From Diacronema lutheri (Eukaryota > Haptophyta > Pavlovophyceae > Pavlovales > Pavlovaceae): DNA of 64,000 nt. Made by a program: the position numbers and the translations under genes. The stretch covers positions 332,501 through 396,500 of the forward strand of contig JAGTXO010000012.1 of the NCBI GenBank assembly GCA_019448385.1. The letters run 5' to 3'. Below are positions 1 through 64,000 of this stretch, in pieces (position 1 is the first letter of the stretch; each line of letters opens with the position of its first letter). The notes under the pieces were generated by a model. That model was given only the letters and a program-made list of their open reading frames with translations. It did not search any database and was not told the DNA's origin.

Positions 1-818
1 TCGCTCCGGCCGTGCGCGGTGCGGCCGACGGGCGAACGGGCGCTGCAAACGACAGGGGCAGCGCGACGAAGGCGGGACGCACCGACGGCGCGGCGCACTT
101 CGCCGCGGCACCGCCCGCCGCCGCTCGCCCGCGTCGACGTCGAGCGCCGCCACCGTGTGCCATCTCAACGTCGTCCTCGCGCCGCGCGCACGCACGCGCA
201 ACGCGAGCCGTGCGCGCTGGCCGCGCACCGGCGGCACGCATGACCTCGCCGCTCCGCCCGCTCCTCCGACGAGCGACGCGCGCGACGCGCACGAGCCGAG
301 CCGTCGCGCGCGTGCGGCTCGGCGCGAGCGGGCGAGCGCCGCCGCGCCCGCTGCTCGTCAACGCGCTCGCCGCCGACGACGCGTGCGCGAGCAAGGCGCA
401 GTGCTGCTCGACGAGCGCGCGAGCGCGCGAGCACGCGCGGCGCCTCCTCGCCCCGCCTCGCCTCGCCGCGCGCCGCGACGGAGCGGCCGCCGCACGCGCC
501 ACCGCGGCGTGCTGCCCGCCGAGTCGGCCCGCCCGCCGGTGGCCGCCGCCGGGCGACGACGACGCCGTCGCGCTCGGCGGCGAGGCCCGCGCGCCGCTCC
601 GCCAGGCGCTCGACGCGCTGCGCGCGTGCGCGCGCGCGCCGCGAGGCCACCGACGCCCGCCGCGCCGCCGCGCCGCCGCGCGCCTGCGACGAGCCGCCTC
701 GGCCCACCCGCACGCATTCGAGCTCCACGAGGCGAGCTTGTCGAGCGCGACCCGGCGGGGCGCGTCGAGCACCCCCCTCGCGCGCGAGGCAGGTCTCGAC
801 CGTGGCGCGCACCGCCGG

Positions 819-1052
819 CCGCGCCTCGCGCGCGGCAGGCCAGGCCGCGCTCGACGTGCTCGCGTGGCAGCAGGCTCGACGCGTCGCCCCGACGGTGACG
901 GCGCGCGCGCGCTCGGCGCCGCGCGGCGCGCGCGCGAGCTGGGCATCAGCGGCCGCCCGCCGCACGAGGCGCAGGTGGAGGTGGGCGGCGGCGGCCGGTC
1001 GGGCGCGAGCGGCGCGGCCGACGCGGCCGACGGTGAGGGCGCGCGGGCGGCG
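819..1052 (+). repeat. direct repeat, copy A
   Basis: A segment of about 234 bp is nearly identical to 1961-2203 in the same orientation, 1,142 bp away. Both begin at ccgcgcctcgcgcgcggcag and end at gcgcgcgggcggcg. Differences are scattered substitutions, one 1-nt indel near the start, and a 9-nt insertion in copy B. Confidence 0.85.
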
Positions 1053-1960
1053 CGCGACGCGCGCGCGCGCGCGCGCGCGCGCGCCGGCGAGCACGCCAAA
1101 CGCGTGCGCGTCGGTCACGCTCGCGCGCGCTCGAGACGGACGACGGGCTGCTCGAGAGCGCAGAGGCGAGGCGCTGACGGGCGATGCGTGCGCAGGGTGC
1201 AGCGCGAAGCTCGCCGTCGCCAGCGACGCCGCGCTCGCGCGTCGCCGGCACGCCGCACTGTGAGGCCTCTGAGCGAAGCGAGCGCCGATGCGCGCCGCCC
1301 ATGCGCGCCGCCCACCTCCTCGCGCGCGCCTCGACGCGCTCTCGCTCGCGCACGAGACGACGGCGGGCGCGCGCTCATGGGCGCATTCCTAGTGGCGCAC
1401 CGCCCCTCTCGCACGAGCCGCTCACCCCCCGACTCGGCACGACCTCGGCGGCGGGCGTCCGCGCCGACCAGCTCGCCGCGGCCGTGTCGACCGTCGACGG
1501 TGCCGGCCGGGGCGACGAGCTCGGCGGCATCCGCCCTTGGCGCAGCGCGCGTGGCCCCGGTCATCCCGTCCGTGTAGGCGCAGCCCCGGGCCGGGAAGCG
1601 AGCGAACCGCCGCGGCGCCGCCCCGAGCGTCGGAAGAGCGCGGGATCGGCGACAACGTACGACAACGCACGCCACGCTGGCCGCGCGGATCGACAAGACT
1701 GTCGCTCGGCCGCACGCACGCGGGTGGGCGCACGAGGAGGGCCTCGTGCCGCGCGCGCGCCCCACGGCACGCCCCGGTCGTCGCCGAGGCGCTGCACGAA
1801 GCGCAGCGCGTGCGCGTGAGCCGTGAGCAACGGTGCGATGCGCCGCGCGCGCAGGCTCGGCTGTGCGCGCGATGGCGGCCGCGCGCGCGTGCACGCCGTC
1901 TTGCGCGAGGGATGCAGCGAGCGGGCGGGCACGGCTCAGGTTGAGGGTGCGCGCGGCGCG

Positions 1961-2203
1961 CCGCGCCTCGCGCGCGGCAGGCAGGCCGCGCTCGACGTGC
2001 TCGCGAGGCAGCAGGCTCGACGCGTCGCCCCGACGGTGACGGCGCGCGCGAGCTCGGCGCCGCGCGGCGCGCGCGCGAGCTGGGCATCAGCGGCCGCCCG
2101 CCGCACGAGGCGCAGGTGGAGGTGGTGGATGTGGGCGGCGGCGGCCGGGTCAGGCGCGAGCGGCGCGGCCGACGCGGCCGACGGTGAGGGCGCGCGGGCG
2201 GCG
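1961..2203 (+). repeat. direct repeat, copy B
   Basis: This is the second copy of the repeat at 819-1052, about 243 bp long. It carries an extra ggtggatgt-type stretch in the middle. No flanking target-site duplication or terminal inverted repeat was noticed, so it looks like a local segmental duplication rather than a transposon insertion. Confidence 0.85.
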
Positions 2204-2313
2204 GGCGTGGGCTACTCGGGATGGCGGTCACACGGTGCGCGACCGGCGAGCTCGTCGCGTCGGGCGAGAATTGATGATTGGAAGCGTCACACGGCGGGCT
2301 CCGCGGAGGCGGC

Positions 2314-3123
2314 TCAGTCGTCGGCGTCAGTCCCCGGGTCGCTGGCCGGCTCTTCATCCGAGCTGCGCGCCTGCGCCTTCCATTCAACGTGCTCGTGCGG
2401 GAACGTGCGTCCGCAGCCCTTCTTGCCGCAGTATGAGGCGGCGGTCGTCTCGTCGTCGTCGTCGCTGCCCGCCGCGTTCGCAAAACGCTCGCGCAGCACG
2501 TGAAGCCAGCACGCCACCGCCTCGATAAGGTCGTCGCAGTCGTCGGACGACGGGTCCAGAACGTCGACGAGCGCGCCCGCCTTGAGCGCAACGAGAATGG
2601 GCGGCGGGCCCGCGCGTCCAATGTGCTCGAGCAGGAGCTCGTGGGTGCCCGCTCGGTACAGCTTAAAGCGCGCGTACTCGGGTGCCACGCGCGCGAGGTA
2701 GCTGTCGACCGCATTCGAGAGCTCGTCGCCCGCCTCGCAAAGGTGCACAACCGACACGTGCCGCCCACGCAGCTGCGCAAAGGAGGCATCGTCGGCGAGG
2801 ATGCAATAGGTACCGAAGCCGTGCGCCTTGCGCTCCGCCTCCTTCGCCGCCCGGTCGCGCAGCGCGTGCATCCGCTTTGCGCGAAGCGCGGCAAAGTCCT
2901 CGTCGCCATCGTCGTCATCCGCCTTGCCCTCAGGGCCCTCGCGATCCGCGAGCTCGCACGGCTCCGTGAGCGTCGCCTCCAGTCGCCCGGATCGGAGCAT
3001 GTTCGTGCGCTCGAGCCCTCGGAAGAGCAGCCGCGCCTCCTGCAACTCGGTCGCATCCCGCCGCATCGAGCGCAGCTCCGCCGCGTGCGCCTCCTGCTCC
3101 TCGCAGCACGTGACGTACGCCAT
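2314..3123 (-). CDS. phosducin-like / TXNDC9-type thioredoxin-fold protein
   Basis: A single exon encodes 269 residues. The first half is charged and helical (Glu/Arg-rich, with an acidic run near residue 70). It is followed by a thioredoxin-like segment at about residues 105-195 (GFGTYCILADDASFAQL, HVSVVHL, FKLYRAG, ILVALKAGALVDVLD) that matches the phosducin-like/TXNDC9 layout: an N-terminal helical arm, a Trx fold without a CxxC, and a short helical end. Family members are co-chaperones of CCT for tubulin, actin or G-beta folding; that role is inferred. Unusually, the C-terminus has a Cys/His cluster (YCGKKGCGRTFPHEHVEW) that could bind zinc, then an acidic tail. The start is the first ATG after the CT-rich leader; an upstream exon cannot be excluded. 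Confidence 0.7.
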   Translation of the reverse strand: MAYVTCCEEQEAHAAELRSMRRDATELQEARLLFRGLERTNMLRSGRLEATLTEPCELADREGPEGKADDDDGDEDFAALRAKRMHALRDRAAKEAERKAHGFGTYCILADDASFAQLRGRHVSVVHLCEAGDELSNAVDSYLARVAPEYARFKLYRAGTHELLLEHIGRAGPPPILVALKAGALVDVLDPSSDDCDDLIEAVACWLHVLRERFANAAGSDDDDETTAASYCGKKGCGRTFPHEHVEWKAQARSSDEEPASDPGTDADD

Positions 3124-3209
3124 GCTCGAGCGCGAACGCTAGTCTCAGTGTAGTGCTACCGCCCTGCTCCAGTAAGTCAAGCGGGGGCGTCCGCACGCAG
3201 GGCCGCGGG

Positions 3210-3267
3210 GACGAACGTAGCGAGCAAAAGGGCAGTGACTGTGAGGACGCAGCAGAGACGAAGGGCA

Positions 3268-3303
<36 letters not shown>

Positions 3304-3343
3304 CCCCCCGCGCGCACGCGCCCTTTCGCTCGCTACGTTCGTC
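3210..3343. repeat. C32 homopolymer inside a 24-bp inverted repeat
   Basis: A run of 32 C (3269-3300), then T and eight more C, is flanked by arms at 3210-3233 and 3320-3343. The arms are reverse complements over 24 bp with one mismatch. The element lies between the 5' end of the phosducin-like gene and the 3' end of the bromodomain gene, both on the minus strand, whose transcripts would carry it as a G tract in a potential hairpin. Confidence 0.85.
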
Positions 3344-3387
3344 GCGCGTGCTGACTCGCCCCCTGTGGCGGTCGGGCTTTCTGTCTG

Positions 3388-4926
3388 TCAGACGCCCACG
3401 GCCGGGCCCTGGCGCAGCCGCTCGGCGACCTCGCGCTGCACATGCTGTAGGATGCCGAGGCACGCATCGCGCATCTCGCCGATCACCGTGACAGGCAGGT
3501 CGCGCAGGAAGCCGGCGGACGAGACGGACTGTGCGGCGTGCGTGAGCTCGAGCACGGCCCACGGCCGCGGCAGCGCGTCCGCGGGGCAGAGGTAACTGCA
3601 CGTGCGCGGCCGTACCTCCTCGACAATGAGGGGCAGCGCGCGCTCGAGCCGCGCGTGCAGCTCAGCAGCGATGCGCGCGATCCAAAACGTGCTGCCCACG
3701 CCACGCTCGGCTCGTGCGGTCGCGCGCGGCCCATGATAGTCGATGGCGTTCTGGAAGAGGTCGCGCATGTCGTGCCTAAAGTCAGCGAGCGACGCATACC
3801 CGCCCTCCGCCGCCTTGAGCCTATCCGCAATCTGACCCAAATCGAGCAACCGCTTGGAGCGGACGCGCAACTCGTAGCCGGGCATTGGGCACGAGCGAAT
3901 CGCCTCCTCGATCGGAAGCTCGAAGAGGACGATCCCGTCCGCGCGGGCGAGCGCGCGCAGCGCACGCTCGCACACCGCGCGCAGCAGATAGGCGGGCACG
4001 TCGGCAATCGCGTCGTCGAGCGCGAGGAGCATGCTGTCCGGTGCGCACACGACCTCCGGACGGTCGTCGTCGTCGTGATCGGGCGCGTCGGGGCCCGCGT
4101 GCAGCGTGCCGATCCCTCCGTGGTGGATCGTCAGCCGCGTCGAGAGCAGCCGCGTCCACGCGGACGTGCACGAGCCCCGCTCGCCATCCGCGGCCGCGTC
4201 GTCGGCGAGGACGGCGACGGCGAGCAGCTCGGCGGTGGGCTGGCGCGCGAGGCGGTGCAGCCGACGGAGCGCGGCGGGCGGGAGGAGCGCGTCACCGGGC
4301 TGCAGCCGCCGCCGCTTGCGCTGCAGGAAGAAGTCGACGACGGGCGCATCGCCGTGCACGACCTCGCCGCTCTCGTCAGCGCGGATCACGTCACGCATCT
4401 CCTCGGCGCGCTTACGCGCAGCGTCGACGGCGGGCGTGAAGGCGCCGAGCGCAGAGAGGTCGAGCGTACGCACCAGCTTGCCCAGCGTCAGCAGCAGCTG
4501 CTGCAGCAGCCGCTCCGGCTCGCAGCCGGGCGCGAGGCCGTCCTGGCTCGAGCGTGCGAGCGCGAGCAGGCCCTGCACCCAGATTGGACGCTCGTGCCGC
4601 CACCACTTGGGCTGCGCGCGCCGCTTGATGCACTTCTCCAGATGCAGCGAGCACTGCGCGAGCTCCGCGGGCTCGCGCGCGTGCTGCAGCTCCGCCATCC
4701 ACCGTTCGCGCCCGTCGCGCAGCCACGACGCGCTAACGACCTCGTCGGGCAGCTCGTCTCCGAGGTGGAGGAGACGGTCGCGCAGCTGGTCCACGCTGAG
4801 GCCTTCCACCGCCATGCCGGTCGCGCTCGGCGCTTCGTGTCCGCGCGACGCGCAATCGCCCCGCGCTCCCGCCCAGATGGCCTCACGCGACTCGCCGTCG
4901 ACGCGACGCTCTCCCGCTCCTCTCAA
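3388..4926 (-). CDS. bromodomain protein with WHIM/WSD-like N-terminal region
   Basis: A single exon encodes 512 residues. Residues about 38-125 resemble the WHIM/WSD region of BAZ/ISWI-associated proteins: a LRDRLLHLGDELPDEVVSASW segment, then ELAQCSLHLEKCI, a W-rich stretch and a helical region. The C-terminal part contains a bromodomain-like segment: LFELPIEEAIRSCPMPGYEL, then DLGQIADRLKAAEGGYASL, then FRHDMRDLFQNAIDYHG, where the Asn of NAIDYH is in the acetyl-lysine-binding position. A nuclear chromatin-reader or remodeller-subunit role is inferred. No PHD finger or AT-hook was seen. An alternative start is the ATG at 4813-4815 (MAVEGLSVDQL), which would remove a 37-residue low-complexity leader and looks equally plausible. 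Confidence 0.75.
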   Translation of the reverse strand: MRGAGERRVDGESREAIWAGARGDCASRGHEAPSATGMAVEGLSVDQLRDRLLHLGDELPDEVVSASWLRDGRERWMAELQHAREPAELAQCSLHLEKCIKRRAQPKWWRHERPIWVQGLLALARSSQDGLAPGCEPERLLQQLLLTLGKLVRTLDLSALGAFTPAVDAARKRAEEMRDVIRADESGEVVHGDAPVVDFFLQRKRRRLQPGDALLPPAALRRLHRLARQPTAELLAVAVLADDAAADGERGSCTSAWTRLLSTRLTIHHGGIGTLHAGPDAPDHDDDDRPEVVCAPDSMLLALDDAIADVPAYLLRAVCERALRALARADGIVLFELPIEEAIRSCPMPGYELRVRSKRLLDLGQIADRLKAAEGGYASLADFRHDMRDLFQNAIDYHGPRATARAERGVGSTFWIARIAAELHARLERALPLIVEEVRPRTCSYLCPADALPRPWAVLELTHAAQSVSSAGFLRDLPVTVIGEMRDACLGILQHVQREVAERLRQGPAVGV

Positions 4927-5131
4927 GGCAGCCCTTTTTGAGTTTTTCCAACCCCTGCTGCACGGTTCACTTGATTTTTCATTTTTATTTTTATTTTTGT
5001 ACGGTTCCAGGTGAAGGAGTCGCCCATCGTGGGCGGGCGGCGCCGTGAGCGGCGGTGCTGCTGACCGGTGGCGAGCGGGCCGAGGGCACGCTCAGCGCGG
5101 CGTGCCGCGGCGCGGCTAACGGCAGGCAGCG
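4927..5131. promoter_or_regulatory. AT-rich divergent spacer
   Basis: About 205 bp separate the divergent bromodomain and glycosyltransferase genes. The core (about 4930-5005) is the most AT-rich patch noticed in the window, with three consecutive TTTTTA-type runs. It is the likely shared promoter; no specific factor site is claimed. Confidence 0.4.
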
Positions 5132-6776
5132 ATGGCTTCGACATCGCAGGCGCTCGAGCTCGGTGCGCGCGCGCGTCCCGCCGGTCTCGCGAGCGCCGCG
5201 CGCGCTGCGTGCACGTGCCGTCCGGGCTGACGCGAGGGAGCGGCGCGCGCGCGCTCGGCCCTGCGCGCGCGCGCGTGCGGGCGCGCGGCAGTGACGCGTG
5301 CCGGCTTCATGCCCAAGGGAAACGACGTGCACCACGCGATGCTCACGCTCGACGAGGCGCACGCGTGGTGCCTCGCGCACGACGAGTGCGCCGGCTTCAC
5401 GTACCAGTCGACGGATCCGGCGCCGGGGGGCAAGGTGTACGTATGGTTCAAGTCGACGGAGAAGGTCGCGCCGGGAGCCGGCTGGCACTCTTGCGTGAAG
5501 GGTGCGCGCAGGCGCGCGCGCGCTTGCCAGCGTCGCGCTCGGCCGCGCACGCGGCTCGCGCGCTGACGCGCGCGCCGCCGCACCTCGCCGCGTTCGCACG
5601 CCGCGCAGGCGGCGGTGCCGCGTCATGCGGCGAACGCGCCGCGTCGAGCATGCTCTCGCTCGCGAGCGTCTTTTCCGGCGGGCCCAAGGCGCCCGCGCCC
5701 GGCTCGACCAAGCCGGTGTGCGCCGGCCTTGCGCTGCTCACACGCAAGCCGATGCATTTCGAATGGTGGCTGCGTTACCACATGGCGCTGGGGATCTCGC
5801 ACTTTTTTATTCACGTCGAGGACACGCCCGAGCTGCTGCCGCTGCTGCAGAGTGAGCCGTACCGCTCGCGCGTGAGCCTGACGCGCAAGGAGGACGAGGG
5901 CGCGTTCAAGGATAACTACTGGACGCTGCAGGACCGGCAGCGCTTTCACGTCAACTCGTCGCTTGCGCGGTGCCGCGAGATGGGGATCGACTGGCTCTTC
6001 CACGTCGACGACGACGAGCTCATTTGGCTCGACAAGCCCTTCCGCGACATCGTCGCCGCCGCGCCGCGCGGTGCAACGAACATCACGTTCTCAAACCTTG
6101 AGGCAATCCCGACCACGACGGAGGCGGTCAATTTCTTCGAGCATATCCACACATTCACGAAGCGGAGAATGCTCGCGTACGTGAACGGCAAGCCCGTCGG
6201 ACGCACGCTGCCCACCGTTAAGCTCGACGGCCCGCACCGCTTCAGTGCGCGCACGGCGCCGTGCGCATGCGCGTGCGCGGGCGGGCGTGCGCGCGCTCTC
6301 ACCGCAGCCGCTCGCGCGCGCCGCACCCCCGCGCCGCGCCCGCAGGCGGCACGTCGTATGCGGTTCCAGTGAGCGACGGTGTGATCTTGCACTACGAGTC
6401 GTGCGACTTTGCGCAGTGGTGCGCAAAGTTTCGAAACCAGGTGGACTGCACGGCGGAGCGGAAGGGGGCGATTCCATTCCCTTACTACCGCGACTCGATC
6501 ACGCTCTTTCAGGAGCATCCCGACCCGCTCAAGGACATGGGCAAGTGGGTCGAGTTCTACACGAGGCGTAAAATTGAGCACTACAACACGGCCGAGATCA
6601 AGGCGGGCGCGCGGCACATCGCTGCCGTCGAGCGCCCGCGCATGATCGACCTCCTGCCGAGCATGGCCGCCGCCCCCAACGGCGCCGCCGCCGCCGCCGT
6701 CGGCGGCTCGGCGACATCGCCGCCGCAAAGTAAGGCTGCGGCGATGCCGGCGCCTCTGTCGGCCGGGCAGAGGTGA
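5132..6776 (+). CDS. GT-A glycosyltransferase (family 2/92-like) with N-terminal Cys-containing domain
   Basis: The model has four exons: 5132-5162, 5292-5501, 5609-6244 and 6346-6776 (435 residues, in frame). Introns of 129, 107 and 101 nt are GT-AG and CG-rich. The second exon encodes a small domain with paired Cys and the pattern AWCLAHDECAGFTY...KVYVWFKS...WHSC, resembling PAN-like modules common in algal glycosyltransferases. The third exon has the GT core (FEWWLRYHMALGISHFFIHVED, then the metal-binding DxD-like HVDDDELIWL, then NITFSNLEA), as in Glyco_tranf_2_4/GT92 proteins. The last exon has YAVPVSDGVILHYESC and ends in an Ala-rich tail. The donor and acceptor sugars are unknown. The 31-nt first exon is chosen only because it keeps phase; it gives no signal anchor, so the true N-terminus may differ. 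Confidence 0.8.
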
Positions 6777-6792
6777 CGTGGAAGCGGCCCAC

Positions 6793-7826
6793 CTACTTCG
6801 ACTTGCGCCCCTTTGCCGCGCCCTCTCTCGTGATTGCGTCGGCGCACCGTCGATACCACAAATCGTCCCACATCGACGCGTTACAACCTGTCGACCGCAA
6901 CACGCGCTCGACGAGCGCGGTCGTTGCATCTGCCGACCCGTGCGCATTGATGTGCGGCACGCCTGCGCCAGCCGGCGGCAGGCGCGGCGTGGCCACTGTC
7001 AATTCATGCGGCACGTCTGCAAGCGTGAGGACGAGCCTTTGCGTCTGCCGAGCCTCGAGCCGGCGGCGAGTCGACCAGCCGAGCAGCGCGCGCAGCTCGG
7101 CGCCCGCCTGCCGCTCCACGTCGACGACGGCGAAACGCTGCATCAGCTCATGCGAAGTGGAGAAGTGTGCGACGGCCGCGTCCTGATGCTGCGCAAGCGC
7201 GACAACCCATGCGCGGATGGCGGTCGCGTCGTTCGCCACAAAGTCCGAGTAGGCGCGCGCGCAGCTCGTCGCGTTGCCGAACGGCGCGCAACCTGCGCGC
7301 ACGCGGTGGCGGCGCACGTGGTCGGCGCGCGAGCAGAGCCAGCGCCTCAGCGCGCGCGTGTTGAGCACAAAGCGTGCTGTTGGGAACGCGCCTGCGAGCC
7401 ACTTGAAGTCTGCTTCGTCGCCATTGTCCATGAAGGCGGCAAACTGGCTGAAGACGCGCGACGACCGGTCGTGCGCGCGCGAGATCTCGCCCCACCGCAT
7501 GCCGCCGCCGCAGACGCCATGGCATGCGCGGTAGCCCCAGCGCCGAAAGAGCGTCATGAGCGTGCTCGTCCCCGTCTTGTTGGGGCCTGCCGCGCGCCGG
7601 CGGCAGCGGCGGCAGCGGCGCGCGCGCGCGCCTCCGCGCGCCTCGCTCGGTCAGAGGCGGCGGCGGCGGCGCGGCGCGCACGCTCTGGCGGGAAATGTGG
7701 TGTGCCGCCGTGCGCAACGGAGCACGCACGCGCGCGTCTTGGCCGCGCACCGATGAAGAAGACCTTGTCGCTCGTGCTCTCAAAGCGTGCGGCGAGCGCG
7801 AGCAGGGCGAGCGCGGCGGGCCGCAT
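6793..7826 (-). CDS. PAPS-dependent sulfotransferase
   Basis: Two exons (7751-7826 and 6793-7586, intron of 164 nt) give 289 residues. Splicing rebuilds the sulfotransferase 5'-phosphosulfate loop across the junction: KVFFIG joins to PNKTGTSTLMTLFRRWGY. A second signature, ARFVLNTRALRRWLCSR, matches the 3'-phosphate-binding R..W..S region. The family transfers sulfate from PAPS to carbohydrates or lipids, usually in the Golgi. The short N-terminus (MRPAALALLALAARF) is hydrophobic but not a clear signal anchor. Its stop codon lies 16 bp from that of the convergent glycosyltransferase, and both may act on glycans, though co-function is only inferred from proximity. Confidence 0.85.
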
Positions 7827-8050
7827 CGCGGACGAAAGCGTGTCGGGCGCTCTTTGCGAATGATGACCCTTGATGACTTGGGCTCGTCACTCGCCAAGAG
7901 AAAGTGGGACGGAAAGTCCGTGGTATGACGTTTCAGCGTCCTCTCGCTTGAGAGAAAAAATTGCCGCGGGGCGAAGTGACCGCGCGAATCTCACGTAGCA
8001 CCTACTTTGCTGTGTCCCCACCGAGCGGCCCGTCCAGCCCACCGCCCGCC
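7827..8050. promoter_or_regulatory. divergent promoter region, sulfotransferase / MIOX
   Basis: This 224-bp spacer separates two divergent start codons. It contains a small perfect hairpin (ctctc-gctt-gagag near 7940-7955) and the 13-mer gatgacttgggct near 7872, which recurs upstream of the symporter gene (about 49851). Confidence 0.4.
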
Positions 8051-9092
8051 ATGGCCCCGGTCGCGACGGCGAAGCGCGAGCTGGAGGCGGGCGAGGCGCA
8101 GGTTTCGGCGCGGCGCAGGGTCGAGGAGGAGCCGACCGATTGCGGCGACGCGTCGGCCGCGGCCACCGGCAAGGCTGCCGGCAAGAAGACGGAGGAGGAG
8201 TTCCGCAACTACACCGACTCGGAGCGGCACGCGATCGTGGAGGAGACCTACCGCAAGATGCACGTGAACCAGACGTTTGACTTCGTCAAGGGGCGCCGCG
8301 CCAAGTGGCTCAAGTTTGATCACGCCGAGATGACCATCCTCGATGCGATCGAGCTGCTCGACGGGCTCGTTGACGATTCCGACCCCGACACGGCGCTGCC
8401 CAACTCGATCCACGACTTCCAGACGGCCGAGCGCATCCGCAAGGACTGGCCGGGCGAGGAGTACGATTGGTTCCACCTGGTCGGCCTCCTGCACGATGTC
8501 GGCAAAATCATCGCGCTCTGGGGCGAGCCGCAGTGGGCGGCGGTCGGCGACACGTTCCCGCTCGGCTGCGCGTTCTCCGACAAGATCGTCTTTCCCGAGC
8601 AGATGCAGCTCAACGCGGACTCGAAGCACCCTGTCTACTCGACGGAGGACGGCATTTACAAGCCCGCGTGCGGCATGAACCAGCTCGTCATGTCGTGGGG
8701 TCACGACGAGTATATGTACGAGATGCTGCGCAAGAACGGCTGCACGCTGCCCGCGGCGGGCCTCGCCATGGTCCGCTTCCATTCCTTTTACCCATGGCAC
8801 ACGGGCGGCGCGTACATGCGCTTCATGGGCGAGGGTGACGACGAGCTGCTCAAGTGGGTCAAGGTGCGCGGCGCCGAGCGCGTGCCACGGCGCGCGGCGC
8901 AGGGCGCGCGCACGCACGCGCCGTCGCATGGCTGACGCATCGCGCGCCGCCGCTCCGAGCGCACGCGCACAGATCTTCAACAAGTACGACCTGTATTCCA
9001 AGTCGGACGCGATGCCGGACGTTCAGGGTCTCAAGCCCTACTACCAGAGCCTGCTCGACAAGTACGGCATCGGCGGCAAGTGCCGCTTCTAG
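8051..9092 (+). CDS. MIOX: myo-inositol oxygenase
   Basis: Two exons (8051-8863 and 8973-9092, intron of 109 nt, phase 0) encode 310 residues, close to the 285 of human MIOX. The enzyme uses a mixed-valence di-iron centre to cleave myo-inositol to D-glucuronate with O2. All expected metal-ligand motifs are visible: SIHDFQTAE, HLVGLLHDVGKI, SWGHDEYMYE, RFHSFYPWHTGG and, in exon 2, FNKYDLYSKSD. The last iron-ligand Asp is therefore supplied by the small second exon, so splicing is essential for activity. The end PYYQSLLDKYG is typical of the family. The start is the ATG in a gccATGG context; the frame continues upstream to 7961 but that stretch is low-complexity. Confidence 0.95.
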
Positions 9093-9576
9093 GTGGATGC
9101 CCACGGCATCTCCTTCGAGATGCTGCTGGCCCCACTCCTGCACCCGCCGCGCGACGCGGCGGCACAAGGCACACACCCCTTCCCTCCTCCGTGCCGGCGA
9201 GGCTAGCTTGCCGCGCGGAGACGGCCCCGTCGCCCTTCCCTTTCGCACCGGGACGAGAGCAACGAGGGCGCACACCCGCCGCACACACCCTCTACCCCAA
9301 CCGGGCGCGCGCGGCCAACCAGCCCGCCGCACGAAGACGGCGTGACCGCCCCTCCATCATGTCTTGGGGGTGCGATCGCCGTGCCTGTGTCATCCTCGTT
9401 GACCAGGAGGCGGCTCCGCAGGCCGCACGCTCACGCAGGCATGCGAGCGGCGCTGCTGGGCATGTCGAATGGTGCGGGCGTCCTGCGGCGCAGCTGGTGT
9501 CAAGTGCTGACGCGCAGCGCCGCAGGCGCCCTCACTGATCCTGACAGCAATTCGTCAAAATCTTTCCAGGGCCTCT
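9093..9576. other. convergent intergenic region, no gene seen
   Basis: These 484 bp hold the 3' flanks of MIOX and the nucleotide-sugar transporter. Frames here are short and translate to Ala/Arg-rich sequence. No conserved motif or RNA gene was recognised. Confidence 0.5.
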
Positions 9577-11502
<1,926 letters not shown>

Positions 11503-11585
11503 GTTCGGTCCAACTCAAAGGGCCCGATCCACCATCCTCCTTTTGACCTTTTCCGGACCTGACTACACATCGGCGCGCCATCACG
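11503..11585. promoter_or_regulatory. 83-bp divergent promoter, transporter / ADA3
   Basis: Only 83 bp separate the divergent start codons of the transporter and ADA3 genes. It includes ctcaaagggcccg and a pyrimidine-rich stretch, and must hold both core promoters if the start codons are right. Confidence 0.4.
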
Positions 11586-13373
11586 ATGGCGCACCCAACG
11601 CGACGACACCTGCTACGCATCCGCAAGCGCGGCCGCGACGAGTGGGACGAGGGTGCGGATGGCGGCCTGCCGTCGTGCCCGCTCGTGCCTCAACCCGTGC
11701 CGATGGAGGACCGGTCGAGCTACCCGCACCTCCAGCGCGCATGCCCCGATGGCGTCGACACGCGCAGCAGCTGGACGCTCGAGCAGCTCGAGTGCCTGTG
11801 GGCAGAGCTCGACCAACTGCTGACGGAGGTGGACGACCGGCGCGCGCGGCTGCACGGCGAGCGTGCAGCACTCACAGCTTGGATGGCCATCTCCATGCTC
11901 AAGAGCCCAGCCATCGCCCCGGTCGAAGACGATGCGATGGGCGGTGCGCGCACGCGCTCGTCGGCGCTCGTCGGCGCGCTCGATGGCATCGGCCTCGCGC
12001 GGCAGCTGAGTGTGACCGTCAAGGGCGCGCGGGACCGGCATGGCCGTTTCCTCAAATCCGAGCTCGACTCGCCGCGTGCTGACTCGCGCGCCGACGCCGC
12101 AGCGAGCGCTGGCGCGTACGCGAGCGCCGCACACGGCGGCCGCGCGAAGGGCGCGGACCAGCCACCCGACCACGAGCATGAGGGCGAGGCCGCGGGGTAC
12201 GAGATTCGGCGCGTGTCCGACGAGGCGGATCCGGAGGCGCTCTGGCTGTACACCGAGGCCTTCTTCGCGCCGCTCAGCCGCGCCGATGCCGAGGTGCTCG
12301 ACGCGGGCTTGCGCGTGCGCCGCTTCTGGGGCGACGATTTTGATGCGGCTGCCGATCCGTTTGCGCTCGGCCCGCGCGGCCAGCACTATTTGCTGCAGTG
12401 GGAGGACGAGGCGCGGCTGCTTGGGCTTGCAAGCATTGGCGCCTTCCACGCAACTGCGCCGTCGAGCGCCGCCGCCGCCGCCGCCGGTGCAGGCGCGGGC
12501 GCGGCGTGCCTTGGTGCGCCGCACGATCGCGTGCATTGGCTGTCGTCCGCCCGTGAGCACCCGCTTACCGCACGCGTGTTCAATGCGCTCGTCGACCGGC
12601 CGGGCTTTGTGCCGCGACTGGACATGGCGCCCACGCGTGCGGGCGCCGTCGATTCGCTCGCGCAACCGACGCCGCATGCCGCCATGTCCGTCGTGGGCGA
12701 GGCTGACACACGCGAGCGCGCGGCGCGACTGGACGGCGAGCTGCGCGCCGAGCTCGTGCGCGTCGGCCTGCTCGACTCGGCGGGCGCGCAGCTCGCAGAC
12801 GAGGACGATACGCTGTGCGTTGAGCTACGGCACTTGCAGGCGCAGCTCCGCGCGTCCATTGCGCAGAACGAGGCGCTCTGCCGCGAGAGCCGCGCTCGCT
12901 TCGACGCCTTCCTCGCTGAGCACGAGGTCGAGCGCGCGAGCCAGGCGCAGGCGGACGCGCTTGTCGAGCGGTGGCGCGCGGTGATGAAACGGCTCAAGGC
13001 GGAGCGCAAAGCCGAGCGGCGGCGGACCAAGGCGGCGGGCGGCGGGCGCAAGGTGGCCGACGCGAGCGCGCCTCTGCCGCCGCGCGCAGACGATGCGCGC
13101 GGCGCGCACCCCGATGCCGCGCAGTCGGCGGTGGCGGCGGAGTCAGCCGACGCGCCGGCGGCGGCGGCGCGCGCGAAAGGGGACGAGGGCGCTTCTAACG
13201 ACGAGTCCTCCGAGGAGGAGCGCGAGGAGGAGCCCGGACCTGGCTGGGGCGCGGCCGCGCCCGACGCCATCGCGAGCGCGGCCGCGCCGCCGTTCGCTCG
13301 GCCAACGACCGCGCGCAAGCGCACGACCAGGGCGCACCCGAGCTTGCAGCTGGCGCCCGCGGCGCTCTCCTGA
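11586..13373 (+). CDS. TADA3: transcriptional adapter 3 (ADA3/NGG1), SAGA HAT-module subunit
   Basis: A single exon encodes 595 residues. The C-terminal half carries the ADA3 family signature: RLDGELRAELVRVGLLD, then EDDTLCVELRHLQAQL, then SIAQNEALCRESRARFDAF, continuing as a charged helix (EHEVERASQAQADALVERW...MKRLKAERKAERRR). These correspond to the ADA3 helices that hold ADA2 and GCN5 in SAGA/ATAC acetyltransferase complexes. The N-terminal third has a separate helical motif (TLEQLECLWAELDQLLTEVDDRRARL) like the conserved ADA3 N-terminus. The extreme C-terminus is disordered and acidic/Pro-Ala-rich. A nuclear coactivator role is inferred from family membership. Confidence 0.85.
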   Translation: MAHPTRRHLLRIRKRGRDEWDEGADGGLPSCPLVPQPVPMEDRSSYPHLQRACPDGVDTRSSWTLEQLECLWAELDQLLTEVDDRRARLHGERAALTAWMAISMLKSPAIAPVEDDAMGGARTRSSALVGALDGIGLARQLSVTVKGARDRHGRFLKSELDSPRADSRADAAASAGAYASAAHGGRAKGADQPPDHEHEGEAAGYEIRRVSDEADPEALWLYTEAFFAPLSRADAEVLDAGLRVRRFWGDDFDAAADPFALGPRGQHYLLQWEDEARLLGLASIGAFHATAPSSAAAAAAGAGAGAACLGAPHDRVHWLSSAREHPLTARVFNALVDRPGFVPRLDMAPTRAGAVDSLAQPTPHAAMSVVGEADTRERAARLDGELRAELVRVGLLDSAGAQLADEDDTLCVELRHLQAQLRASIAQNEALCRESRARFDAFLAEHEVERASQAQADALVERWRAVMKRLKAERKAERRRTKAAGGGRKVADASAPLPPRADDARGAHPDAAQSAVAAESADAPAAAARAKGDEGASNDESSEEEREEEPGPGWGAAAPDAIASAAAPPFARPTTARKRTTRAHPSLQLAPAALS

Positions 13374-13436
13374 CGTGCAGGCGAGAGCAAATGCTGCGTG
13401 GCGGCGAACCATGCAGGTGCCGCATCCTATCACGAC

Positions 13437-15512
13437 TCACGAGTACTTTGCCAGGTGCGACAGCACGGCGTCCGTCCACGCAGAGCGCGCGCACGCCATC
13501 TCCACTGCGCCCGCCGCGGGCTGAGCCGTGCTGGGCGACGCGCCGGCTGGTGCGCCCGCGCGCGGCTGGTCGATGGACACTTCGGCACAGTAGCCAAAGC
13601 TGCGCAGCGCGGCGCTCTCGCTCTCTCCAACTGGCGCGGGAGGCTGCAGCCGACCCGCGGCCGCGCGCACGCTCGCGAGCGGCTGCGCCGCCCATATGAC
13701 GAGCACGCCGCACGCGACCGCGCCCGCAAGCGCGCGGAGCAGGTGCGCGGCGCCGTGCGGCGCCGCGCAGTCCGCGAGCACGAGCGCGCCCACCTTGTCC
13801 GGGTGCGTGGCCGCAAACCTGAGGCACGCGAGGCTTCCGGAAAATCCCGAGCCGAGCAGACACACGCGCCGCGCGCACTGCCCGTTTGCGCGGCCGGCGC
13901 GCGTGGGGTCGGGCGGGGCCATCGCGCCAACGATCGCGGCGCTCATGGCCATCAGCGCGACTGCGTCCGCGTTCGGTCGCGAGAGCGCCGACGCGTCGCC
14001 CGCGAGCGCATCGGCGATCGCCTGACTCGACGCCTGGCGTGCGCGCTCTGGTCGATCCGAGTGCCCGCAGCCTGGCAGGTCGACGGCGACGACGCGCCGG
14101 CCAGTGGACGAGAGCTGCACGAGCAGCGCGTCAAACTCGGCAGACGAGCCTCCCGCGCCATGTACGCACACGAGCGGCGCGCGCGCCGAATCGTCGCGTG
14201 CGCCGTCCGTGACACGCGGCGTGACGGTCACGCAGTGCACGTGCCCGACGGGCGTGCGGAGCAGCAGGCGCTCGTGCGCCACGCAGCGCACGTGCCCACC
14301 GCCGGCGGTGCGCTCTGTCGCATCTCGAGCGCGCGCCTCGGCGCGCAGCGCGCGCGCAAGCGGCGGGAGCGCGTGCACCGGCGGCGCGTGCGCGCAGCTC
14401 TGCTGCAGGGCGAGGAGCCATAGGGCGCGCTCGCGGCTGTCGCCCGCGCGGATGCGCTTGCGGTGGCCGTGCAGCGGGATGAGCACGAATTCGTCCGGAG
14501 CGGTGTCCGACGGCAGCGCTGCGCAACGTCGCAAATCGAGCGCCATCGTCGCGCTGCCGCCGATGCCCGCCACGTTGCCGTCGGCCGGGCGTGGCGCAGG
14601 CGTGCGCAGGTAGCCGTGCGCAGTCGCAAACGCGAAGACGCGATGGTCGCACACGACGAGCCAGCGGCGGCGCGGCTGGTTGAGCTTATCCGAATACTTG
14701 GTCACCCACCCCTCGAGCACGATCGATTGCTCGGCGAGGAGCGTCGAGTTGCCCTCGCTCTCGCGGTCGGAGGGCACGCCGCCGGTCTGCCCCCGCCCCG
14801 CCGCCGTGCCGCACGCCGACGCAGTGGTGGGTGTGGCGCGGTGCGAGTTGGCAGCCTCGACGGGTGCCGATGACACGCACGACGCCTGCGAACTGCTCTC
14901 CTCCTCGCCCTCCTCCTGCCCCTCCGCCGCGGAGCTCGAGCAGGCGGTCGGTGCTGTGCCGCGCGCCGCCGCGCTGCGACGGCAGCCAGCGCCGTCCTCA
15001 TACTCCGCGATCCGCAGCGCGTCGACCGTGGCGATGTCAATGTCATGCTGGAGCGGGGAGAGCACGGCACGCGCGTCATTCCGCCGCGTCAGCTCGAGGG
15101 CGTCAAACGACGAGCTGTGGGCGACCTGCGACGGGCACACCGAGCGCGGCGAGTCGAGCAGGTGCACGTGCGGCACAAGCGGCGACATGGAGGGCGAACT
15201 CGAGGGCGTATGTACGGGCGGCGGACGGAGGCCGTGCGACTCATCAAAGTTGAACATGAGGTCGTGCTCCATCCGCTGCCGCTGCAGGTGGAGGAGCGCG
15301 TCGGCGCACTGCTGCGCCGGCGACGCCACGGCGGACGCGGACGACGGCATGTCGGGCGACTGGTGGTTGGAGTGGCGGAGCGGGCTGGGCAAGGCGACGG
15401 TCGCAAGGGCGGACATGTCGGCGGGCTTGCGCCATTGCGCACCGCCCTTCGCCTCATTCTCTGTCTCGGGCTCGTGCGGGAAGTCGAGGCGGCTTCGAAC
15501 GGATCGCCTCAT
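13437..15512 (-). CDS. PH domain - alpha/beta-hydrolase fusion protein
   Basis: A single exon encodes 691 residues. After a disordered Ser-rich N-terminus comes a PH domain (SIVLEGWVTKYSDKLNQPRR, RWLVVCDHRVFAF, a central FVLIPLHGHRKRIRAGDS, and a final helix ERALWLLALQQSC). The C-terminal half is an alpha/beta-hydrolase fold: PLVCVHGAGGSSAEFDALL, VVAVDLPGCGHSDRP, VCLLGSGFSGSLACLRFA, ATHPDKVGALVLADC. The nucleophile elbow reads G-S-G-F-S-G instead of the usual G-x-S-x-G-G, and no clear catalytic His region follows, so activity is doubtful. Membrane recruitment by the PH domain is inferred. The start is the ATG at 15510-15512; the frame stays open further upstream but would run into the divergent zinc-finger gene. 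Confidence 0.8.
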   Translation of the reverse strand: MRRSVRSRLDFPHEPETENEAKGGAQWRKPADMSALATVALPSPLRHSNHQSPDMPSSASAVASPAQQCADALLHLQRQRMEHDLMFNFDESHGLRPPPVHTPSSSPSMSPLVPHVHLLDSPRSVCPSQVAHSSSFDALELTRRNDARAVLSPLQHDIDIATVDALRIAEYEDGAGCRRSAAARGTAPTACSSSAAEGQEEGEEESSSQASCVSSAPVEAANSHRATPTTASACGTAAGRGQTGGVPSDRESEGNSTLLAEQSIVLEGWVTKYSDKLNQPRRRWLVVCDHRVFAFATAHGYLRTPAPRPADGNVAGIGGSATMALDLRRCAALPSDTAPDEFVLIPLHGHRKRIRAGDSRERALWLLALQQSCAHAPPVHALPPLARALRAEARARDATERTAGGGHVRCVAHERLLLRTPVGHVHCVTVTPRVTDGARDDSARAPLVCVHGAGGSSAEFDALLVQLSSTGRRVVAVDLPGCGHSDRPERARQASSQAIADALAGDASALSRPNADAVALMAMSAAIVGAMAPPDPTRAGRANGQCARRVCLLGSGFSGSLACLRFAATHPDKVGALVLADCAAPHGAAHLLRALAGAVACGVLVIWAAQPLASVRAAAGRLQPPAPVGESESAALRSFGYCAEVSIDQPRAGAPAGASPSTAQPAAGAVEMACARSAWTDAVLSHLAKYS

Positions 15513-15574
15513 CGTCCGTCGTTTGAACGCGCCCTCGAGTGACTGACAGAGTCCGGCCGCATCCGTACACCAGC
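15513..15574. promoter_or_regulatory. 62-bp divergent promoter
   Basis: Only 62 bp separate the start codons of the PH-hydrolase gene and the C3HC zinc-finger gene. No canonical TATA box is visible. Confidence 0.35.
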
Positions 15575-17194
15575 ATGTCGCGCGCGGTCGAGCGCGCGAG
15601 CGCGGCGCTCTCGCGCCTCGAGTCGGCGCTGGACGAGGGCGCGGCGGAGGGCGCAGCGGCGACCACGCCCGCCTGCATCCGCTCGGCTCCTGCGTCCGGT
15701 GGCGACGCGCGCTCCGTCTTCTCCTTTGGCTCGGGCTCGCCCTTTGGCGCGGCGTCCACCGGCCGGCGCCTCTCTCTCGACGCCGACGCCGCGACGTCGA
15801 TGCGCGCGTCGATCGGCGCGACGCTAGGCGGAACGCTCGTCGCGGGGGAGCAAGCAGACCCGGGCGATCCGGGCTCCATCGCCTCGTGCCGCCCGTGGAG
15901 CCGCGCCGACATGACCGCGCGCCTGGGCACGTTCTCTCCGCGCCGCTGGTTTGGCAAGCCGCTGCGCGCCTCGCCGCAGGTGTGCGCTCGGCACGGGTGG
16001 ACCAATCCCGAGTACGACGTGCTCGTGTGCGCGTCGTGCGCGGCGCGCCTGCGCGCGCCGCGCGCGCTTGACGGCTGGAGCACCGGTGCGACCGCCGCCT
16101 TTGAGCGGCTGCTCGACGAGGGGCACGCCGAGCTCTGCCCGTGGCGCGGCAACGCGTGCCCGCCCGACCTCCTCGCGATCGTGCTGCCCGCGGCGGCGCA
16201 GGGGGCGGCGACGGGTCCGAGCGCGAGCGAGCCCGCCGCGGCCACGCCATACGTCGTCGTCGCCGGGCGAAGCCGCGCGCTCGCCACGCTGCGTGCGCGT
16301 TACCGAGCTCTTGCGGGCCCAGGCCCTGAGCCGCCGGCGTGGTACGTGCCCGCCGTTGACGGCGGCTTCATCGGCGGTGATTTGGCGCACGCGGCGGTGC
16401 ACGCGCGGCTCGCGCCGTCCGGTCGCGTTCCCACCGAGGCCGACGGGCTCGCGCTGCTCGCCGCGCTCGCCGACGCGGCGCAGCTTCCCGACGCTCCTGC
16501 GCTGCGCTGCGCGGCGGCTGCCGCGGCAGCCGAGGCGGGCGCTGCCGTCGGCGCAACGGCGAGCGGTTCGCCGAGGCTCGCCGTTGCGACGAGCGCGCTG
16601 TGCCTCGCGCTCCTTGGCTGGACGTGGAGCGTCCCACCCGCCGCGGCCGTGCAAGGCGATGGCGCGCTACGCCCTGACGCGTGCAGGGGCGATGGCGCGA
16701 GCGGCCGACTCGCTGCGGGCACGCTGTGGTGCGCGGAGAGCGCACGCCGCCTGGGTGTGTGGCACTTTTGTGCGGCTGGCGCCGAGCCGGCGCCGGCCGA
16801 CGCACCCGCGGCCGCGGCGACGGCCGCCTTAAGCGTCGGCTCGAAGCGGCCGCGCAACGGTGGAGTGGCCGTGCGCGCGCGCGCGTTGCACCCGGCGCGC
16901 GAGCACGCGGGCGATTCGCCGTGGGTGCACCGACTGCCCGCGGGTGATGCCGCCGCGCTCGTGCCTGCGTGGGCCGTCGCGGCTGCGCTGCTGCTGCCCG
17001 CACGCGCAAACGAACACGAGCCGGCCGGGCGCACCGCTGCGACGCCGCGCGCGGCGGGCGCCGTATTCGGCGCGGGCTCTGGCGCGCTCGGTCTGCTGCA
17101 CGGCGCCTTGAACTCGGTGCGCGCCGCCGTGCGTGCGCGTACCCACGCGCTCGCCGCCCTCACGGCACTGCGCCCGTTGGAACCGCGTCATTGA
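15575..17194 (+). CDS. ZC3HC1: C3HC zinc finger protein, NIPA/ZC3HC1-like
   Basis: A single exon encodes 539 residues. Residues about 105-205 match the NIPA/Rsm1 C3HC zinc finger: an RLGTFSPRRWFGKP lead-in, QVCARHGWTN, YDVLVCASCAARL, and an AFERLLDEGHAELCPWRGNACP Cys/His segment. The remainder is Ala-rich with a possible second partial repeat (ALRCAAAAAAAEAG...LALLGWTWS) as in the family. NIPA is a nuclear-basket-associated SCF-type F-box-like adaptor in animals; yeast Rsm1/Pml39 act in mRNA export. The role here is inferred from the finger only. The start is the first ATG in frame after the 62-bp divergent spacer. Confidence 0.8.
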   Translation: MSRAVERASAALSRLESALDEGAAEGAAATTPACIRSAPASGGDARSVFSFGSGSPFGAASTGRRLSLDADAATSMRASIGATLGGTLVAGEQADPGDPGSIASCRPWSRADMTARLGTFSPRRWFGKPLRASPQVCARHGWTNPEYDVLVCASCAARLRAPRALDGWSTGATAAFERLLDEGHAELCPWRGNACPPDLLAIVLPAAAQGAATGPSASEPAAATPYVVVAGRSRALATLRARYRALAGPGPEPPAWYVPAVDGGFIGGDLAHAAVHARLAPSGRVPTEADGLALLAALADAAQLPDAPALRCAAAAAAAEAGAAVGATASGSPRLAVATSALCLALLGWTWSVPPAAAVQGDGALRPDACRGDGASGRLAAGTLWCAESARRLGVWHFCAAGAEPAPADAPAAAATAALSVGSKRPRNGGVAVRARALHPAREHAGDSPWVHRLPAGDAAALVPAWAVAAALLLPARANEHEPAGRTAATPRAAGAVFGAGSGALGLLHGALNSVRAAVRARTHALAALTALRPLEPRH

Positions 17195-17414
17195 CGCCGT
17201 GCCGCGCGCGCGCTTGCCATGGCGCCATCCGCGACTCTTTGCGCGTGCAGGTCTGATCGCTTGAGCGCCGAATGTTTCGGACGACGGTGCGTGGTCGACT
17301 GACCGGAAGCGTCGTAGTACTCACGAGACTCGCGAGCCGGACTTCACCGTCGGCCGGACGTGCGCAGAAAGTCGAAACGTTCCCCCGGCCTCGCCTTCAA
17401 ATTGCGGAGGGAAC

Positions 17415-18671
17415 ATGGCACGGCCCGACGCGAGGGTGATCGCGGACCTGCGCCACCTCATCAAGGAACGCCGACACGCGGTCGCAGTTGGCGACGCGAA
17501 GGTGGGCGAGGCGTCTGAGCTTTTCACGTGCAACGAGCGGCCGACGCGCGAGAGGAGCGCGTCCACGAGCAGCAGCCTCGGGTCGGCTGGCGGGACGCAC
17601 CGCCGGCAGCGGATGGTCCCGCCGCGCATTGAGACGACGCTCAACGCGGTGGCCAACATGGAGACAAGCAGCCCATCGGACACGCTCTCTCCATGCAGCG
17701 AGACGATCCTCCGTCGCGGCTGGCACGCGGCGGGCATTCATCAGCCTGTGGTCAGTGCGTGCGACTTCGGCGTCGGCGTCGCGCTCGGCGAGGCTGGCGA
17801 GCTTGAGCGCAGCCTTGCAAGCATCAGCCTGCCGGCCTCGCCCCTGCCCGAGATGCGACCGCGGCGCGACGGGCTGTTCGAGCAGTCGCTCACGCCCGTC
17901 GCGCTGCGCCGCCCGTCGACCAGCTGCGCGGCGGGTGCCGCGGTTGCGGCAGTCGCTGAGCCGTCCATCCGCTCGCCGCTCGCCTCGTTCGGCTCAGCGT
18001 CCAACTCGAATACGCCGCGCGTCCGCGCGGGCAAGAGCTTCAGCCACGCCAAGAGCACGGACGCGCCGCTCTCGCCTGCCGTCTTGCGCGCCGCCTCCGA
18101 CGCTCAGACGTGGCCAGTGCCCACCTCGCCCGTCGCGCTGCCGGGCGGCGCAGCGGCTCGGCCGCCCGCCGGCTCGCAATTCGAGGAGTGCGAGGACAAG
18201 GAAAACGCGCACGGAGAGCATTTGGTGTTCAAGGCTCGGCAGCTGCGGTGGGTCGCACGGATCCAACCGCCCATCCCCGGCCGGCCTGCCAACCTCGGCG
18301 CCGCTGACGCGAGCACGCGCCCCCTGCGTTCTGTCTCGACCGCACAAACGCGGCACCGCATGCGCAGGCTGGCGAACGCACAAAAGGACGGCACGGTGTT
18401 CCGCCTTCTCCTCGGCGAGCACGAGCCGCCAGTGCCTGAGCAACTGACCACTGCATCCGGCTTGATCGACGACGGTTTCTTCGTTCTGCCCGATGCTCCC
18501 GCGCAACAGCTCGGCTCGACCGGCGCGCCGCCTGCGCGCGTCGACCCGGCATTGGCGCGCGCAGGGAGCGCGTCGACCAAGGGGCACGCCAGTGCGTGGC
18601 TCGGCCTAGCGGCCGCCTTGGCCGTGGCGATCGTGGCGTGCGCTTCGGTCTCGGCGACACGGCGGCGATGA
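17415..18671 (+). CDS. predicted tail-anchored protein with KEN-box motif, unknown function
   Basis: A single exon encodes 418 residues with no recognised family. A short helical start (ARVIADLRHLIKERRHAVAV) is followed by a long Ser/Pro/Ala-rich disordered region, a KEN-box-like degron in an acidic context (EECEDKENAHGEH, about residue 255), a basic segment, and one hydrophobic segment at the very C-terminus (WLGLAAALAVAIVACASV) ending in ATRRR. This is the layout of a tail-anchored membrane protein facing the cytosol. The KEN box suggests APC/C-controlled turnover, but short motifs occur by chance. Codon use resembles its neighbours, so it is probably a real lineage-specific gene. Confidence 0.6.
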   Translation: MARPDARVIADLRHLIKERRHAVAVGDAKVGEASELFTCNERPTRERSASTSSSLGSAGGTHRRQRMVPPRIETTLNAVANMETSSPSDTLSPCSETILRRGWHAAGIHQPVVSACDFGVGVALGEAGELERSLASISLPASPLPEMRPRRDGLFEQSLTPVALRRPSTSCAAGAAVAAVAEPSIRSPLASFGSASNSNTPRVRAGKSFSHAKSTDAPLSPAVLRAASDAQTWPVPTSPVALPGGAAARPPAGSQFEECEDKENAHGEHLVFKARQLRWVARIQPPIPGRPANLGAADASTRPLRSVSTAQTRHRMRRLANAQKDGTVFRLLLGEHEPPVPEQLTTASGLIDDGFFVLPDAPAQQLGSTGAPPARVDPALARAGSASTKGHASAWLGLAAALAVAIVACASVSATRRR

Positions 18672-18852
18672 GCTCGTCCGCGGATCCGTCGTGTTCTATT
18701 GCGCCATGCGTGCCGCAGGTTGTGCGCATCTTGTGTCCGTTGCGCATGGCGACCCACCGTCCTGGGAGTCGGCCGTGCCGACGGCAGCGACCCAATCCCT
18801 TATTAAAACTTCGACCTGAGTCACGAGAAACGGCTGCCGCCGTCACCAAACG

Positions 18853-19557
18853 ATGGCCGTCCCACCGAGGGGAACAGCACTGGAGGCTGCGACGTCCTAC
18901 GTGCTCGGCATCGCGACGGGCGCCGCGCTCATTCCCGCCCTGCTTGATGGCGGGCTGCTGCACTGGACCGCCTACCTGGTCATTTTGTTCTTCTTCCACC
19001 AGGTCGAGTACCTGCTCACGGCTGCGTACCGGCCCGATACGCTCTCGTTCGACAACTTTTTGCTCAACCACAGCACGGCCTACCACGCCGCCGTGCTCAT
19101 CTGCTGGGTGGAATTCTGGTGTGAGTGGTGGCTCTTTTCGTCGAGCTGGAAGCGGCCCGGCGCGGTCAGCGCTATCGGACTCGCGATGACCGTCGGCGCG
19201 CTCTTCACGCGCTCGCTCGCGATGCGCACTGCCGGCGCAAACTTTTCGCACCTCATCGAGACAGAGAAGCGGCCGAAGCACCAGCTGGTGCAGAGCGGCG
19301 TGTACAGATACCTGCGCCACCCCGCATACTTTGGCTTCTTCTGGTTCTCTGTGGGCACGCAGGTGCTGCTAGTCAACCCTGTCGGCTGCATGCTCTACGC
19401 GCTCGCGAGCTGGAAGTTCTTCGCGGAGCGCATCCCGTACGAGGAGGCGCTGCTCCACGACTTCTTCCCAGGCGAGTACACACGGTACTGCGCGAGGACA
19501 GTGATCGGCATCCCCTTTGTCCAGGGTCACGCCGCACGGACACGCGTGCCTGACTGA
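18853..19557 (+). CDS. ICMT: protein-S-isoprenylcysteine O-methyltransferase (ICMT/STE14)
   Basis: A single exon encodes 234 residues, a length typical of compact ICMTs. It carboxyl-methylates prenylated cysteine after CaaX processing at the ER membrane. Hydrophobic segments span the first two thirds. The catalytic C-terminal block is well conserved: SHLIETEKRPKHQLVQSGVY, RYLRHPAYFGFFWFSVGTQ, and the end segment FFAERIPYEEALLHDFFPGEY. The His-Pro and Arg-Glu-Glu positions used for SAM binding are present. The neighbouring large gene on this side is convergent, with stops 38 bp apart. A kinesin encoded at 50003-57302 ends in a CaaX box and is a conceivable client. Confidence 0.95.
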   Translation: MAVPPRGTALEAATSYVLGIATGAALIPALLDGGLLHWTAYLVILFFFHQVEYLLTAAYRPDTLSFDNFLLNHSTAYHAAVLICWVEFWCEWWLFSSSWKRPGAVSAIGLAMTVGALFTRSLAMRTAGANFSHLIETEKRPKHQLVQSGVYRYLRHPAYFGFFWFSVGTQVLLVNPVGCMLYALASWKFFAERIPYEEALLHDFFPGEYTRYCARTVIGIPFVQGHAARTRVPD

Positions 19558-19595
19558 GCTAACAGTCATTTGTGAAAGCGTTCCTTGCGGAATGC

Positions 19596-22500
19596 TCAGT
19601 CGCTGTGCGACGGCGTGCAGCTGCCTGTGCCGCCGCCGTCAGACGACGCGGCGGTCTGCACCGCGCCGAGCTGGACGCCATGCGTCGGGTCGAGCTGCAA
19701 AAAGCCGCGCCCGCGCGTGCGCATCCGGCGGGCGAGCACGAGGGCGAGCGCGGCAGCGGCGCCGACGGTGGCGGCCGCCGCGCCCCCGGCGAGCGCGAGC
19801 TGCGAGCCGCGCGCGCCCGCCGGGGTGGCGGCCGCGTGCGTGCCGGCGCTGGCCAATCCTGCGGCGGTGCGGCCGAGCGCGTCGCCTTCGTCGAGTAGCT
19901 CGAGCGGCAGCGCAGCGAGTCTGCCGTCCGCGGCCGCGTTGACGAGCACGAGAGCCGAGTGAAGCTGCGCGCCGTCTTCGGACGCCGCAATGGTCACGTA
20001 CGCGCTGCCCGGCCGGGCGCCCGGCGCGGGGTTGAGCTGCACGACACCAGTCTCGGCGTCGACGTTGATCGCGGACGACGGCAGGACGGCCTGGTCCGAG
20101 CTGAAGGCGTAGGCGAAGCGCGCGCGGTGCGCGCTGTCGGCCAACGGCGCGAGCCGCCGGCCGTGCGGTGGCGCCTTGACGAGGCCAAAGCGGAAGCGCA
20201 CGCTGCCGCGCGGCCCGGCGGGCGCACTCGCGCTCGTGGGCCATGGCTCGACGCGCAGCACGCGCTGCGCGCTCTCGTCCGCGCAGCCGTCGCCCTCCCA
20301 GCCTGGCGCGCACTCGCAGACGCCGCGCAAGACGTCGCACGAGCCGCGCCCCGCGCACTCAGGGTCGACGCACTCCTTTGGCGGCTGCTGCGCGCGTGCG
20401 GGCGCACCGCCGGTCGGCAGCACGCGCGCCACCGCCAGCTGCCCGGCGGTGGAGAGGCCCATCAGCTCGGGCTGCGCCGACAAATAGGCGTGCGCGGGCG
20501 CGAGCGCAAACTCGCCCGCCGTTGCGACCATCGCCGTGTACGAGAGCGTATGCGTGCCCGCGCCCGCCCACTGCGCGCGCCAGCGCACGAGCGACGGTGA
20601 GATGTCGCGCTCAAAGGTTGGCTCGCACACGCCCCAGCCGCCGCGCCACCAGCTGCCGAGCCAGCCGTACCAGACCGGGCAGGGCTCGAGGCCCGAGCTG
20701 GCCGGCGCGGACGCGCCGCCATACACGGCCGGGTCGAGCGGCTCGAGGCCCGCGGGCGGCCTGTCCTCGACCACCAGCCCGCTCACGTCGTCTGCGCTCG
20801 TGATCGAGATGGAAACCTCGACGAGCGAGCCGAGGAGCAGTGGTCCGTGCAGCGCGCCGCCCGCGCCACCCGGCGCGCGGAAGACGCGCTCGACGTACAG
20901 GCCGCGGTACCGCGGCGCGGTGGAGCCCGGCTGGGGCGCTGGCGCAAAGCTCAGCTCGACGGCCACGCCCACGCGCCCGGTACCGCGCGCAAAGAAGATG
21001 AGCGGCTCGGCGTCGCGCAGCGAGGCGGCGCCGCCGCGCGGCGCAAGCGCCGAGGGCAGCGCACCCGCGCCCACGCCGCGGCTGGCGCTGATTGCCTCCC
21101 ACGGCAGCCGCACGCGCGACGCGGGCGCGTGGTCGCGCGCGAACGCCGCGCGCAGCAGCGGCCGCGCGCCCGCGAGCGCCTCGAAGCGAAGCTGCGGCGC
21201 GGCGGAGCCCGTCGCCAGGTCGTACGCGCAGAGCGCCGCGAGCCGCAGCGCGCTCGTCTCGCCGTCGCCGCCCCAGCCGCCGTACCGCCAGCCGCCGTGC
21301 GCGCCACCCGCGCCCTCCGAGTTCGCCACGACCATCGCGAGGCGTGGGACGAGCTCGACGGGGGCGCCCTTGCCGCTCGTGGCGGTCGCCGCGGCGAAGG
21401 CGCGCAGCGCAAGCGCCTGCGTGCGCACGGGCGCGGCGTTCTGCAAGCCCGGCCCAGCGGCGATAAAGCTCGTCCGACCCGTCACGCGCAGCGCGCCAAC
21501 CAGCCGGCGCAGCGCGCCCTCCGCGTCGCCAGACATGGCGTGCGCGCCGTCGGCCAGTGCGGGCGGCGGCGGGCGAAGCGCGGCGAGCGCAACGAGCGCG
21601 TCGCACTCCGAGTCCGCGCCGCTACCCTCGAGCGCGGCATGCAGCGCGGACGAGCCGAGGAGCGCGCGCGCGCGTGCCGAGCGCACGCTCGCCGCACCTT
21701 CCACCGCCGCCGCGCGCGCGTCCGCTGCCCACGCGGGTGGCCCGCTGGGCGCGGGCGTGCCGACCGCCGGATGGGTGGCGCGAGACGCGCCCATCGCGCG
21801 CAGCTCGTCCGCCCAACCGACGCCGAGCGCGGCGGCAGCCCAGCAGAGCTCGGACGGCGGCAGCGACGGTGTGTCGCCCGAGTGCGCCGCGTCCGCCGCC
21901 TCCGACGCGCGCCACGCGAGCGCGCGCGCGAGCGCGGACGCCCACGAGCTCGCGAGCGCGCGCACGAGCGCGGGCGCGCGCGTGTCCGGCTCGGCGGAGA
22001 GGCTGCCGCCAAGCTCGGCTTCGGCAAGGAGGAGGAGCGCAAAGGAGAGCAAGCGCGTGTCGACGAGCGCTTCGGGTGGCAGCTGCTCGCCGCGCCGGCC
22101 GAACGCCGTGCGCGCGCGCTGCGCGTAGGGCACGCACCAGCGCCCTCCCAACGAACAGAGCCCCGTCCCGTCGTCGAGCGACCTGCGCGCCACTTCGGCG
22201 AGCGCGAGGCCATACCAGCGCGCCGAGGTGGCGGCCGGCTGCGCGTCCGGCGCGTACGTGCCGTTCGCGAGCGGCGCACCGAGCAGGCCGGCGAGCAGCT
22301 CGGTGGTGCTCGTCCACTCGAGGGCGTTGGCGCGCGCGGTGGGCACCGTCGCATCGACGGCCGACGCGGCCGCGCGCTCGGCGAGTTGGCGTGCGGCGGC
22401 CTCATAGCCCACGCCGGCAGTGATCGCGAGCGAGCCTGAGCCGGGCACGGCCGCAGGCAGCGCAAGGCCCTCGGTCCACGGCAGCAGCGCGCAGTTTGCG

Positions 22501-25500
22501 CCGTCCGCGCTCGCGCTCGCCGTCGCGGGCGCGGCGGGCGCAAGGCCGAGCGCGACGGCACGCTCGGCGGCGGCCGCGGCCGCTCTCACGCGCACGTCGT
22601 CGCCGTCGACGGAGAAGGAGGTGGCGACGACGACCGCGGGCGAGGCCGCCTCGACGTCCAGCGCGTGCGCGAGCGAGTCCGCCGCGAGCAGCGCTCCGTC
22701 CGACGCGCGCAGAACGCGCACCGCGAGCGTCAGGTTGGCGTGGCCGAGCGCGACCGCGCGCAGCGTTGCCGCGAGCTCGATGGGCGCGAGCGCGTCGGCG
22801 AAGCGCACGACGCGCGTCACGGCCGCGTCGCCGGCGTGACCTTCGCCCTCTGCGGGCTCGACGAGCAGCGGCGGTGTGCGGGCCTCGCCCTCGGCGACGG
22901 CCACGGTCACGCGCAGCTCAAGGTGGACGGCCGCGCCCTCCGCGGCCGCGCCCTCCGCGCCGGCCGCGAGCGCAAAAAGCGCGTGCGCGTCGACGATGCG
23001 CGCCGAGACACCCGCCTCGAAGCGGTCGCCGACGCGCGCGAAGCGTGGCACGGATGGCACCAGCGAGAGCGGCCGCGCTGCGAGCTGGGGGAGCTCCGCC
23101 GAGCCAAAGGCCGACGCCGGGTCGGCGCCGGCGGCCAGGGCGTGCGCGCCGGCGGACGCGGCGTGCGGCGACGCGGCGGCGGCGTACGCGCGGATCAGCC
23201 ACGTGCCCACATTGTCCGGCAGCTGCCACGGCACCTCGACCTCGCCCGACTCGGGCACGGCGATGCTCGGCGCGAAGAGCGCGACGCGCGCAAAGTGCGT
23301 GCGCAGCGCGGGCACGCTCGCGCCCGCGGGCGCGCCGTCGGCGCCGCCACCGCCGCCGCCAGCCGACTTGGCGAGCGCCTCCGCACTTGGCACCGCCGCG
23401 CTCGGCGCGGCGCGCATCCTGACGGGCGCGTCGCCCTCTTCTGGCGCGGCCATCATGGCGACCGCCATCGCGCCCGCCCCCTCCATCATCATCACACTGT
23501 CGTCAGCAAAGCGCATCGCATTGCGCTGGCTGCGGAATAGGCGGCCGTCGCCACGGAAGCCGGGCGCGTACGCGGCGTGGTTGCCGTCCCAGTCGCAACC
23601 TGCCGGGCAGCTCGTGAGCACGGAGCGGAGCGGTGCGAGCGCCTCGTCCTCGGGCTGTTCAACGCACTCGGCGAGCGACCCGGTGCGCACGCCCGGCATG
23701 TACGGCCCAAAGCCGAACGCGGCCGCCGCCCACGCGCCGCCGCGCGGCGGGTCGAGCCACGGCTCTCGCGCAAACAGCCGCTCGAGCGCGCTTGCCGCCG
23801 CGCCGTGCGCGCGCTCCGAGAGCAGCGCCGACTCGTGCGTCGAGCCGGGCGCGTCCGCATGGCCGAGGAGCGCGAGCTGCGCGACCGCGTCCGGCGCACC
23901 GCGCGTGCGCAGACGCTCGAAGGCGTCGGCCGGTCGAGCGAGCGGGTGCGGCGACACGTCGAGCATCGCCTTGTCCACGATGACGAGGCTCACCTGCCCG
24001 CGGACGGGCGCGCCCGTCGCTGCGTCCGTCACGCGCACGCGCACGCGCGCGGCCGAGCCGGGCGGCAGCGCCGCCGCGTCCGACGTGCCGTCGCCCCCGG
24101 CCGAGCGGACGGCGAGGGCAACGGCAAGGGCGCGAGGCGCGTGCTCGACGGCGATGCGCAGCGTCCACAGGCCGGCAAGAGGCATGCGCGAGTCGAACAG
24201 CGGCGAGCGCGACACGCCCGCGGGCAGATTGAGCTCGGCCGCGCGCGCGCCGCTCGCGAGCGCGAGCGTGAGCGAACAGCCGGTCGCGCACTCGCTGCCG
24301 ACGCGGAGCGTGAGACGGTTGGCGCCGCGCGCGAGCGGCCCGAGCGCGACGGCGCGGAGCGTGCCTTCATCGCCCCACAGCGCGAGCGCGTGCGCGCCGT
24401 CGGCGAACTGCGAGTGCCAAGCGACCGTGAGCGCGTCGCCGACAGCGTACGCAGGCCGGTCAATGAAGAGCGCGCTCGATTGGGCCGAGAGCGAGCGCAG
24501 CGGCGCGCGCTGCCACGTGGCCGGCGAGTGGCCAACGCGCACGGCCGCGCACGCGCGCGGCGGCGCGTCGGCGACTGTGCACGCCACGAGCACGTACCGC
24601 GCGGCGGCGTCGGGCATGCGTAGCGCGCAGCCGCCGTCGGCCGTGTCGAACGTCGCCGCGCCCGACGTGCAGCGTGCATGCGACACGGGCGGCGACGAGC
24701 CAGCGAGCGCGCCGCGTGCGCGCACGTCGGCCTCGGACGGCGCCTCCGCCAGCGCGTAGAGCGCAACGTCGAGTGCGGCATGCTCGGACACGCTGCTGCC
24801 GCTGCGCGAGAGGTGCGTGGCAACCGCGAACTCAAAGCCCGGCAGAGGGTCTGCGGTCGCGAGCGCAATGTCGAGCTGCGCGCCCGACTCGTCCGCCGCG
24901 GCGCTGATCGACGCGTGTGCCGTGACGAGCTCGCGCGTCGGCCCGACCCACTCGGCGCGCACGCTGAGCGAACCTCCCTCGCGCGCGCGCCGCAGCGCCG
25001 CGTGCGCCTCTGGCTGCGAATCGGCGTCGAGCGCGACGACGACGACTCCATCCTCGCTGCCCGTCGTCACGCGCACCACGCCGCTCGTGGACGGCGGCTC
25101 CGAGCGCGCGACGAGCGCGCCGCCCGCCTCGCGCATCGGCGCTGCCTCGTCGTCGTCGTGCCGCTCCGCGCCGAGTGCGGCGAGACCGCCCACCCAGCTC
25201 GCGCCGGGCGCGCGCGCGGACGCGCCCGCGCTCGGCGGGCCCTCTGAGGCGTCGCCCGTCGACACGTCCCAATGGAGGGCGACCTCGGAGCCGCCGATCG
25301 CCGAGCCCGTGTACGTCGCCGTGCGCACGCGCAGACGCACGAGCTTGCCGTCGGCGAAGGTGGAGAAGGACGAGACCGGCGCGCCATCCTCCCCGATAGT
25401 CTCGAGGTTGAGCGTCGCCGTCGGCGGGCGCGGCTCGGCGATCGTCACGGCCGCCGTCGCGAGGTCCGTGTAGCGCGCGGCCGCGGCGGGCGCGTCGCCG

Positions 25501-28241
25501 TCCCCGGCCGCCATGTCGACGCGCACCAGCTCGATCGTCGTATGCGTGTGCTCCGCGTCCAAAGGCACGGCCAGCTGCGCGTCGAAGGCGCCATACTCGT
25601 CGTCCGCCCACACGCTCGCGCACGCGCTGCCGTCGGGCGGCACGTACTCGCCGCACGCGACCGGCGTGCCGTCGGGCTCGGAGCGCGCCGGCGGGGCCGA
25701 CGCAGAGCGCGAGGAGAGAGCGTCGCTGCTCGCGCCGGCAAAGCCGCCCTCGCCGTCGACCTCGCCCACAAAGCCATAGCCGCGGTCAGCGACGCGCTCG
25801 TTGGGCGCGCGCCAGCGCACGCGCAGGAGCAGCTGCCGCCGCTCGCGCGGCGGCACGGCAAGGGCCATGGCCGTCGCGACCGCCGCGCTCGCATCCGCAG
25901 CCGCACTCTCGATCGCGCCGCCATCGCGCACGTCGGCGAGCGCACGTGCGAGCGGCGACGAGGCGCGCTGCTCGTCGGCGGGCGCGGTCGCTCGCTCGCG
26001 GATCCAGCCTTTCACGCGCACCGTCTCGCCCTGCCGGTACATGGACGCGTCGGTGACGAGCGAGGCGGCCGCGCCGATGGGCGAGATGACGCGCGGCCGC
26101 GGCTGCACGCCCGAGATGAGCGAGATGTGCCCGTCGCCATCCGCCTTCGAGTCGATGGCTGCAAAGAGCGTCAGGGGCTCCCCAAGCCGCTCCTCCCATA
26201 CCTCGCGCCGGTCGGCCCACTGCCGCGGCAGCTCAAGGAGCGCGATGCCGCGCGCATCGGTCTCGCCGCTCGCCACCTCAGCCACATCCTCCGCGCGCAC
26301 GCTCCGCCCAGAGTGCCGTCGGCTGTCGTAGGCGAAGAGACGCACGCGCGCGCCGGCCGCCGGCCCGCCCGGCGCGTCCAGCCGTGTCACCCACAGCGCA
26401 AGCTCGCCGGCGGGCACGCGCGCGCCGCTCGGCACGACGCTCGCGAGGACAAGCGCGCCGTAGCGCGGCGTTCCGAGCCAGCTCGACGACTTGCGCGCGC
26501 CCGAGCTGTCCGCCCGCACGTTGGCCCACATGTTGTACGAGTCCCATTTGGTGCGCACGGCGAGGCCCGATGGCGCAAGCGCAGGGCCGGTCGGCACCTC
26601 AAGCGGCGTGAGCGCGTCGGTGAGTGGTGCGCTCGCCCAGCTGACGGGCTGGATGAACTCGTCCTCCGACGAGAGCACCGTCGCGATCGCGTGCGGCAGG
26701 GTCGCCGAAGTGACCGGCGCGAGCGTCACGTTGTACGCGAGACCAAACCGACCGTCGTGCTCAAGGCGCCTCCGACGCTGCCCGTCGTTGCGCGCGGCGG
26801 CGATGAGCGGCGCGAGCCAGGCGGCGCGCTGCGTGGGGTCGGCAGGCGCGCAGCCGCTGCGCATGCCGCGCACGTTCGCATCGCCCGCGCCAAAGCACTG
26901 GTCGGCGCCGCGCGCCCACACGCGCAGCGCGCGCGGCGCGCCGCCCGGCGGCGCAAAGTGGGCAGCGACGTCCGAGTCTGCGAAGAATGTGGGCAGCTCG
27001 GCCGTGTCGAAGGTGGTCGACTCGCCCGCAGAGCCGAAGGCGGCGCTCAGCCGACCGGTGAGCGCGCTGAAGACGTGAGTCGCGGGCGACGGCCGCGGGT
27101 CTGCGCCGAGCGATTGGCCAAACGCGTCGGTCACGGCCGCGCGCTTGGCCGCGGCCGGGTCGATGCGCACCGTGTAGCGCGTCGCGCCCTGCAGCGGCGC
27201 CTCGATGCGCAGGACGCCGGGCGCGGGGCGCGAGAGGTTGAAGTTGAGCGGTGGCTCGATCGTGGTCGCCGTGCGCAACGCCGCGAGCACCGCGTCCGCG
27301 CCGAGCGGCGGGCGGAGCGCGAGGCCATGCTTGAGCCAGAAGTCGAGGCGGCGGAAGCGCGGCCGGAGCGCGCGGTACAGCTCGACGGCAGGCGGCGGTG
27401 CGCGCTGGAGGTACGGGAAGAAGAAGGGCTCGAGGCCGCTTAGGCGCACCTCCGACACCGCCGACGTGCGCCCGTGCGTCGGGTGGCACGCGAAGCCCTG
27501 CTTGAGGCGCAAATCGTAGGACGTGCTGGCCTCGAGCGGCTCGGCCGGGCGGACGCACAGCGTCCGATTATCGGCGGCGGGATCTTGATCGCAGCCGAGG
27601 AGAAGGGCGGGTACGCGCGACAAGCTCGCGGTGCCCACGCCACGCAGCTCGAGCGCGGCGAGCGCCAGCTTGGGCGCGATGCTCTCGCTGAAGCGCAGGC
27701 GCACAGAGCCGTCGGGCGGCACCTCTCGCGCGCGCTCGTCGACCGTCGCCGTGCTCGCGTCCCAGAGGCCGCCCGTCGCGTTGCGCGCAGCGGGCGAATC
27801 GACAACGTCCAGCCACATGCGCAGCGCCGGCGTCCGAAAGCGCACCGGCGCCGATGCTCCGGCAAGCTGCGCGCCGTCGAACGCGACGAGGCCGGCGATC
27901 GGCGCCACGTCGAGCGTCAGATCGGGTGGCCAGTCGGTGGACGGGTCAAAACGCGCGATGGCGGTGGTGACCCAGCGGAAGCGGCCGGGCACGTGTGCGG
28001 GGGTGATGCTGAACGCCGGCGGCGACGCGTCGAAGTCGGCGCCAAGCGCGATGACCGCGCGTGAGAAGACGACAGTAATCGCATCACGGCCCGACAGGCT
28101 GCGCGGCGCGCTGTCGGCCGCACCGCGCGCCCCGGCGGGGCTGATCGTCGTCACCTCGAGCGGTAGCTTGGATAGGAAGGCGCGCGTTGTTGTCGGAGTG
28201 CACGCGCAGGCGAAGAGCGCGAGGCTCGCTCTGTACGTCAT
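19596..28241 (-). CDS. alpha-2-macroglobulin-like giant surface protein with EGF and TM
   Basis: One uninterrupted exon encodes 2,881 residues. A secretory signal is likely at the start (SLALFACACTPTTTRAF). The body follows the bacterial-type large alpha-2-macroglobulin (YfhM/YfaS-like) order: MG-type beta domains, the SLVIVDKAMLDVSPHP motif, a Met-rich flexible segment where a bait region would lie, then FARVALFAPSIAVPESGEVE with LPDNVGTWLIRAYA, an all-helical TED-like region, and the terminal VEVSISITSADDVSGLVVED/RPPAGLEPLDP motif. No C-x-E-Q thioester is found where it would be expected. Additions absent from bacterial forms are an EGF-like module (CVDPECAGRGSC...CECAPGWEGDGC) and a single C-terminal TM (about 19740-19820) with a short cytosolic tail. 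A protease-trapping or adhesion role at the cell surface is inferred. Confidence 0.88.
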   Translation of the reverse strand: MTYRASLALFACACTPTTTRAFLSKLPLEVTTISPAGARGAADSAPRSLSGRDAITVVFSRAVIALGADFDASPPAFSITPAHVPGRFRWVTTAIARFDPSTDWPPDLTLDVAPIAGLVAFDGAQLAGASAPVRFRTPALRMWLDVVDSPAARNATGGLWDASTATVDERAREVPPDGSVRLRFSESIAPKLALAALELRGVGTASLSRVPALLLGCDQDPAADNRTLCVRPAEPLEASTSYDLRLKQGFACHPTHGRTSAVSEVRLSGLEPFFFPYLQRAPPPAVELYRALRPRFRRLDFWLKHGLALRPPLGADAVLAALRTATTIEPPLNFNLSRPAPGVLRIEAPLQGATRYTVRIDPAAAKRAAVTDAFGQSLGADPRPSPATHVFSALTGRLSAAFGSAGESTTFDTAELPTFFADSDVAAHFAPPGGAPRALRVWARGADQCFGAGDANVRGMRSGCAPADPTQRAAWLAPLIAAARNDGQRRRRLEHDGRFGLAYNVTLAPVTSATLPHAIATVLSSEDEFIQPVSWASAPLTDALTPLEVPTGPALAPSGLAVRTKWDSYNMWANVRADSSGARKSSSWLGTPRYGALVLASVVPSGARVPAGELALWVTRLDAPGGPAAGARVRLFAYDSRRHSGRSVRAEDVAEVASGETDARGIALLELPRQWADRREVWEERLGEPLTLFAAIDSKADGDGHISLISGVQPRPRVISPIGAAASLVTDASMYRQGETVRVKGWIRERATAPADEQRASSPLARALADVRDGGAIESAAADASAAVATAMALAVPPRERRQLLLRVRWRAPNERVADRGYGFVGEVDGEGGFAGASSDALSSRSASAPPARSEPDGTPVACGEYVPPDGSACASVWADDEYGAFDAQLAVPLDAEHTHTTIELVRVDMAAGDGDAPAAAARYTDLATAAVTIAEPRPPTATLNLETIGEDGAPVSSFSTFADGKLVRLRVRTATYTGSAIGGSEVALHWDVSTGDASEGPPSAGASARAPGASWVGGLAALGAERHDDDEAAPMREAGGALVARSEPPSTSGVVRVTTGSEDGVVVVALDADSQPEAHAALRRAREGGSLSVRAEWVGPTRELVTAHASISAAADESGAQLDIALATADPLPGFEFAVATHLSRSGSSVSEHAALDVALYALAEAPSEADVRARGALAGSSPPVSHARCTSGAATFDTADGGCALRMPDAAARYVLVACTVADAPPRACAAVRVGHSPATWQRAPLRSLSAQSSALFIDRPAYAVGDALTVAWHSQFADGAHALALWGDEGTLRAVALGPLARGANRLTLRVGSECATGCSLTLALASGARAAELNLPAGVSRSPLFDSRMPLAGLWTLRIAVEHAPRALAVALAVRSAGGDGTSDAAALPPGSAARVRVRVTDAATGAPVRGQVSLVIVDKAMLDVSPHPLARPADAFERLRTRGAPDAVAQLALLGHADAPGSTHESALLSERAHGAAASALERLFAREPWLDPPRGGAWAAAAFGFGPYMPGVRTGSLAECVEQPEDEALAPLRSVLTSCPAGCDWDGNHAAYAPGFRGDGRLFRSQRNAMRFADDSVMMMEGAGAMAVAMMAAPEEGDAPVRMRAAPSAAVPSAEALAKSAGGGGGGADGAPAGASVPALRTHFARVALFAPSIAVPESGEVEVPWQLPDNVGTWLIRAYAAAASPHAASAGAHALAAGADPASAFGSAELPQLAARPLSLVPSVPRFARVGDRFEAGVSARIVDAHALFALAAGAEGAAAEGAAVHLELRVTVAVAEGEARTPPLLVEPAEGEGHAGDAAVTRVVRFADALAPIELAATLRAVALGHANLTLAVRVLRASDGALLAADSLAHALDVEAASPAVVVATSFSVDGDDVRVRAAAAAAERAVALGLAPAAPATASASADGANCALLPWTEGLALPAAVPGSGSLAITAGVGYEAAARQLAERAAASAVDATVPTARANALEWTSTTELLAGLLGAPLANGTYAPDAQPAATSARWYGLALAEVARRSLDDGTGLCSLGGRWCVPYAQRARTAFGRRGEQLPPEALVDTRLLSFALLLLAEAELGGSLSAEPDTRAPALVRALASSWASALARALAWRASEAADAAHSGDTPSLPPSELCWAAAALGVGWADELRAMGASRATHPAVGTPAPSGPPAWAADARAAAVEGAASVRSARARALLGSSALHAALEGSGADSECDALVALAALRPPPPALADGAHAMSGDAEGALRRLVGALRVTGRTSFIAAGPGLQNAAPVRTQALALRAFAAATATSGKGAPVELVPRLAMVVANSEGAGGAHGGWRYGGWGGDGETSALRLAALCAYDLATGSAAPQLRFEALAGARPLLRAAFARDHAPASRVRLPWEAISASRGVGAGALPSALAPRGGAASLRDAEPLIFFARGTGRVGVAVELSFAPAPQPGSTAPRYRGLYVERVFRAPGGAGGALHGPLLLGSLVEVSISITSADDVSGLVVEDRPPAGLEPLDPAVYGGASAPASSGLEPCPVWYGWLGSWWRGGWGVCEPTFERDISPSLVRWRAQWAGAGTHTLSYTAMVATAGEFALAPAHAYLSAQPELMGLSTAGQLAVARVLPTGGAPARAQQPPKECVDPECAGRGSCDVLRGVCECAPGWEGDGCADESAQRVLRVEPWPTSASAPAGPRGSVRFRFGLVKAPPHGRRLAPLADSAHRARFAYAFSSDQAVLPSSAINVDAETGVVQLNPAPGARPGSAYVTIAASEDGAQLHSALVLVNAAADGRLAALPLELLDEGDALGRTAAGLASAGTHAAATPAGARGSQLALAGGAAAATVGAAAALALVLARRMRTRGRGFLQLDPTHGVQLGAVQTAASSDGGGTGSCTPSHSD

Positions 28242-28527
28242 GGGCTTCGACGTGAGGACGGCCCACGGCTCCCCTCGGACGTCGTCGGAACTTGTTCCAA
28301 TTCAGGCGGAATTTCTGCGTCCTCGGCCCATCAAGCAAACTACCTACCTACCTACAAAAAAATCGATCCCGGAAAGGCTTTCTGGGATCCAATATTCGCG
28401 AGTCCGGGGATCCGGGGATCCGACTGTCGGCGCGGGCGGCACCGTGCGTCCGTGCCCCCCGCCGACGAGGACGCGGGCGTGACGGGGGCGGCCACGCGCA
28501 GCCGGGTCCCATCCGGGTGGGCCACAG
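28242..28527. other. intergenic spacer between two minus-strand genes
   Basis: These 286 bp include a (CTAC)n run with A7 near 28340-28360 and two overlapping ggggatccg copies near 28415. It probably contains the promoter of the macroglobulin-like gene; no gene was seen. Confidence 0.4.
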
Positions 28528-29428
28528 CTAGCGGCTGGGCAAAATCTGCCAGACGCCGAGCGCGTGCATCAGCCGGATGAGCAGCAGCTCCTTGGCCATC
28601 TGCAAGATGCCGCTCAGTCGCATCTTGGACCCCGGGATCTCCGTCCACTTGACTGCCTCCTCGCGCACCTCGATCGAGAGCCTCGGCGCCATGAAGAGCA
28701 GCTCGACGTCGAACGCCCAGCGCGAGACGTGCAGGTTGGAGAAGAGCGCGCGCGCGGCCGCGCGGCTGAAGAGCTTGAAGCCGCACTGCGTGTCGCACAC
28801 GTCCCCACCGATGGCGAGCGAGACGAGGAACTGGAAGCCGTGCGTGAGCACGTTGCGGTACCACGCGCGCTTGAGCAGCGCGGCCGCCTTGAGGTGTGCG
28901 CGCGAGCCGACAACGAGCATGCGCGCGTCGCGGCGCGCTGGGTGCACGAGGAAGTGGTGCTCGAGGTTCTCCACGTCTCTGAAACGCGTTGCGCCGTCCG
29001 CGTCCGCCATCAGCAGCAGCTGCCCGTCGGCCGCGAGCATTCCCTGCAGCGTAATGCGCGCGCGCGCGCGGCGCGCGCGCGGCATGAGCGCTCCAGAGCC
29101 GGCGCGACGGCCGAGGCTGGCATGGCGCACGGCGGAGCGGGTGCTGCGACAGTCATACCTCGCGCACCGCCGCACCCTTGCCGCAATTCCTCTCCAGCCT
29201 CAGCACGCGGATGTGCTCCGGCGCGCGCGCCGCGGCGAATCGGCGCGCCACGTCCGACGTGCGGTCGCGGCTGCCGTCGTCGACGACCAAGATCTCCCAG
29301 GAGAAGCTCTGGTCGAGGACAGCCCGCCCGGCGAGGTACTGCACGGCCTCGCTGAGCATGTCGGCTAGCCTCGCCTCCTCGTTGAATGCCGGCACGACCA
29401 CCGAGAGCGTGCATCCGCGCGGCGCCAT
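28528..29428 (-). CDS. ALG5: dolichyl-phosphate beta-glucosyltransferase (ALG5)
   Basis: Two exons (29159-29428 and 28528-29043; intron of 115 nt, phase 0) give 261 residues. The enzyme makes dolichyl-phosphate-glucose from UDP-glucose for N-glycan precursor assembly at the ER. It is a GT2 enzyme with LSVVVPAFNEEARL, WEILVVDDGSRD, and LERNCGKGAAVRE joined by splicing to GMLAADGQLLLMADADGATRF (the catalytic DxD), then VGSRAHL, DTQCGFKLFSRAAA and WAFDVELLF, all ALG5 hallmarks. Yeast and human ALG5 begin with a membrane anchor that is missing here: the start Met lies only eight residues before VVVPAFN. Either the anchor is dispensable in this lineage or an upstream exon overlaps the divergent ZNHIT2 gene. 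Confidence 0.93.
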
Positions 29429-29459
29429 CCTCGCCAACCTCAAACCGCGAGGGCGCGCG
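29429..29459. promoter_or_regulatory. 31-bp divergent spacer, ALG5 / ZNHIT2
   Basis: The two start codons face away from each other with only 31 bp between them, so the 5' UTRs or promoters must overlap the opposite gene if both starts are correct. Confidence 0.4.
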
Positions 29460-30683
29460 ATGGAGCTGGACGGCGGTCTTTCGCGCGTGTGTAGCGTGTG
29501 CGCGCGCGAGTTTGCAAAATACACGTGCCCGCGGTGCGCGGTGCAGTCCTGCAGCCTGGCGTGCTACCGCACGCACGGCGCGGCGTGCACCGACGCGTTC
29601 CAGCGCGACCAGGCGCAGAGCGCCGCGCGCGCCGAGTGCGCGCCCGCGAAGGACGAGATGGAGGACATCCTCCGCCGCGTGCGCGCGCAGACGCTCGACG
29701 ATGGCGGCCCCGACGGCGGCGGTTCGAGCGACCCGGTGGCCGAGGCGGCAGCCGCGCTCGCGCACGAGCGGCGCGTCCACGCGCTGCAGGCGCTCGCGAG
29801 CGCGGGCCAGCTCGGCAAGATCGATCTGAGCGCGGATGAGATGCTCGACTTTGAGCGGCACGTCGCAAACGGCTCCCTCGCGAGGCACCTCGAGCGCACC
29901 GTGCCGTGGTGGGCGGTCGTGCCGGCAAGCAGCGTCGAGCGCCTCGCGGACGGCACGTACCTCGCGCGCGACACGCGCGCCCCTCGCATGATCGACGCGC
30001 TGCCCCCAATCAGCGAGCTCACGTCGCGCACGCCGCCGGCGGCCATGCGCTTTGTCGTCCTCGAGCTCCTCGGCGCGTACGCGTACGTGCACCGCCTGTT
30101 TGATTGCGATCCGAGCGCGGACGCGGCCGACGCGGCGGCCTGCCTGCTGCAGCTCTCCGCCGCGCTGAGCGGCGACGAGCGCGGCGCCTTTGCAAACGCG
30201 CAGGCTGCGCTCGGGTCGGTTTGCGAGCGGTGTGCGCACCCGCTCACGCGCACGTCGCGCGAGTTCACCGCGGCGAGCTTGACCGACCTGCGCGCGCTCC
30301 TCGGCGCCGCGCACCTGCCCGCACTTGCGCTGAGCGACCTGCACGGCATCCTGGGCGCGCGCCACGTGCACAAGGGCGCTAGAGGCATCTCGCTTCAGCT
30401 CGCAGCGCGCAAGGCGCTCTTCCTCGCGTCGTGGTGGTGCAGCCACGCGGACAGCACACTTTCAGCCACGTGCGCGGAGCTCGACGCGGCCGTCGGCGCG
30501 CATCTCGCGGCGTTAAGCTCGCTCGCGCACGACGAGGCCGCGCTTCGGAGGCAGACCGGTCCGCAGCTCGGCTCCGGGAGCGTGCGATTGTCGCTCAATC
30601 GGCTCGGCGGCACGCGAGCGGCGTTTGTTGTAGAGCCATTGCCATCGCCCAACACTGGCGCACATCCGCTGGCGCAAGTGTAA
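29460..30683 (+). CDS. ZNHIT2: HIT-type zinc finger protein, ZNHIT2-like
   Basis: A single exon encodes 407 residues (human ZNHIT2 has 403). The N-terminal HIT zinc finger is complete: CSVCAREFAKYTCPRC, then CSLACYRTHGAACTDAF, followed by the family-typical FQRDQ. The middle has RRVHALQALASAGQLGKIDL and a VPWWA segment matching ZNHIT2-type proteins, and the rest is helical. ZNHIT2 bridges the R2TP co-chaperone to U5 snRNP assembly (PRPF8, EFTUD2) in animals; that role is inferred. The start is the first ATG after the 31-bp divergent spacer, seven residues before the finger. Confidence 0.88.
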   Translation: MELDGGLSRVCSVCAREFAKYTCPRCAVQSCSLACYRTHGAACTDAFQRDQAQSAARAECAPAKDEMEDILRRVRAQTLDDGGPDGGGSSDPVAEAAAALAHERRVHALQALASAGQLGKIDLSADEMLDFERHVANGSLARHLERTVPWWAVVPASSVERLADGTYLARDTRAPRMIDALPPISELTSRTPPAAMRFVVLELLGAYAYVHRLFDCDPSADAADAAACLLQLSAALSGDERGAFANAQAALGSVCERCAHPLTRTSREFTAASLTDLRALLGAAHLPALALSDLHGILGARHVHKGARGISLQLAARKALFLASWWCSHADSTLSATCAELDAAVGAHLAALSSLAHDEAALRRQTGPQLGSGSVRLSLNRLGGTRAAFVVEPLPSPNTGAHPLAQV

Positions 30684-30707
30684 CGATGGTCGCGCAGGGG
30701 AGAGAAG

Positions 30708-30711
<4 letters not shown>

Positions 30712-30740
<29 letters not shown>
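30712..30740 (+). repeat. G29 homopolymer tract
   Basis: 29 consecutive G lie in the 135-bp gap between the convergent ZNHIT2 and RGS-LOV stop codons. It is in the 3' flank of both and is a potential G-quadruplex or hard-to-sequence site. Confidence 0.9.
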
Positions 30741-30818
30741 AGCGGGGGGAGGGTTTGCGGCGGCCCGGATCCTGCCGAACTCGGGGAAGGGCGCCATGAA
30801 TCTGGCGATGTCGTGGTC

Positions 30819-33800
30819 TCACTCATCGTCCGAGCCGTCATCCGAATCGGAGTCATTCGTCGAGTCGTCGCTGTCCTCATCTGAGTCGGAGCCGTTCAGC
30901 AGCGCGGACATGTCGACGTCTGCGGCGGTCTTCTTGAGGTGCGCGTCCTTGTCCTCCTTGACCGGCGCAGGCGGCGGCTCCGGCGCCTTGCCCTTGATGC
31001 CTGGCCTGCCGGGCGGAGGGCGCGCGGGCGGCGCTGCTGGTGCGGCCTTGCCCGGCGGCAGAGACGGCGCGCCAGGCGGCTTCGCCCCGCTGGGCAGCAT
31101 GAAGCTTGCCACGCCCGGCCGCGCCGCCATCGCCGGTCCGCCCGCGCCCGGCACCATGAGCGAGCTGAGCGTGCGAACCGGGTTCGGCAGGCCGGGCGCG
31201 CCCGGCGGCGGGCGTGGGCTGGCCACCTGCGGCGGCGTCGAAGGCTGCGCGGAGCCGTCGATCGGGTCGCCCACACCATCGATCTGCAGCGCGTGGCGCA
31301 AATTGAGCCGAACGGCCGAAAGAATGCTCTTCCCTTGGCGTGCCTCCGAGTCGCCCGCCACGCGGCCTGCACGCGCGTTCGCGTCGCTCGGCCCGCCCTT
31401 GCCAAAGCGCGCGGCCGATCGCGAGCCCGAGTTGGGTCGGCCGAGGCTGTCGGCCGACGCCTCGTTCATGCTGCTCAGCCCGCTCATCCCCAGCGGCGGC
31501 GCGCGCGGGCTGCTGCTGCCAAGGCTGAGCACGGCGACAGACGGCCGGTTCGCCGCGATGAAACGGCTGTTGTTGCCCGCGGAGTCAGCGTCGAGCGCGG
31601 CCGCGCCAACAACGCCGGCGGCGCCTCCACCACCCGCGCCGAGCGTCTGTTTCGTCGAGGACAGGTTGCTGCGCGTCATGGCGCCGCGCTTGGCGCCGCC
31701 GGCGCTCATCGCAAAGCTCGCGCGCGACGCGCCTCCGCCTCCGCCTCCGCCTGAGCGCGGCTGCAGCTTGTACGGCTTGAGCACGGGCTGCATGAGCGTC
31801 TCGCGCACGAGCTCGGCGCGCGCCTTTGTGTCGACCGACGAGGGGAGCTCGAGGACGGTCGGCACGAGCTTGACAAGCCGGTCCATGTGCATCAGCTTCG
31901 ACTTGAGCGCCTGCGCTCGCCGGGCGCGACGGGGTCCAAGGCCGACGCGAGGCGGCGCGCGTGAGCAAGCGCGCGCGCGAGCGAGCGGCGCGGCGTGCAG
32001 CGAAGCACACGCGCGCGCGCGAGCGCGCCCACCGGGGTGTACTTTTCGGAGATCTCGCAGTTGGTGCCGAGCATGAAACGGAACAGGCCGTCGCGGTCGC
32101 AGATCGGCTGCAGCGAGATGAGGTTGAGGAATGGCTGGCCCGACTTGCGGTAGTTGATGAGCTTCACGTTGATCGGCTGCCCCTGCCGAATCGCCGCGCC
32201 GATCCGCGCGACGGTGTTCGGGTCGGTCTGCTTGCCCTGCAGGAAGCGGCAGTTCCGACCAATCGCCTCCGACCGGCTGCGCACGCGGCGCGACGCACGC
32301 AGGGCGCGTGCGCGCGGCGTGGGTGAGCGCACGCGCGCAAGTCGGGTAGCCGATCAACGTGTGTAAGCGCACGCGGGCCTGCGCTCGGCGCGCGCACGCG
32401 CGTGGCCGACGCTCGCAGCCCGCCGCGCGCGCACGCGCGGCGGGCGAAGGCCCGTCGCGCTCGGCGTGCGGTGCGGCGCGCGCACGGGAACTCGGTCATC
32501 TGCTCGAAGGCCTTGTTCACGTACATGATGGGCACGCCGGGCTTGATCATGTCGCACACGATGACCGCTGTGCGCATGTCCTCAGCCGCTGTGCAGAAGA
32601 GCTTCATCCAGTCGTCCGCGTCCTGCGGCGCGGTCGAGCGGCTCACGCGGATCGCCAGCTCGAGCTCGGGGTCCTTGCTCGTCTGCATCAGCGACGAGGC
32701 GAGGCCGGTGAGCAGGCGCGAGCGGAGGAACGCGGGCAGCAGGTCGAAGGCGAGCAGCTGCATCGTCAGCGACAGCAGGCGCTGCAGCTCTGCAACGAGC
32801 ACGTGCGTGTCGCCCACAGTCGATGTGGACTCGTGACGCGCGAGCGCAAAGCCGTTGCCGTTGCCGTCGTCGGCGGTGGCGGCAGCCCGCTCGGCCGGGC
32901 GCGTCAGGCGCGCACCCGCCGCAGCGCCCACCGGTACTGCGTACTGCGCCACGGCCCCCGCCTCGCCGTCGGCACCCGTCGCCGGCGCGATGGCGCGCGC
33001 GGAGAAGCGCTGCTGCCGTCGCGTCGACGCACCGTCGGCGTGCGTCTCCGACTCGCCCTCCACGCTCGGCTCGGGCACGTGCTGCGCGGCGAGCTTGGGC
33101 TGACCGTGCTCTGCCCTGCGCATCCCGAGCTCGGGCAGCGCGAAGGCGCGGAACGTGTCGGCCGCGCGCTGCCGCAGCGTCTCGCCCGACAACCCTTTGA
33201 GCTGCTCGACCGCGAGCCAGAACGCGACGATGCCCTCGCCGTAGTCGGAGCGCTCGCGCAGCGGGTTGGTGGAGTGGAGCGAGAGGCGCACGTCCATCGC
33301 CATGCGCATCGCCGCTGTCACCACGCCCAACTCGTTCGGGTTGAGCGCGACCACGTTGCTGCCGTCGGCCGGCGCAGCCGTGAGCGACGCGCGCGTGGCG
33401 GTGAGCAGCGTCGCCCGCGTCGCTCCGCCCTTCATCTCGCTCATTGAGAGGCCGGCGCGGCTCGCGGCGGGCTTGCCGCCCAGCTGCGCCGAGCTCACAC
33501 GCGCGCCGCCGCCAAAGGCCGCGCTCGACTTGCCCAGCTGCGCCTTGGACGCAAACGCCGCGCGCGACGCGAGGCCGGCCTTGGACGCCATCGCCGAGCC
33601 GAGGAGGCCGCCACCGCCGCGCCGGCCCTTGGGCACGGCCACGCCCTTGGAGAAGGCCTCGTGGAAGTACTGGTTCATGACAAACTCGCTGAAGACGTCG
33701 CGCCCCTCGGGCACGAGGCGCAGCAGCCGGTCGATCGTGTGCACCGCGCCGTGCAGCCACTTGTCCGCGTTGAACTCGACGAGCGCGTGGCGCGCGCCCG

Positions 33801-36800
33801 GCTCGTCGGCAGCCGCGCTCGCGCCCGTCAGCCGCGCGCCAGCGGACGTGGGCCGCGCGCGCTCGGCGACGCGCGTGCGCTCGGCGGCGGACGGCATGGA
33901 CGCGGCGACCGCCTCGCGCGCCGCGCGCGTCGCGCGCGGCAGGATTGAGATGAACTCCTGCGCCTTGCGTAGCTGCGACTGCGTGACGAGCGTGCCCGAA
34001 CCGTGCGTGCGCTCGACGAGAATGCCGACGGCATACTTGGCGGGCCCACCGGGGTACTCGCGCGTGAAGCCGAGCGAGAGGATGTTCCGAAACGCCTCGC
34101 CGTTGTTCCGGTAGTTGAGCAGCTCGACGCGCGCGCCCGAGCGCAGCTCCTGCGTCGCTGCCTTCACCTCGCGCACTGACGCGGCGTCGGTGGCCGCACC
34201 CTGCAAGAAGGAGCAGTTCTGCCCGAGGACCTCGGCCTGCGAGAAGTTGGTGAGCGCGGAGAAGGCCTTGTTCGCAAAGATGATCGGCAGGCCGGGCAGC
34301 TGCATGTTGACGAGGATGATCGCGAGCTCGTGGTTGTCGAGGCAGATGTGGAAGACGCGTACCCACTCGTCCTCGCGGTTGAGCAGCGCGAGCTGGCGCG
34401 AGTTGGGCACGTGCGGCAGCTGCCAGTTGCCCTTGGCGGGCAGCTCGAGGAAGAGCTCCTGCGCCTCCGCCGTGCCGCGCAGCTCGCGGATCCCGCGCAT
34501 CTGGATGAAGGTGATGACGAGCGCGGCCGATTTGACAAAGTCGAGAAGGAATTCGGACGCGAGCATGTTGAGCGTCGCACTCGCCTGCTCGCGCAGCATC
34601 GAATACGCGGCGAGACCGTTGGGCGCGCGCTGCGCGGGGAGGAACCGTCGGAAGACCGCCATGATCTCCTGCTCGTCCTGCGCGCACATGGGCTCCTCGA
34701 GCTTGACGACCTCGAGGTAGAAGATGACCTCGATCGAGACGTGGCTGACCGTGCGCACGTACTGCTTAAAGTTGGCCATCGCGGGCGGGTACGCGAGCAG
34801 CCGCTGGAGCAGCTCGGGCGTGCCGTGGCGCATCCACATCAGCTTCGAGTACATCTCTTGCGCGCCAAAGCCCTCGAGCGTGCGCACCGAGTCGAGCGCG
34901 TCGCCGTCCGCATCGTCGATCCCCTCGATCAGCCCGCGCATCTGCAGGTGCGCTGTGTTTGGCACCGCGAGGCCGAGCGAGCCGAGGAACCGCCGGAAGT
35001 TGTCACGGAAGACGCGCGGCGCCGCCTCGATGCGCACCTTGCGCTTCGAGCCGTCCGCCTCGACCACCGTGCCGATCTGCTCGCGCGTCGCCATGAGCGC
35101 CGACGAGAGACGATGCGCCGACGCCTCGCGCGACACGTCACGCGCGAGCTCCGCCTTGGCCGGCCCGGGCAGGCCAAACTCGGAGGCGGCCGTCGCCCAG
35201 CGCCCCTTGTCGACGACGGGCCGGCGCTCATCCTTCTTCGGCTTGCGCCCGCCGGGCGCGCCGACCGCCTCGCCGCCCGCGCCGTCTTCGCCCTCCGCCT
35301 CCGCCGCGGGCGCGCCGGCCTCCCCCTCCTCCTCGAAGCGCGCCGCGTCGCCGTCGCCGTCGCCATCGCCGTCATCGCCGCTGCCGTCGTCCGCGTCCTC
35401 CCGCTCGGCCTCCTCCTCGAGGTCGGCGCCGAGCGCCGCGAGCTCCGCCGCCTTGCGCGCGCGCTGCGCGAGCGCCGCGTTGTGCTCGTCGACGAGCCGG
35501 CGCGCGCGCGGATGCATCGGCCCGACCGGCTTGGCGGGCCCCACCTCGAGCATGCGCGGCAGCAGGCAGACGAGGCGCGAGAGGCGCATGAAGCGGCGAC
35601 GAATGGTCACTTGCTCGGTGATCGGGAACTGGATCCCCATGCAGAAGCGGTAGACGCCGTTCGAGTCGAAAATGGCGAGGAGCGTGAGCAGCGACTTGAA
35701 CGGCACCCCTGCCTTCGTGTAGTTGGCGACCTTGACGTGGCAGTCCTCGCCGTTGCGCAGCGCGCGCACGATCGCCGCGACGGCCTCTGGGTCGGTGAAC
35801 GGGCCCTGGAGGAAGCGGCACGACTTGCCGAGCACCTCCGACGTCTTGTACCCCGTGATCGCGCAGAAGCCCGCGTTGACGAAGACCATCGGCGAGCCGG
35901 GCAGCGTCATGTCCGAGAGGCAGATGCACGCCGGGTACTTGTCGAAAAGCGCCGCAAACTGCGCGAGGAAGCGCGACGTGTCCGCGGGCACGTCGTACTC
36001 GGGCCAGAGGAGCGCAAAGGCCGACTCGTTCACCTCGGTCGGGTCGTCCATCAGCCGCGTGACCGTCGTGTCCGACTTGTCCGAGTAGATGAAGTCGACA
36101 AAGTGCGTGTCGACGAGCTCGCGCGTCACGCGCTTGAACGCGGCTTGTATCTGCTCCATCTTGGCCTTGCTGTCGGCCGCGCCGAGCGGCTGGTCGCCCG
36201 CGTGCTTCACCTCGAGGTACTCCTTGTACGCCTCGTCCGCCTTGGCCATGCGCGCGAGCTCGGACATGCCCATCAGCTTTGAAACGGCCAACCAGAAGCG
36301 CAGCGTCGTCTCGAGGTTGCGCGCGCGCAGAAACGCCTCGAAGGGCCGCAGCTCGTCGCGTGCGACGACGGACTCGCGGAAATGCTTCTCGGGCAGCTCG
36401 AGCCAGTCGAGCTTCGTGAACGCCACCTGCACCGCGCGCGCCTGCTCGAGCGACGCGTCCTCGGACGGCTCCATGAGCTTGCCAATCGGCCAACCGCGCG
36501 GCTGCAGGTGCGCGGGAAAGGAGCGTTCGAGCAGCGTCGAGATGAGCTCGCGCAGCTGGCTCTGCGTGAGCGCGGGTGTCTTGCGCAGCGCCTCGAGCTG
36601 CGCATTCTCAACCACGTCGCGCTCGCCGCCCACGCCGCCCTTCTTGGCGACCGCGCGATACGCCGTGCGCTGTTGCCGCGCGGGTGCCCGCGCCGCGACC
36701 CGCCGGCCGTCTGCCGCCTCCGCCGCCGCGGCCGCGTCTGCGCGCTCGGGCGCGACGAGGAAGTCGCCGACGGCCTTGGCGTCGCGGAGCAGCGCGACGA

Positions 36801-39800
36801 TGTACCGGAACGTGCCCTTGTCGTCGTGGATTGGCAGCATCGTCAGCTCGTTTTCAAAGCGCTCGCCATCCTTCCTGTAGTTGGTGAGCGTCACCGTCGT
36901 CTGCGCGTGCGCGCGGACCGCCTCGACGATGGTCGCAACGGCTTCGGGCTCGGTGTCATCGCCCTGGAGGAAGCGCATGTTTCGCCCAACCGCCTCGTCG
37001 CGCGCGTACCCCGTCACCCACTCGAACGCCGGGTTGGTCCAGAGCACGGGCAGCCCGGCGACGAGCGTGTCGACGATCGCGACGGCGAGCGGCACGGCGT
37101 CGAGCGCGAGCTTGGCCATCTCGAGGTAGCCGTGGCTCTGCCGGATGAGCGGCAGCTCGGCCTTGGCGTTGCGCACGGTGCGCAGCTGGTTGAGCATCGA
37201 CGCGCAGAAGCCCGACGTGACCCATTGCGGGTAGTAGTCAGACGCATACCGAAGAAGCGCCGTCTCCGTCTCCACCTCGAGCAGCTCCTGCGCCTCGAGC
37301 GGATCGACGGCGCGGCCGTGCAGCCGCTCGTACAGCTCGGCGCACTTCATCCGCACGAGGTATCGATCGGCCGTCGCGAGCCGGCGCAGCTCGACGATCG
37401 TGTCGACGAGGAGCGCCGCGCGCGCGCCCGCCTGGCGCAGCATGAAGACGACGAACGAGCTCTTCCCGTCGACCATCCGCAGCATCGTGCGCAGCGTCGC
37501 GCGCGCGTCGTGAAGGAAGCGCACGCGCGAGAACTGGTCCGCGACGATGTGCACACCGAGCCGCTCGAGCTGGCGGCCGTGGTTGTTGACAAAGCGCACG
37601 ACCGACACCTCGTTTGGCCGTGCAAAGCCGCCCTCGAGCGCAACGACCGCGCCCTGCACCGCTCGCTCCCGGTCGCCGTCCTTGGTCGCGCGCGCCATCC
37701 ACGCCGGCGGCTGCTGCGCGAGGGCGAGCAGCTTGGCGTGCAGCGCGGAGAAGCTGTCATAGTTGCCCCCTTCGCGCCTCGCGCGCTCTGCGAGCCACGA
37801 CGTGTGCATGAGGCCCGCGCGCCCGCTTGGCTCAACTTCCACCATGTGCGGCAGCACGGTCACCACGCGTGCGAGCGCCTCGATCTTGCGCGCCGAGTCG
37901 ACGCCGGCGAGCAGCTCGGTCTGCACGCCGATGCACATTCGATAGCCGCCGCTCGAGTCGTGCACCGGCCTGAGCACGAGCAGGTTGGTGAACGTCTCGC
38001 CTGACCTCCGGTAGTTGGTCAGCTTGACCGCACAGTCGGTCGCGAGGCGCAGCGCGCTCACGATCTCGTGCACCGCGTCGGGCTCGGTCTCGGGCCCCTG
38101 CAGGAAGCGGCAGTTCCGCCCGAGCGCCTCCTCCTTCGTGTATCCCGTCGTCAGGCAGAAGGCCTCGTTGACGAAGATGAGCGGGTTGCCCGCGAGCGTC
38201 ATGTCCGAGATGACGACGCACGCGTCGACGGTCGCGGCCGCGGACGCGAAGCCCCACAGCCAGCGCTTGAGGTCGTCGGGTGTGTGGTAGTCGACCCAGA
38301 GCAGCTGCGACGCGGCGTCGAGCGCGACGGGCAGCTCGACCGTCTCGAACACGCGGTCGGACGCTGCAGTCTGCAAGAAGGGCACAAAGTGGCTGATGGC
38401 CATCTCCTTCGCAACCTTGGCCGCCTCGAGCTGCACGCGGTACTTTGGGTTGGGCGTGAAGGAAGAATCGTACGGGAAAATGCACTCGCGGTACAGCCGC
38501 TCGGCAAGCTCGGCGTCGGCGGGCGGCTGCAGCGTGGCGAGGAGCAGCTCCTCGCAGCACAGCCGCCACCTCGCGCTCAGCTCGGCAGACCGCTTGCCCA
38601 TCGTCGCGAGGTACTCGCCGAACAGCTCGCGGAAGAGCGGCGAGTTGCGCATCGCGTCGCGGAATGACGCCTCCTGGTCCGCGAGCCACTGCAGCTTTGT
38701 GAACGCCCCCACGCCCATCGTGTACTGCCGCCGCCGGACGGACTCGGACACAGCGCGCACGGCGTGCGTCGTCGCCGTCGGCCGCCGGCTCTTGGGCGCG
38801 GACCACGCGCCGCCATACTCAACGTCGGCAGTGCCCACGGCGCCGTCGGCGTCGCCAAACTGCCCTTCCCACAGCTCGCGCTCCTCCTGCGCCGTGCAGC
38901 GCAGCCGCTCGGGCAGCAGCCGGATCACACGAGCGACGAGCTCTCGCAGCTCGGGCGATCGCTCGGCGTCGGCGACGTCGAGCTGCAGGCCGATGCAGTA
39001 TCGCACCTCGCCGTCCGCGCCGCGCACGTAGACCATGCTCAGCTCGTTGACGAAGCGCGCGCCGCTCTTGCGGTAGTTGATGATCGTCTGCGTCGTCGGC
39101 TGCTGCTCGCGCAGCGAGAGGCTGAGTGCGCCCACCGCGTCGCTGTCGGCGAAGCCCCGCTGCAGGAAGCGGCAGTTGCGACCGACCGCATCGATCATCG
39201 TGTAGCCGGTCAGCTGCTCGAAGGCGCGGTTGACGAAGATGATGGGCAGGCCCGCGACCGCCATGTCGACGACGCACGTCGCGAGCGGCAGGCTGTGCGC
39301 GGCCTCGAGGAAGGCGACGGTCCATGGCTGGCCGAGCATGGTCGTCGCGAAGCCAAAGAGCGTCAGGCGCGGCGGTGGCTTTGGCGCCTCACCCGCCAGC
39401 TTGTCGATGAGCTCGACGCCGTCCTCCGACAGCACGAACGCCGGCCAGATGGAGTGGAGCATCGTGCGCAGCGGCCGCTGCAGCCCACGCCGCACGCGAT
39501 CGAGCCGCGTCGCGTCGTCGTCGTCGTCCGTGCCCGGCGTCACGTCAGGCGGCCAGTGGTTGCGCATCGATGACTCGAGCCGGTCGATCGCGTCGGACAG
39601 CTCCTCCGCGTCCGCCAGCGCGGCGGCGGCGAGCACGTCGAGCACCAGCTCGGTCGTCTCGCGATCGAGCCTCGGCACCTCGCGCGCGCGAGGGTCGCTG
39701 TTCGCGCCGTCCACCGGCTCGCGCGCTGCGGCGCCAAAAGCGACGAGGGCGGGCTTGAGCTGCGCGACGGAGGCGAGGAGCGCACCGAGCCGCTCGCCCG

Positions 39801-42800
39801 TCGCATCAATCCACGACAGCTGCGTGAGGCGCACCGCCTCGTCGCGCGCGGCGGTCGGGTCGATCGACGCGAGCGCGTCAGGGTCGGCGTCGGCCGCGCG
39901 CCGGCCTGGGTAGGAAGTGGCCGAGCCCTTGCGCACGCGGTGCAGGTGGGCGAGGCGCGCAGCGCGGCGCTTGGTGAGCTGCTCGTTGAGCTCGCGCACC
40001 ACCTCCTTGAGCTCCTCGCGGTGCCGGTCGTGATTATGCTCGAAGAAGGGCTTGTCGTACCGGACGGTCGGCACGCTCTCGTCAGGCGGCGCGATCACGA
40101 CGCCGCCCGGCGGTCCGGAGAGGAGGCGCTGGAGCTGCGCGCTGATCGTGCGCGACGAGCGCTCGCCAAAGGGCTGAAGCGGCTCCTCAATCGTCGAGAA
40201 GGACGGCACGGCCGCCTTGAGCCCCTTTGGCTTTTGCGCGCCGCCCGCTGCCCGTGGCGGCGCGTTCGAGTCCGCGTCCGAGTCGCCGTCCGAGAGCGAG
40301 GCGTCGGACTCGTCCGAAGCGGACGAAGGCTCGATGCCGCCGCCGCCCCTTTTCTGTGACTCGGCGAGAGCGAAGGTGAGCTCCGTCCCAAAGTAGGCCT
40401 TGCACCGCACGGACGATGCGGGGAGCGGCTCGAAGGGCGGCGCGTGCAGCGTGAAGGGCAGCAGCGTGAGCGCCGAGGCGTATGTCTCGAGCCACGCGCG
40501 CGAGCCGGGCAGGACGGGCGCTTGCACGCCGATGCAGAAGCGGAAGCGGCCGAGCGAGTCGTGCACCGGCTGGATCGCGAGCAGCTGGTCGAAGAAGCTG
40601 CCGTCCTTGCGGTAGTTGGTGAGGCGCACGAGGCAAGGGATCGCGCGCCGCAGCGCGTGCTGGATTGCCTCGATGCACTTGGCCTCGGTGCGCGGACCCT
40701 GCAGGAAGCGACAGTTGAAGCCGAGCATCTCGCCCATCGCGTAGCCCGTCAGCTCGCAGAACTTTTGGTTGACGTAGACGAGCGGGTTGCCCGCGAGCGT
40801 CATGTCGCTCAGCGTGAGCGCGAACGGGAACGACTGGCCCGCGGCCGTGAAGCCGTGCACGAAGGCGTACGCGTCGGACGGCAGTTCATACGCGCCCCAC
40901 AGCAGCATCTTGGACGAGCCCAGGTTCTCAGGCCGGTGCACCGCAGCGATGCACGTGCCGAAACCCGCCGAGCTCCAGAAGCGGCCGAGCGCGTCGACGC
41001 GCGCGAGCCGCGCGCGCGCTCTGCCGACAAGCTGCGCGCACAGCCGCATGTCCGCGTGCTCGTGAAGAAGCGCGCCCTCGCCCGGCTCGCGACCGGCAGC
41101 GCCGCCGCCGCGCGCGGATGCACCGCCAGGCCGCCGCGTCGCCCCGCCGCCGCGCGACGGCGCGCCCTTGCGCGGCGGCGCGCGCGGGCCGCCGCCGGCG
41201 TCGTCGTCGTCGTCGTCGTCGTCGCCGAGGATGTCGGCGAAGTCGCCGTCCGCGTACAGTTCGGCGAGGTCGCGCGCCGACGAGAGCGCGGTCGCAAAGT
41301 CGCCGTTGCGCATTGCCTGGCTAATCTCGAGGTTGACGTCGAAAATGTCGAAGAGCTTGAGCTCGGGCGCGCGCTGCGGCATGACGCTCGTCATGAACTT
41401 TTTGAGCACCTCGTAGGTCGCGCCGTTCTCCGTCAGCACGCAGAGCGCATCAGACGCTTTGCGCTTGTCGCCGAGCCACGCGAGGCGGAGAACGGCCGCG
41501 TGCATGCGCTGATTGCACTCATGCCGCTCGTGCGCCACCAGCTCGGTCTGCGCCGGCGGCGGATTGGGCGGCGGTGCGTCCTCGTCCCATGGGTGCGCGT
41601 ACCGAGCGGGAATCACGCTCGGCAGCACGGCCGCAAGGAAGTCGCGCAGCGTCCGCGCGGTGCCGGCGCCGTCGCTCGCGCCGCCGCCGCTCGCCGTCAC
41701 GCGCGTGTGCCCATCGTCGCTCTCGCTGTCCGAGCCACCGCCACCGTCGCCGCCGCCCGCCACCGGCGGCGGGGCGGCCGCCCCCCTGTCGAGGAGCATG
41801 CCCACCGCGTAGACATACTTCCCGGAGGCGTCGTGGATCGGGTGGATCAGGCACTCGCAGACGAAGCGCGCGCCGCCCTTGCGGTAGTTGGTCACCGCGA
41901 CCGTCACGCCCGTGCCGTCGCGCACGGCTTCGACAATCTCAATCACGCGCTCGGGCTCGGTGTCCGGCCCCTGCAAGAAGCGGCAGTTCCGCCCGTGCGC
42001 CTCGGCGGGTGAGTAGCCGGTCACAGCCTCGAACGCGCCGTTGGCCCAGACGATCGGCAGACCGGGGATGGCCATGTCGACGAGAATCACGCCGAGCTGC
42101 ACCGAATCGAGCGTCTCGGCGAGCACCTTCGGGAAGGGCGCGGCGCGCGCGATCGGCAGGTCTGACAAGATGCCGCGCTGCTCGTCGGACAGGTTGAGCT
42201 CGACAGCGTCGTGCACCTCGCGCACGGCGCGCGAGATGAGCTCGGTGCCCGCGTCCGAGTTGACAAAGACGGGGAAGAGGTTGGCCGCCATGTGCCGCAG
42301 CACCTGCGCGTGCTTGTCGATCGCTTCGGCCATCGCGACGGCCGAGTCTGTCACTTCGGGCCCGAGGTCGTCGTCGTCGTCGTCGTCGTCGTCGCCCGGT
42401 GCGCGTGCGCCGCCGGTCGGCAGGGGCGCGGCCGAGCCCGCAGTGCCCGAGCTCGACTTGCCCGAGCCCGAGCCCGACTTGTCCGAGCCCGATTCGGACT
42501 TGTCCGAGCCCGAGCCCGATGTGTCCGATTCCGAATCGGAGCCCGAGCCCGAGTCGCTGCCCTTGGCCTTCGCGCCCGCCTTGTCGCGTGCGCTCGCCGC
42601 GGGCTTCGCCTTGTTCGGCGGCGGCGGCAATGCCGCAGCGGCAAGCCGCTTGGGCCCGCGTGCCGCCCTGCGCGCGAGCTTGATGAGCGCAACTGAGCGC
42701 CTCCTCGCGCGAATCGACGAGCCGAGCTGGCGCATGGCCGAGATCTCGTACAGGAACTCGAGGCTGAGCAACGCCGCTCCACTCGGGTCGGCGTGCGTGT

Positions 42801-45800
42801 AGAATCGGACGAGGCGGTCGTACGCCGCCTTGAGCGGGATGAGCCGCTCGAGGAGCGCCTCGGCCTGCCCGATCCACATCACGCGCGTCATCACGATCTC
42901 GAGCGCGTCCGCGTCGCGCGCTCGCGCCGCCGCGTCGTCGTCGTTCGAGCGGTCGGCGCCGAGCTCGTGCATCATGCTCGCGTAGTTGTCGCCGAAGCGC
43001 ACGCCCGAGCGGATGTCGCCCGCGTCGGCGATCTCCACCTGCTGGTTGAGCACGCGGCGCAGCCGGTCGGTGACCATCAAGTTTGTGTCCGCCTCGACCA
43101 TGTTGTCGCCGCGGTGCTTGGTCCGGTCCTTGTTGCGCAGGTACTCGGCAAACACGGACGGCGGCTTCACGCGCCCGACGTTGATGCGCGACGGGACGAG
43201 CGTCGCCATCGCGGCGAGGCGCTCGAGCTTGCGCTGGATGCCGACGGCCTGCGTCACCTCGCACTGGATGCCGACGCACAGCCGCATGAGGCTGTTCGAG
43301 TCGTAGATGGGCTGCAGGGCGAGCAGGTTGACAAACTGCTGGCCCGATCGCCGGTAGTTTGTGATCTTGACGAAGCACTTGTCGCCGTTGCGCAGCGCGC
43401 CCTGGATCTGCGAGACGGCGCTCGGCTCGGTGTCCGGCCCCTGCAAGAAGCGGCAGTTCCGCCCGAGCGCCTCCTCGCGCGAGTACTGCGTGACCGTGCA
43501 GAAGACCTTGTTCACGAATATCATCGGGTTGCCCGCGATCGTCATGTCCGAGATGACCATTGACATTGGGTGCGACTCGGCCATCTCGACAAAGGCGGCG
43601 AGCCAGCCGACGAGCTCCGGCGGCGGGTCGTACCGCTGCCACAGCTTGGACGTGTACTGCTGCAGCGAGCGCGGGATCGTCGGCAGGAGCGTGGCGAGCA
43701 CGTGCGTCGAGTCCTCGCGCTTGAGCCACTCGTTAAAGACGACGGACGCGAGGACGCCCAGCGCCTTGCGCGCGAGCTCGGCGGCCTCGTCGAGCTCGCG
43801 CGCCAGGTCAGCACCGCCTCTCGAGACGGGAATCCCACTCGCGATCAGCAGCTCGCGCACGGCTGCGCCCTGCTCCGCGGGCGGCAGCGCCTTCGCCTTC
43901 TCGTGCGCCAGCCAGACCTCGAGCTGGCGCGCATGCCCACTCGCCGCGCAAAAGGCGCGATACGGCTCCATCACCGACTGGTGGCCCATCAGCATCGGGA
44001 AGCGCAGCTCCGCGTCATGCGCGAGCGCAAGCTTGGAGAGGCCGACCGTCGCGCGCGCGTACTGAGCCTCCCACCGCTGGAACGCTGCCGACGCGCCGTC
44101 CGCGTCGTCCGCGTCGTCGCGCTTGCCGTGGAGCGAGCCCATCTCCTGCGCCTCGGACGGGAAGGTCGCCGGTAGCCACGCGAGCAGCGTGCGCTGGTCC
44201 TTCTCCTGCAGCGCCTCGGCCTCCGCGTCGCCGAGCAGCGCGACGCAGTAGCGGAAGACGCCGTCCATGTCGTGGATCGGATGAAGTGTCACGTGGTTGA
44301 GGAAGCGCGTGCCGTTCTTGCGGTAGTTGTAGATGCGCACGTCCGCGCGCGTCGCCGAGCAGATGCCGCGCGAGAGCGCCGCGACCGCCTCCTGCTGCGT
44401 GTCCGCGCCCTGCAGGAAGCGGCAGTTCTTGCCGATCGCCTCGGCGCGGTTGAAGCCGGTGAGGGCCTCAAAGCCCTCATTCGCCCACGAGATCGGCAAG
44501 CCGGGCACCTGCACGTTCACCATGAGCAGGGGCGCGCGGTTGCGCGTGAGCGCGGTGGTGAAGAGCTCGGCCCACGGCCGGTCCTTGAGCTGCGGCACGT
44601 CTTTGAATGCGAACCACTTGCGCCCCATCTGCTCGAGGAGCGCTTCGCACATCTCCGAGCCGACGAACGGCTCGAAGCAGCCGCGCGCCAGCTTGTCGAT
44701 CAGCCGGCGGCACTCCGAGTTTGCGAACTTCATCGCCATGTCGTGCGTGAGGCCGTCGGTGAGGCCGTTCTTCTGGTAGTAGAGCTCGGACATCTGCGTG
44801 TACTGCTCGTCGGGCCCGAGGGCCTTGACAGCTGCGAGGCGAGCGGGGCGCGCGATATGCGCAAGGGGGAGTGGAGATTCTCGAGTGAGTGCAGCTCCAT
44901 GCATCGGTGCACGACGGGGGTTGCGCAGCACCCAGCGGACGGGCCAGCGCACTGCGCGCGTCCGCAGCTTCCGAGCTCGCGCGCGTGCGCGCGCACGTAC
45001 CGTGCACCTCGAGCACAAACCGCAGGTCGACCATAAAATTGGGCGCCTCGTCGCTCAGGAAGTCGCGGAAGTACGTCGTCGCGTCCGTGTTGAGCAAGAG
45101 CGCGGTCAGCGTCGAGTTCGCCTCCGAGAGCCAAAACAGCTTTGTGAGCGTGCGGAACATGCCGTCCTCCGCAGAGAGCGAGTTGAGCTGCGCCGCGCCC
45201 TCGGTGACTGTGAGCGTGTCGCGGTACTCGATCGCGTCCGAGTTGTTGAGGCCGAACGCCGTCGGCGCGACCCACACTGTGCCGTCGTCGCGTGCGGCGA
45301 TCACCTGGCCGACGCCGCCGTGCTCGAGGTCGTCCTCCACCACCTTCATGTTCTTGCGCTTCCAGTCGTCGCCAAGCGCGCCATCGTCGTCGCGGTAGGC
45401 CATGTAGGCGGCAGTGCCCTGCTTGCGGCACAGGTCGATCACCTTCCATTTCTCGAGGCGGAACGTGCCCTCCTGCCGTGTGCGCGCACGCACCTGCGCG
45501 CGGCGCGCGGCGACAAGCGCGCGCTCGTTCTTGTCCGCGAGCTTTGCCTGCGCCGTCTTGTGCCCGAGCAGCATCTGCGAGAGCACCGAGCCGTCGTGCG
45601 CTCCGAGGGCGAGCTTGAGGAATTCATCTCGCCACGCGCTCTTTTCCGCGTGCTCGCGCTCGCGGATCGTGTTGAGCACCTCGGTGGCCTGCGCGTCGCG
45701 GCCAGACTCGTTGAGCTTGGCGACGCTCTCCCTGAGGTTGAGCAGCTCCTTGGACATGCGGTACCGCTGCTTTGCGATCGTGCGCGAGGCGCGGCTGCTC

Positions 45801-46369
45801 ACGCCGATGTCGGACATATGCGCGTTCTCCTCAAACGCGGCGGCCTGCGTCACCTGCTCGTAGAGCGCATGGTACTCCTGCGCGTGCAGGGTCATTAGGT
45901 TCTTCAGCTCAGCCGCGCCCGCCTCCTGCATCTCCGTCAGCTCCTCTGCCTGCCGGCGGAGCAGCTGCTGCCGCTGCACGCGCTGCTTCATCTCGAGGCC
46001 GGCGAGCTTCTTCTCGAGCACGCGCTTGTTCGTCTCGACGCGATCAGCCTCACGGCGGGCGCGCGCGTCGTCGATGCGCTTGTCGAGGCGGCGCGCGTCG
46101 TCGTAGCAGCCCAGACGCATCAGCAATCGCCGCTCCATCAGCAGCTCCTCGAGCGTCTGGAACTCAGCCGCGGCCACCGCTTTGTCCGCTGCCTTCTTGT
46201 CGGGCGCGGCCTCGTTGACCTTCACCTTCTCGGCGACGGACCTCAGCTCGACCTTGGGCTTCTCGCCAGCGCGGCGGAAGTTGTCGACCGCAGTCGTCAC
46301 CTTCTCGCGCGCCGACTCGGCGAGCGCCTTGCGCGCCTTCGCTGCCTCCTTGGACTCCATGATGGACAT
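30819..46369 (-). CDS. giant RGS-LOV protein with ten LOV photosensor modules
   Basis: Exons 45001-46369, 32486-44831, 32033-32276 and 30819-31910 (introns 169, 209 and 122 nt) join in frame to 5,016 residues. Residues about 10-330 are charged coiled coil. Ten RGS-like helical segments (recurring F-x-K-L-x-W and FL-type helices) each precede a LOV domain. Nine modules keep the adduct Cys (residues 593, 916, 1406, 1830, 2343, 2697, 3461, 3996, 4581); module 7 has Met3075. The Asn-Tyr flavin-binding loop is kept in all. The tail (about 4660-5016) is low-complexity and ends acidic (SDSDEDSDDSTNDSDSDD). Single RGS-LOV fusions are known, mainly from fungi and algae; they bind FMN, sense blue light and can reach membranes. 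Here a light-responsive G-protein-regulatory scaffold is inferred. Acidic/Ser-rich linkers (for example 42360-42580) separate some modules. The start is the ATG at 46367-46369; an acceptor-like site 3 nt upstream suggests a further 5' exon. Confidence 0.92.
32050..32562 (-). other. LOV module 10 (type B-like), split by an intron
   Basis: The N-terminal part (CDMIKPGVPIMYVNKAFEQM) is at about 32490-32562. Intron 32277-32485 interrupts it. The core IGRNCRFLQG with Cys4581 (codon 32249-32251) is in the next exon. NYRKSGQPFLN is intact. I-beta is FMLGTNCE with Asn for Gln. Confidence 0.88.
34012..34320 (-). other. LOV module 9 (type A)
   Basis: Core LGQNCSFLQG, Cys3996 (codon 34213-34215); the Arg after Cys, normally an FMN-phosphate contact, is Ser. 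The loop NYRNNGEAFRN is intact. I-beta is YAVGILVE with Leu for Gln. Confidence 0.88.
35617..35925 (-). other. LOV module 8 (type B)
   Basis: Core LGKSCRFLQG, Cys3461 (codon 35818-35820), with Ser for the Asn before Cys. The loop NYTKAGVPFKS has Ser at the second Asn position. I-beta is CMGIQFP with Gln retained. Confidence 0.88.
36775..37083 (-). other. LOV module 7 (type A, adduct Cys replaced by Met)
   Basis: Core VGRNMRFLQG; Met3075 (codon 36976-36978) stands where the flavin-adduct Cys should be. The loop NYRKDGERFEN is intact, so flavin binding is still expected. I-beta is YIVALLRD with Leu for Gln. Confidence 0.9.
37909..38217 (-). other. LOV module 6 (type B)
   Basis: Core LGRNCRFLQG, Cys2697 (codon 38110-38112). 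The loop NYRRSGETFTN is intact. I-beta is CIGVQTE with Gln retained. This is the most canonical of the ten by inspection. Confidence 0.9.
38970..39279 (-). other. LOV module 5 (type A, Gln retained)
   Basis: Core VGRNCRFLQR, Cys2343 (codon 39172-39174); the usual Gly after FLQ is Arg. The loop NYRKSGARFVN is intact. I-beta is YCIGLQLD. It is A-type by its entry motif VDMAVAGLP but is the only A module with the Gln. Confidence 0.88.
40510..40818 (-). other. LOV module 4 (type B)
   Basis: Core LGFNCRFLQG, Cys1830 (codon 40711-40713). The loop NYRKDGSFFDQ has Gln at the second Asn position. I-beta is CIGVQAP with Gln retained. Confidence 0.9.
41782..42090 (-). other. LOV module 3 (type A)
   Basis: Core HGRNCRFLQG, Cys1406 (codon 41983-41985). 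The loop NYRKGGARFVC has Cys at the second flavin-binding Asn position. I-beta is YAVGMLLD with Leu for Gln. Confidence 0.9.
43252..43560 (-). other. LOV module 2 (type B)
   Basis: Core LGRNCRFLQG, Cys916 (codon 43453-43455). NYRRSGQQFVN is intact. I-beta is CVGIQCE with Gln retained. The entry motif is SDMTIAGNP. Confidence 0.9.
44220..44530 (-). other. LOV module 1 (type A)
   Basis: Core IGKNCRFLQG, adduct Cys593 (codon 44422-44424). The flavin loop NYRKNGTRFLN is intact. Strand I-beta reads YCVALLGD, with Leu in place of the signalling Gln. Confidence 0.9.
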
Positions 46370-46372
46370 CAC

Positions 46373-46811
46373 CTGCGCGAGCGAGCGCGCGCGGTCTGCG
46401 GCGCGCGGCGCGTCGCCACTCACGCAGCGGCATGAGATGGACCACCGCGATCGCGGCCGCGTCCTGCGTGCGGTCGCGATGCGCACCATCCGTGTATGCC
46501 GCGTCCGCAGCGAACGCCTTGATGTTTGCGAGCACGGCTTGGTCCGTCACCTGCGAGCACGCGGAGAGCGCACGCGCGCCGCCGCACGCCGTCAGAATGC
46601 ACGCGCCTGCGGCGCGAGCTCGCACGGGGCGGTTGCAACACAACAACGCACCGTGCTCCGGTGCTCCTCCGCCGGCTTGGCCGGGGGCTCGGGCGCTGCC
46701 GCTTTCAACCCGCCTTTCCCTGGCAGCATGTTGCTCATGCCCGCCACTTTCACGCACAACGACCACCTGCCATCGTTTCCGTTTGTGTGCCAACTTTCAA
46801 AAGGGCTGCCG
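46373..46811. promoter_or_regulatory. divergent region, RGS-LOV / UVR-motif protein
   Basis: These 439 bp lie between the two divergent genes. On the minus strand about 46437-46545 is an open segment (VTDQAVLANIKAFAADAAYT...) that begins after a good AG and ends at a consensus-like GTGAGT donor. It may be an upstream exon of the RGS-LOV gene, although its phase does not fit the 46372 acceptor directly. The remainder should contain both promoters. Confidence 0.45.
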
Positions 46812-47348
46812 ATGGCGCGCGTAGCGGCGCTCTGTGCGCTCCTCACTCTTGCGGGCGCCAAGGCGCTTACGCCGACGCGGCTCGCACGGCCGGCGTCACA
46901 TGCGCGCACGATCCCAAGCGTACGCTTTGCTGTGGCCGCGCGTGCGCGGCCCGTCGCGATCGACGCTGGCATGGCCGACGCGCTGTTCGGCGTGGCGTTC
47001 TTCACTCTCTTCTCGCTCTCCGGGATCCTCTTCATCAAGTCGGCCTTCTACGAGGCGCAGGACGAGTCGTCGATCATGGAAGGCGATCCATTTACAGCCA
47101 TAGGCCAGCGCCTGCCGTTCAGCCAACCGCGCATGACCGAGGAGGCCGCGCTGCAGAAGGCGGAGGAGCTCTCCACGCAGCTGCGCGTCGCGATCGCCGA
47201 GCGCGAATACCCAACCGCGTTGGCGCTCAAGCGCGAGCTCGCCAACCTCATGATTGACTATCGCATCGACTATAATGCGGACGAGCTCCCTGACGAGCTG
47301 ATCCCGCCGCCGAAGCGGCCGGCCTTCCTGTCCGACGGGACAGACTAG
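46812..47348 (+). CDS. UVR-motif membrane protein, probably plastid-targeted
   Basis: A single exon encodes 178 residues. The N-terminus is a short signal peptide (ARVAALCALLTLAGAKA) followed by a Ser/Thr/Arg/Ala-rich transit-like stretch, the bipartite leader used with complex plastids. One TM segment follows (ADALFGVAFFTLFSLSGILF). The C-terminal half has a UVR-like helical hairpin (LSTQLRVAIAEREYPTALAL then KRELANLMIDYRIDYNADEL), the L..L..A.....Y..A..L pattern of UVR motifs found in plastid EXECUTER/Clp-associated proteins. Plastid-membrane localisation and a protein-interaction role are inferred. The gene is divergent from the RGS-LOV gene. Confidence 0.65.
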   Translation: MARVAALCALLTLAGAKALTPTRLARPASHARTIPSVRFAVAARARPVAIDAGMADALFGVAFFTLFSLSGILFIKSAFYEAQDESSIMEGDPFTAIGQRLPFSQPRMTEEAALQKAEELSTQLRVAIAEREYPTALALKRELANLMIDYRIDYNADELPDELIPPPKRPAFLSDGTD

Positions 47349-47429
47349 CTGGCGTTGCCGCCCGCTTCTGTACGGAGCCAGCCCACCGGCGTTCCGCCCT
47401 CGACGGCGCCTGAGCGCTCCACCCGGCCG

Positions 47430-49793
47430 TCACCGGAAAGTGACCACGAGCGCGATGACGACGACGACGAGGGACGCGCCCGCCGACCGCACGGCGAGCT
47501 GCCCGAGCCTCGAGTCAATGCAGCCGCCTTTCGCCCGGCGCGGCGTGCTCGAGACGGCGATCGCCGTCTCGTTGTCGTGCTTCGCCGCGCTCGAACTTGT
47601 AGCCTGCGTGGCGCTGAGGCCGACGCGCCCGCCATCGCCGGGCCTCGTGCTCGTCACCCTCGTGACGGTCGGCGGGTCGCCCCACGCGCCCGCGTTGGCG
47701 CCGAGCGTCTCCACCGGCGGCAGACCGCCCGCTGTGCCCGACTCGGGCAGCTGCGCAGCCCAATCCCGCACGGTGCGCATCGGCGAGTCAGTCGACGGCC
47801 GCGCGCCGAGCTCGTGATGGTCGTGCGCGCCGTCGGTGTCGACCATCTGCACGTGCGGGGAGGGCGTCGCGGAGAGCTCGTCGTCGACAAGGCACGACTT
47901 CCACAGTACCGTCGTGCTGTCCGTGACGGACGATGGCGGCGGCGTGCCGACGAGGGTGAACGCAACGGTGACCACGAGCGTCACGACGCAGATGATGACG
48001 GCCATGTGCAGGAAATGCATGCACGCGAAGGGCGGCCCGCCGATGGTCGTGCCAACGACCGCCGCGCGACACTCCGCCTCGTACGCGAGCGAGACGCCGT
48101 ACTGCACGAGGCCGAGCAGAGAGCCGACGGCGAGCCCCACGAAGGCCGCGCGCTCGTTCACGCGCCGCCACGCGATGCCGAGTGAGATGACGGTGGCGAG
48201 CGCGGGCGCGAGGTGGGAGGAGGCGGCCTGCACGACCAGGTAAAACTCGCCCCTCTGCCGCTGCACGACGGGCAGCCACGCGAGCGAGAGGACGCACGTG
48301 AACGCGGTCGCGAGCCGTCCGCACCAGAGCAGCTCGCGCTCCGTTGCGTGAGGTCGCAAAAAGCGGTGATAGATGTCGACGGTGAAGATGGTGGAGGCGG
48401 AGTTGAAGTTGGAGGAGAGGGAGGACATCATCGCGCACACCATCGCCGAGATCATCAGCCCGACCATCCCCGGCGGGAATTCGCGGACGATCAGCTCGGG
48501 GTAGGCAGCGTTGGCGGCGTCTGGCTCGTCCAGCCGTGCGGTGCACCAGCCGCCGTCGGGCTGGCCAAGGCCGGCGCCGTTCATGCGGCAGCGCTCAAAG
48601 AGCACGCGCGCGGCGATCCCAGGCACGACGATAATCAACGGCGGCAGCAGCTTTGCATACCCGGCCGCGACGCAGCCTGCGCGCGCGTGGTGGAGCGAGC
48701 GCGCGGAGAGCACCCGCTGCACGATCACCTGATCGATGCACCAGTACCAGACCGACGAGATGATCAGGCCGGTGAAGATGCCCGACGACGGGTTCGCTAC
48801 GTCGCTCGACGGCCGGATCAAGTGCAGGTGGCTCTCGAGGCCCGCGCGCTCCAGCGTGTGCGCGAGGCCTGCGAAGCCGCCCGTGCGCTGCAGGGACACG
48901 ACGAGACCGCCAAAGCCGCCGGCGAGGAAGATGGCGGCTTGGAGCACGTCGGTGTACATGACCGCCTGCAGGCCGCCGCCGATCGTGTACACGCCCGTCG
49001 ACACGATGATCACTGGCACCGACGTCCACAAATCCCACCCCGCGACGACGCGCAGCAGGATGCCGCCAGCAAAAATCGACGCCGAGATCTTGGTCACGAT
49101 GCACGCGAGCAGCGAGAGAGCGCTCGCGAGGATGCGCGTGCCCGGGCCGAAACGCCGCTCGCAGAACTCGGGCACGGTCGTCACGTGCGCGCGCAGGTAC
49201 ACGGGCGCAAAGAGCTCGCCAAGCAGCACAATCAGCCAGCCCGCCGTCCACTCGTAAAGCGAGACGGGCAGCCCCGACGAGGCGCCGCTGCCGGCCATGC
49301 CTGCGACCGGCGCGCACGCGGGCGAGGGGTTAGCCCCGGAGAGGCAAGGGGCTGTGGGTCATCTATCTGCGCGGTCGTCAGCGTTGCACGGGGGTGGCGC
49401 CTGGGCAGTCTCAAACGTGCCCGCGCGTAGGTGCGAAGGGCTCTGGCGAGAGCAACGCGCTCCATGTATGCGCCACGCCGCGACCCACCAATGAAATGCT
49501 CGGTCCTGCGTACGGTGCGCGGCAGCGCGCTGGTGAGGCGTCCAGCTGTACGCGCGCGCGCGCGCGCGCGACGGACGCGCCCGCGTGGCGCGCGCGCCGC
49601 ACCCGATATTCGATGCGAAGAGCGAGCCGCCGATCGCCCACCACGCCATGTCGCGCCCGCCGAGGAAGAAGTCGGACGAATCAGCAGCGTCGCGCGCGCG
49701 CCACGAGATGAAGATGCCGATGACGAAGACGCCGCCCAGCACGACTACCAGCACCGCTATGTCCAGTGCCGACATCGCCACCACCGCCATCAC
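47430..49793 (-). CDS. sodium:solute symporter (SLC5/SGLT-like)
   Basis: Three exons (49603-49793, 49489-49505, 47430-49300) give 692 residues, similar to SGLT proteins. The family couples Na+ entry to sugar, inositol or other solute uptake at the plasma membrane. The 17-nt middle exon restores the conserved first-helix motif: SNIG (exon 1), then TEHFI, then GMAGSGASSGL (exon 3). Later motifs are LGELFAPVYLR, VPEFCERRFG, TIGGGLQAVMYTDVLQA, DQVIVQRVLSARS, and GMVGLMISAMVCAMMSSLSS/NFNSASTIFTVDIY. The long loop after residue about 525 is disordered, and a final hydrophobic segment closes the protein (GASLVVVVIALVVTF), as in SGLTs with 14 helices. The substrate cannot be read from sequence. Confidence 0.92.
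49489..49505 (-). other. 17-nt microexon of the symporter gene
   Basis: On the minus strand gaccgagcatttcattg lies between ...acgcag and gtgggtcg. It takes phase 2 from exon 1 and passes phase 1 to exon 3, encoding G-TEHFI-G of the family motif. Without it the Na+-site helix would lose five conserved residues and the frame would shift. Confidence 0.85.
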
Positions 49794-50002
49794 GCCCTCC
49801 TGACGTGCGGACGCCGGGGCCCTGGTCGCACGGAAAAAGCGGCGGGAATGGATGACTTGGGCTGGACGTCCGCTGCTGGATTCGCGGCTCGAGGCGAGTC
49901 GCGGGGCGGCCGCCAGCCCAAGGGTTGGGAGCCGGCGATGTGCAAGCAGTCACAACGCCCCCCTTTGCGCCTAGGCATGCCGTGGACAGTCGCGCGGCGC
50001 GC
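49794..50002. promoter_or_regulatory. spacer upstream of the symporter gene
   Basis: These 209 bp separate the symporter start from the kinesin stop (both minus strand). It contains gatgacttgggct near 49851, also present upstream of the sulfotransferase gene. Confidence 0.3.
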
Positions 50003-52200
50003 CTACATGACCGCGCACGCCTTTGAGCCCGGCTCGTCTGCAGGCGCTTTGTTGACGCGACCGGCGCCGGGCACGCGCGCCGCCGCGCTTTGCGGCGCGG
50101 TCACCGGCCGCCCTTTGAGCGGTGCCAGTGGCGCGCTTGGCGCGAGGTTGAGCGGCGCGCCAGTTGCGACATCGACGGCCGCGATGCCCTTCGCGTTGGC
50201 GCGCGGCGACGGCTTCAGCGGGCCGAGCTCCTGCCTACTGCCCGGCGCGCCCGCGGGCGCGGCGACGGGCTTGCCCACCGAGCTGCGCGCGGCCGCGTCC
50301 GCCACCGCCTGCGCCACCGCGTGCGCCGCGCCCGTACTGCCGGCGCTCGCGTGCGGCGACGCGTCGCCCACTAGGATTGAGCCGTTTCGCTGCCGGTTGC
50401 GCTCATAGTTGGCTTTTCGCTGGTTGAGCATCGAGCTGCGGCTCTCCTCGTTCGCGTCGATGTGCAGGCCGTCGCTGGGCCTCCGGCCACTCGCCGGGTC
50501 CGCATTCGGACCCGTGCCGCCGCTGCGCGTCGCGGCGTGCAGCTCTCTCTCGAGAGTATGTATGCGGCCGCGCAGCTCATCGAGCAGCGCACCGGGCGGC
50601 TCTGCCTTGAGCTGCTCGCGCACAAAGCGTTGCAGGTGGTCGCGCTGCTGCAGCAGCTGCTCGGCCACGCGCTGCACAACGGCCACGTCGTACTTTCTCG
50701 CCGAGCGCGCGAGAGAGCCGCCGCCGCCGCCGCCAACGCCGCCGCCGCCGCTCGCGCCGCCCGCCGCGTCGGACGCGGGCGCGAGCAGAGCCGCGTCTGA
50801 AAACAAGAGCTGGGGCGTGCCCAGCCCGCCATTCTCGACGCACGCGAGGCCCGGCTCCGCCGCTTTGTGCGCGCGCGCGCAGACCGCATCCGCGGGCACG
50901 GCAGAGCAGATGTGTATGCGCAGTAACGCTTTGCTGCCGAGCGCAGCGCCATTGAGCACGGCGCGCACGACCGCGCGGCGCGAGCCGCCGCCCGGCGGGA
51001 GCATGATGGACGCGGCGGACTCGGCCGACGGTAGCGCGCCGCCCGGCATGAGCGCGCCGCCATCCCGTGCGCGCAGCGAGATGGTCACGCCGCTCCCGTC
51101 GCTCGCTGCCCTGCCATCGGAGATGAGCTCGGCGATCACGACGGCCGCGGCGGGCGCGGCGACGCCCTCGCGCGCGCGCACCTCCAGCTCGCACGTGCCG
51201 TCCTTGTCGAGCTCGGCGGGCGAGGCCGTCCACGTCTGCCCGTGCCACTCAGCGGGCAGCTCAGCCACGTCGATGCAGTCGTCCTCGCAGTAGAGCGCAA
51301 TCTGCAGCTCCGCCTCGGCGTGCGCGCTGCCGCTCAGCTCGGCGCGCGGCGACGGGCCAAGCGCGATCAGCCGTGTGCGCTCAAACGCGCCGAGCTGCAG
51401 CGCCATCGTCACGAACGAGAATGCGCCGCCCTCGTACGCGGCCGCGCGGCGCGACTGGAGCACAACAGAACGCGTCAGACGGTCGACATAGCGCCGGTTG
51501 CCCGAAGTCGAGTTGTGCGAGACCTGCAGCTGCAGCAGCTGAAGCGGCACGCCGCCGGCAATCGCCGACGAGCGCCCGCACGCGAGCACGACGACGACGC
51601 TGCACGGCGCACCCGACGTGTTGACGAGAGAGAGCTGCGGTGCATTCCGCCAATCGGCCGCGCGCGTGCCGTCCGACGCGCGCGCGCCGAGAGGCCACGC
51701 GACGATCGGCGCGGCGAGCTTCTTCCACGGCGCGAGCGGCGGGGAGAGTCGAATCTCGTCGGTCGATGTGACGGACAAGACGAACGACGTGACGCCGCCC
51801 GGCTGTGCCGTGTGCGGCACGAGCAGGTATCGGACGCCCGCCTTCACGCGCGCGCGCATCACCGCCTTGCGCGTGCGCCAATAGGACGGACACGCCCAGC
51901 ACGCCTCGTCCACCTCTGGAATGTCAAAGGATTCGTACGACGGCCGGTCCTGGGCGAGGAAGGGCAGCGTGCGCGGGCAGCGCGGGCAGGCAGCGTGCGG
52001 AGCGTTGAGAGCGTGGCGTTGAGGGCGGTGCGCGCTCACACGCGGTGGGGCAGGACGGCCAAGCGCGGGCGCAAAGCGGACGCAGCGGGGTGCGCGGCGG
52101 AGAAGGCAGCAGCAGAAGCAGAAGCAGTAGCAGCAGCAGAAGCAGTAGCAGCAGCAGAAGCAGTAGCAGCAGCAGAAGCAGTAGCAGCAGCAGAAGCAGT

Positions 52201-52237
<37 letters not shown>

Positions 52238-55200
52238 AGCAGCAGCAGCAGCAGCCAGCAACAGCAGATGAGAAGGGGCCAACAAGTGACGGATGGGGGA
52301 GCCTCGAACCTGCACCCACGTGAAGTCGGCGGGGCACAGCTGCACAAACGCTTCGCTCAGCTCATCGTCGTCGTCGTCCTCGTCGCCCGCATACTCGGAG
52401 CGCGGCACCCCGAGGAGCGAGACCATCAGCTCGACTGACTGGTTGGTCTTACGCCGCGCCTCCTCCTCCTGAGCGGCCATGGGGTGCGCACATGCGCCGC
52501 GCGTCAGCGCGCGCGCTGCGCGCGCGCGTCGAGCACGCTGGTGCACGTACCACGTCCCACACTGTGATCGACACATTGCAGTCGCGTGTGACAGTGAGCG
52601 AATACTGCGGGTTGTCGCAAAAGAGCGCATTGTCGTACGACTTTGAATAACGGCCGTCTGCTCCGCGCTCAAACACGATCCCCGCGCCGGCGGCGGACGG
52701 GCCCTCCCAGCGGCCGCACACGCTCGTGCCGACGTACTGGAGCGGGTTGCCGCCCGCGTAGTCGGACATTGAGCCAATCTCCTCCTTTGCCTGAAAGCGA
52801 GTTGGGGCGGAAGGCGCCCGCCGGGGGGGGGGGGGGGGGGGGGGGGAAGGAGAGGTTGCCCCCCACGCGTGCGCGGCGTGAGCGCGCGGCACGACGAGCG
52901 CGGCGAGGCGTCGCACGTCGCGACGCGTGCGGCCGCGCGCCGTGCGCTGGTGCGCGCGGCGCGGCGCGCGCACCAGCCGCGAGCCCGCCGCGAGGCCGAG
53001 GGCGCCGAGGAGCTCGAGGAGCAGAGGTGAAAAGTCCGGCCGGCTGCGCAGCATGCCGAACGCCGCGATGGAGGACGAGGCGATGTTGGCGAGCGCGAGC
53101 GCGGCGAGCTCGGCGATCATCGCGTCGTTGCCGAGGAGCTGCCGGTCCCACAGCAGCGAGCAGAGCGGGGTTAGCGCGCCCTGCTGTGCAAGCTCGTTGG
53201 AGCACGCCTCCGAGCCACCCGCGAGCCGCCCGATGCACGTGACCGCCGCGCGGATCACGTCGGGCACGGTCGTGAGGAGCTCGAGGAGAAGCTGCAACAC
53301 GCCCAGCTCGACGAGCTGCAGCTTGAGGCTCTCCTGCCCCTCGAGCAGCTCGGCAAGCGCGGTGCACGCATGTCGTTGCACCTCCTGTGGCGCGACGGGC
53401 TGCACGCGACACCACTGGAGCGTTTGCAGCAGGGCGGGCCCAAAGCCCTGCGTGCATAACTCTTGCCGGCCGTCGTGCGACGAGCGCGCGAGGCCGGCGA
53501 CCGCGGTCGCCGCGTACACTTTCGAGCGCAGGTCGCTCACCTCGACGAGCAGCGCGCGCAATCGCGCCCACGCCAGCGCGCCCCTGTCCGGTTCGAGGCG
53601 CAGCGCATCGAGGAAATCGGACGTGCCGTCGGTGTCGAGCACGTACGGGATCACGTACGAGGCCTCGGACGAGTGCAGCATGCTCGCCAGCTTGCCCGGC
53701 CCGCCGACCGCACGGAAGAGGCGAAGCGTCGACGCGCGCGACTGCACGGACGCCTCGACGAGCGCGCGCAGCCCGTTGCACGCGCCAACGGACGGCAGCT
53801 CGAGCACGTACGTGCTCACCTCCGAGCGGAGCGCAGCGTCGGCCTCCTCGGCGAGCTCGACCGCCGCGTCCTGCGCCGTGCGCGCGAGCATTGCGTCGAG
53901 CTGCTGCAGCGCGTGCGCCTCGGGCGGCAGGCGCACCGGCGGGGTGCCGCGCGGCGACGCGTGCAATGAGGGCATGGCGCGCGACGTCGTCTCAGCCACG
54001 GCGAACGACGAGTTGGAGCCGACGCCGTTGGCGCTGTGACGGCCTACGGCAGTGCCGCCGTTGGCGCCGTGCTTTGGGCCGCGCGAGCTTTCGTCATGCG
54101 CCGCCGCCGCCGCTGCCGCCACCGCTTCCGTTGCCGCGCTCGTGGCCGCAAGCCGTGCGCCCTCCTGCAGCCTCGCCACAGTGGCGAGCGCGTCGTCACG
54201 CTCCTTGGCGAGCGCCCTCTCCGTCGCAGCGGCGGCAAGCTCGGTGGCGCGCAGCTGCTCGCGCAGCTGCTCGCGCAGTGCCTCGTGCCGCTCCTTGGCA
54301 GCGCGTTCTTTGCTCTCGCGGTCGGCGGCGGCCGCCTGGCGCGCGGCGGCCATCTTGGCAAGCTCAGCGCGCTCGCGCTGCACGTCCGCGCGCAGCTGCG
54401 AGATCTGCTGCGCCGAGCGCTCGGCGGCTCTTTCGAGCGTGCGCTGCGCAGCCGTCGCCTCGGCGACGGCCACGGTCGCCTCCTCGAGCTCCGCCGCGTG
54501 CTTTTGCGCCGCGGCGGCCACGGCGGCCTCTGCGGCACGGAGCGCCCCCTCCGCAAGGCCCGCGCGCATCGAGACCTCCTCGAGGCGGATCTCGAGCTCG
54601 TCCGCCTTGCGCTGCGCCTCGAGCAGCGCAACGGCCGTTGCACCGCCAAGCGATGCGCTCAGATCGGCGCTTGCCGCGGCGCTCACCGCCGGCGCCGCGG
54701 GCAGCAGTGCGCCCGACGCGCGCGCGTCGTCAACGGGCGCGCCAGCCGCGTCAGCCGCGCCCGCGTGGCCGGCGCCGTCCGGCGCGCCGGTTGCGCGCGG
54801 CGCATCGCCGCTGTCGTCGGCGCCCGCCCGTGCGGCCGCGTCGCTCGGCGTGTCCTCCTCCTCCGAGCACGCCTCAAGGTCGTCGGAATAACGCTCGGTC
54901 TGGTCATCGTCGCCCGTCTCGGAGGGCGCGCCCGTCGCGCTGCGCGTCGACCGGCGCTGAAACTCTCGTCGCCTCGACTCGCGTTTCGTGAGCGGCGGCG
55001 GTGGCGCATTCGACGCCCTGCGCTGCGCGAGGTCCTGCACTGCCTTGTGCTGCTCGACAGCGGCGAGCTGCTGCGCGTTCAGCCCGGCCGCAAGCTCGCG
55101 CATCGATTCTCGCAATTGCGCGGTCCGCTGGCGGAACTCGTGCATCTTGGCCTCGGCCATCTTGGCCGCCTCGCCGCGCGACGTGGCATCGGCTTCGGCT

Positions 55201-55656
55201 CTCTCAGTCGCTGCGCGCGCCTCCGCCTCGCGCTGCGCCGCCGCCGCGCCCTCCTTGCGCAGTGCGGCCAACTGCTGCGCGTACTCCGCGGCGCCGGCCT
55301 GCATCTCGCGCAACTCGAACCTGAGCGCGCTGAAGAGCTCGTTGTACTGCTCCGTCTCAGCTGCGCGCTCCTCCGTCTCACGCTGCAGCGTCTGCTGCAG
55401 GCGGAGCGTCTCAGCGAGCAGCTCGTCGCGCTCGCCGATTGTCGCGAGCAGCTTCGCGCTCATCGCGTCGCGCTCGGCAAACGCGCTTGCCTTGGCCTCG
55501 TTTGCGTCGGCGAGTTGCGCGTGCACTGCCTCGAGCTGCGCGCGGACCGAGTCGACGGATCCGGCAGCAGCGTGCGCGGTGGTGGCTGCCGTCTGCGCAC
55601 GCGCGCGCGCGCCGTGTGACTCGCCGATCAGCTCGGCGCCGTCGTCGGCGCCGGCA

Positions 55657-55692
<36 letters not shown>

Positions 55693-57302
55693 CCGCCGCC
55701 GTCGTCGCCTTCACCGACGGCCTCGAGCGGGGTACCACCAAGCGCGCCGGGCTCTCTGCTGAGGAGCTCGCCGGTGGATTGCAGCTGCATCTCGAGGTCG
55801 ACCTTGTTGGACGAGAGCGTCGCAAGGTCCGCCGAGAGCTTGCGTAGCTCCGTCTCCATCTCCTCCTCCGCGTCCGCCAGCTCTTGCACGAGCGTCTCAG
55901 CGGTCGCGCCCGAGTGCGACCCACACGTGTTGCCGAGCGCCATGCCGTCCGGCGCGCCTGCAGAGGGGCCGTGCAGGTCGGCCTTGAGCTTCTCGATGGC
56001 CGACGGGTCGCCGTCACGCGCCTGCATCGCGCGCGCGCGCAGCACCTCCTGCCGCTGCGCGAGCGCGCGCATCCGCTCCTGTGCGTGCGAGATCTGCGAC
56101 TCGGTATCGAGCAGCTCCTCGCGCAGCGCGCTCGAGTGGACGGGCAGCGTCTCGAGGCCCTTGAATAGGTTCTCGCGCTCAATGACGCGCGCGCGCAGCT
56201 CCGCGTTCTCCTTCTCGAGATTGTCGATCTTCGAGAGCTGGTCCTTGATGATCGACGGCATATCAGACATGTGCTGCGACATCGAGTTCTGCTTTGGCGC
56301 CAGGCGCATGCGCGCGCACGCGGACGCGAAGCGGAGCGCGTCGACCGACTCCTCGCGGCTGGACTTGAGGTCGTGTAGTGCAAGCAGGATGTGCAGCACG
56401 TTGTTCCCGCCGAGCGACGCCTGCAGCAGCCGCGTGAGCTTCGACTCCCGGAACGGGATGTGCGCCGGCCGGTTTGCCTTTGCGAGACAGTCGACGACGC
56501 GCTTCAGGCAGAGGAGCGAGAGGTTGATCATGATGCCCTCCTTGGCGCGCGCCGAACCGACCACGTTGCCCGTCTTCACAAGCCCCTCCGAGCCCGCGAG
56601 ATCGAGCAGGTTGAGCCGCGCGTGCCTACGGCCCCTGCCGACGACCATCCAATTGAGGTCAACGATGAGAAGCGCGTGCGAGCGCGACGAGGTGGCGTTC
56701 ATGTTTGTCGACTCGGTCGCGCGAGCGGAGGCGCCTTTGAGGTAAATCGCGATCGCCTCGGCTGTGCTCGTGCACGGCGCCTTCATCGCGCCCTTCGGCG
56801 CGAAGCCGCCCGACGGCTCCTGGTGGACGGGGAGGTCGGCCTTGGCCTGCAGCAGGTCGCGGATCGACTCGTTGTAGAGCTCGGTGAAGCTGAGCGTCAC
56901 CTGCAACTCGGCGACGTCAGAATCGCCCGCCAGGTCGCTGAAGATCAGATCGAACAGCCGCGGCACCAGCCCGCGCTGGCTCTCGTCCTTGGGCCAGTTG
57001 CGGCCACCCTCCATCGAGTACGTCTTGCCCGAGCCCGTCTGCCCGTACGCAAAGACCGTCGCGTCGTAGCCCGCGCGCAGCGCGGTGAACACGCCGCCGG
57101 GCCCCTTGATGAGCACATTGAGCAGCTCGGCCTGCGTCGAATCGGGCGCAAAGACCTTGTCGAAATTGTACGTGAGCTGCTGCCCGTCCTTGGACTCGAG
57201 GCAGAGCTGCTGGTCGTCATGCGAGCCGAAGAGCGGCTCCTCGCCGCTCGTCTCGGGCCGTATGCGCGCGTATATGCGCGGGCGCTGACCTGACGACATC
57301 AC
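50003..57302 (-). CDS. kinesin with ARM repeats, calpain-type beta-sandwich region and CaaX end
   Basis: Exons 52974-57302, 52551-52790, 52316-52468 and 50003-51949 (introns of 183, 82 and about 366 nt) give about 2,222 residues. An N-terminal motor (1-340) has the P-loop GQTGSGKT at 87-94, switch I NATSSRSH and switch II DLAGSEG. Residues about 345-1130 are coiled coil with Ala/Glu-rich helices. ARM-like repeats span about 1230-1440 (YAATAVAGLARSS, HACTALAELLEGQ, AAVTCIGRLAGGS, AALALANIASSS). The spliced C-terminal third contains calpain domain-III-like pieces (WEGPSAAG, NPQYSLTVT, then YLLVPHTAQPGG...SFVLSVTS) and a second beta-rich stretch. It ends in ACAVM, a CaaX box (X = Met favours farnesylation). 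Motor plus ARM resembles ungrouped/ARK kinesins; membrane attachment is inferred. The third exon could end at 52310 instead of 52316. Confidence 0.88.
52105..52268 (+). repeat. AGC-rich trinucleotide tract with an 18-nt higher-order unit
   Basis: Within the last kinesin intron, AGC/AGA/AGT triplets form about five copies of an 18-nt unit (agcagtagcagcagcaga), followed by a pure (CAG) stretch. On the transcript strand it reads (CUG)-like, close to the acceptor. Confidence 0.85.
52823..52846 (+). repeat. G24 homopolymer (C24 on the transcript) in a kinesin intron
   Basis: 24 G on the plus strand, so C24 in the pre-mRNA, lie 33-56 nt upstream of the 3' splice site of intron 52791-52973, in the polypyrimidine-tract position. 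Confidence 0.9.
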
Positions 57303-57422
57303 GCCAGCCCCGCCGCGCCTGCGCTCTCAGCCCAGAGCCGGCACGTGCCGGTTGGCGCCCACGCGCGCAGAGCGCCGCCGTGGTGCCGCACAAACCGCCC
57401 ACCGGCCTACTCAAAAGCCCTA

Positions 57423-57590
57423 TTAAGTGTAACGGCATAGCGTGTCGTCGCGCTCGACCGCGGCACGGACGTCGTCGCGGAGCAGGCCAAGCACGACGCC
57501 CGACGGGTGCATCAGGCACGCGGTGGACACCTGATCCGTCTGCGCGCGGCTGATCTGCATCGTGAGCAACGCTTCCAAGCATGCAGCCGC
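57423..57590 (-). pseudogene. orphan C-terminal exon-like fragment
   Basis: A minus-strand frame ends at a TAA (57423-57425) and reads back as well-composed, non-low-complexity protein: ALLTMQISRAQTDQVSTACL, then MHPSGVVLGLLRDDVRAAVE, then RDDTLCRYT. It is bounded upstream by a stop at 57591-57593 next to AG acceptor candidates (...ctctgag). Composition and codon use look like real coding sequence, but I found no upstream exon to which it splices in phase, and I do not recognise the family. It is either the last exon of a gene with missed small exons or the surviving 3' end of a gene cut by the repetitive DNA that follows. Confidence 0.4.
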
Positions 57591-57766
57591 TCAGAGCCGC
57601 GCGCGCGCGCGCGTGAAACTGCCTGAGCGCCTGCTTGATCCCGAGGGATCCATGGGGTGGGTGACCAAGCTTTTGGGAGCGGAAGGCAAGGCCGTCGGCC
57701 GAGGCAAGCCGGCGGCGCAGGAGCGCAAAGTTCAGGCGCGGGTATCGCGCGGCCGGCTGCGCTTGC

Positions 57767-58402
57767 GTGCGGCAGCGCCTGGCGATCGCGCTCGCACGCT
57801 GTATACATACATACTTCGTCATCGCGCTCCGCAGCCAGCTGAACCTCTTCGAGCTCAAGACGCTCGCCTTCTGCCCGACGCGCTACAAGCCGTGGGCAGA
57901 CGCCCGACGCTGCGGGGCAGTGGAGCTGCGCGCGCGCGAGGTGCCGAGGGAGCGGCTGCGCGAGTGCGTCGCGCTCGACCGGGAGGTCTTCGCGGCGCCA
58001 GAGGGCCACGTGGGCCCGATGCAGCGGCGCCTCCACGAGTTCCCGCCGCTGCAGGCGGTCGTCGTCGGCAGTTTTGGCGAATGGTCGGCCGGGCTGGCTG
58101 CCCTCCTCAAGACGCTCTCGCACATGGGCGCGGACGCGTGGATGGCGCGCATGCGCGCGCCGACTCGCGGCGCCGCCCAGGCGTCGCTCGAGCGCGTCAT
58201 GCGCCACCAGCTCGCCGCGTGTGTGGTGCGCGGGCACGCGCAGCTGCTGCTCGCGCGCGCGCGCATGGTGCGCGCGGGGGCCGCGCCGCGTCGTGCGGCC
58301 GACCAGGCGGCGGAAGCGGGCGCTGACGCGTGCGGTGGTTTGGACGGCGTGTATCGCCTGCACGCGGGCGGCGGCACGCGACCGGCAGCGCGCGGCGGTT
58401 AG
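57767..58402 (+). CDS. element-like ORF fragment, function unknown
   Basis: The open frame lacks a convincing ATG, and a cgtgcggcag acceptor-like site precedes it. An upstream segment near 57654-57745 (MGWVTKLLGAEGKAVGRGK) could be a preceding exon. The translation is ordered and helical in the middle: LNLFELKTLAFCPTRYKPWAD, VVVGSFGEWSAGLAALLKTL, LERVMRHQLAACVVRGHAQL. This kind of C-terminal helical segment is often seen in algal retroelement-associated ORFs, but no reverse transcriptase, endonuclease or integrase motif is visible, so the assignment is a guess. Its end (RPAARGG, stop) and downstream sequence recur at 59840-59944. Confidence 0.3.
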   Translation: MRQRLAIALARCIHTYFVIALRSQLNLFELKTLAFCPTRYKPWADARRCGAVELRAREVPRERLRECVALDREVFAAPEGHVGPMQRRLHEFPPLQAVVVGSFGEWSAGLAALLKTLSHMGADAWMARMRAPTRGAAQASLERVMRHQLAACVVRGHAQLLLARARMVRAGAAPRRAADQAAEAGADACGGLDGVYRLHAGGGTRPAARGG

Positions 58403-58551
58403 GCACGTGCGGGCCCTTTGGGCCCGTCGGGCCTCGCTGCCCGCTCGCTGGTGACCGGGATGCGCGGGAATCGACGACATTGGTGGCTACTCGATTCCCC
58501 CGCAGCTGGTGCTGACCCCGCTGTCCTGACGTAAGCGCCGTTAGTATACAT
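58389..58551 (+). repeat. element-like tail, copy 1
   Basis: From the stop region of the preceding frame: a ggttag stop, gggccctttgggccc (a perfect hairpin), ctgacccc and the end cgttagtatacat. The same order of blocks recurs at 59840-59944. Confidence 0.6.
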
Positions 58552-58670
58552 TTTTGAACAGCTGCGAGGCGCCGTGGTCCCCGTCGGCGCGGCGCGCGCC
58601 GGCGCGGCCGTGCCGGCCGGCAGCTTCGGAACGCCGGCTGCCTTGACGGCGCCTGCCTTAGCCATCCAGG

Positions 58671-59560
58671 CTGCGCCCTCGCGCTCTGCTGGCCGCGCTC
58701 CGCGCGCCCCGCCGCCCCTGCCCATCGACTGCGCCGGCACCGCGAACAACGTACTTTTCGCCCCGGTCGGTGGGTTTGGGGGTGGCGGGGCGCGCGCGCA
58801 CGGCCGCACGAGCGACGGCGGCGTGGCCTTCTCTACGACGAAACCTTCGCTTGCGACGGCTGCGCCCTCGCGCTCTGATGGCCGCGCTCCGCGCGCCCCG
58901 CCGCCCCTGCCCATCGACTGCGCCGGCACCGCGAACAACGTACTTTTCGCCCCGGTCGGTGGGTTTGGGGGTGGCGGGGCGCGCGCGCACGGCCGCACGA
59001 GCGACGGCGGCGTGGCCTTCTCTACGACGAAACCTTCGCTTGCGACGGCTGCGCCCTCGCGCTCTGATGGCCGCGCTCCGCGCGCCCCGCCGCCCCTGCC
59101 CATCGACTGCGCCGGCACCGCGAACAACGTACTTTTCGCCCCGGTCGGTGGGTTTGGGGGTGGCGGGGCGCGCGCGCACGGCCGCACGAGCGACGGCGGC
59201 GTGGCCTTCTCTACGACGAAACCTTCGCTTGCGACGGCTGCGCCCTCGCGCTCTGATGGCCGCGCTCCGCGCGCCCCGCCGCCCCTGCCCATCGACTGCG
59301 CCGGCACCGCGAACAACGTACTTTGCGCCCCGGTCGGTGGGTTTGGGGGTGGCGGGGCGCGCGCGCACGGCCGCACGAGCGACGGCGGCGTGGCCTTCTC
59401 TACGACGAAACCTTCGCTTGCGACGGCTGCGCCCTCGCGCTCTGCTGGCCGCGCTCCGCGCGCCCCGCCGCCCCTGCCCATCGACTGCGCCGGCACCGCG
59501 AACAACGTACTTTTCGCCCCGGTCGGTGGGTTTGGGGATGGCGGGGCGCGCGTGCGCGGC
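58671..59560 (+). repeat. 189-bp minisatellite, about 4.7 units
   Basis: Units start at 58671, 58860, 59049, 59238 and 59427, exactly 189 bp (63 codons) apart, and are almost identical; differences are single bases (for example cttttcgcc versus ctttgcgcc and gctctgctgg versus gctctgatgg). Because the period is a multiple of three and the unit lacks stops in several frames, long repetitive open frames exist on both strands; no choice between them is supported. Confidence 0.92.
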
Positions 59561-59839
59561 CACGCGGCCAGCATCGCGGCGCTTGCCACGCTGGCGGCGG
59601 GTGGCGGTACGCTTCGCGGCGGCGGCAGGGGGCTGCGACGCGGCGGGGAGGGCGGCGGCTCGCTGGCGGCGGGCGTCGCGCTCTGCAGCGGCGGCGGGCG
59701 GCTTGGCGACGTGGCAGGCGGCGGCTCGGGGGTGGCGGTCGTCGCCGACGATCTTCGGGCCTCGGCGTGCGCGTGCGCGTCGGCCGGTGGTGTGATTGAC
59801 GGCGGCCACCGGTGCGGCGGCGCGCGGGCGGCGGCGCGC

Positions 59840-59950
59840 GGTGGCTAGGCGCGAGTGGGCCTTTGGGCCTGCTCCGCCTGGCGCCTCGCTGCGCACTTCC
59901 TGACCCCATCTGTTGACCCGTCGGAAAGCGTCGTTAGTATACATACATAC
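59840..59950 (+). repeat. element-like tail, copy 2
   Basis: This is the counterpart of 58389-58551: ggctag stop, gtgggcctttgggcc, ctgacccc and cgttagtatacat, extended to gtatacatacatac. That last 14-mer also occurs at 57801-57814. The three sites bracket the repetitive segment. Confidence 0.6.
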
Positions 59951-59996
59951 CCAAGCCGCGCCGCCGTCGCCGTTACGTGCCGGGGTAGGCCGCGCG

Positions 59997-62900
59997 ATGT
60001 TCGGATCCGGCCTCGCGGAGAGGCTGATGGCGGGCTTGGCGGAGATGGCCGACCGCTCGGGCCTTGCGCTCTCGCGTCTGCTCTACATCCAGGACGTGAT
60101 GCGCGAGGCCATGTACCGGCTGGGCGTTGGCCGCAAGGGTGTGCAGGGCAAGACGCTCACGCTCGACGCGCTCTTCCGAACGTACGACGACGACCACACC
60201 GGGCGCGTGGACGCGCGCGAGCTGGAGCGCGCGATGCGCTCAGACATGGGCATCAGTTCGGACGATGTGACGCTTGCCGAAATTCAGGCGCTCTACGCCG
60301 CGCTCGACCGAGATGGGAGCGGCGCGATCGATGCACATGAGCTGATCGACTTTGTGCAGATCACGCCGTCCGCCGTGCGTGCGATCGGGCACAAGATCGT
60401 CGCGGCCGCGTACACAAGCTCGGGCGTCGACCTCGACGTGCTCCTCGCCAAGGCTGACCGCGACAAGTCAGGCCTCATCGAGTTTGACGAGTTCTGCCAG
60501 TTCATGCGCGTGACGGCCAAGCAGCCGCCCGCACAGATGACGGACGTCGACCTACGCGTGCTCTTCGATTTTCTTGACGCGGACGGCTCTGGCTCGATGA
60601 GCGTCGACGAGCTGTCCAACTTCTTGCACGGAGAAGCCGCCGTTTGTGAAGGCGGCGGCGCGTCTGCCCGCCGCGCGCGCGCCAGCGGCGCGCGCCGGCC
60701 GGCCGTTGGGCAGCGGCCTCAGCCGCTTGCTCTCACGACGCAGCGGCGCGCGGCGGCGGCGGCGGCGCGCGGCACGCGACGCGTGGCCAACTGGTCGGGC
60801 TCGCGCGCGCACGCACGCGTGACCGAGCGCATTCGCGCCGCCGCGCAGCGCTCGAACATGCCCGCCGAGCGGCTCGAGGCAGTGGCGGACCTGATGCGCG
60901 ACGCCATCTACCGCGTCGGCGTCGGCACTTCGGGCAGCGGCCGCCAGACGACGATGCGCGCGCTCTTCCGGCTGTACGACGACGATGACACGGGCGAACT
61001 AGACGTGCGCGAGCTCGTCCGCGCCGTGCGCCACGACATGCGGCTCAGCCCCGACGATGTCTCGTACGGCGAGATTGAGGGCCTCGTGGTGGCACTCGAC
61101 GCCGACGGGTTGGGCTCTGTCTCGCTTGACGAGCTGCTCGCCTTCATTCAGCTCACGCCGGGCGCGATCCGCAAAATCACGTACAAGCTCGCGGCGGCTT
61201 CGTACGATCTGGGCGGCACCAACCTCGCTGCACTCTTCGCAAGCGCCGACAATGACCGGTCGAATTCGATCTCCGCGAGCGAGCTGCTGCACGTGATCCG
61301 CAAGCGCGCGCGCGTCAGCGCAGCCCTCCTGCCCGACGGAGACGTGCGCGCGCTGCACCGGCTGCTTGACGAGGACAGTTCGGGGCAGGTGGAGCTCAGC
61401 GAGCTGCTCGAGTTCCTCGCCGCCGAGACGCGCGCGATCGGCGAGGCCGAGCAGCAGGACGCCGACGCAGCGGCGAAAGCGGATGCGGCCGCGGCGGCGG
61501 ACGACGCCTCGGCCACCGACCGCGCGCCGCGTGACGACGGCGACGACGACGACGAGCGGATCTCGGAGGGTGAGGAGGAGGCGGAGGAGGCGGAGGTGGA
61601 GCGCACGCCCGAGCACATTCTCTCAGTGCCCAACGCGCAGAGCTCGGGCCCGCCCGGCGTCAAGCCGGGCGGCGCGCTCGGGGCGCGCCCGTTATCGGTC
61701 GGCACGAGCAGCGCCGGCGCGGGCCACGTGGCCGCCGCGCGCGACTCGCCCGCAAAAGGCGGCGGCAAGGCGCATCGCTCGCTCGCAACGCGCGGCGGCG
61801 TGACGCTCGCCGCACAGCGCGCGTCTGCCGTGCGCCCCTCCTCGTCCGAGCTCGAGCAAGCCTCGCGCGCGCGCGGCGCGGTCATTCTCGGGCTGGGGGC
61901 GACGGCCGCGTCCGTTGCGCCGCTGCTCGCGCAAGGCGGCGCGGCGGGCGTGCGCGCCTTCACCGCGCCGGCGGGCGCGATGCGCGTGGGCACGATCAAC
62001 CTGACAAAGCGCGCGCCCGCGCGCTCCAAACGCCGGCCGCGCGCGCCCGTCGGGCCTCCGCCGCTGCCGCAGCCCGTCGCAATGTACCCGCCGGGTGTCA
62101 CCAAGGCAAACCTCCTCGCATTGCACCGCGCGATGGCCGTCGATGCCTACATCCGCGAGCAGGTGGGCTCACCGCTCGACGGCGCGATCTCGGAACTGAT
62201 TCTCGAGATCGGAGAATGCGCGCTGGGCGGCCTCCGCGTCAGCGACTGGCTCGCCGAGCCCCAGCGCTTCCTCGCGCAATCTCTCCTCCGCCAACGGCCC
62301 GCCGAGCGCCTTGCTCAGCTCGAGGGCGCGCACCTCGTGCGCGCGCACCGGCTCGCCGCGCAGGCTGAGGCGCGCGAGCTCGGGACCGCCGCGCCGAACG
62401 CGCCCGCCGGCGCACCGCCGTGCTTGCCGCGCGCGGCCTCGCCGCGCACGTCACCATGCGTGCTGCCAGACGGCTCCTTCGACGGCCGTGCGCTCTCGCG
62501 CGCGCCGGGCGTGGAGCTTGACGAGGTGGTGATGGTCGCACGCGCCTCTGTGCTGCGCTCGGCGATCCTGCTGCCCTCGCTCGGCCCGCCTGCCGTGCGC
62601 ACCGTGCTTGGCGATTCGCCGACGCTCAGCCGGCTCTCGTACGCGGACGACCTTTCCGGCGCCGCGATCGTCGACGGGTTGATCGACGTGCTCGCGTCTT
62701 CGACGACGATCGCGGCCATCGACGCGCTCGGCGCGAGCCTCACGCGGGCGGACGTGCGGCAGCTCGCGAGCGCGATCTGCGCGTCGCGCTCGCTCGTCAC
62801 GCTCGCGCTACCCGCCGCGCGCTTCGACGCGCGCGCGCGCGCGGCGCGAGCGGGTGCACACGCACAGCCGGCAGGCGCGCGCGCGAGTCGCACGCACGAG

Positions 62901-64000
62901 CGCGAGCGCGCGCTCGAGGCGGCGATGATTATGCAAGAGCTGTCGCGCGGACTCAGCAGCTGCGCCACGTTGCGCGCCATCTCTCTCCGCTCCGCGCTGC
63001 TCGGCGATGCGGGCGCGATCGCCATTGCTCGCGCGCTCCGGCGCGCGCCGGCGATTGTTCGCCTCGACGTGAGTGGCTGCGCGATCGGCGACGAGGGCAT
63101 GGAGGCAATCGCGACGCTCGTCGGCGGGTTCGACGTGGCCGCCGAGCTCGACCCGGAAACGCAAAACTCGGCCGCGCGAGCCGCCGCGCGTCTCGCGTTG
63201 GCGCGCACCGGCGGCGACGGCCCACCGCCGAGGGGTGCGTCCGTGCGCCCTGACGCCACGCCGGGCGCGCGGCTGGTCGAGTCGCGTTCCGGACTCATCG
63301 CGCATCCCGGACTCACCGCGCTCGATGTGTCGTGCAACGCGCACTCACTCGCCGGCGCGCTTGCGCTCGTCAATGCGATCGCGCGCGACCGCGACCGCTC
63401 CACGGCCGAGCTCACGGTGGCAGCGCGAGCGCACTGGCTCGACAACTTCGCCGCCGCCGACGTGCCCGCGGCGGACGTGGGCGGCATGCCCGCCGCCAAC
63501 GCGGACGCGGGCGCGGGTGCGGGCGGGCATGGCACGGTCGCGTCCGATATGCCGACGGGGCGTCGCACGGCCGCTCGTTCGCCCGACCCGCTCGAACCTG
63601 GGCCCGAACGGACGGGCCCACGCCTTGCCGAGCTGCGCTGGCGCGCGCGCGTGCTCGGCGAGCGCGCGGGCGCGCGCGCTGCGCGCCGAGGCGCCTCTTC
63701 GTCCGTGCTACCGCGCGATCGCGCGCTGCTCGCTGCTGCGCTCGGCCGCGCGCTCGCCGGGCACAGCGCGCTCTTCCTCCTCGACCTGTCCGGCTTGATC
63801 GAGGTGGACGTCGCCGACCTGCCCGATGACGCCGACGGCGCACGCGCGCGCGCCGCTGCGCCAGCGGCAGCGGCCGCACCGGTGGCGGGCGGCGAGCGCG
63901 ACGCCGCCACGCTGGCCGTCAAAGGCGCGCCCGCCGAGGTGGGCGCTGCCCCAGTTGCTGCAGCTCGCGCGTCTGTGGCCTCCATCGACGGTGAGGTTGC
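59997..64000 (+). CDS. EF-hand octet / leucine-rich-repeat protein (incomplete at window edge)
   Basis: From the ATG at 59997-59999 the frame stays open for 1,334 codons to the window end, without a stop. The first part holds two tandem copies of a four-EF-hand block. Loops 1-4 (from about residue 64) are DDDHTGRVDARE, DRDGSGAIDAHE, DRDKSGLIEFDE and DADGSGSMSVDE. Loops 5-8 (from about residue 328) are DDDDTGELDVRE, DADGLGSVSLDE, DNDRSNSISASE and DEDSSGQVELSE. Loops 1-6 and 8 look able to bind Ca2+; loop 7 lacks the Gly at position 6. After an acidic Ala/Glu linker and a basic Pro-rich stretch come ribonuclease-inhibitor-type LRR pieces (LRAISLRSALLGDAGAIAIA, IVRLDVSGCAIGDEGMEAIA, LTALDVSCNAHSLAGAL). 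A Ca2+-responsive scaffold is inferred. The start follows the second element-like tail closely. Confidence 0.8.
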   Translation, partial: MFGSGLAERLMAGLAEMADRSGLALSRLLYIQDVMREAMYRLGVGRKGVQGKTLTLDALFRTYDDDHTGRVDARELERAMRSDMGISSDDVTLAEIQALYAALDRDGSGAIDAHELIDFVQITPSAVRAIGHKIVAAAYTSSGVDLDVLLAKADRDKSGLIEFDEFCQFMRVTAKQPPAQMTDVDLRVLFDFLDADGSGSMSVDELSNFLHGEAAVCEGGGASARRARASGARRPAVGQRPQPLALTTQRRAAAAAARGTRRVANWSGSRAHARVTERIRAAAQRSNMPAERLEAVADLMRDAIYRVGVGTSGSGRQTTMRALFRLYDDDDTGELDVRELVRAVRHDMRLSPDDVSYGEIEGLVVALDADGLGSVSLDELLAFIQLTPGAIRKITYKLAAASYDLGGTNLAALFASADNDRSNSISASELLHVIRKRARVSAALLPDGDVRALHRLLDEDSSGQVELSELLEFLAAETRAIGEAEQQDADAAAKADAAAAADDASATDRAPRDDGDDDDERISEGEEEAEEAEVERTPEHILSVPNAQSSGPPGVKPGGALGARPLSVGTSSAGAGHVAAARDSPAKGGGKAHRSLATRGGVTLAAQRASAVRPSSSELEQASRARGAVILGLGATAASVAPLLAQGGAAGVRAFTAPAGAMRVGTINLTKRAPARSKRRPRAPVGPPPLPQPVAMYPPGVTKANLLALHRAMAVDAYIREQVGSPLDGAISELILEIGECALGGLRVSDWLAEPQRFLAQSLLRQRPAERLAQLEGAHLVRAHRLAAQAEARELGTAAPNAPAGAPPCLPRAASPRTSPCVLPDGSFDGRALSRAPGVELDEVVMVARASVLRSAILLPSLGPPAVRTVLGDSPTLSRLSYADDLSGAAIVDGLIDVLASSTTIAAIDALGASLTRADVRQLASAICASRSLVTLALPAARFDARARAARAGAHAQPAGARASRTHERERALEAAMIMQELSRGLSSCATLRAISLRSALLGDAGAIAIARALRRAPAIVRLDVSGCAIGDEGMEAIATLVGGFDVAAELDPETQNSAARAAARLALARTGGDGPPPRGASVRPDATPGARLVESRSGLIAHPGLTALDVSCNAHSLAGALALVNAIARDRDRSTAELTVAARAHWLDNFAAADVPAADVGGMPAANADAGAGAGGHGTVASDMPTGRRTAARSPDPLEPGPERTGPRLAELRWRARVLGERAGARAARRGASSSVLPRDRALLAAALGRALAGHSALFLLDLSGLIEVDVADLPDDADGARARAAAPAAAAAPVAGGERDAATLAVKGAPAEVGAAPVAAARASVASIDGEV

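Follow-up and report, generated by a model that had tools for sequence, protein, structure and literature searches.

Sequence analysis of a 64,000-nucleotide stretch of Diacronema lutheri DNA (the window) supports the existence of a single giant RGS-LOV frame with an array of ten LOV domains. With moderate confidence, we read the predicted product as a giant helmchrome-type RGS-LOV photoreceptor, in which a conserved coiled coil is followed by five copies of a two-module unit (an RGS-LOV of one type, then an RGS-LOV of the other). The features of the gene are listed in Table 1.

In such a receptor, the LOV domains would bind flavin and form blue-light adducts, and structural change would travel via linker helices into the RGS-like domains, which may serve for scaffolding or binding and be moved by light. 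The coiled coil could keep the array close to the flagellum or the eyespot, and many flavins per molecule would raise photon capture for light-steered swimming. An association of the receptor with one of these structures is perhaps to be expected; stigmata are described in Diacronema and Pavlova species, and Exanthemachrysis (Pavlovales) is described as phototactic.

Table 1. Features of the ten-LOV gene of D. lutheri (positions within the window).
Feature	Position	Strand	Remarks
RGS-LOV gene	30819..46738	-	six exons, 5,075 aa; splice model, orthologue-guided 5' part
Exons	46738-46652, 46550-46487, 46395-45001, 44831-32486, 32276-32033, 31910-30819	-	
Conserved N-terminal coiled-coil-like region	45215..46189	-	phmmer vs P0006, P0009
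RGS-like 1	44626..45214	-	67.1 bits (family profile); Pfam RGS 12.6 bits; intron 45000-44832 inside
LOV1	44212..44580	-	NCRFLQ; relay Gln -> Leu
RGS-like 2	43681..44058	-	51.9 bits (family profile)
LOV2	43243..43608	-	NCRFLQ; relay Gln present
RGS-like 3	42232..43218	-	38.1 bits (family profile); low-complexity insert
LOV3	41776..42138	-	NCRFLQ; relay Gln -> Leu
Segment 4 (possibly RGS-like in its first half)	41383..41637	-	9.0 bits; model mean pLDDT 63.6
LOV4	40507..40866	-	NCRFLQ
RGS-like 5	39391..39909	-	20.1 bits (family profile)
LOV5	38959..39330	-	NCRFLQ
RGS-like 6	38329..38724	-	61.9 bits (family profile)
LOV6	37900..38268	-	NCRFLQ
RGS-like 7	37177..37542	-	31.4 bits (family profile)
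LOV7	36772..37134	-	NMRFLQ; relay Gln -> Leu
RGS-like 8	36043..36438	-	58.2 bits (family profile); PF00615 29.3 bits; PDB RGS3 E 0.0011
LOV8	35608..35973	-	SCRFLQ; AlphaFold model of RGS8-LOV8 mean pLDDT 85
RGS-like 9	34492..34866	-	55.8 bits (family profile); Pfam RGS 13.7 bits, below cut-off
LOV9	33997..34371	-	NCSFLQ; relay Gln -> Leu
RGS-like 10	32689..33945	-	42.8 bits in two pieces; ~140-aa insert splits domain
LOV10	32039..32616	-	NCRFLQ; relay Gln -> Asn; intron 32485-32277 inside
Acidic Asp/Ser C-terminal tail	30822..30896	-	translated model

Properties of the LOV domains

All ten LOV domains were matched with an E-value of 1.3e-43 or better by a LOV profile derived from the two giant D. 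lutheri proteins themselves (the ten-LOV protein and a paralogue). Pfam PAS_9, which is independent of this profile, identified nine stretches in the 12.3-kb exon and ten places in the whole gene. Both searches bear out the ten LOV cores in one polypeptide that an earlier note on this DNA had claimed. Its division into nine NCRFLQ motifs and one Met variant was right about the latter but not about the former, since there are seven NCRFLQ motifs, one SCRFLQ, one NCSFLQ and one NMRFLQ.

The adduct cysteine is present in nine of the ten domains and is replaced by Met in LOV7, where the metagenomic relative P0005 keeps the Cys. The relay position (which we take to be that of Q513 in oat LOV2) is occupied by Gln in 5/10 domains, by Leu in LOV1, 3, 7 and 9, and by Asn in LOV10; Gln is thus absent from four of the five odd LOVs. 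The N492 position of the flavin pocket also varies (Cys in LOV3, Gln in LOV4, Ser in LOV8). Two LOV types alternate along the protein: odd versus even ranks first among the 252 possible equal splits, and likewise among the 924 of the 12-LOV paralogue. This period-two pattern calls for a functional explanation. When each LOV was compared with the stretch before it for conservation towards P0005, the LOV was at least slightly higher in 8/9 cases; the edge is bare for LOV5 and absent for LOV1.

These properties bear on the possibility, in our view a rather unlikely one, that the protein is a passive flavin antenna or structural rod with a shading, dichroic or fluorescence role, and that most modules do not signal individually. 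Such a role would be consistent with the ten to twelve repeats, the Leu or Asn at five of the ten relay positions, the Met of LOV7 and the degenerate RGS-like domains, but the Gln kept in the other five LOVs, the Cys kept in nine, and the higher LOV conservation in eight of nine comparisons (LOV5 barely) argue against it.

RGS-like domains and heterotrimeric G proteins

The profile search for RGS domains between the LOVs, proposed in the earlier note as a check, was carried out with an RGS family profile trained without the ten-LOV protein and P0005, and checked with shuffles and core coverage. Nine of the ten segments preceding LOVs score 20-67 bits (shuffle maximum 8.4), whereas segment 4, at 9.0 bits, is a possible RGS match in its first half only. 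The claim of an RGS-like segment before each LOV therefore stands for nine modules and is doubtful for the fourth. Among six segments tested singly against Pfam RGS (cut-off 23.9 bits), only RGS8 passed (29.3 bits). The AlphaFold model of RGS8-LOV8 (mean pLDDT 85) predicts a helical bundle; for module 4 (mean pLDDT 63.6), the RGS portion is poorly modelled. Foldseek and VIA-align 2 gave no RGS among the best 50 matches listed in each, because LOV/PAS chains filled the matches listed.

The array had been interpreted as a blue-light input to G-protein signalling, perhaps multi-photon or amplitude-encoding: the RGS domains would be GAPs of Galpha and light on the LOVs would set their activity. 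Such a link to G proteins now appears unlikely. RGS8 passes the Pfam cut-off, one paralogue RGS matches RGS18 (PDB 2dlv, E 2.2e-6) and two further RGS matches occur in the genome outside the two giant genes, all of which would suit it. In the paralogue, the motif DSF.(K/R)F is intact in all six RGS domains; the corresponding DSYTRF-motif residues of RGS18 are presumably Galpha contacts. However, the basic contact residue, found in 6/6 RGS domains of the paralogue and 4/4 of the Ectocarpus protein P0024, is present in none of the nine alignable RGS-like domains of the ten-LOV protein.

A Galpha profile produced seven matches in the genome, all within profile positions 160-262. One exceeded the cut-off with its neighbours in frame, a point for the G-protein explanation, but two matches that were rescanned, including this one, score much higher as Arf (152 and 190 bits, versus 45 and 35 for Galpha). 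The Galpha P-loop pattern had no match in the genome. Canonical Galpha was thus found neither by profile nor by pattern in the assembly, which is 80.8% complete by BUSCO, so that its absence is not proof. A G-gamma search gave no match, and neither did its controls. On these sequence comparisons the G-protein reading of the ten-LOV protein is weak. GAP action on heterotrimeric Galpha is unlikely, and the RGS-like domains are therefore more probably light-moved scaffolding or binding domains. If canonical Galpha is truly absent, the RGS domain would here be separated from its eponymous job.

A broader proposal can be advanced only tentatively: a haptophyte class of giant photoreceptors, in cells without heterotrimeric Galpha, whose RGS domain may have given up the regulation of G proteins to become a structural element moved by light, with about ten flavins per molecule and alternating pairs of relay-competent and relay-less LOVs forming an elongated antenna.

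Continuity of the frame and its relatives

In the splice model, 5/5 introns are GT..AG and there are no internal stops. The codon-position GC content (0.69/0.48/0.92) is a strong coding signature, and the largest exon is continuous over 12,346 bases. The orthologue fragment P0132 (Pavlovales sp. CCMP2436) extends upstream of the start codon in the earlier model and adds exons 46738-46652 and 46550-46487 as well as an earlier acceptor (exon start 46395); its alignment backs exon 2 and the exon-2/3 joint, and the first exon was placed by start codon and frame. The earlier four-exon, 5,016-aa model (46369-45001, 44831-32486, 32276-32033, 31910-30819, minus strand) does translate without internal stop, but both its exon count (six) and its length (5,075 aa) had to be revised. 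The start codon at 46369 was rejected as internal to the longer frame (six-exon model, P0132). An upstream donor near 46424 breaks the frame and was also rejected; donor 46486 fits the orthologue.

The D. lutheri genome contains a second giant gene, a paralogue with 12 LOVs. Its odd segments were rejected as RGS domains: of the five (all 23-33 bits), the two with listed alignments match profile positions 3-61 only, and six RGS domains are therefore counted there. Elsewhere, pelagophyte and metagenome proteins also carry long arrays. P0005 (61% identical) has ten LOVs, the tenth cut, in a continuous frame of 4,019 aa that departs from the homologous sequence at the place of intron 4; in the LOV tree, its LOV1-9 pair one-to-one and in the same order with those of the ten-LOV protein. 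P0006 (4,197 aa) joins a coiled coil and ten LOVs in one frame. Since the ten LOVs of P0006 and of P0007 do not pair one-to-one with those of the ten-LOV protein in this tree (37/78 inner branches open), "ten" need not be ancestral, and the tree gives no support to ten LOVs as the ancestral state across all long relatives.

That the long frame represents several genes or a decaying array is highly improbable: the lost Cys of LOV7 and the unspliced intron 4 in P0004 (100% identical, partial) would agree with it, but the continuous exon with its GC3 of 0.92, the LOV order shared with P0005 and the single frame of P0006 speak for one protein.

The N-terminal coiled coil and the acidic C-terminal tail described earlier were both recovered, as a coiled-coil-like region and an Asp/Ser tail in the translation. 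The former is matched by phmmer in P0006 (E 4.8e-25) and P0009 (E 2.2e-6), and it recurs in other long RGS-LOV proteins; a three-member profile of it matches 8/120 listed proteins. No Pfam family was found for this region of the ten-LOV protein (one other of five coiled-coil members gave a weak DUF match, E 0.25) and no solved structure matched (best E 0.39); among 8,000 scored candidates (proteins of ~180-570 aa), the Pavlovales orthologue was the only stand-alone relative. Assignment of the coiled coil to a known flagellar family was rejected on these three grounds.

Comparison with helmchromes and other LOV proteins

Aureochromes have one LOV domain, and fungal RGS-LOV proteins of the BcLOV4 type combine one RGS with one LOV; the RGS likewise adjoins the LOV in these fungal proteins as described, whereas the D. 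lutheri protein has ten LOVs and nine RGS-like domains. Phototropins and aureochromes share with it the LOV domain and the photochemical Cys; no kinase or bZIP family was found in exon 4 and most of exon 3, the portion covered by a Pfam scan. Two LOVs are given for algal phototropins in a 2025 review of algal photoreceptors, in which neither "helmchrome" nor "RGS" occurs (PMC12558739). Searches for LOV, RGS and haptophyte together, and for multiple LOV domains, returned nothing from the open-licence literature, which misses most subscription journals; among its RGS-LOV papers, PMC10967245 alone concerns algae by title.

Helmchrome belongs to the posterior flagellum of stramenopile swarmers and is suspected to sense light there in brown algae. 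Helmchromes are described as RGS-LOV proteins and putative flagellar photo-sensors (PMC10967245, PMC5795050). They resemble the D. lutheri protein in their tandem RGS-LOV units and two alternating LOV types. Ectocarpus P0024, presumably the named helmchrome CBJ26132.1, has four LOVs, each preceded by an RGS segment, rather than ten; it shows no coiled-coil match, and its host is a stramenopile, not a haptophyte. The alternation also differs, as the second and fourth LOVs of P0023 and P0024 lack the Cys (NSKFLQ), whereas four of five odd LOVs in D. lutheri lack the relay Gln. The view that no protein of this layout had been described is weakened by the helmchrome repeat unit, the four Ectocarpus LOVs and the long pelagophyte and metagenome arrays. 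The RGS-LOV unit itself is already known; new relative to helmchrome are the arrays of ten and 12 LOVs, to which this unit is expanded in a culturable alga. The two giant genes are direct photoreceptor candidates in a group whose light-sensing pigments are described as unknown, and their single modules offer material for flavin spectroscopy and optogenetics.

RGS-LOV repeats are also present in the pelagophyte proteins P0009 (Chrysophaeum taylorii), P0016 and P0040 (Aureococcus), known from database entries. These have fewer LOVs than the D. lutheri protein (eight in P0009), and the coiled coil is C-terminal in P0009 and P0040 instead of N-terminal. Their LOV modifications sit at other positions than those of D. 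lutheri.

Structure and conservation of the ten-LOV gene

The observation of ten LOV domains in one array is real, and the array most likely represents one gene. The exon joining proposed in the earlier note does yield 5,016 aa without a stop, and this continuous frame was retained. Its four exons were replaced by six, encoding 5,075 aa, in a model guided by P0132 (Pavlovales sp. CCMP2436, 253 aa), which aligns to the N-terminus (53%) and extends further upstream, adding two exons and an earlier acceptor. All five introns are GT..AG, and the first exon was placed by start codon and frame. The GC content at the three codon positions (0.693, 0.483 and 0.919) is as expected for high-GC coding DNA.

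P0005, which is 4,019 aa long and was predicted from a single metagenomic contig, serves for comparison. Since it starts approximately 30 residues past the place of intron 3 and its homology ends at that of intron 4, the latter intron appears to be conserved and the former may be. Identity to P0005 is 59–87% for LOVs 1–9 and 51–82% for the stretches preceding LOVs 1–10. LOV1 (81%, versus 82% for its short preceding stretch) and LOV5 (59% versus 58%) are kept no better than these stretches, and LOV7 (64%) is less conserved than the RGS core before it (70%).

The coiled-coil region, for which a Pfam scan returned no family, also occurs in P0006 (E 4.8e-25); in P0009 it is found at the C-terminal end (E 2.2e-6). 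A kinesin frame lies about 6 kb upstream of the gene start, and the AG array contrasts in composition with the window, which has approximately 70% GC overall.

Coordinates of the ten-LOV gene, neighbouring features and RGS-containing loci elsewhere in the genome
Feature	Position	Strand	Details
Ten-LOV gene	window 46738-30819	-	six exons
Single open frame of ten-LOV gene	window 32164-45054	-	4,296 codons
Coiled-coil region	window 46189-45215
Kinesin motor protein frame	window 52449-57326	-	PF00225, E 1e-74
EF-hand and leucine-rich repeat protein	window 59904-63998	+	several EF-hands; extends past window edge
Long frame	window 19596-28301	-	2,901 codons; bacterial alpha-2-macroglobulin MG10-like domain, EGF-like motifs
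Tandem array	window 58669-59561		189-base unit, 4.7 copies, 99% matches
AG dinucleotide array	window 10337-10790		227 copies
Paralogue (L009, L010)	G000:C82:1103684-1115903		4,073-codon frame, twelve LOVs, six RGS
RGS match	G000:C33:16058-16273
RGS match	G000:C9:1599791-1600051

Relatives, paralogue and RGS-like segments

In a first relative search, 8 of 1,788 scored candidates passed (P0004–P0011), including an identical but partial entry (P0004) and a PAS and histidine-kinase type protein (P0011; E 9e-4). Four of them have ten LOVs: P0006, P0007, P0005, whose last LOV is truncated, and P0008, whose first one is. P0009 (Chrysophaeum taylorii) has eight, P0004 seven, P0010 six and P0011 two weak ones.

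The genome (43,492,796 bases, 103 contigs) also encodes a paralogue, whose LOV/RGS array is preceded by a long charged N-terminus and in which one LOV carries Leu in place of Cys. A Pavlovales sp. CCMP2436 partial protein shows 82% identity over 47% of the piece of it used as query in a second search. In this search, whose length limits exclude proteins above about 2,300 aa, 421 of 7,998 scored candidates passed and 120 were listed, among them helmchrome-like proteins that carry three or four LOVs and are some 1,330–1,790 aa long. The highest LOV count among these 120 proteins was seven (Aureococcus P0016, and P0075, which is without Cys motifs). A three-member coiled-coil profile matched eight of them, best P0040, also from Aureococcus (7e-72). 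The helmchrome-like Ectocarpus protein P0024 has four LOVs, of which the second and fourth read NSKFLQ, without Cys; all four are preceded by an RGS segment (135–178 bits with the family profile). The ten-LOV protein can be regarded as a new, giant form of helmchrome-like RGS-LOV protein, its paralogue being equally unusual; it is not helmchrome proper, because LOV number and lineage differ.

An inter-LOV segment of the paralogue matches RGS18 in PDB (E 2.2e-6) and a similar one Pfam RGS (42.6 bits); in the two odd segments shown, the match is limited to positions 3–61 of the 171-position RGS profile. An RGS-like helical segment had been claimed before each LOV of the ten-LOV protein. A family profile trained on relatives' segments, with this protein and P0005 left out (117 of 128 training segments in the final version), scored segments 1–10 at 67.1, 51.9, 38.1, 9.0, 20.1, 61.9, 31.4, 58.2, 55.8 and 42.8 bits, the maximum among 2,712 reported shuffles (20 per segment) being 8.4 bits. 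Except in segment 4, the RGS core is covered by the match, which falls into two pieces in segment 10, and to this extent the claim stands. Among six segments tested singly against Pfam, RGS8 alone exceeded the cut-off, RGS1 (12.6 bits) and RGS9 (13.7 bits) fell below it and segments 2, 6 and 7 gave no RGS match; "RGS-like" is therefore the safe term.

Alternating LOV types

Among all 252 equal splits of the ten LOVs, the odd/even split gave the top within-minus-between identity (0.422 versus 0.355), reached by only two labellings, the split and its mirror image. The corresponding counts were 2 of 924 (paralogue), 2 of 70 (P0009), 2 of 6 (P0018 and P0024) and 4 of 252 (P0005, P0006 and P0007 each); as related sequences are not independent, all these counts are descriptive. 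Given this alternation, the repeat unit is most simply taken as a pair. The array of P0024 seems to begin with the other member: its same- and opposite-parity identities are 0.344 and 0.379 with the ten-LOV protein, and 0.379 and 0.515 with the paralogue. The relay-glutamine position (Q513 in oat LOV2) is occupied by Leu in LOV1, 3, 7 and 9, by Asn in LOV10 and by Gln in LOV2, 4, 5, 6 and 8, so that LOV5 and LOV10 break a strict odd/even rule. In the LOV tree, each of LOV1–9 pairs with the P0005 LOV of the same number (support 92–100; LOV10 of P0005 is cut), and the LOVs of P0006 and P0007 do not pair by number with those of the ten-LOV protein.

Proposed mechanism and the G-protein question

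The anatomy of the ten-LOV protein, as demonstrated here, allows a mechanism to be proposed. LOV domains bind flavin and form a Cys adduct under blue light, and those of the array would be expected to do the same. The signal may then propagate into the RGS-like helices, with the coiled coil possibly anchoring the array. By analogy with helmchrome, as described in PMC5795050 and PMC10967245, the protein might act at the flagellum or eyespot.

The array had also been interpreted as an input to G-protein signalling. A Gα profile matched the genome at seven places, all inside profile positions 160–262, one of them marked over the cut-off when counted with its neighbours (49.8 bits). Rescanning of two matches, including this one, identified both as Arf-family by far (152 and 190 bits), and the Gα-typical P-loop pattern had no match in the genome. 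The RGS–Gα contact motif, DSYTRF in RGS18, reads DSF(P/T)(K/R)F in all six RGS domains of the paralogue and D.F(P/T)RF in all four of P0024, and its basic residue is found in none of the nine alignable RGS-like domains of the ten-LOV protein. Because of the Gα search results and this contact motif, regulation of G proteins by the ten-LOV protein seems unlikely on present evidence, contrary to the earlier interpretation; the paralogue leaves room for it. The genome, in which no canonical Gα was found, holds two more RGS matches beyond both giant genes, on contigs C33 and C9.
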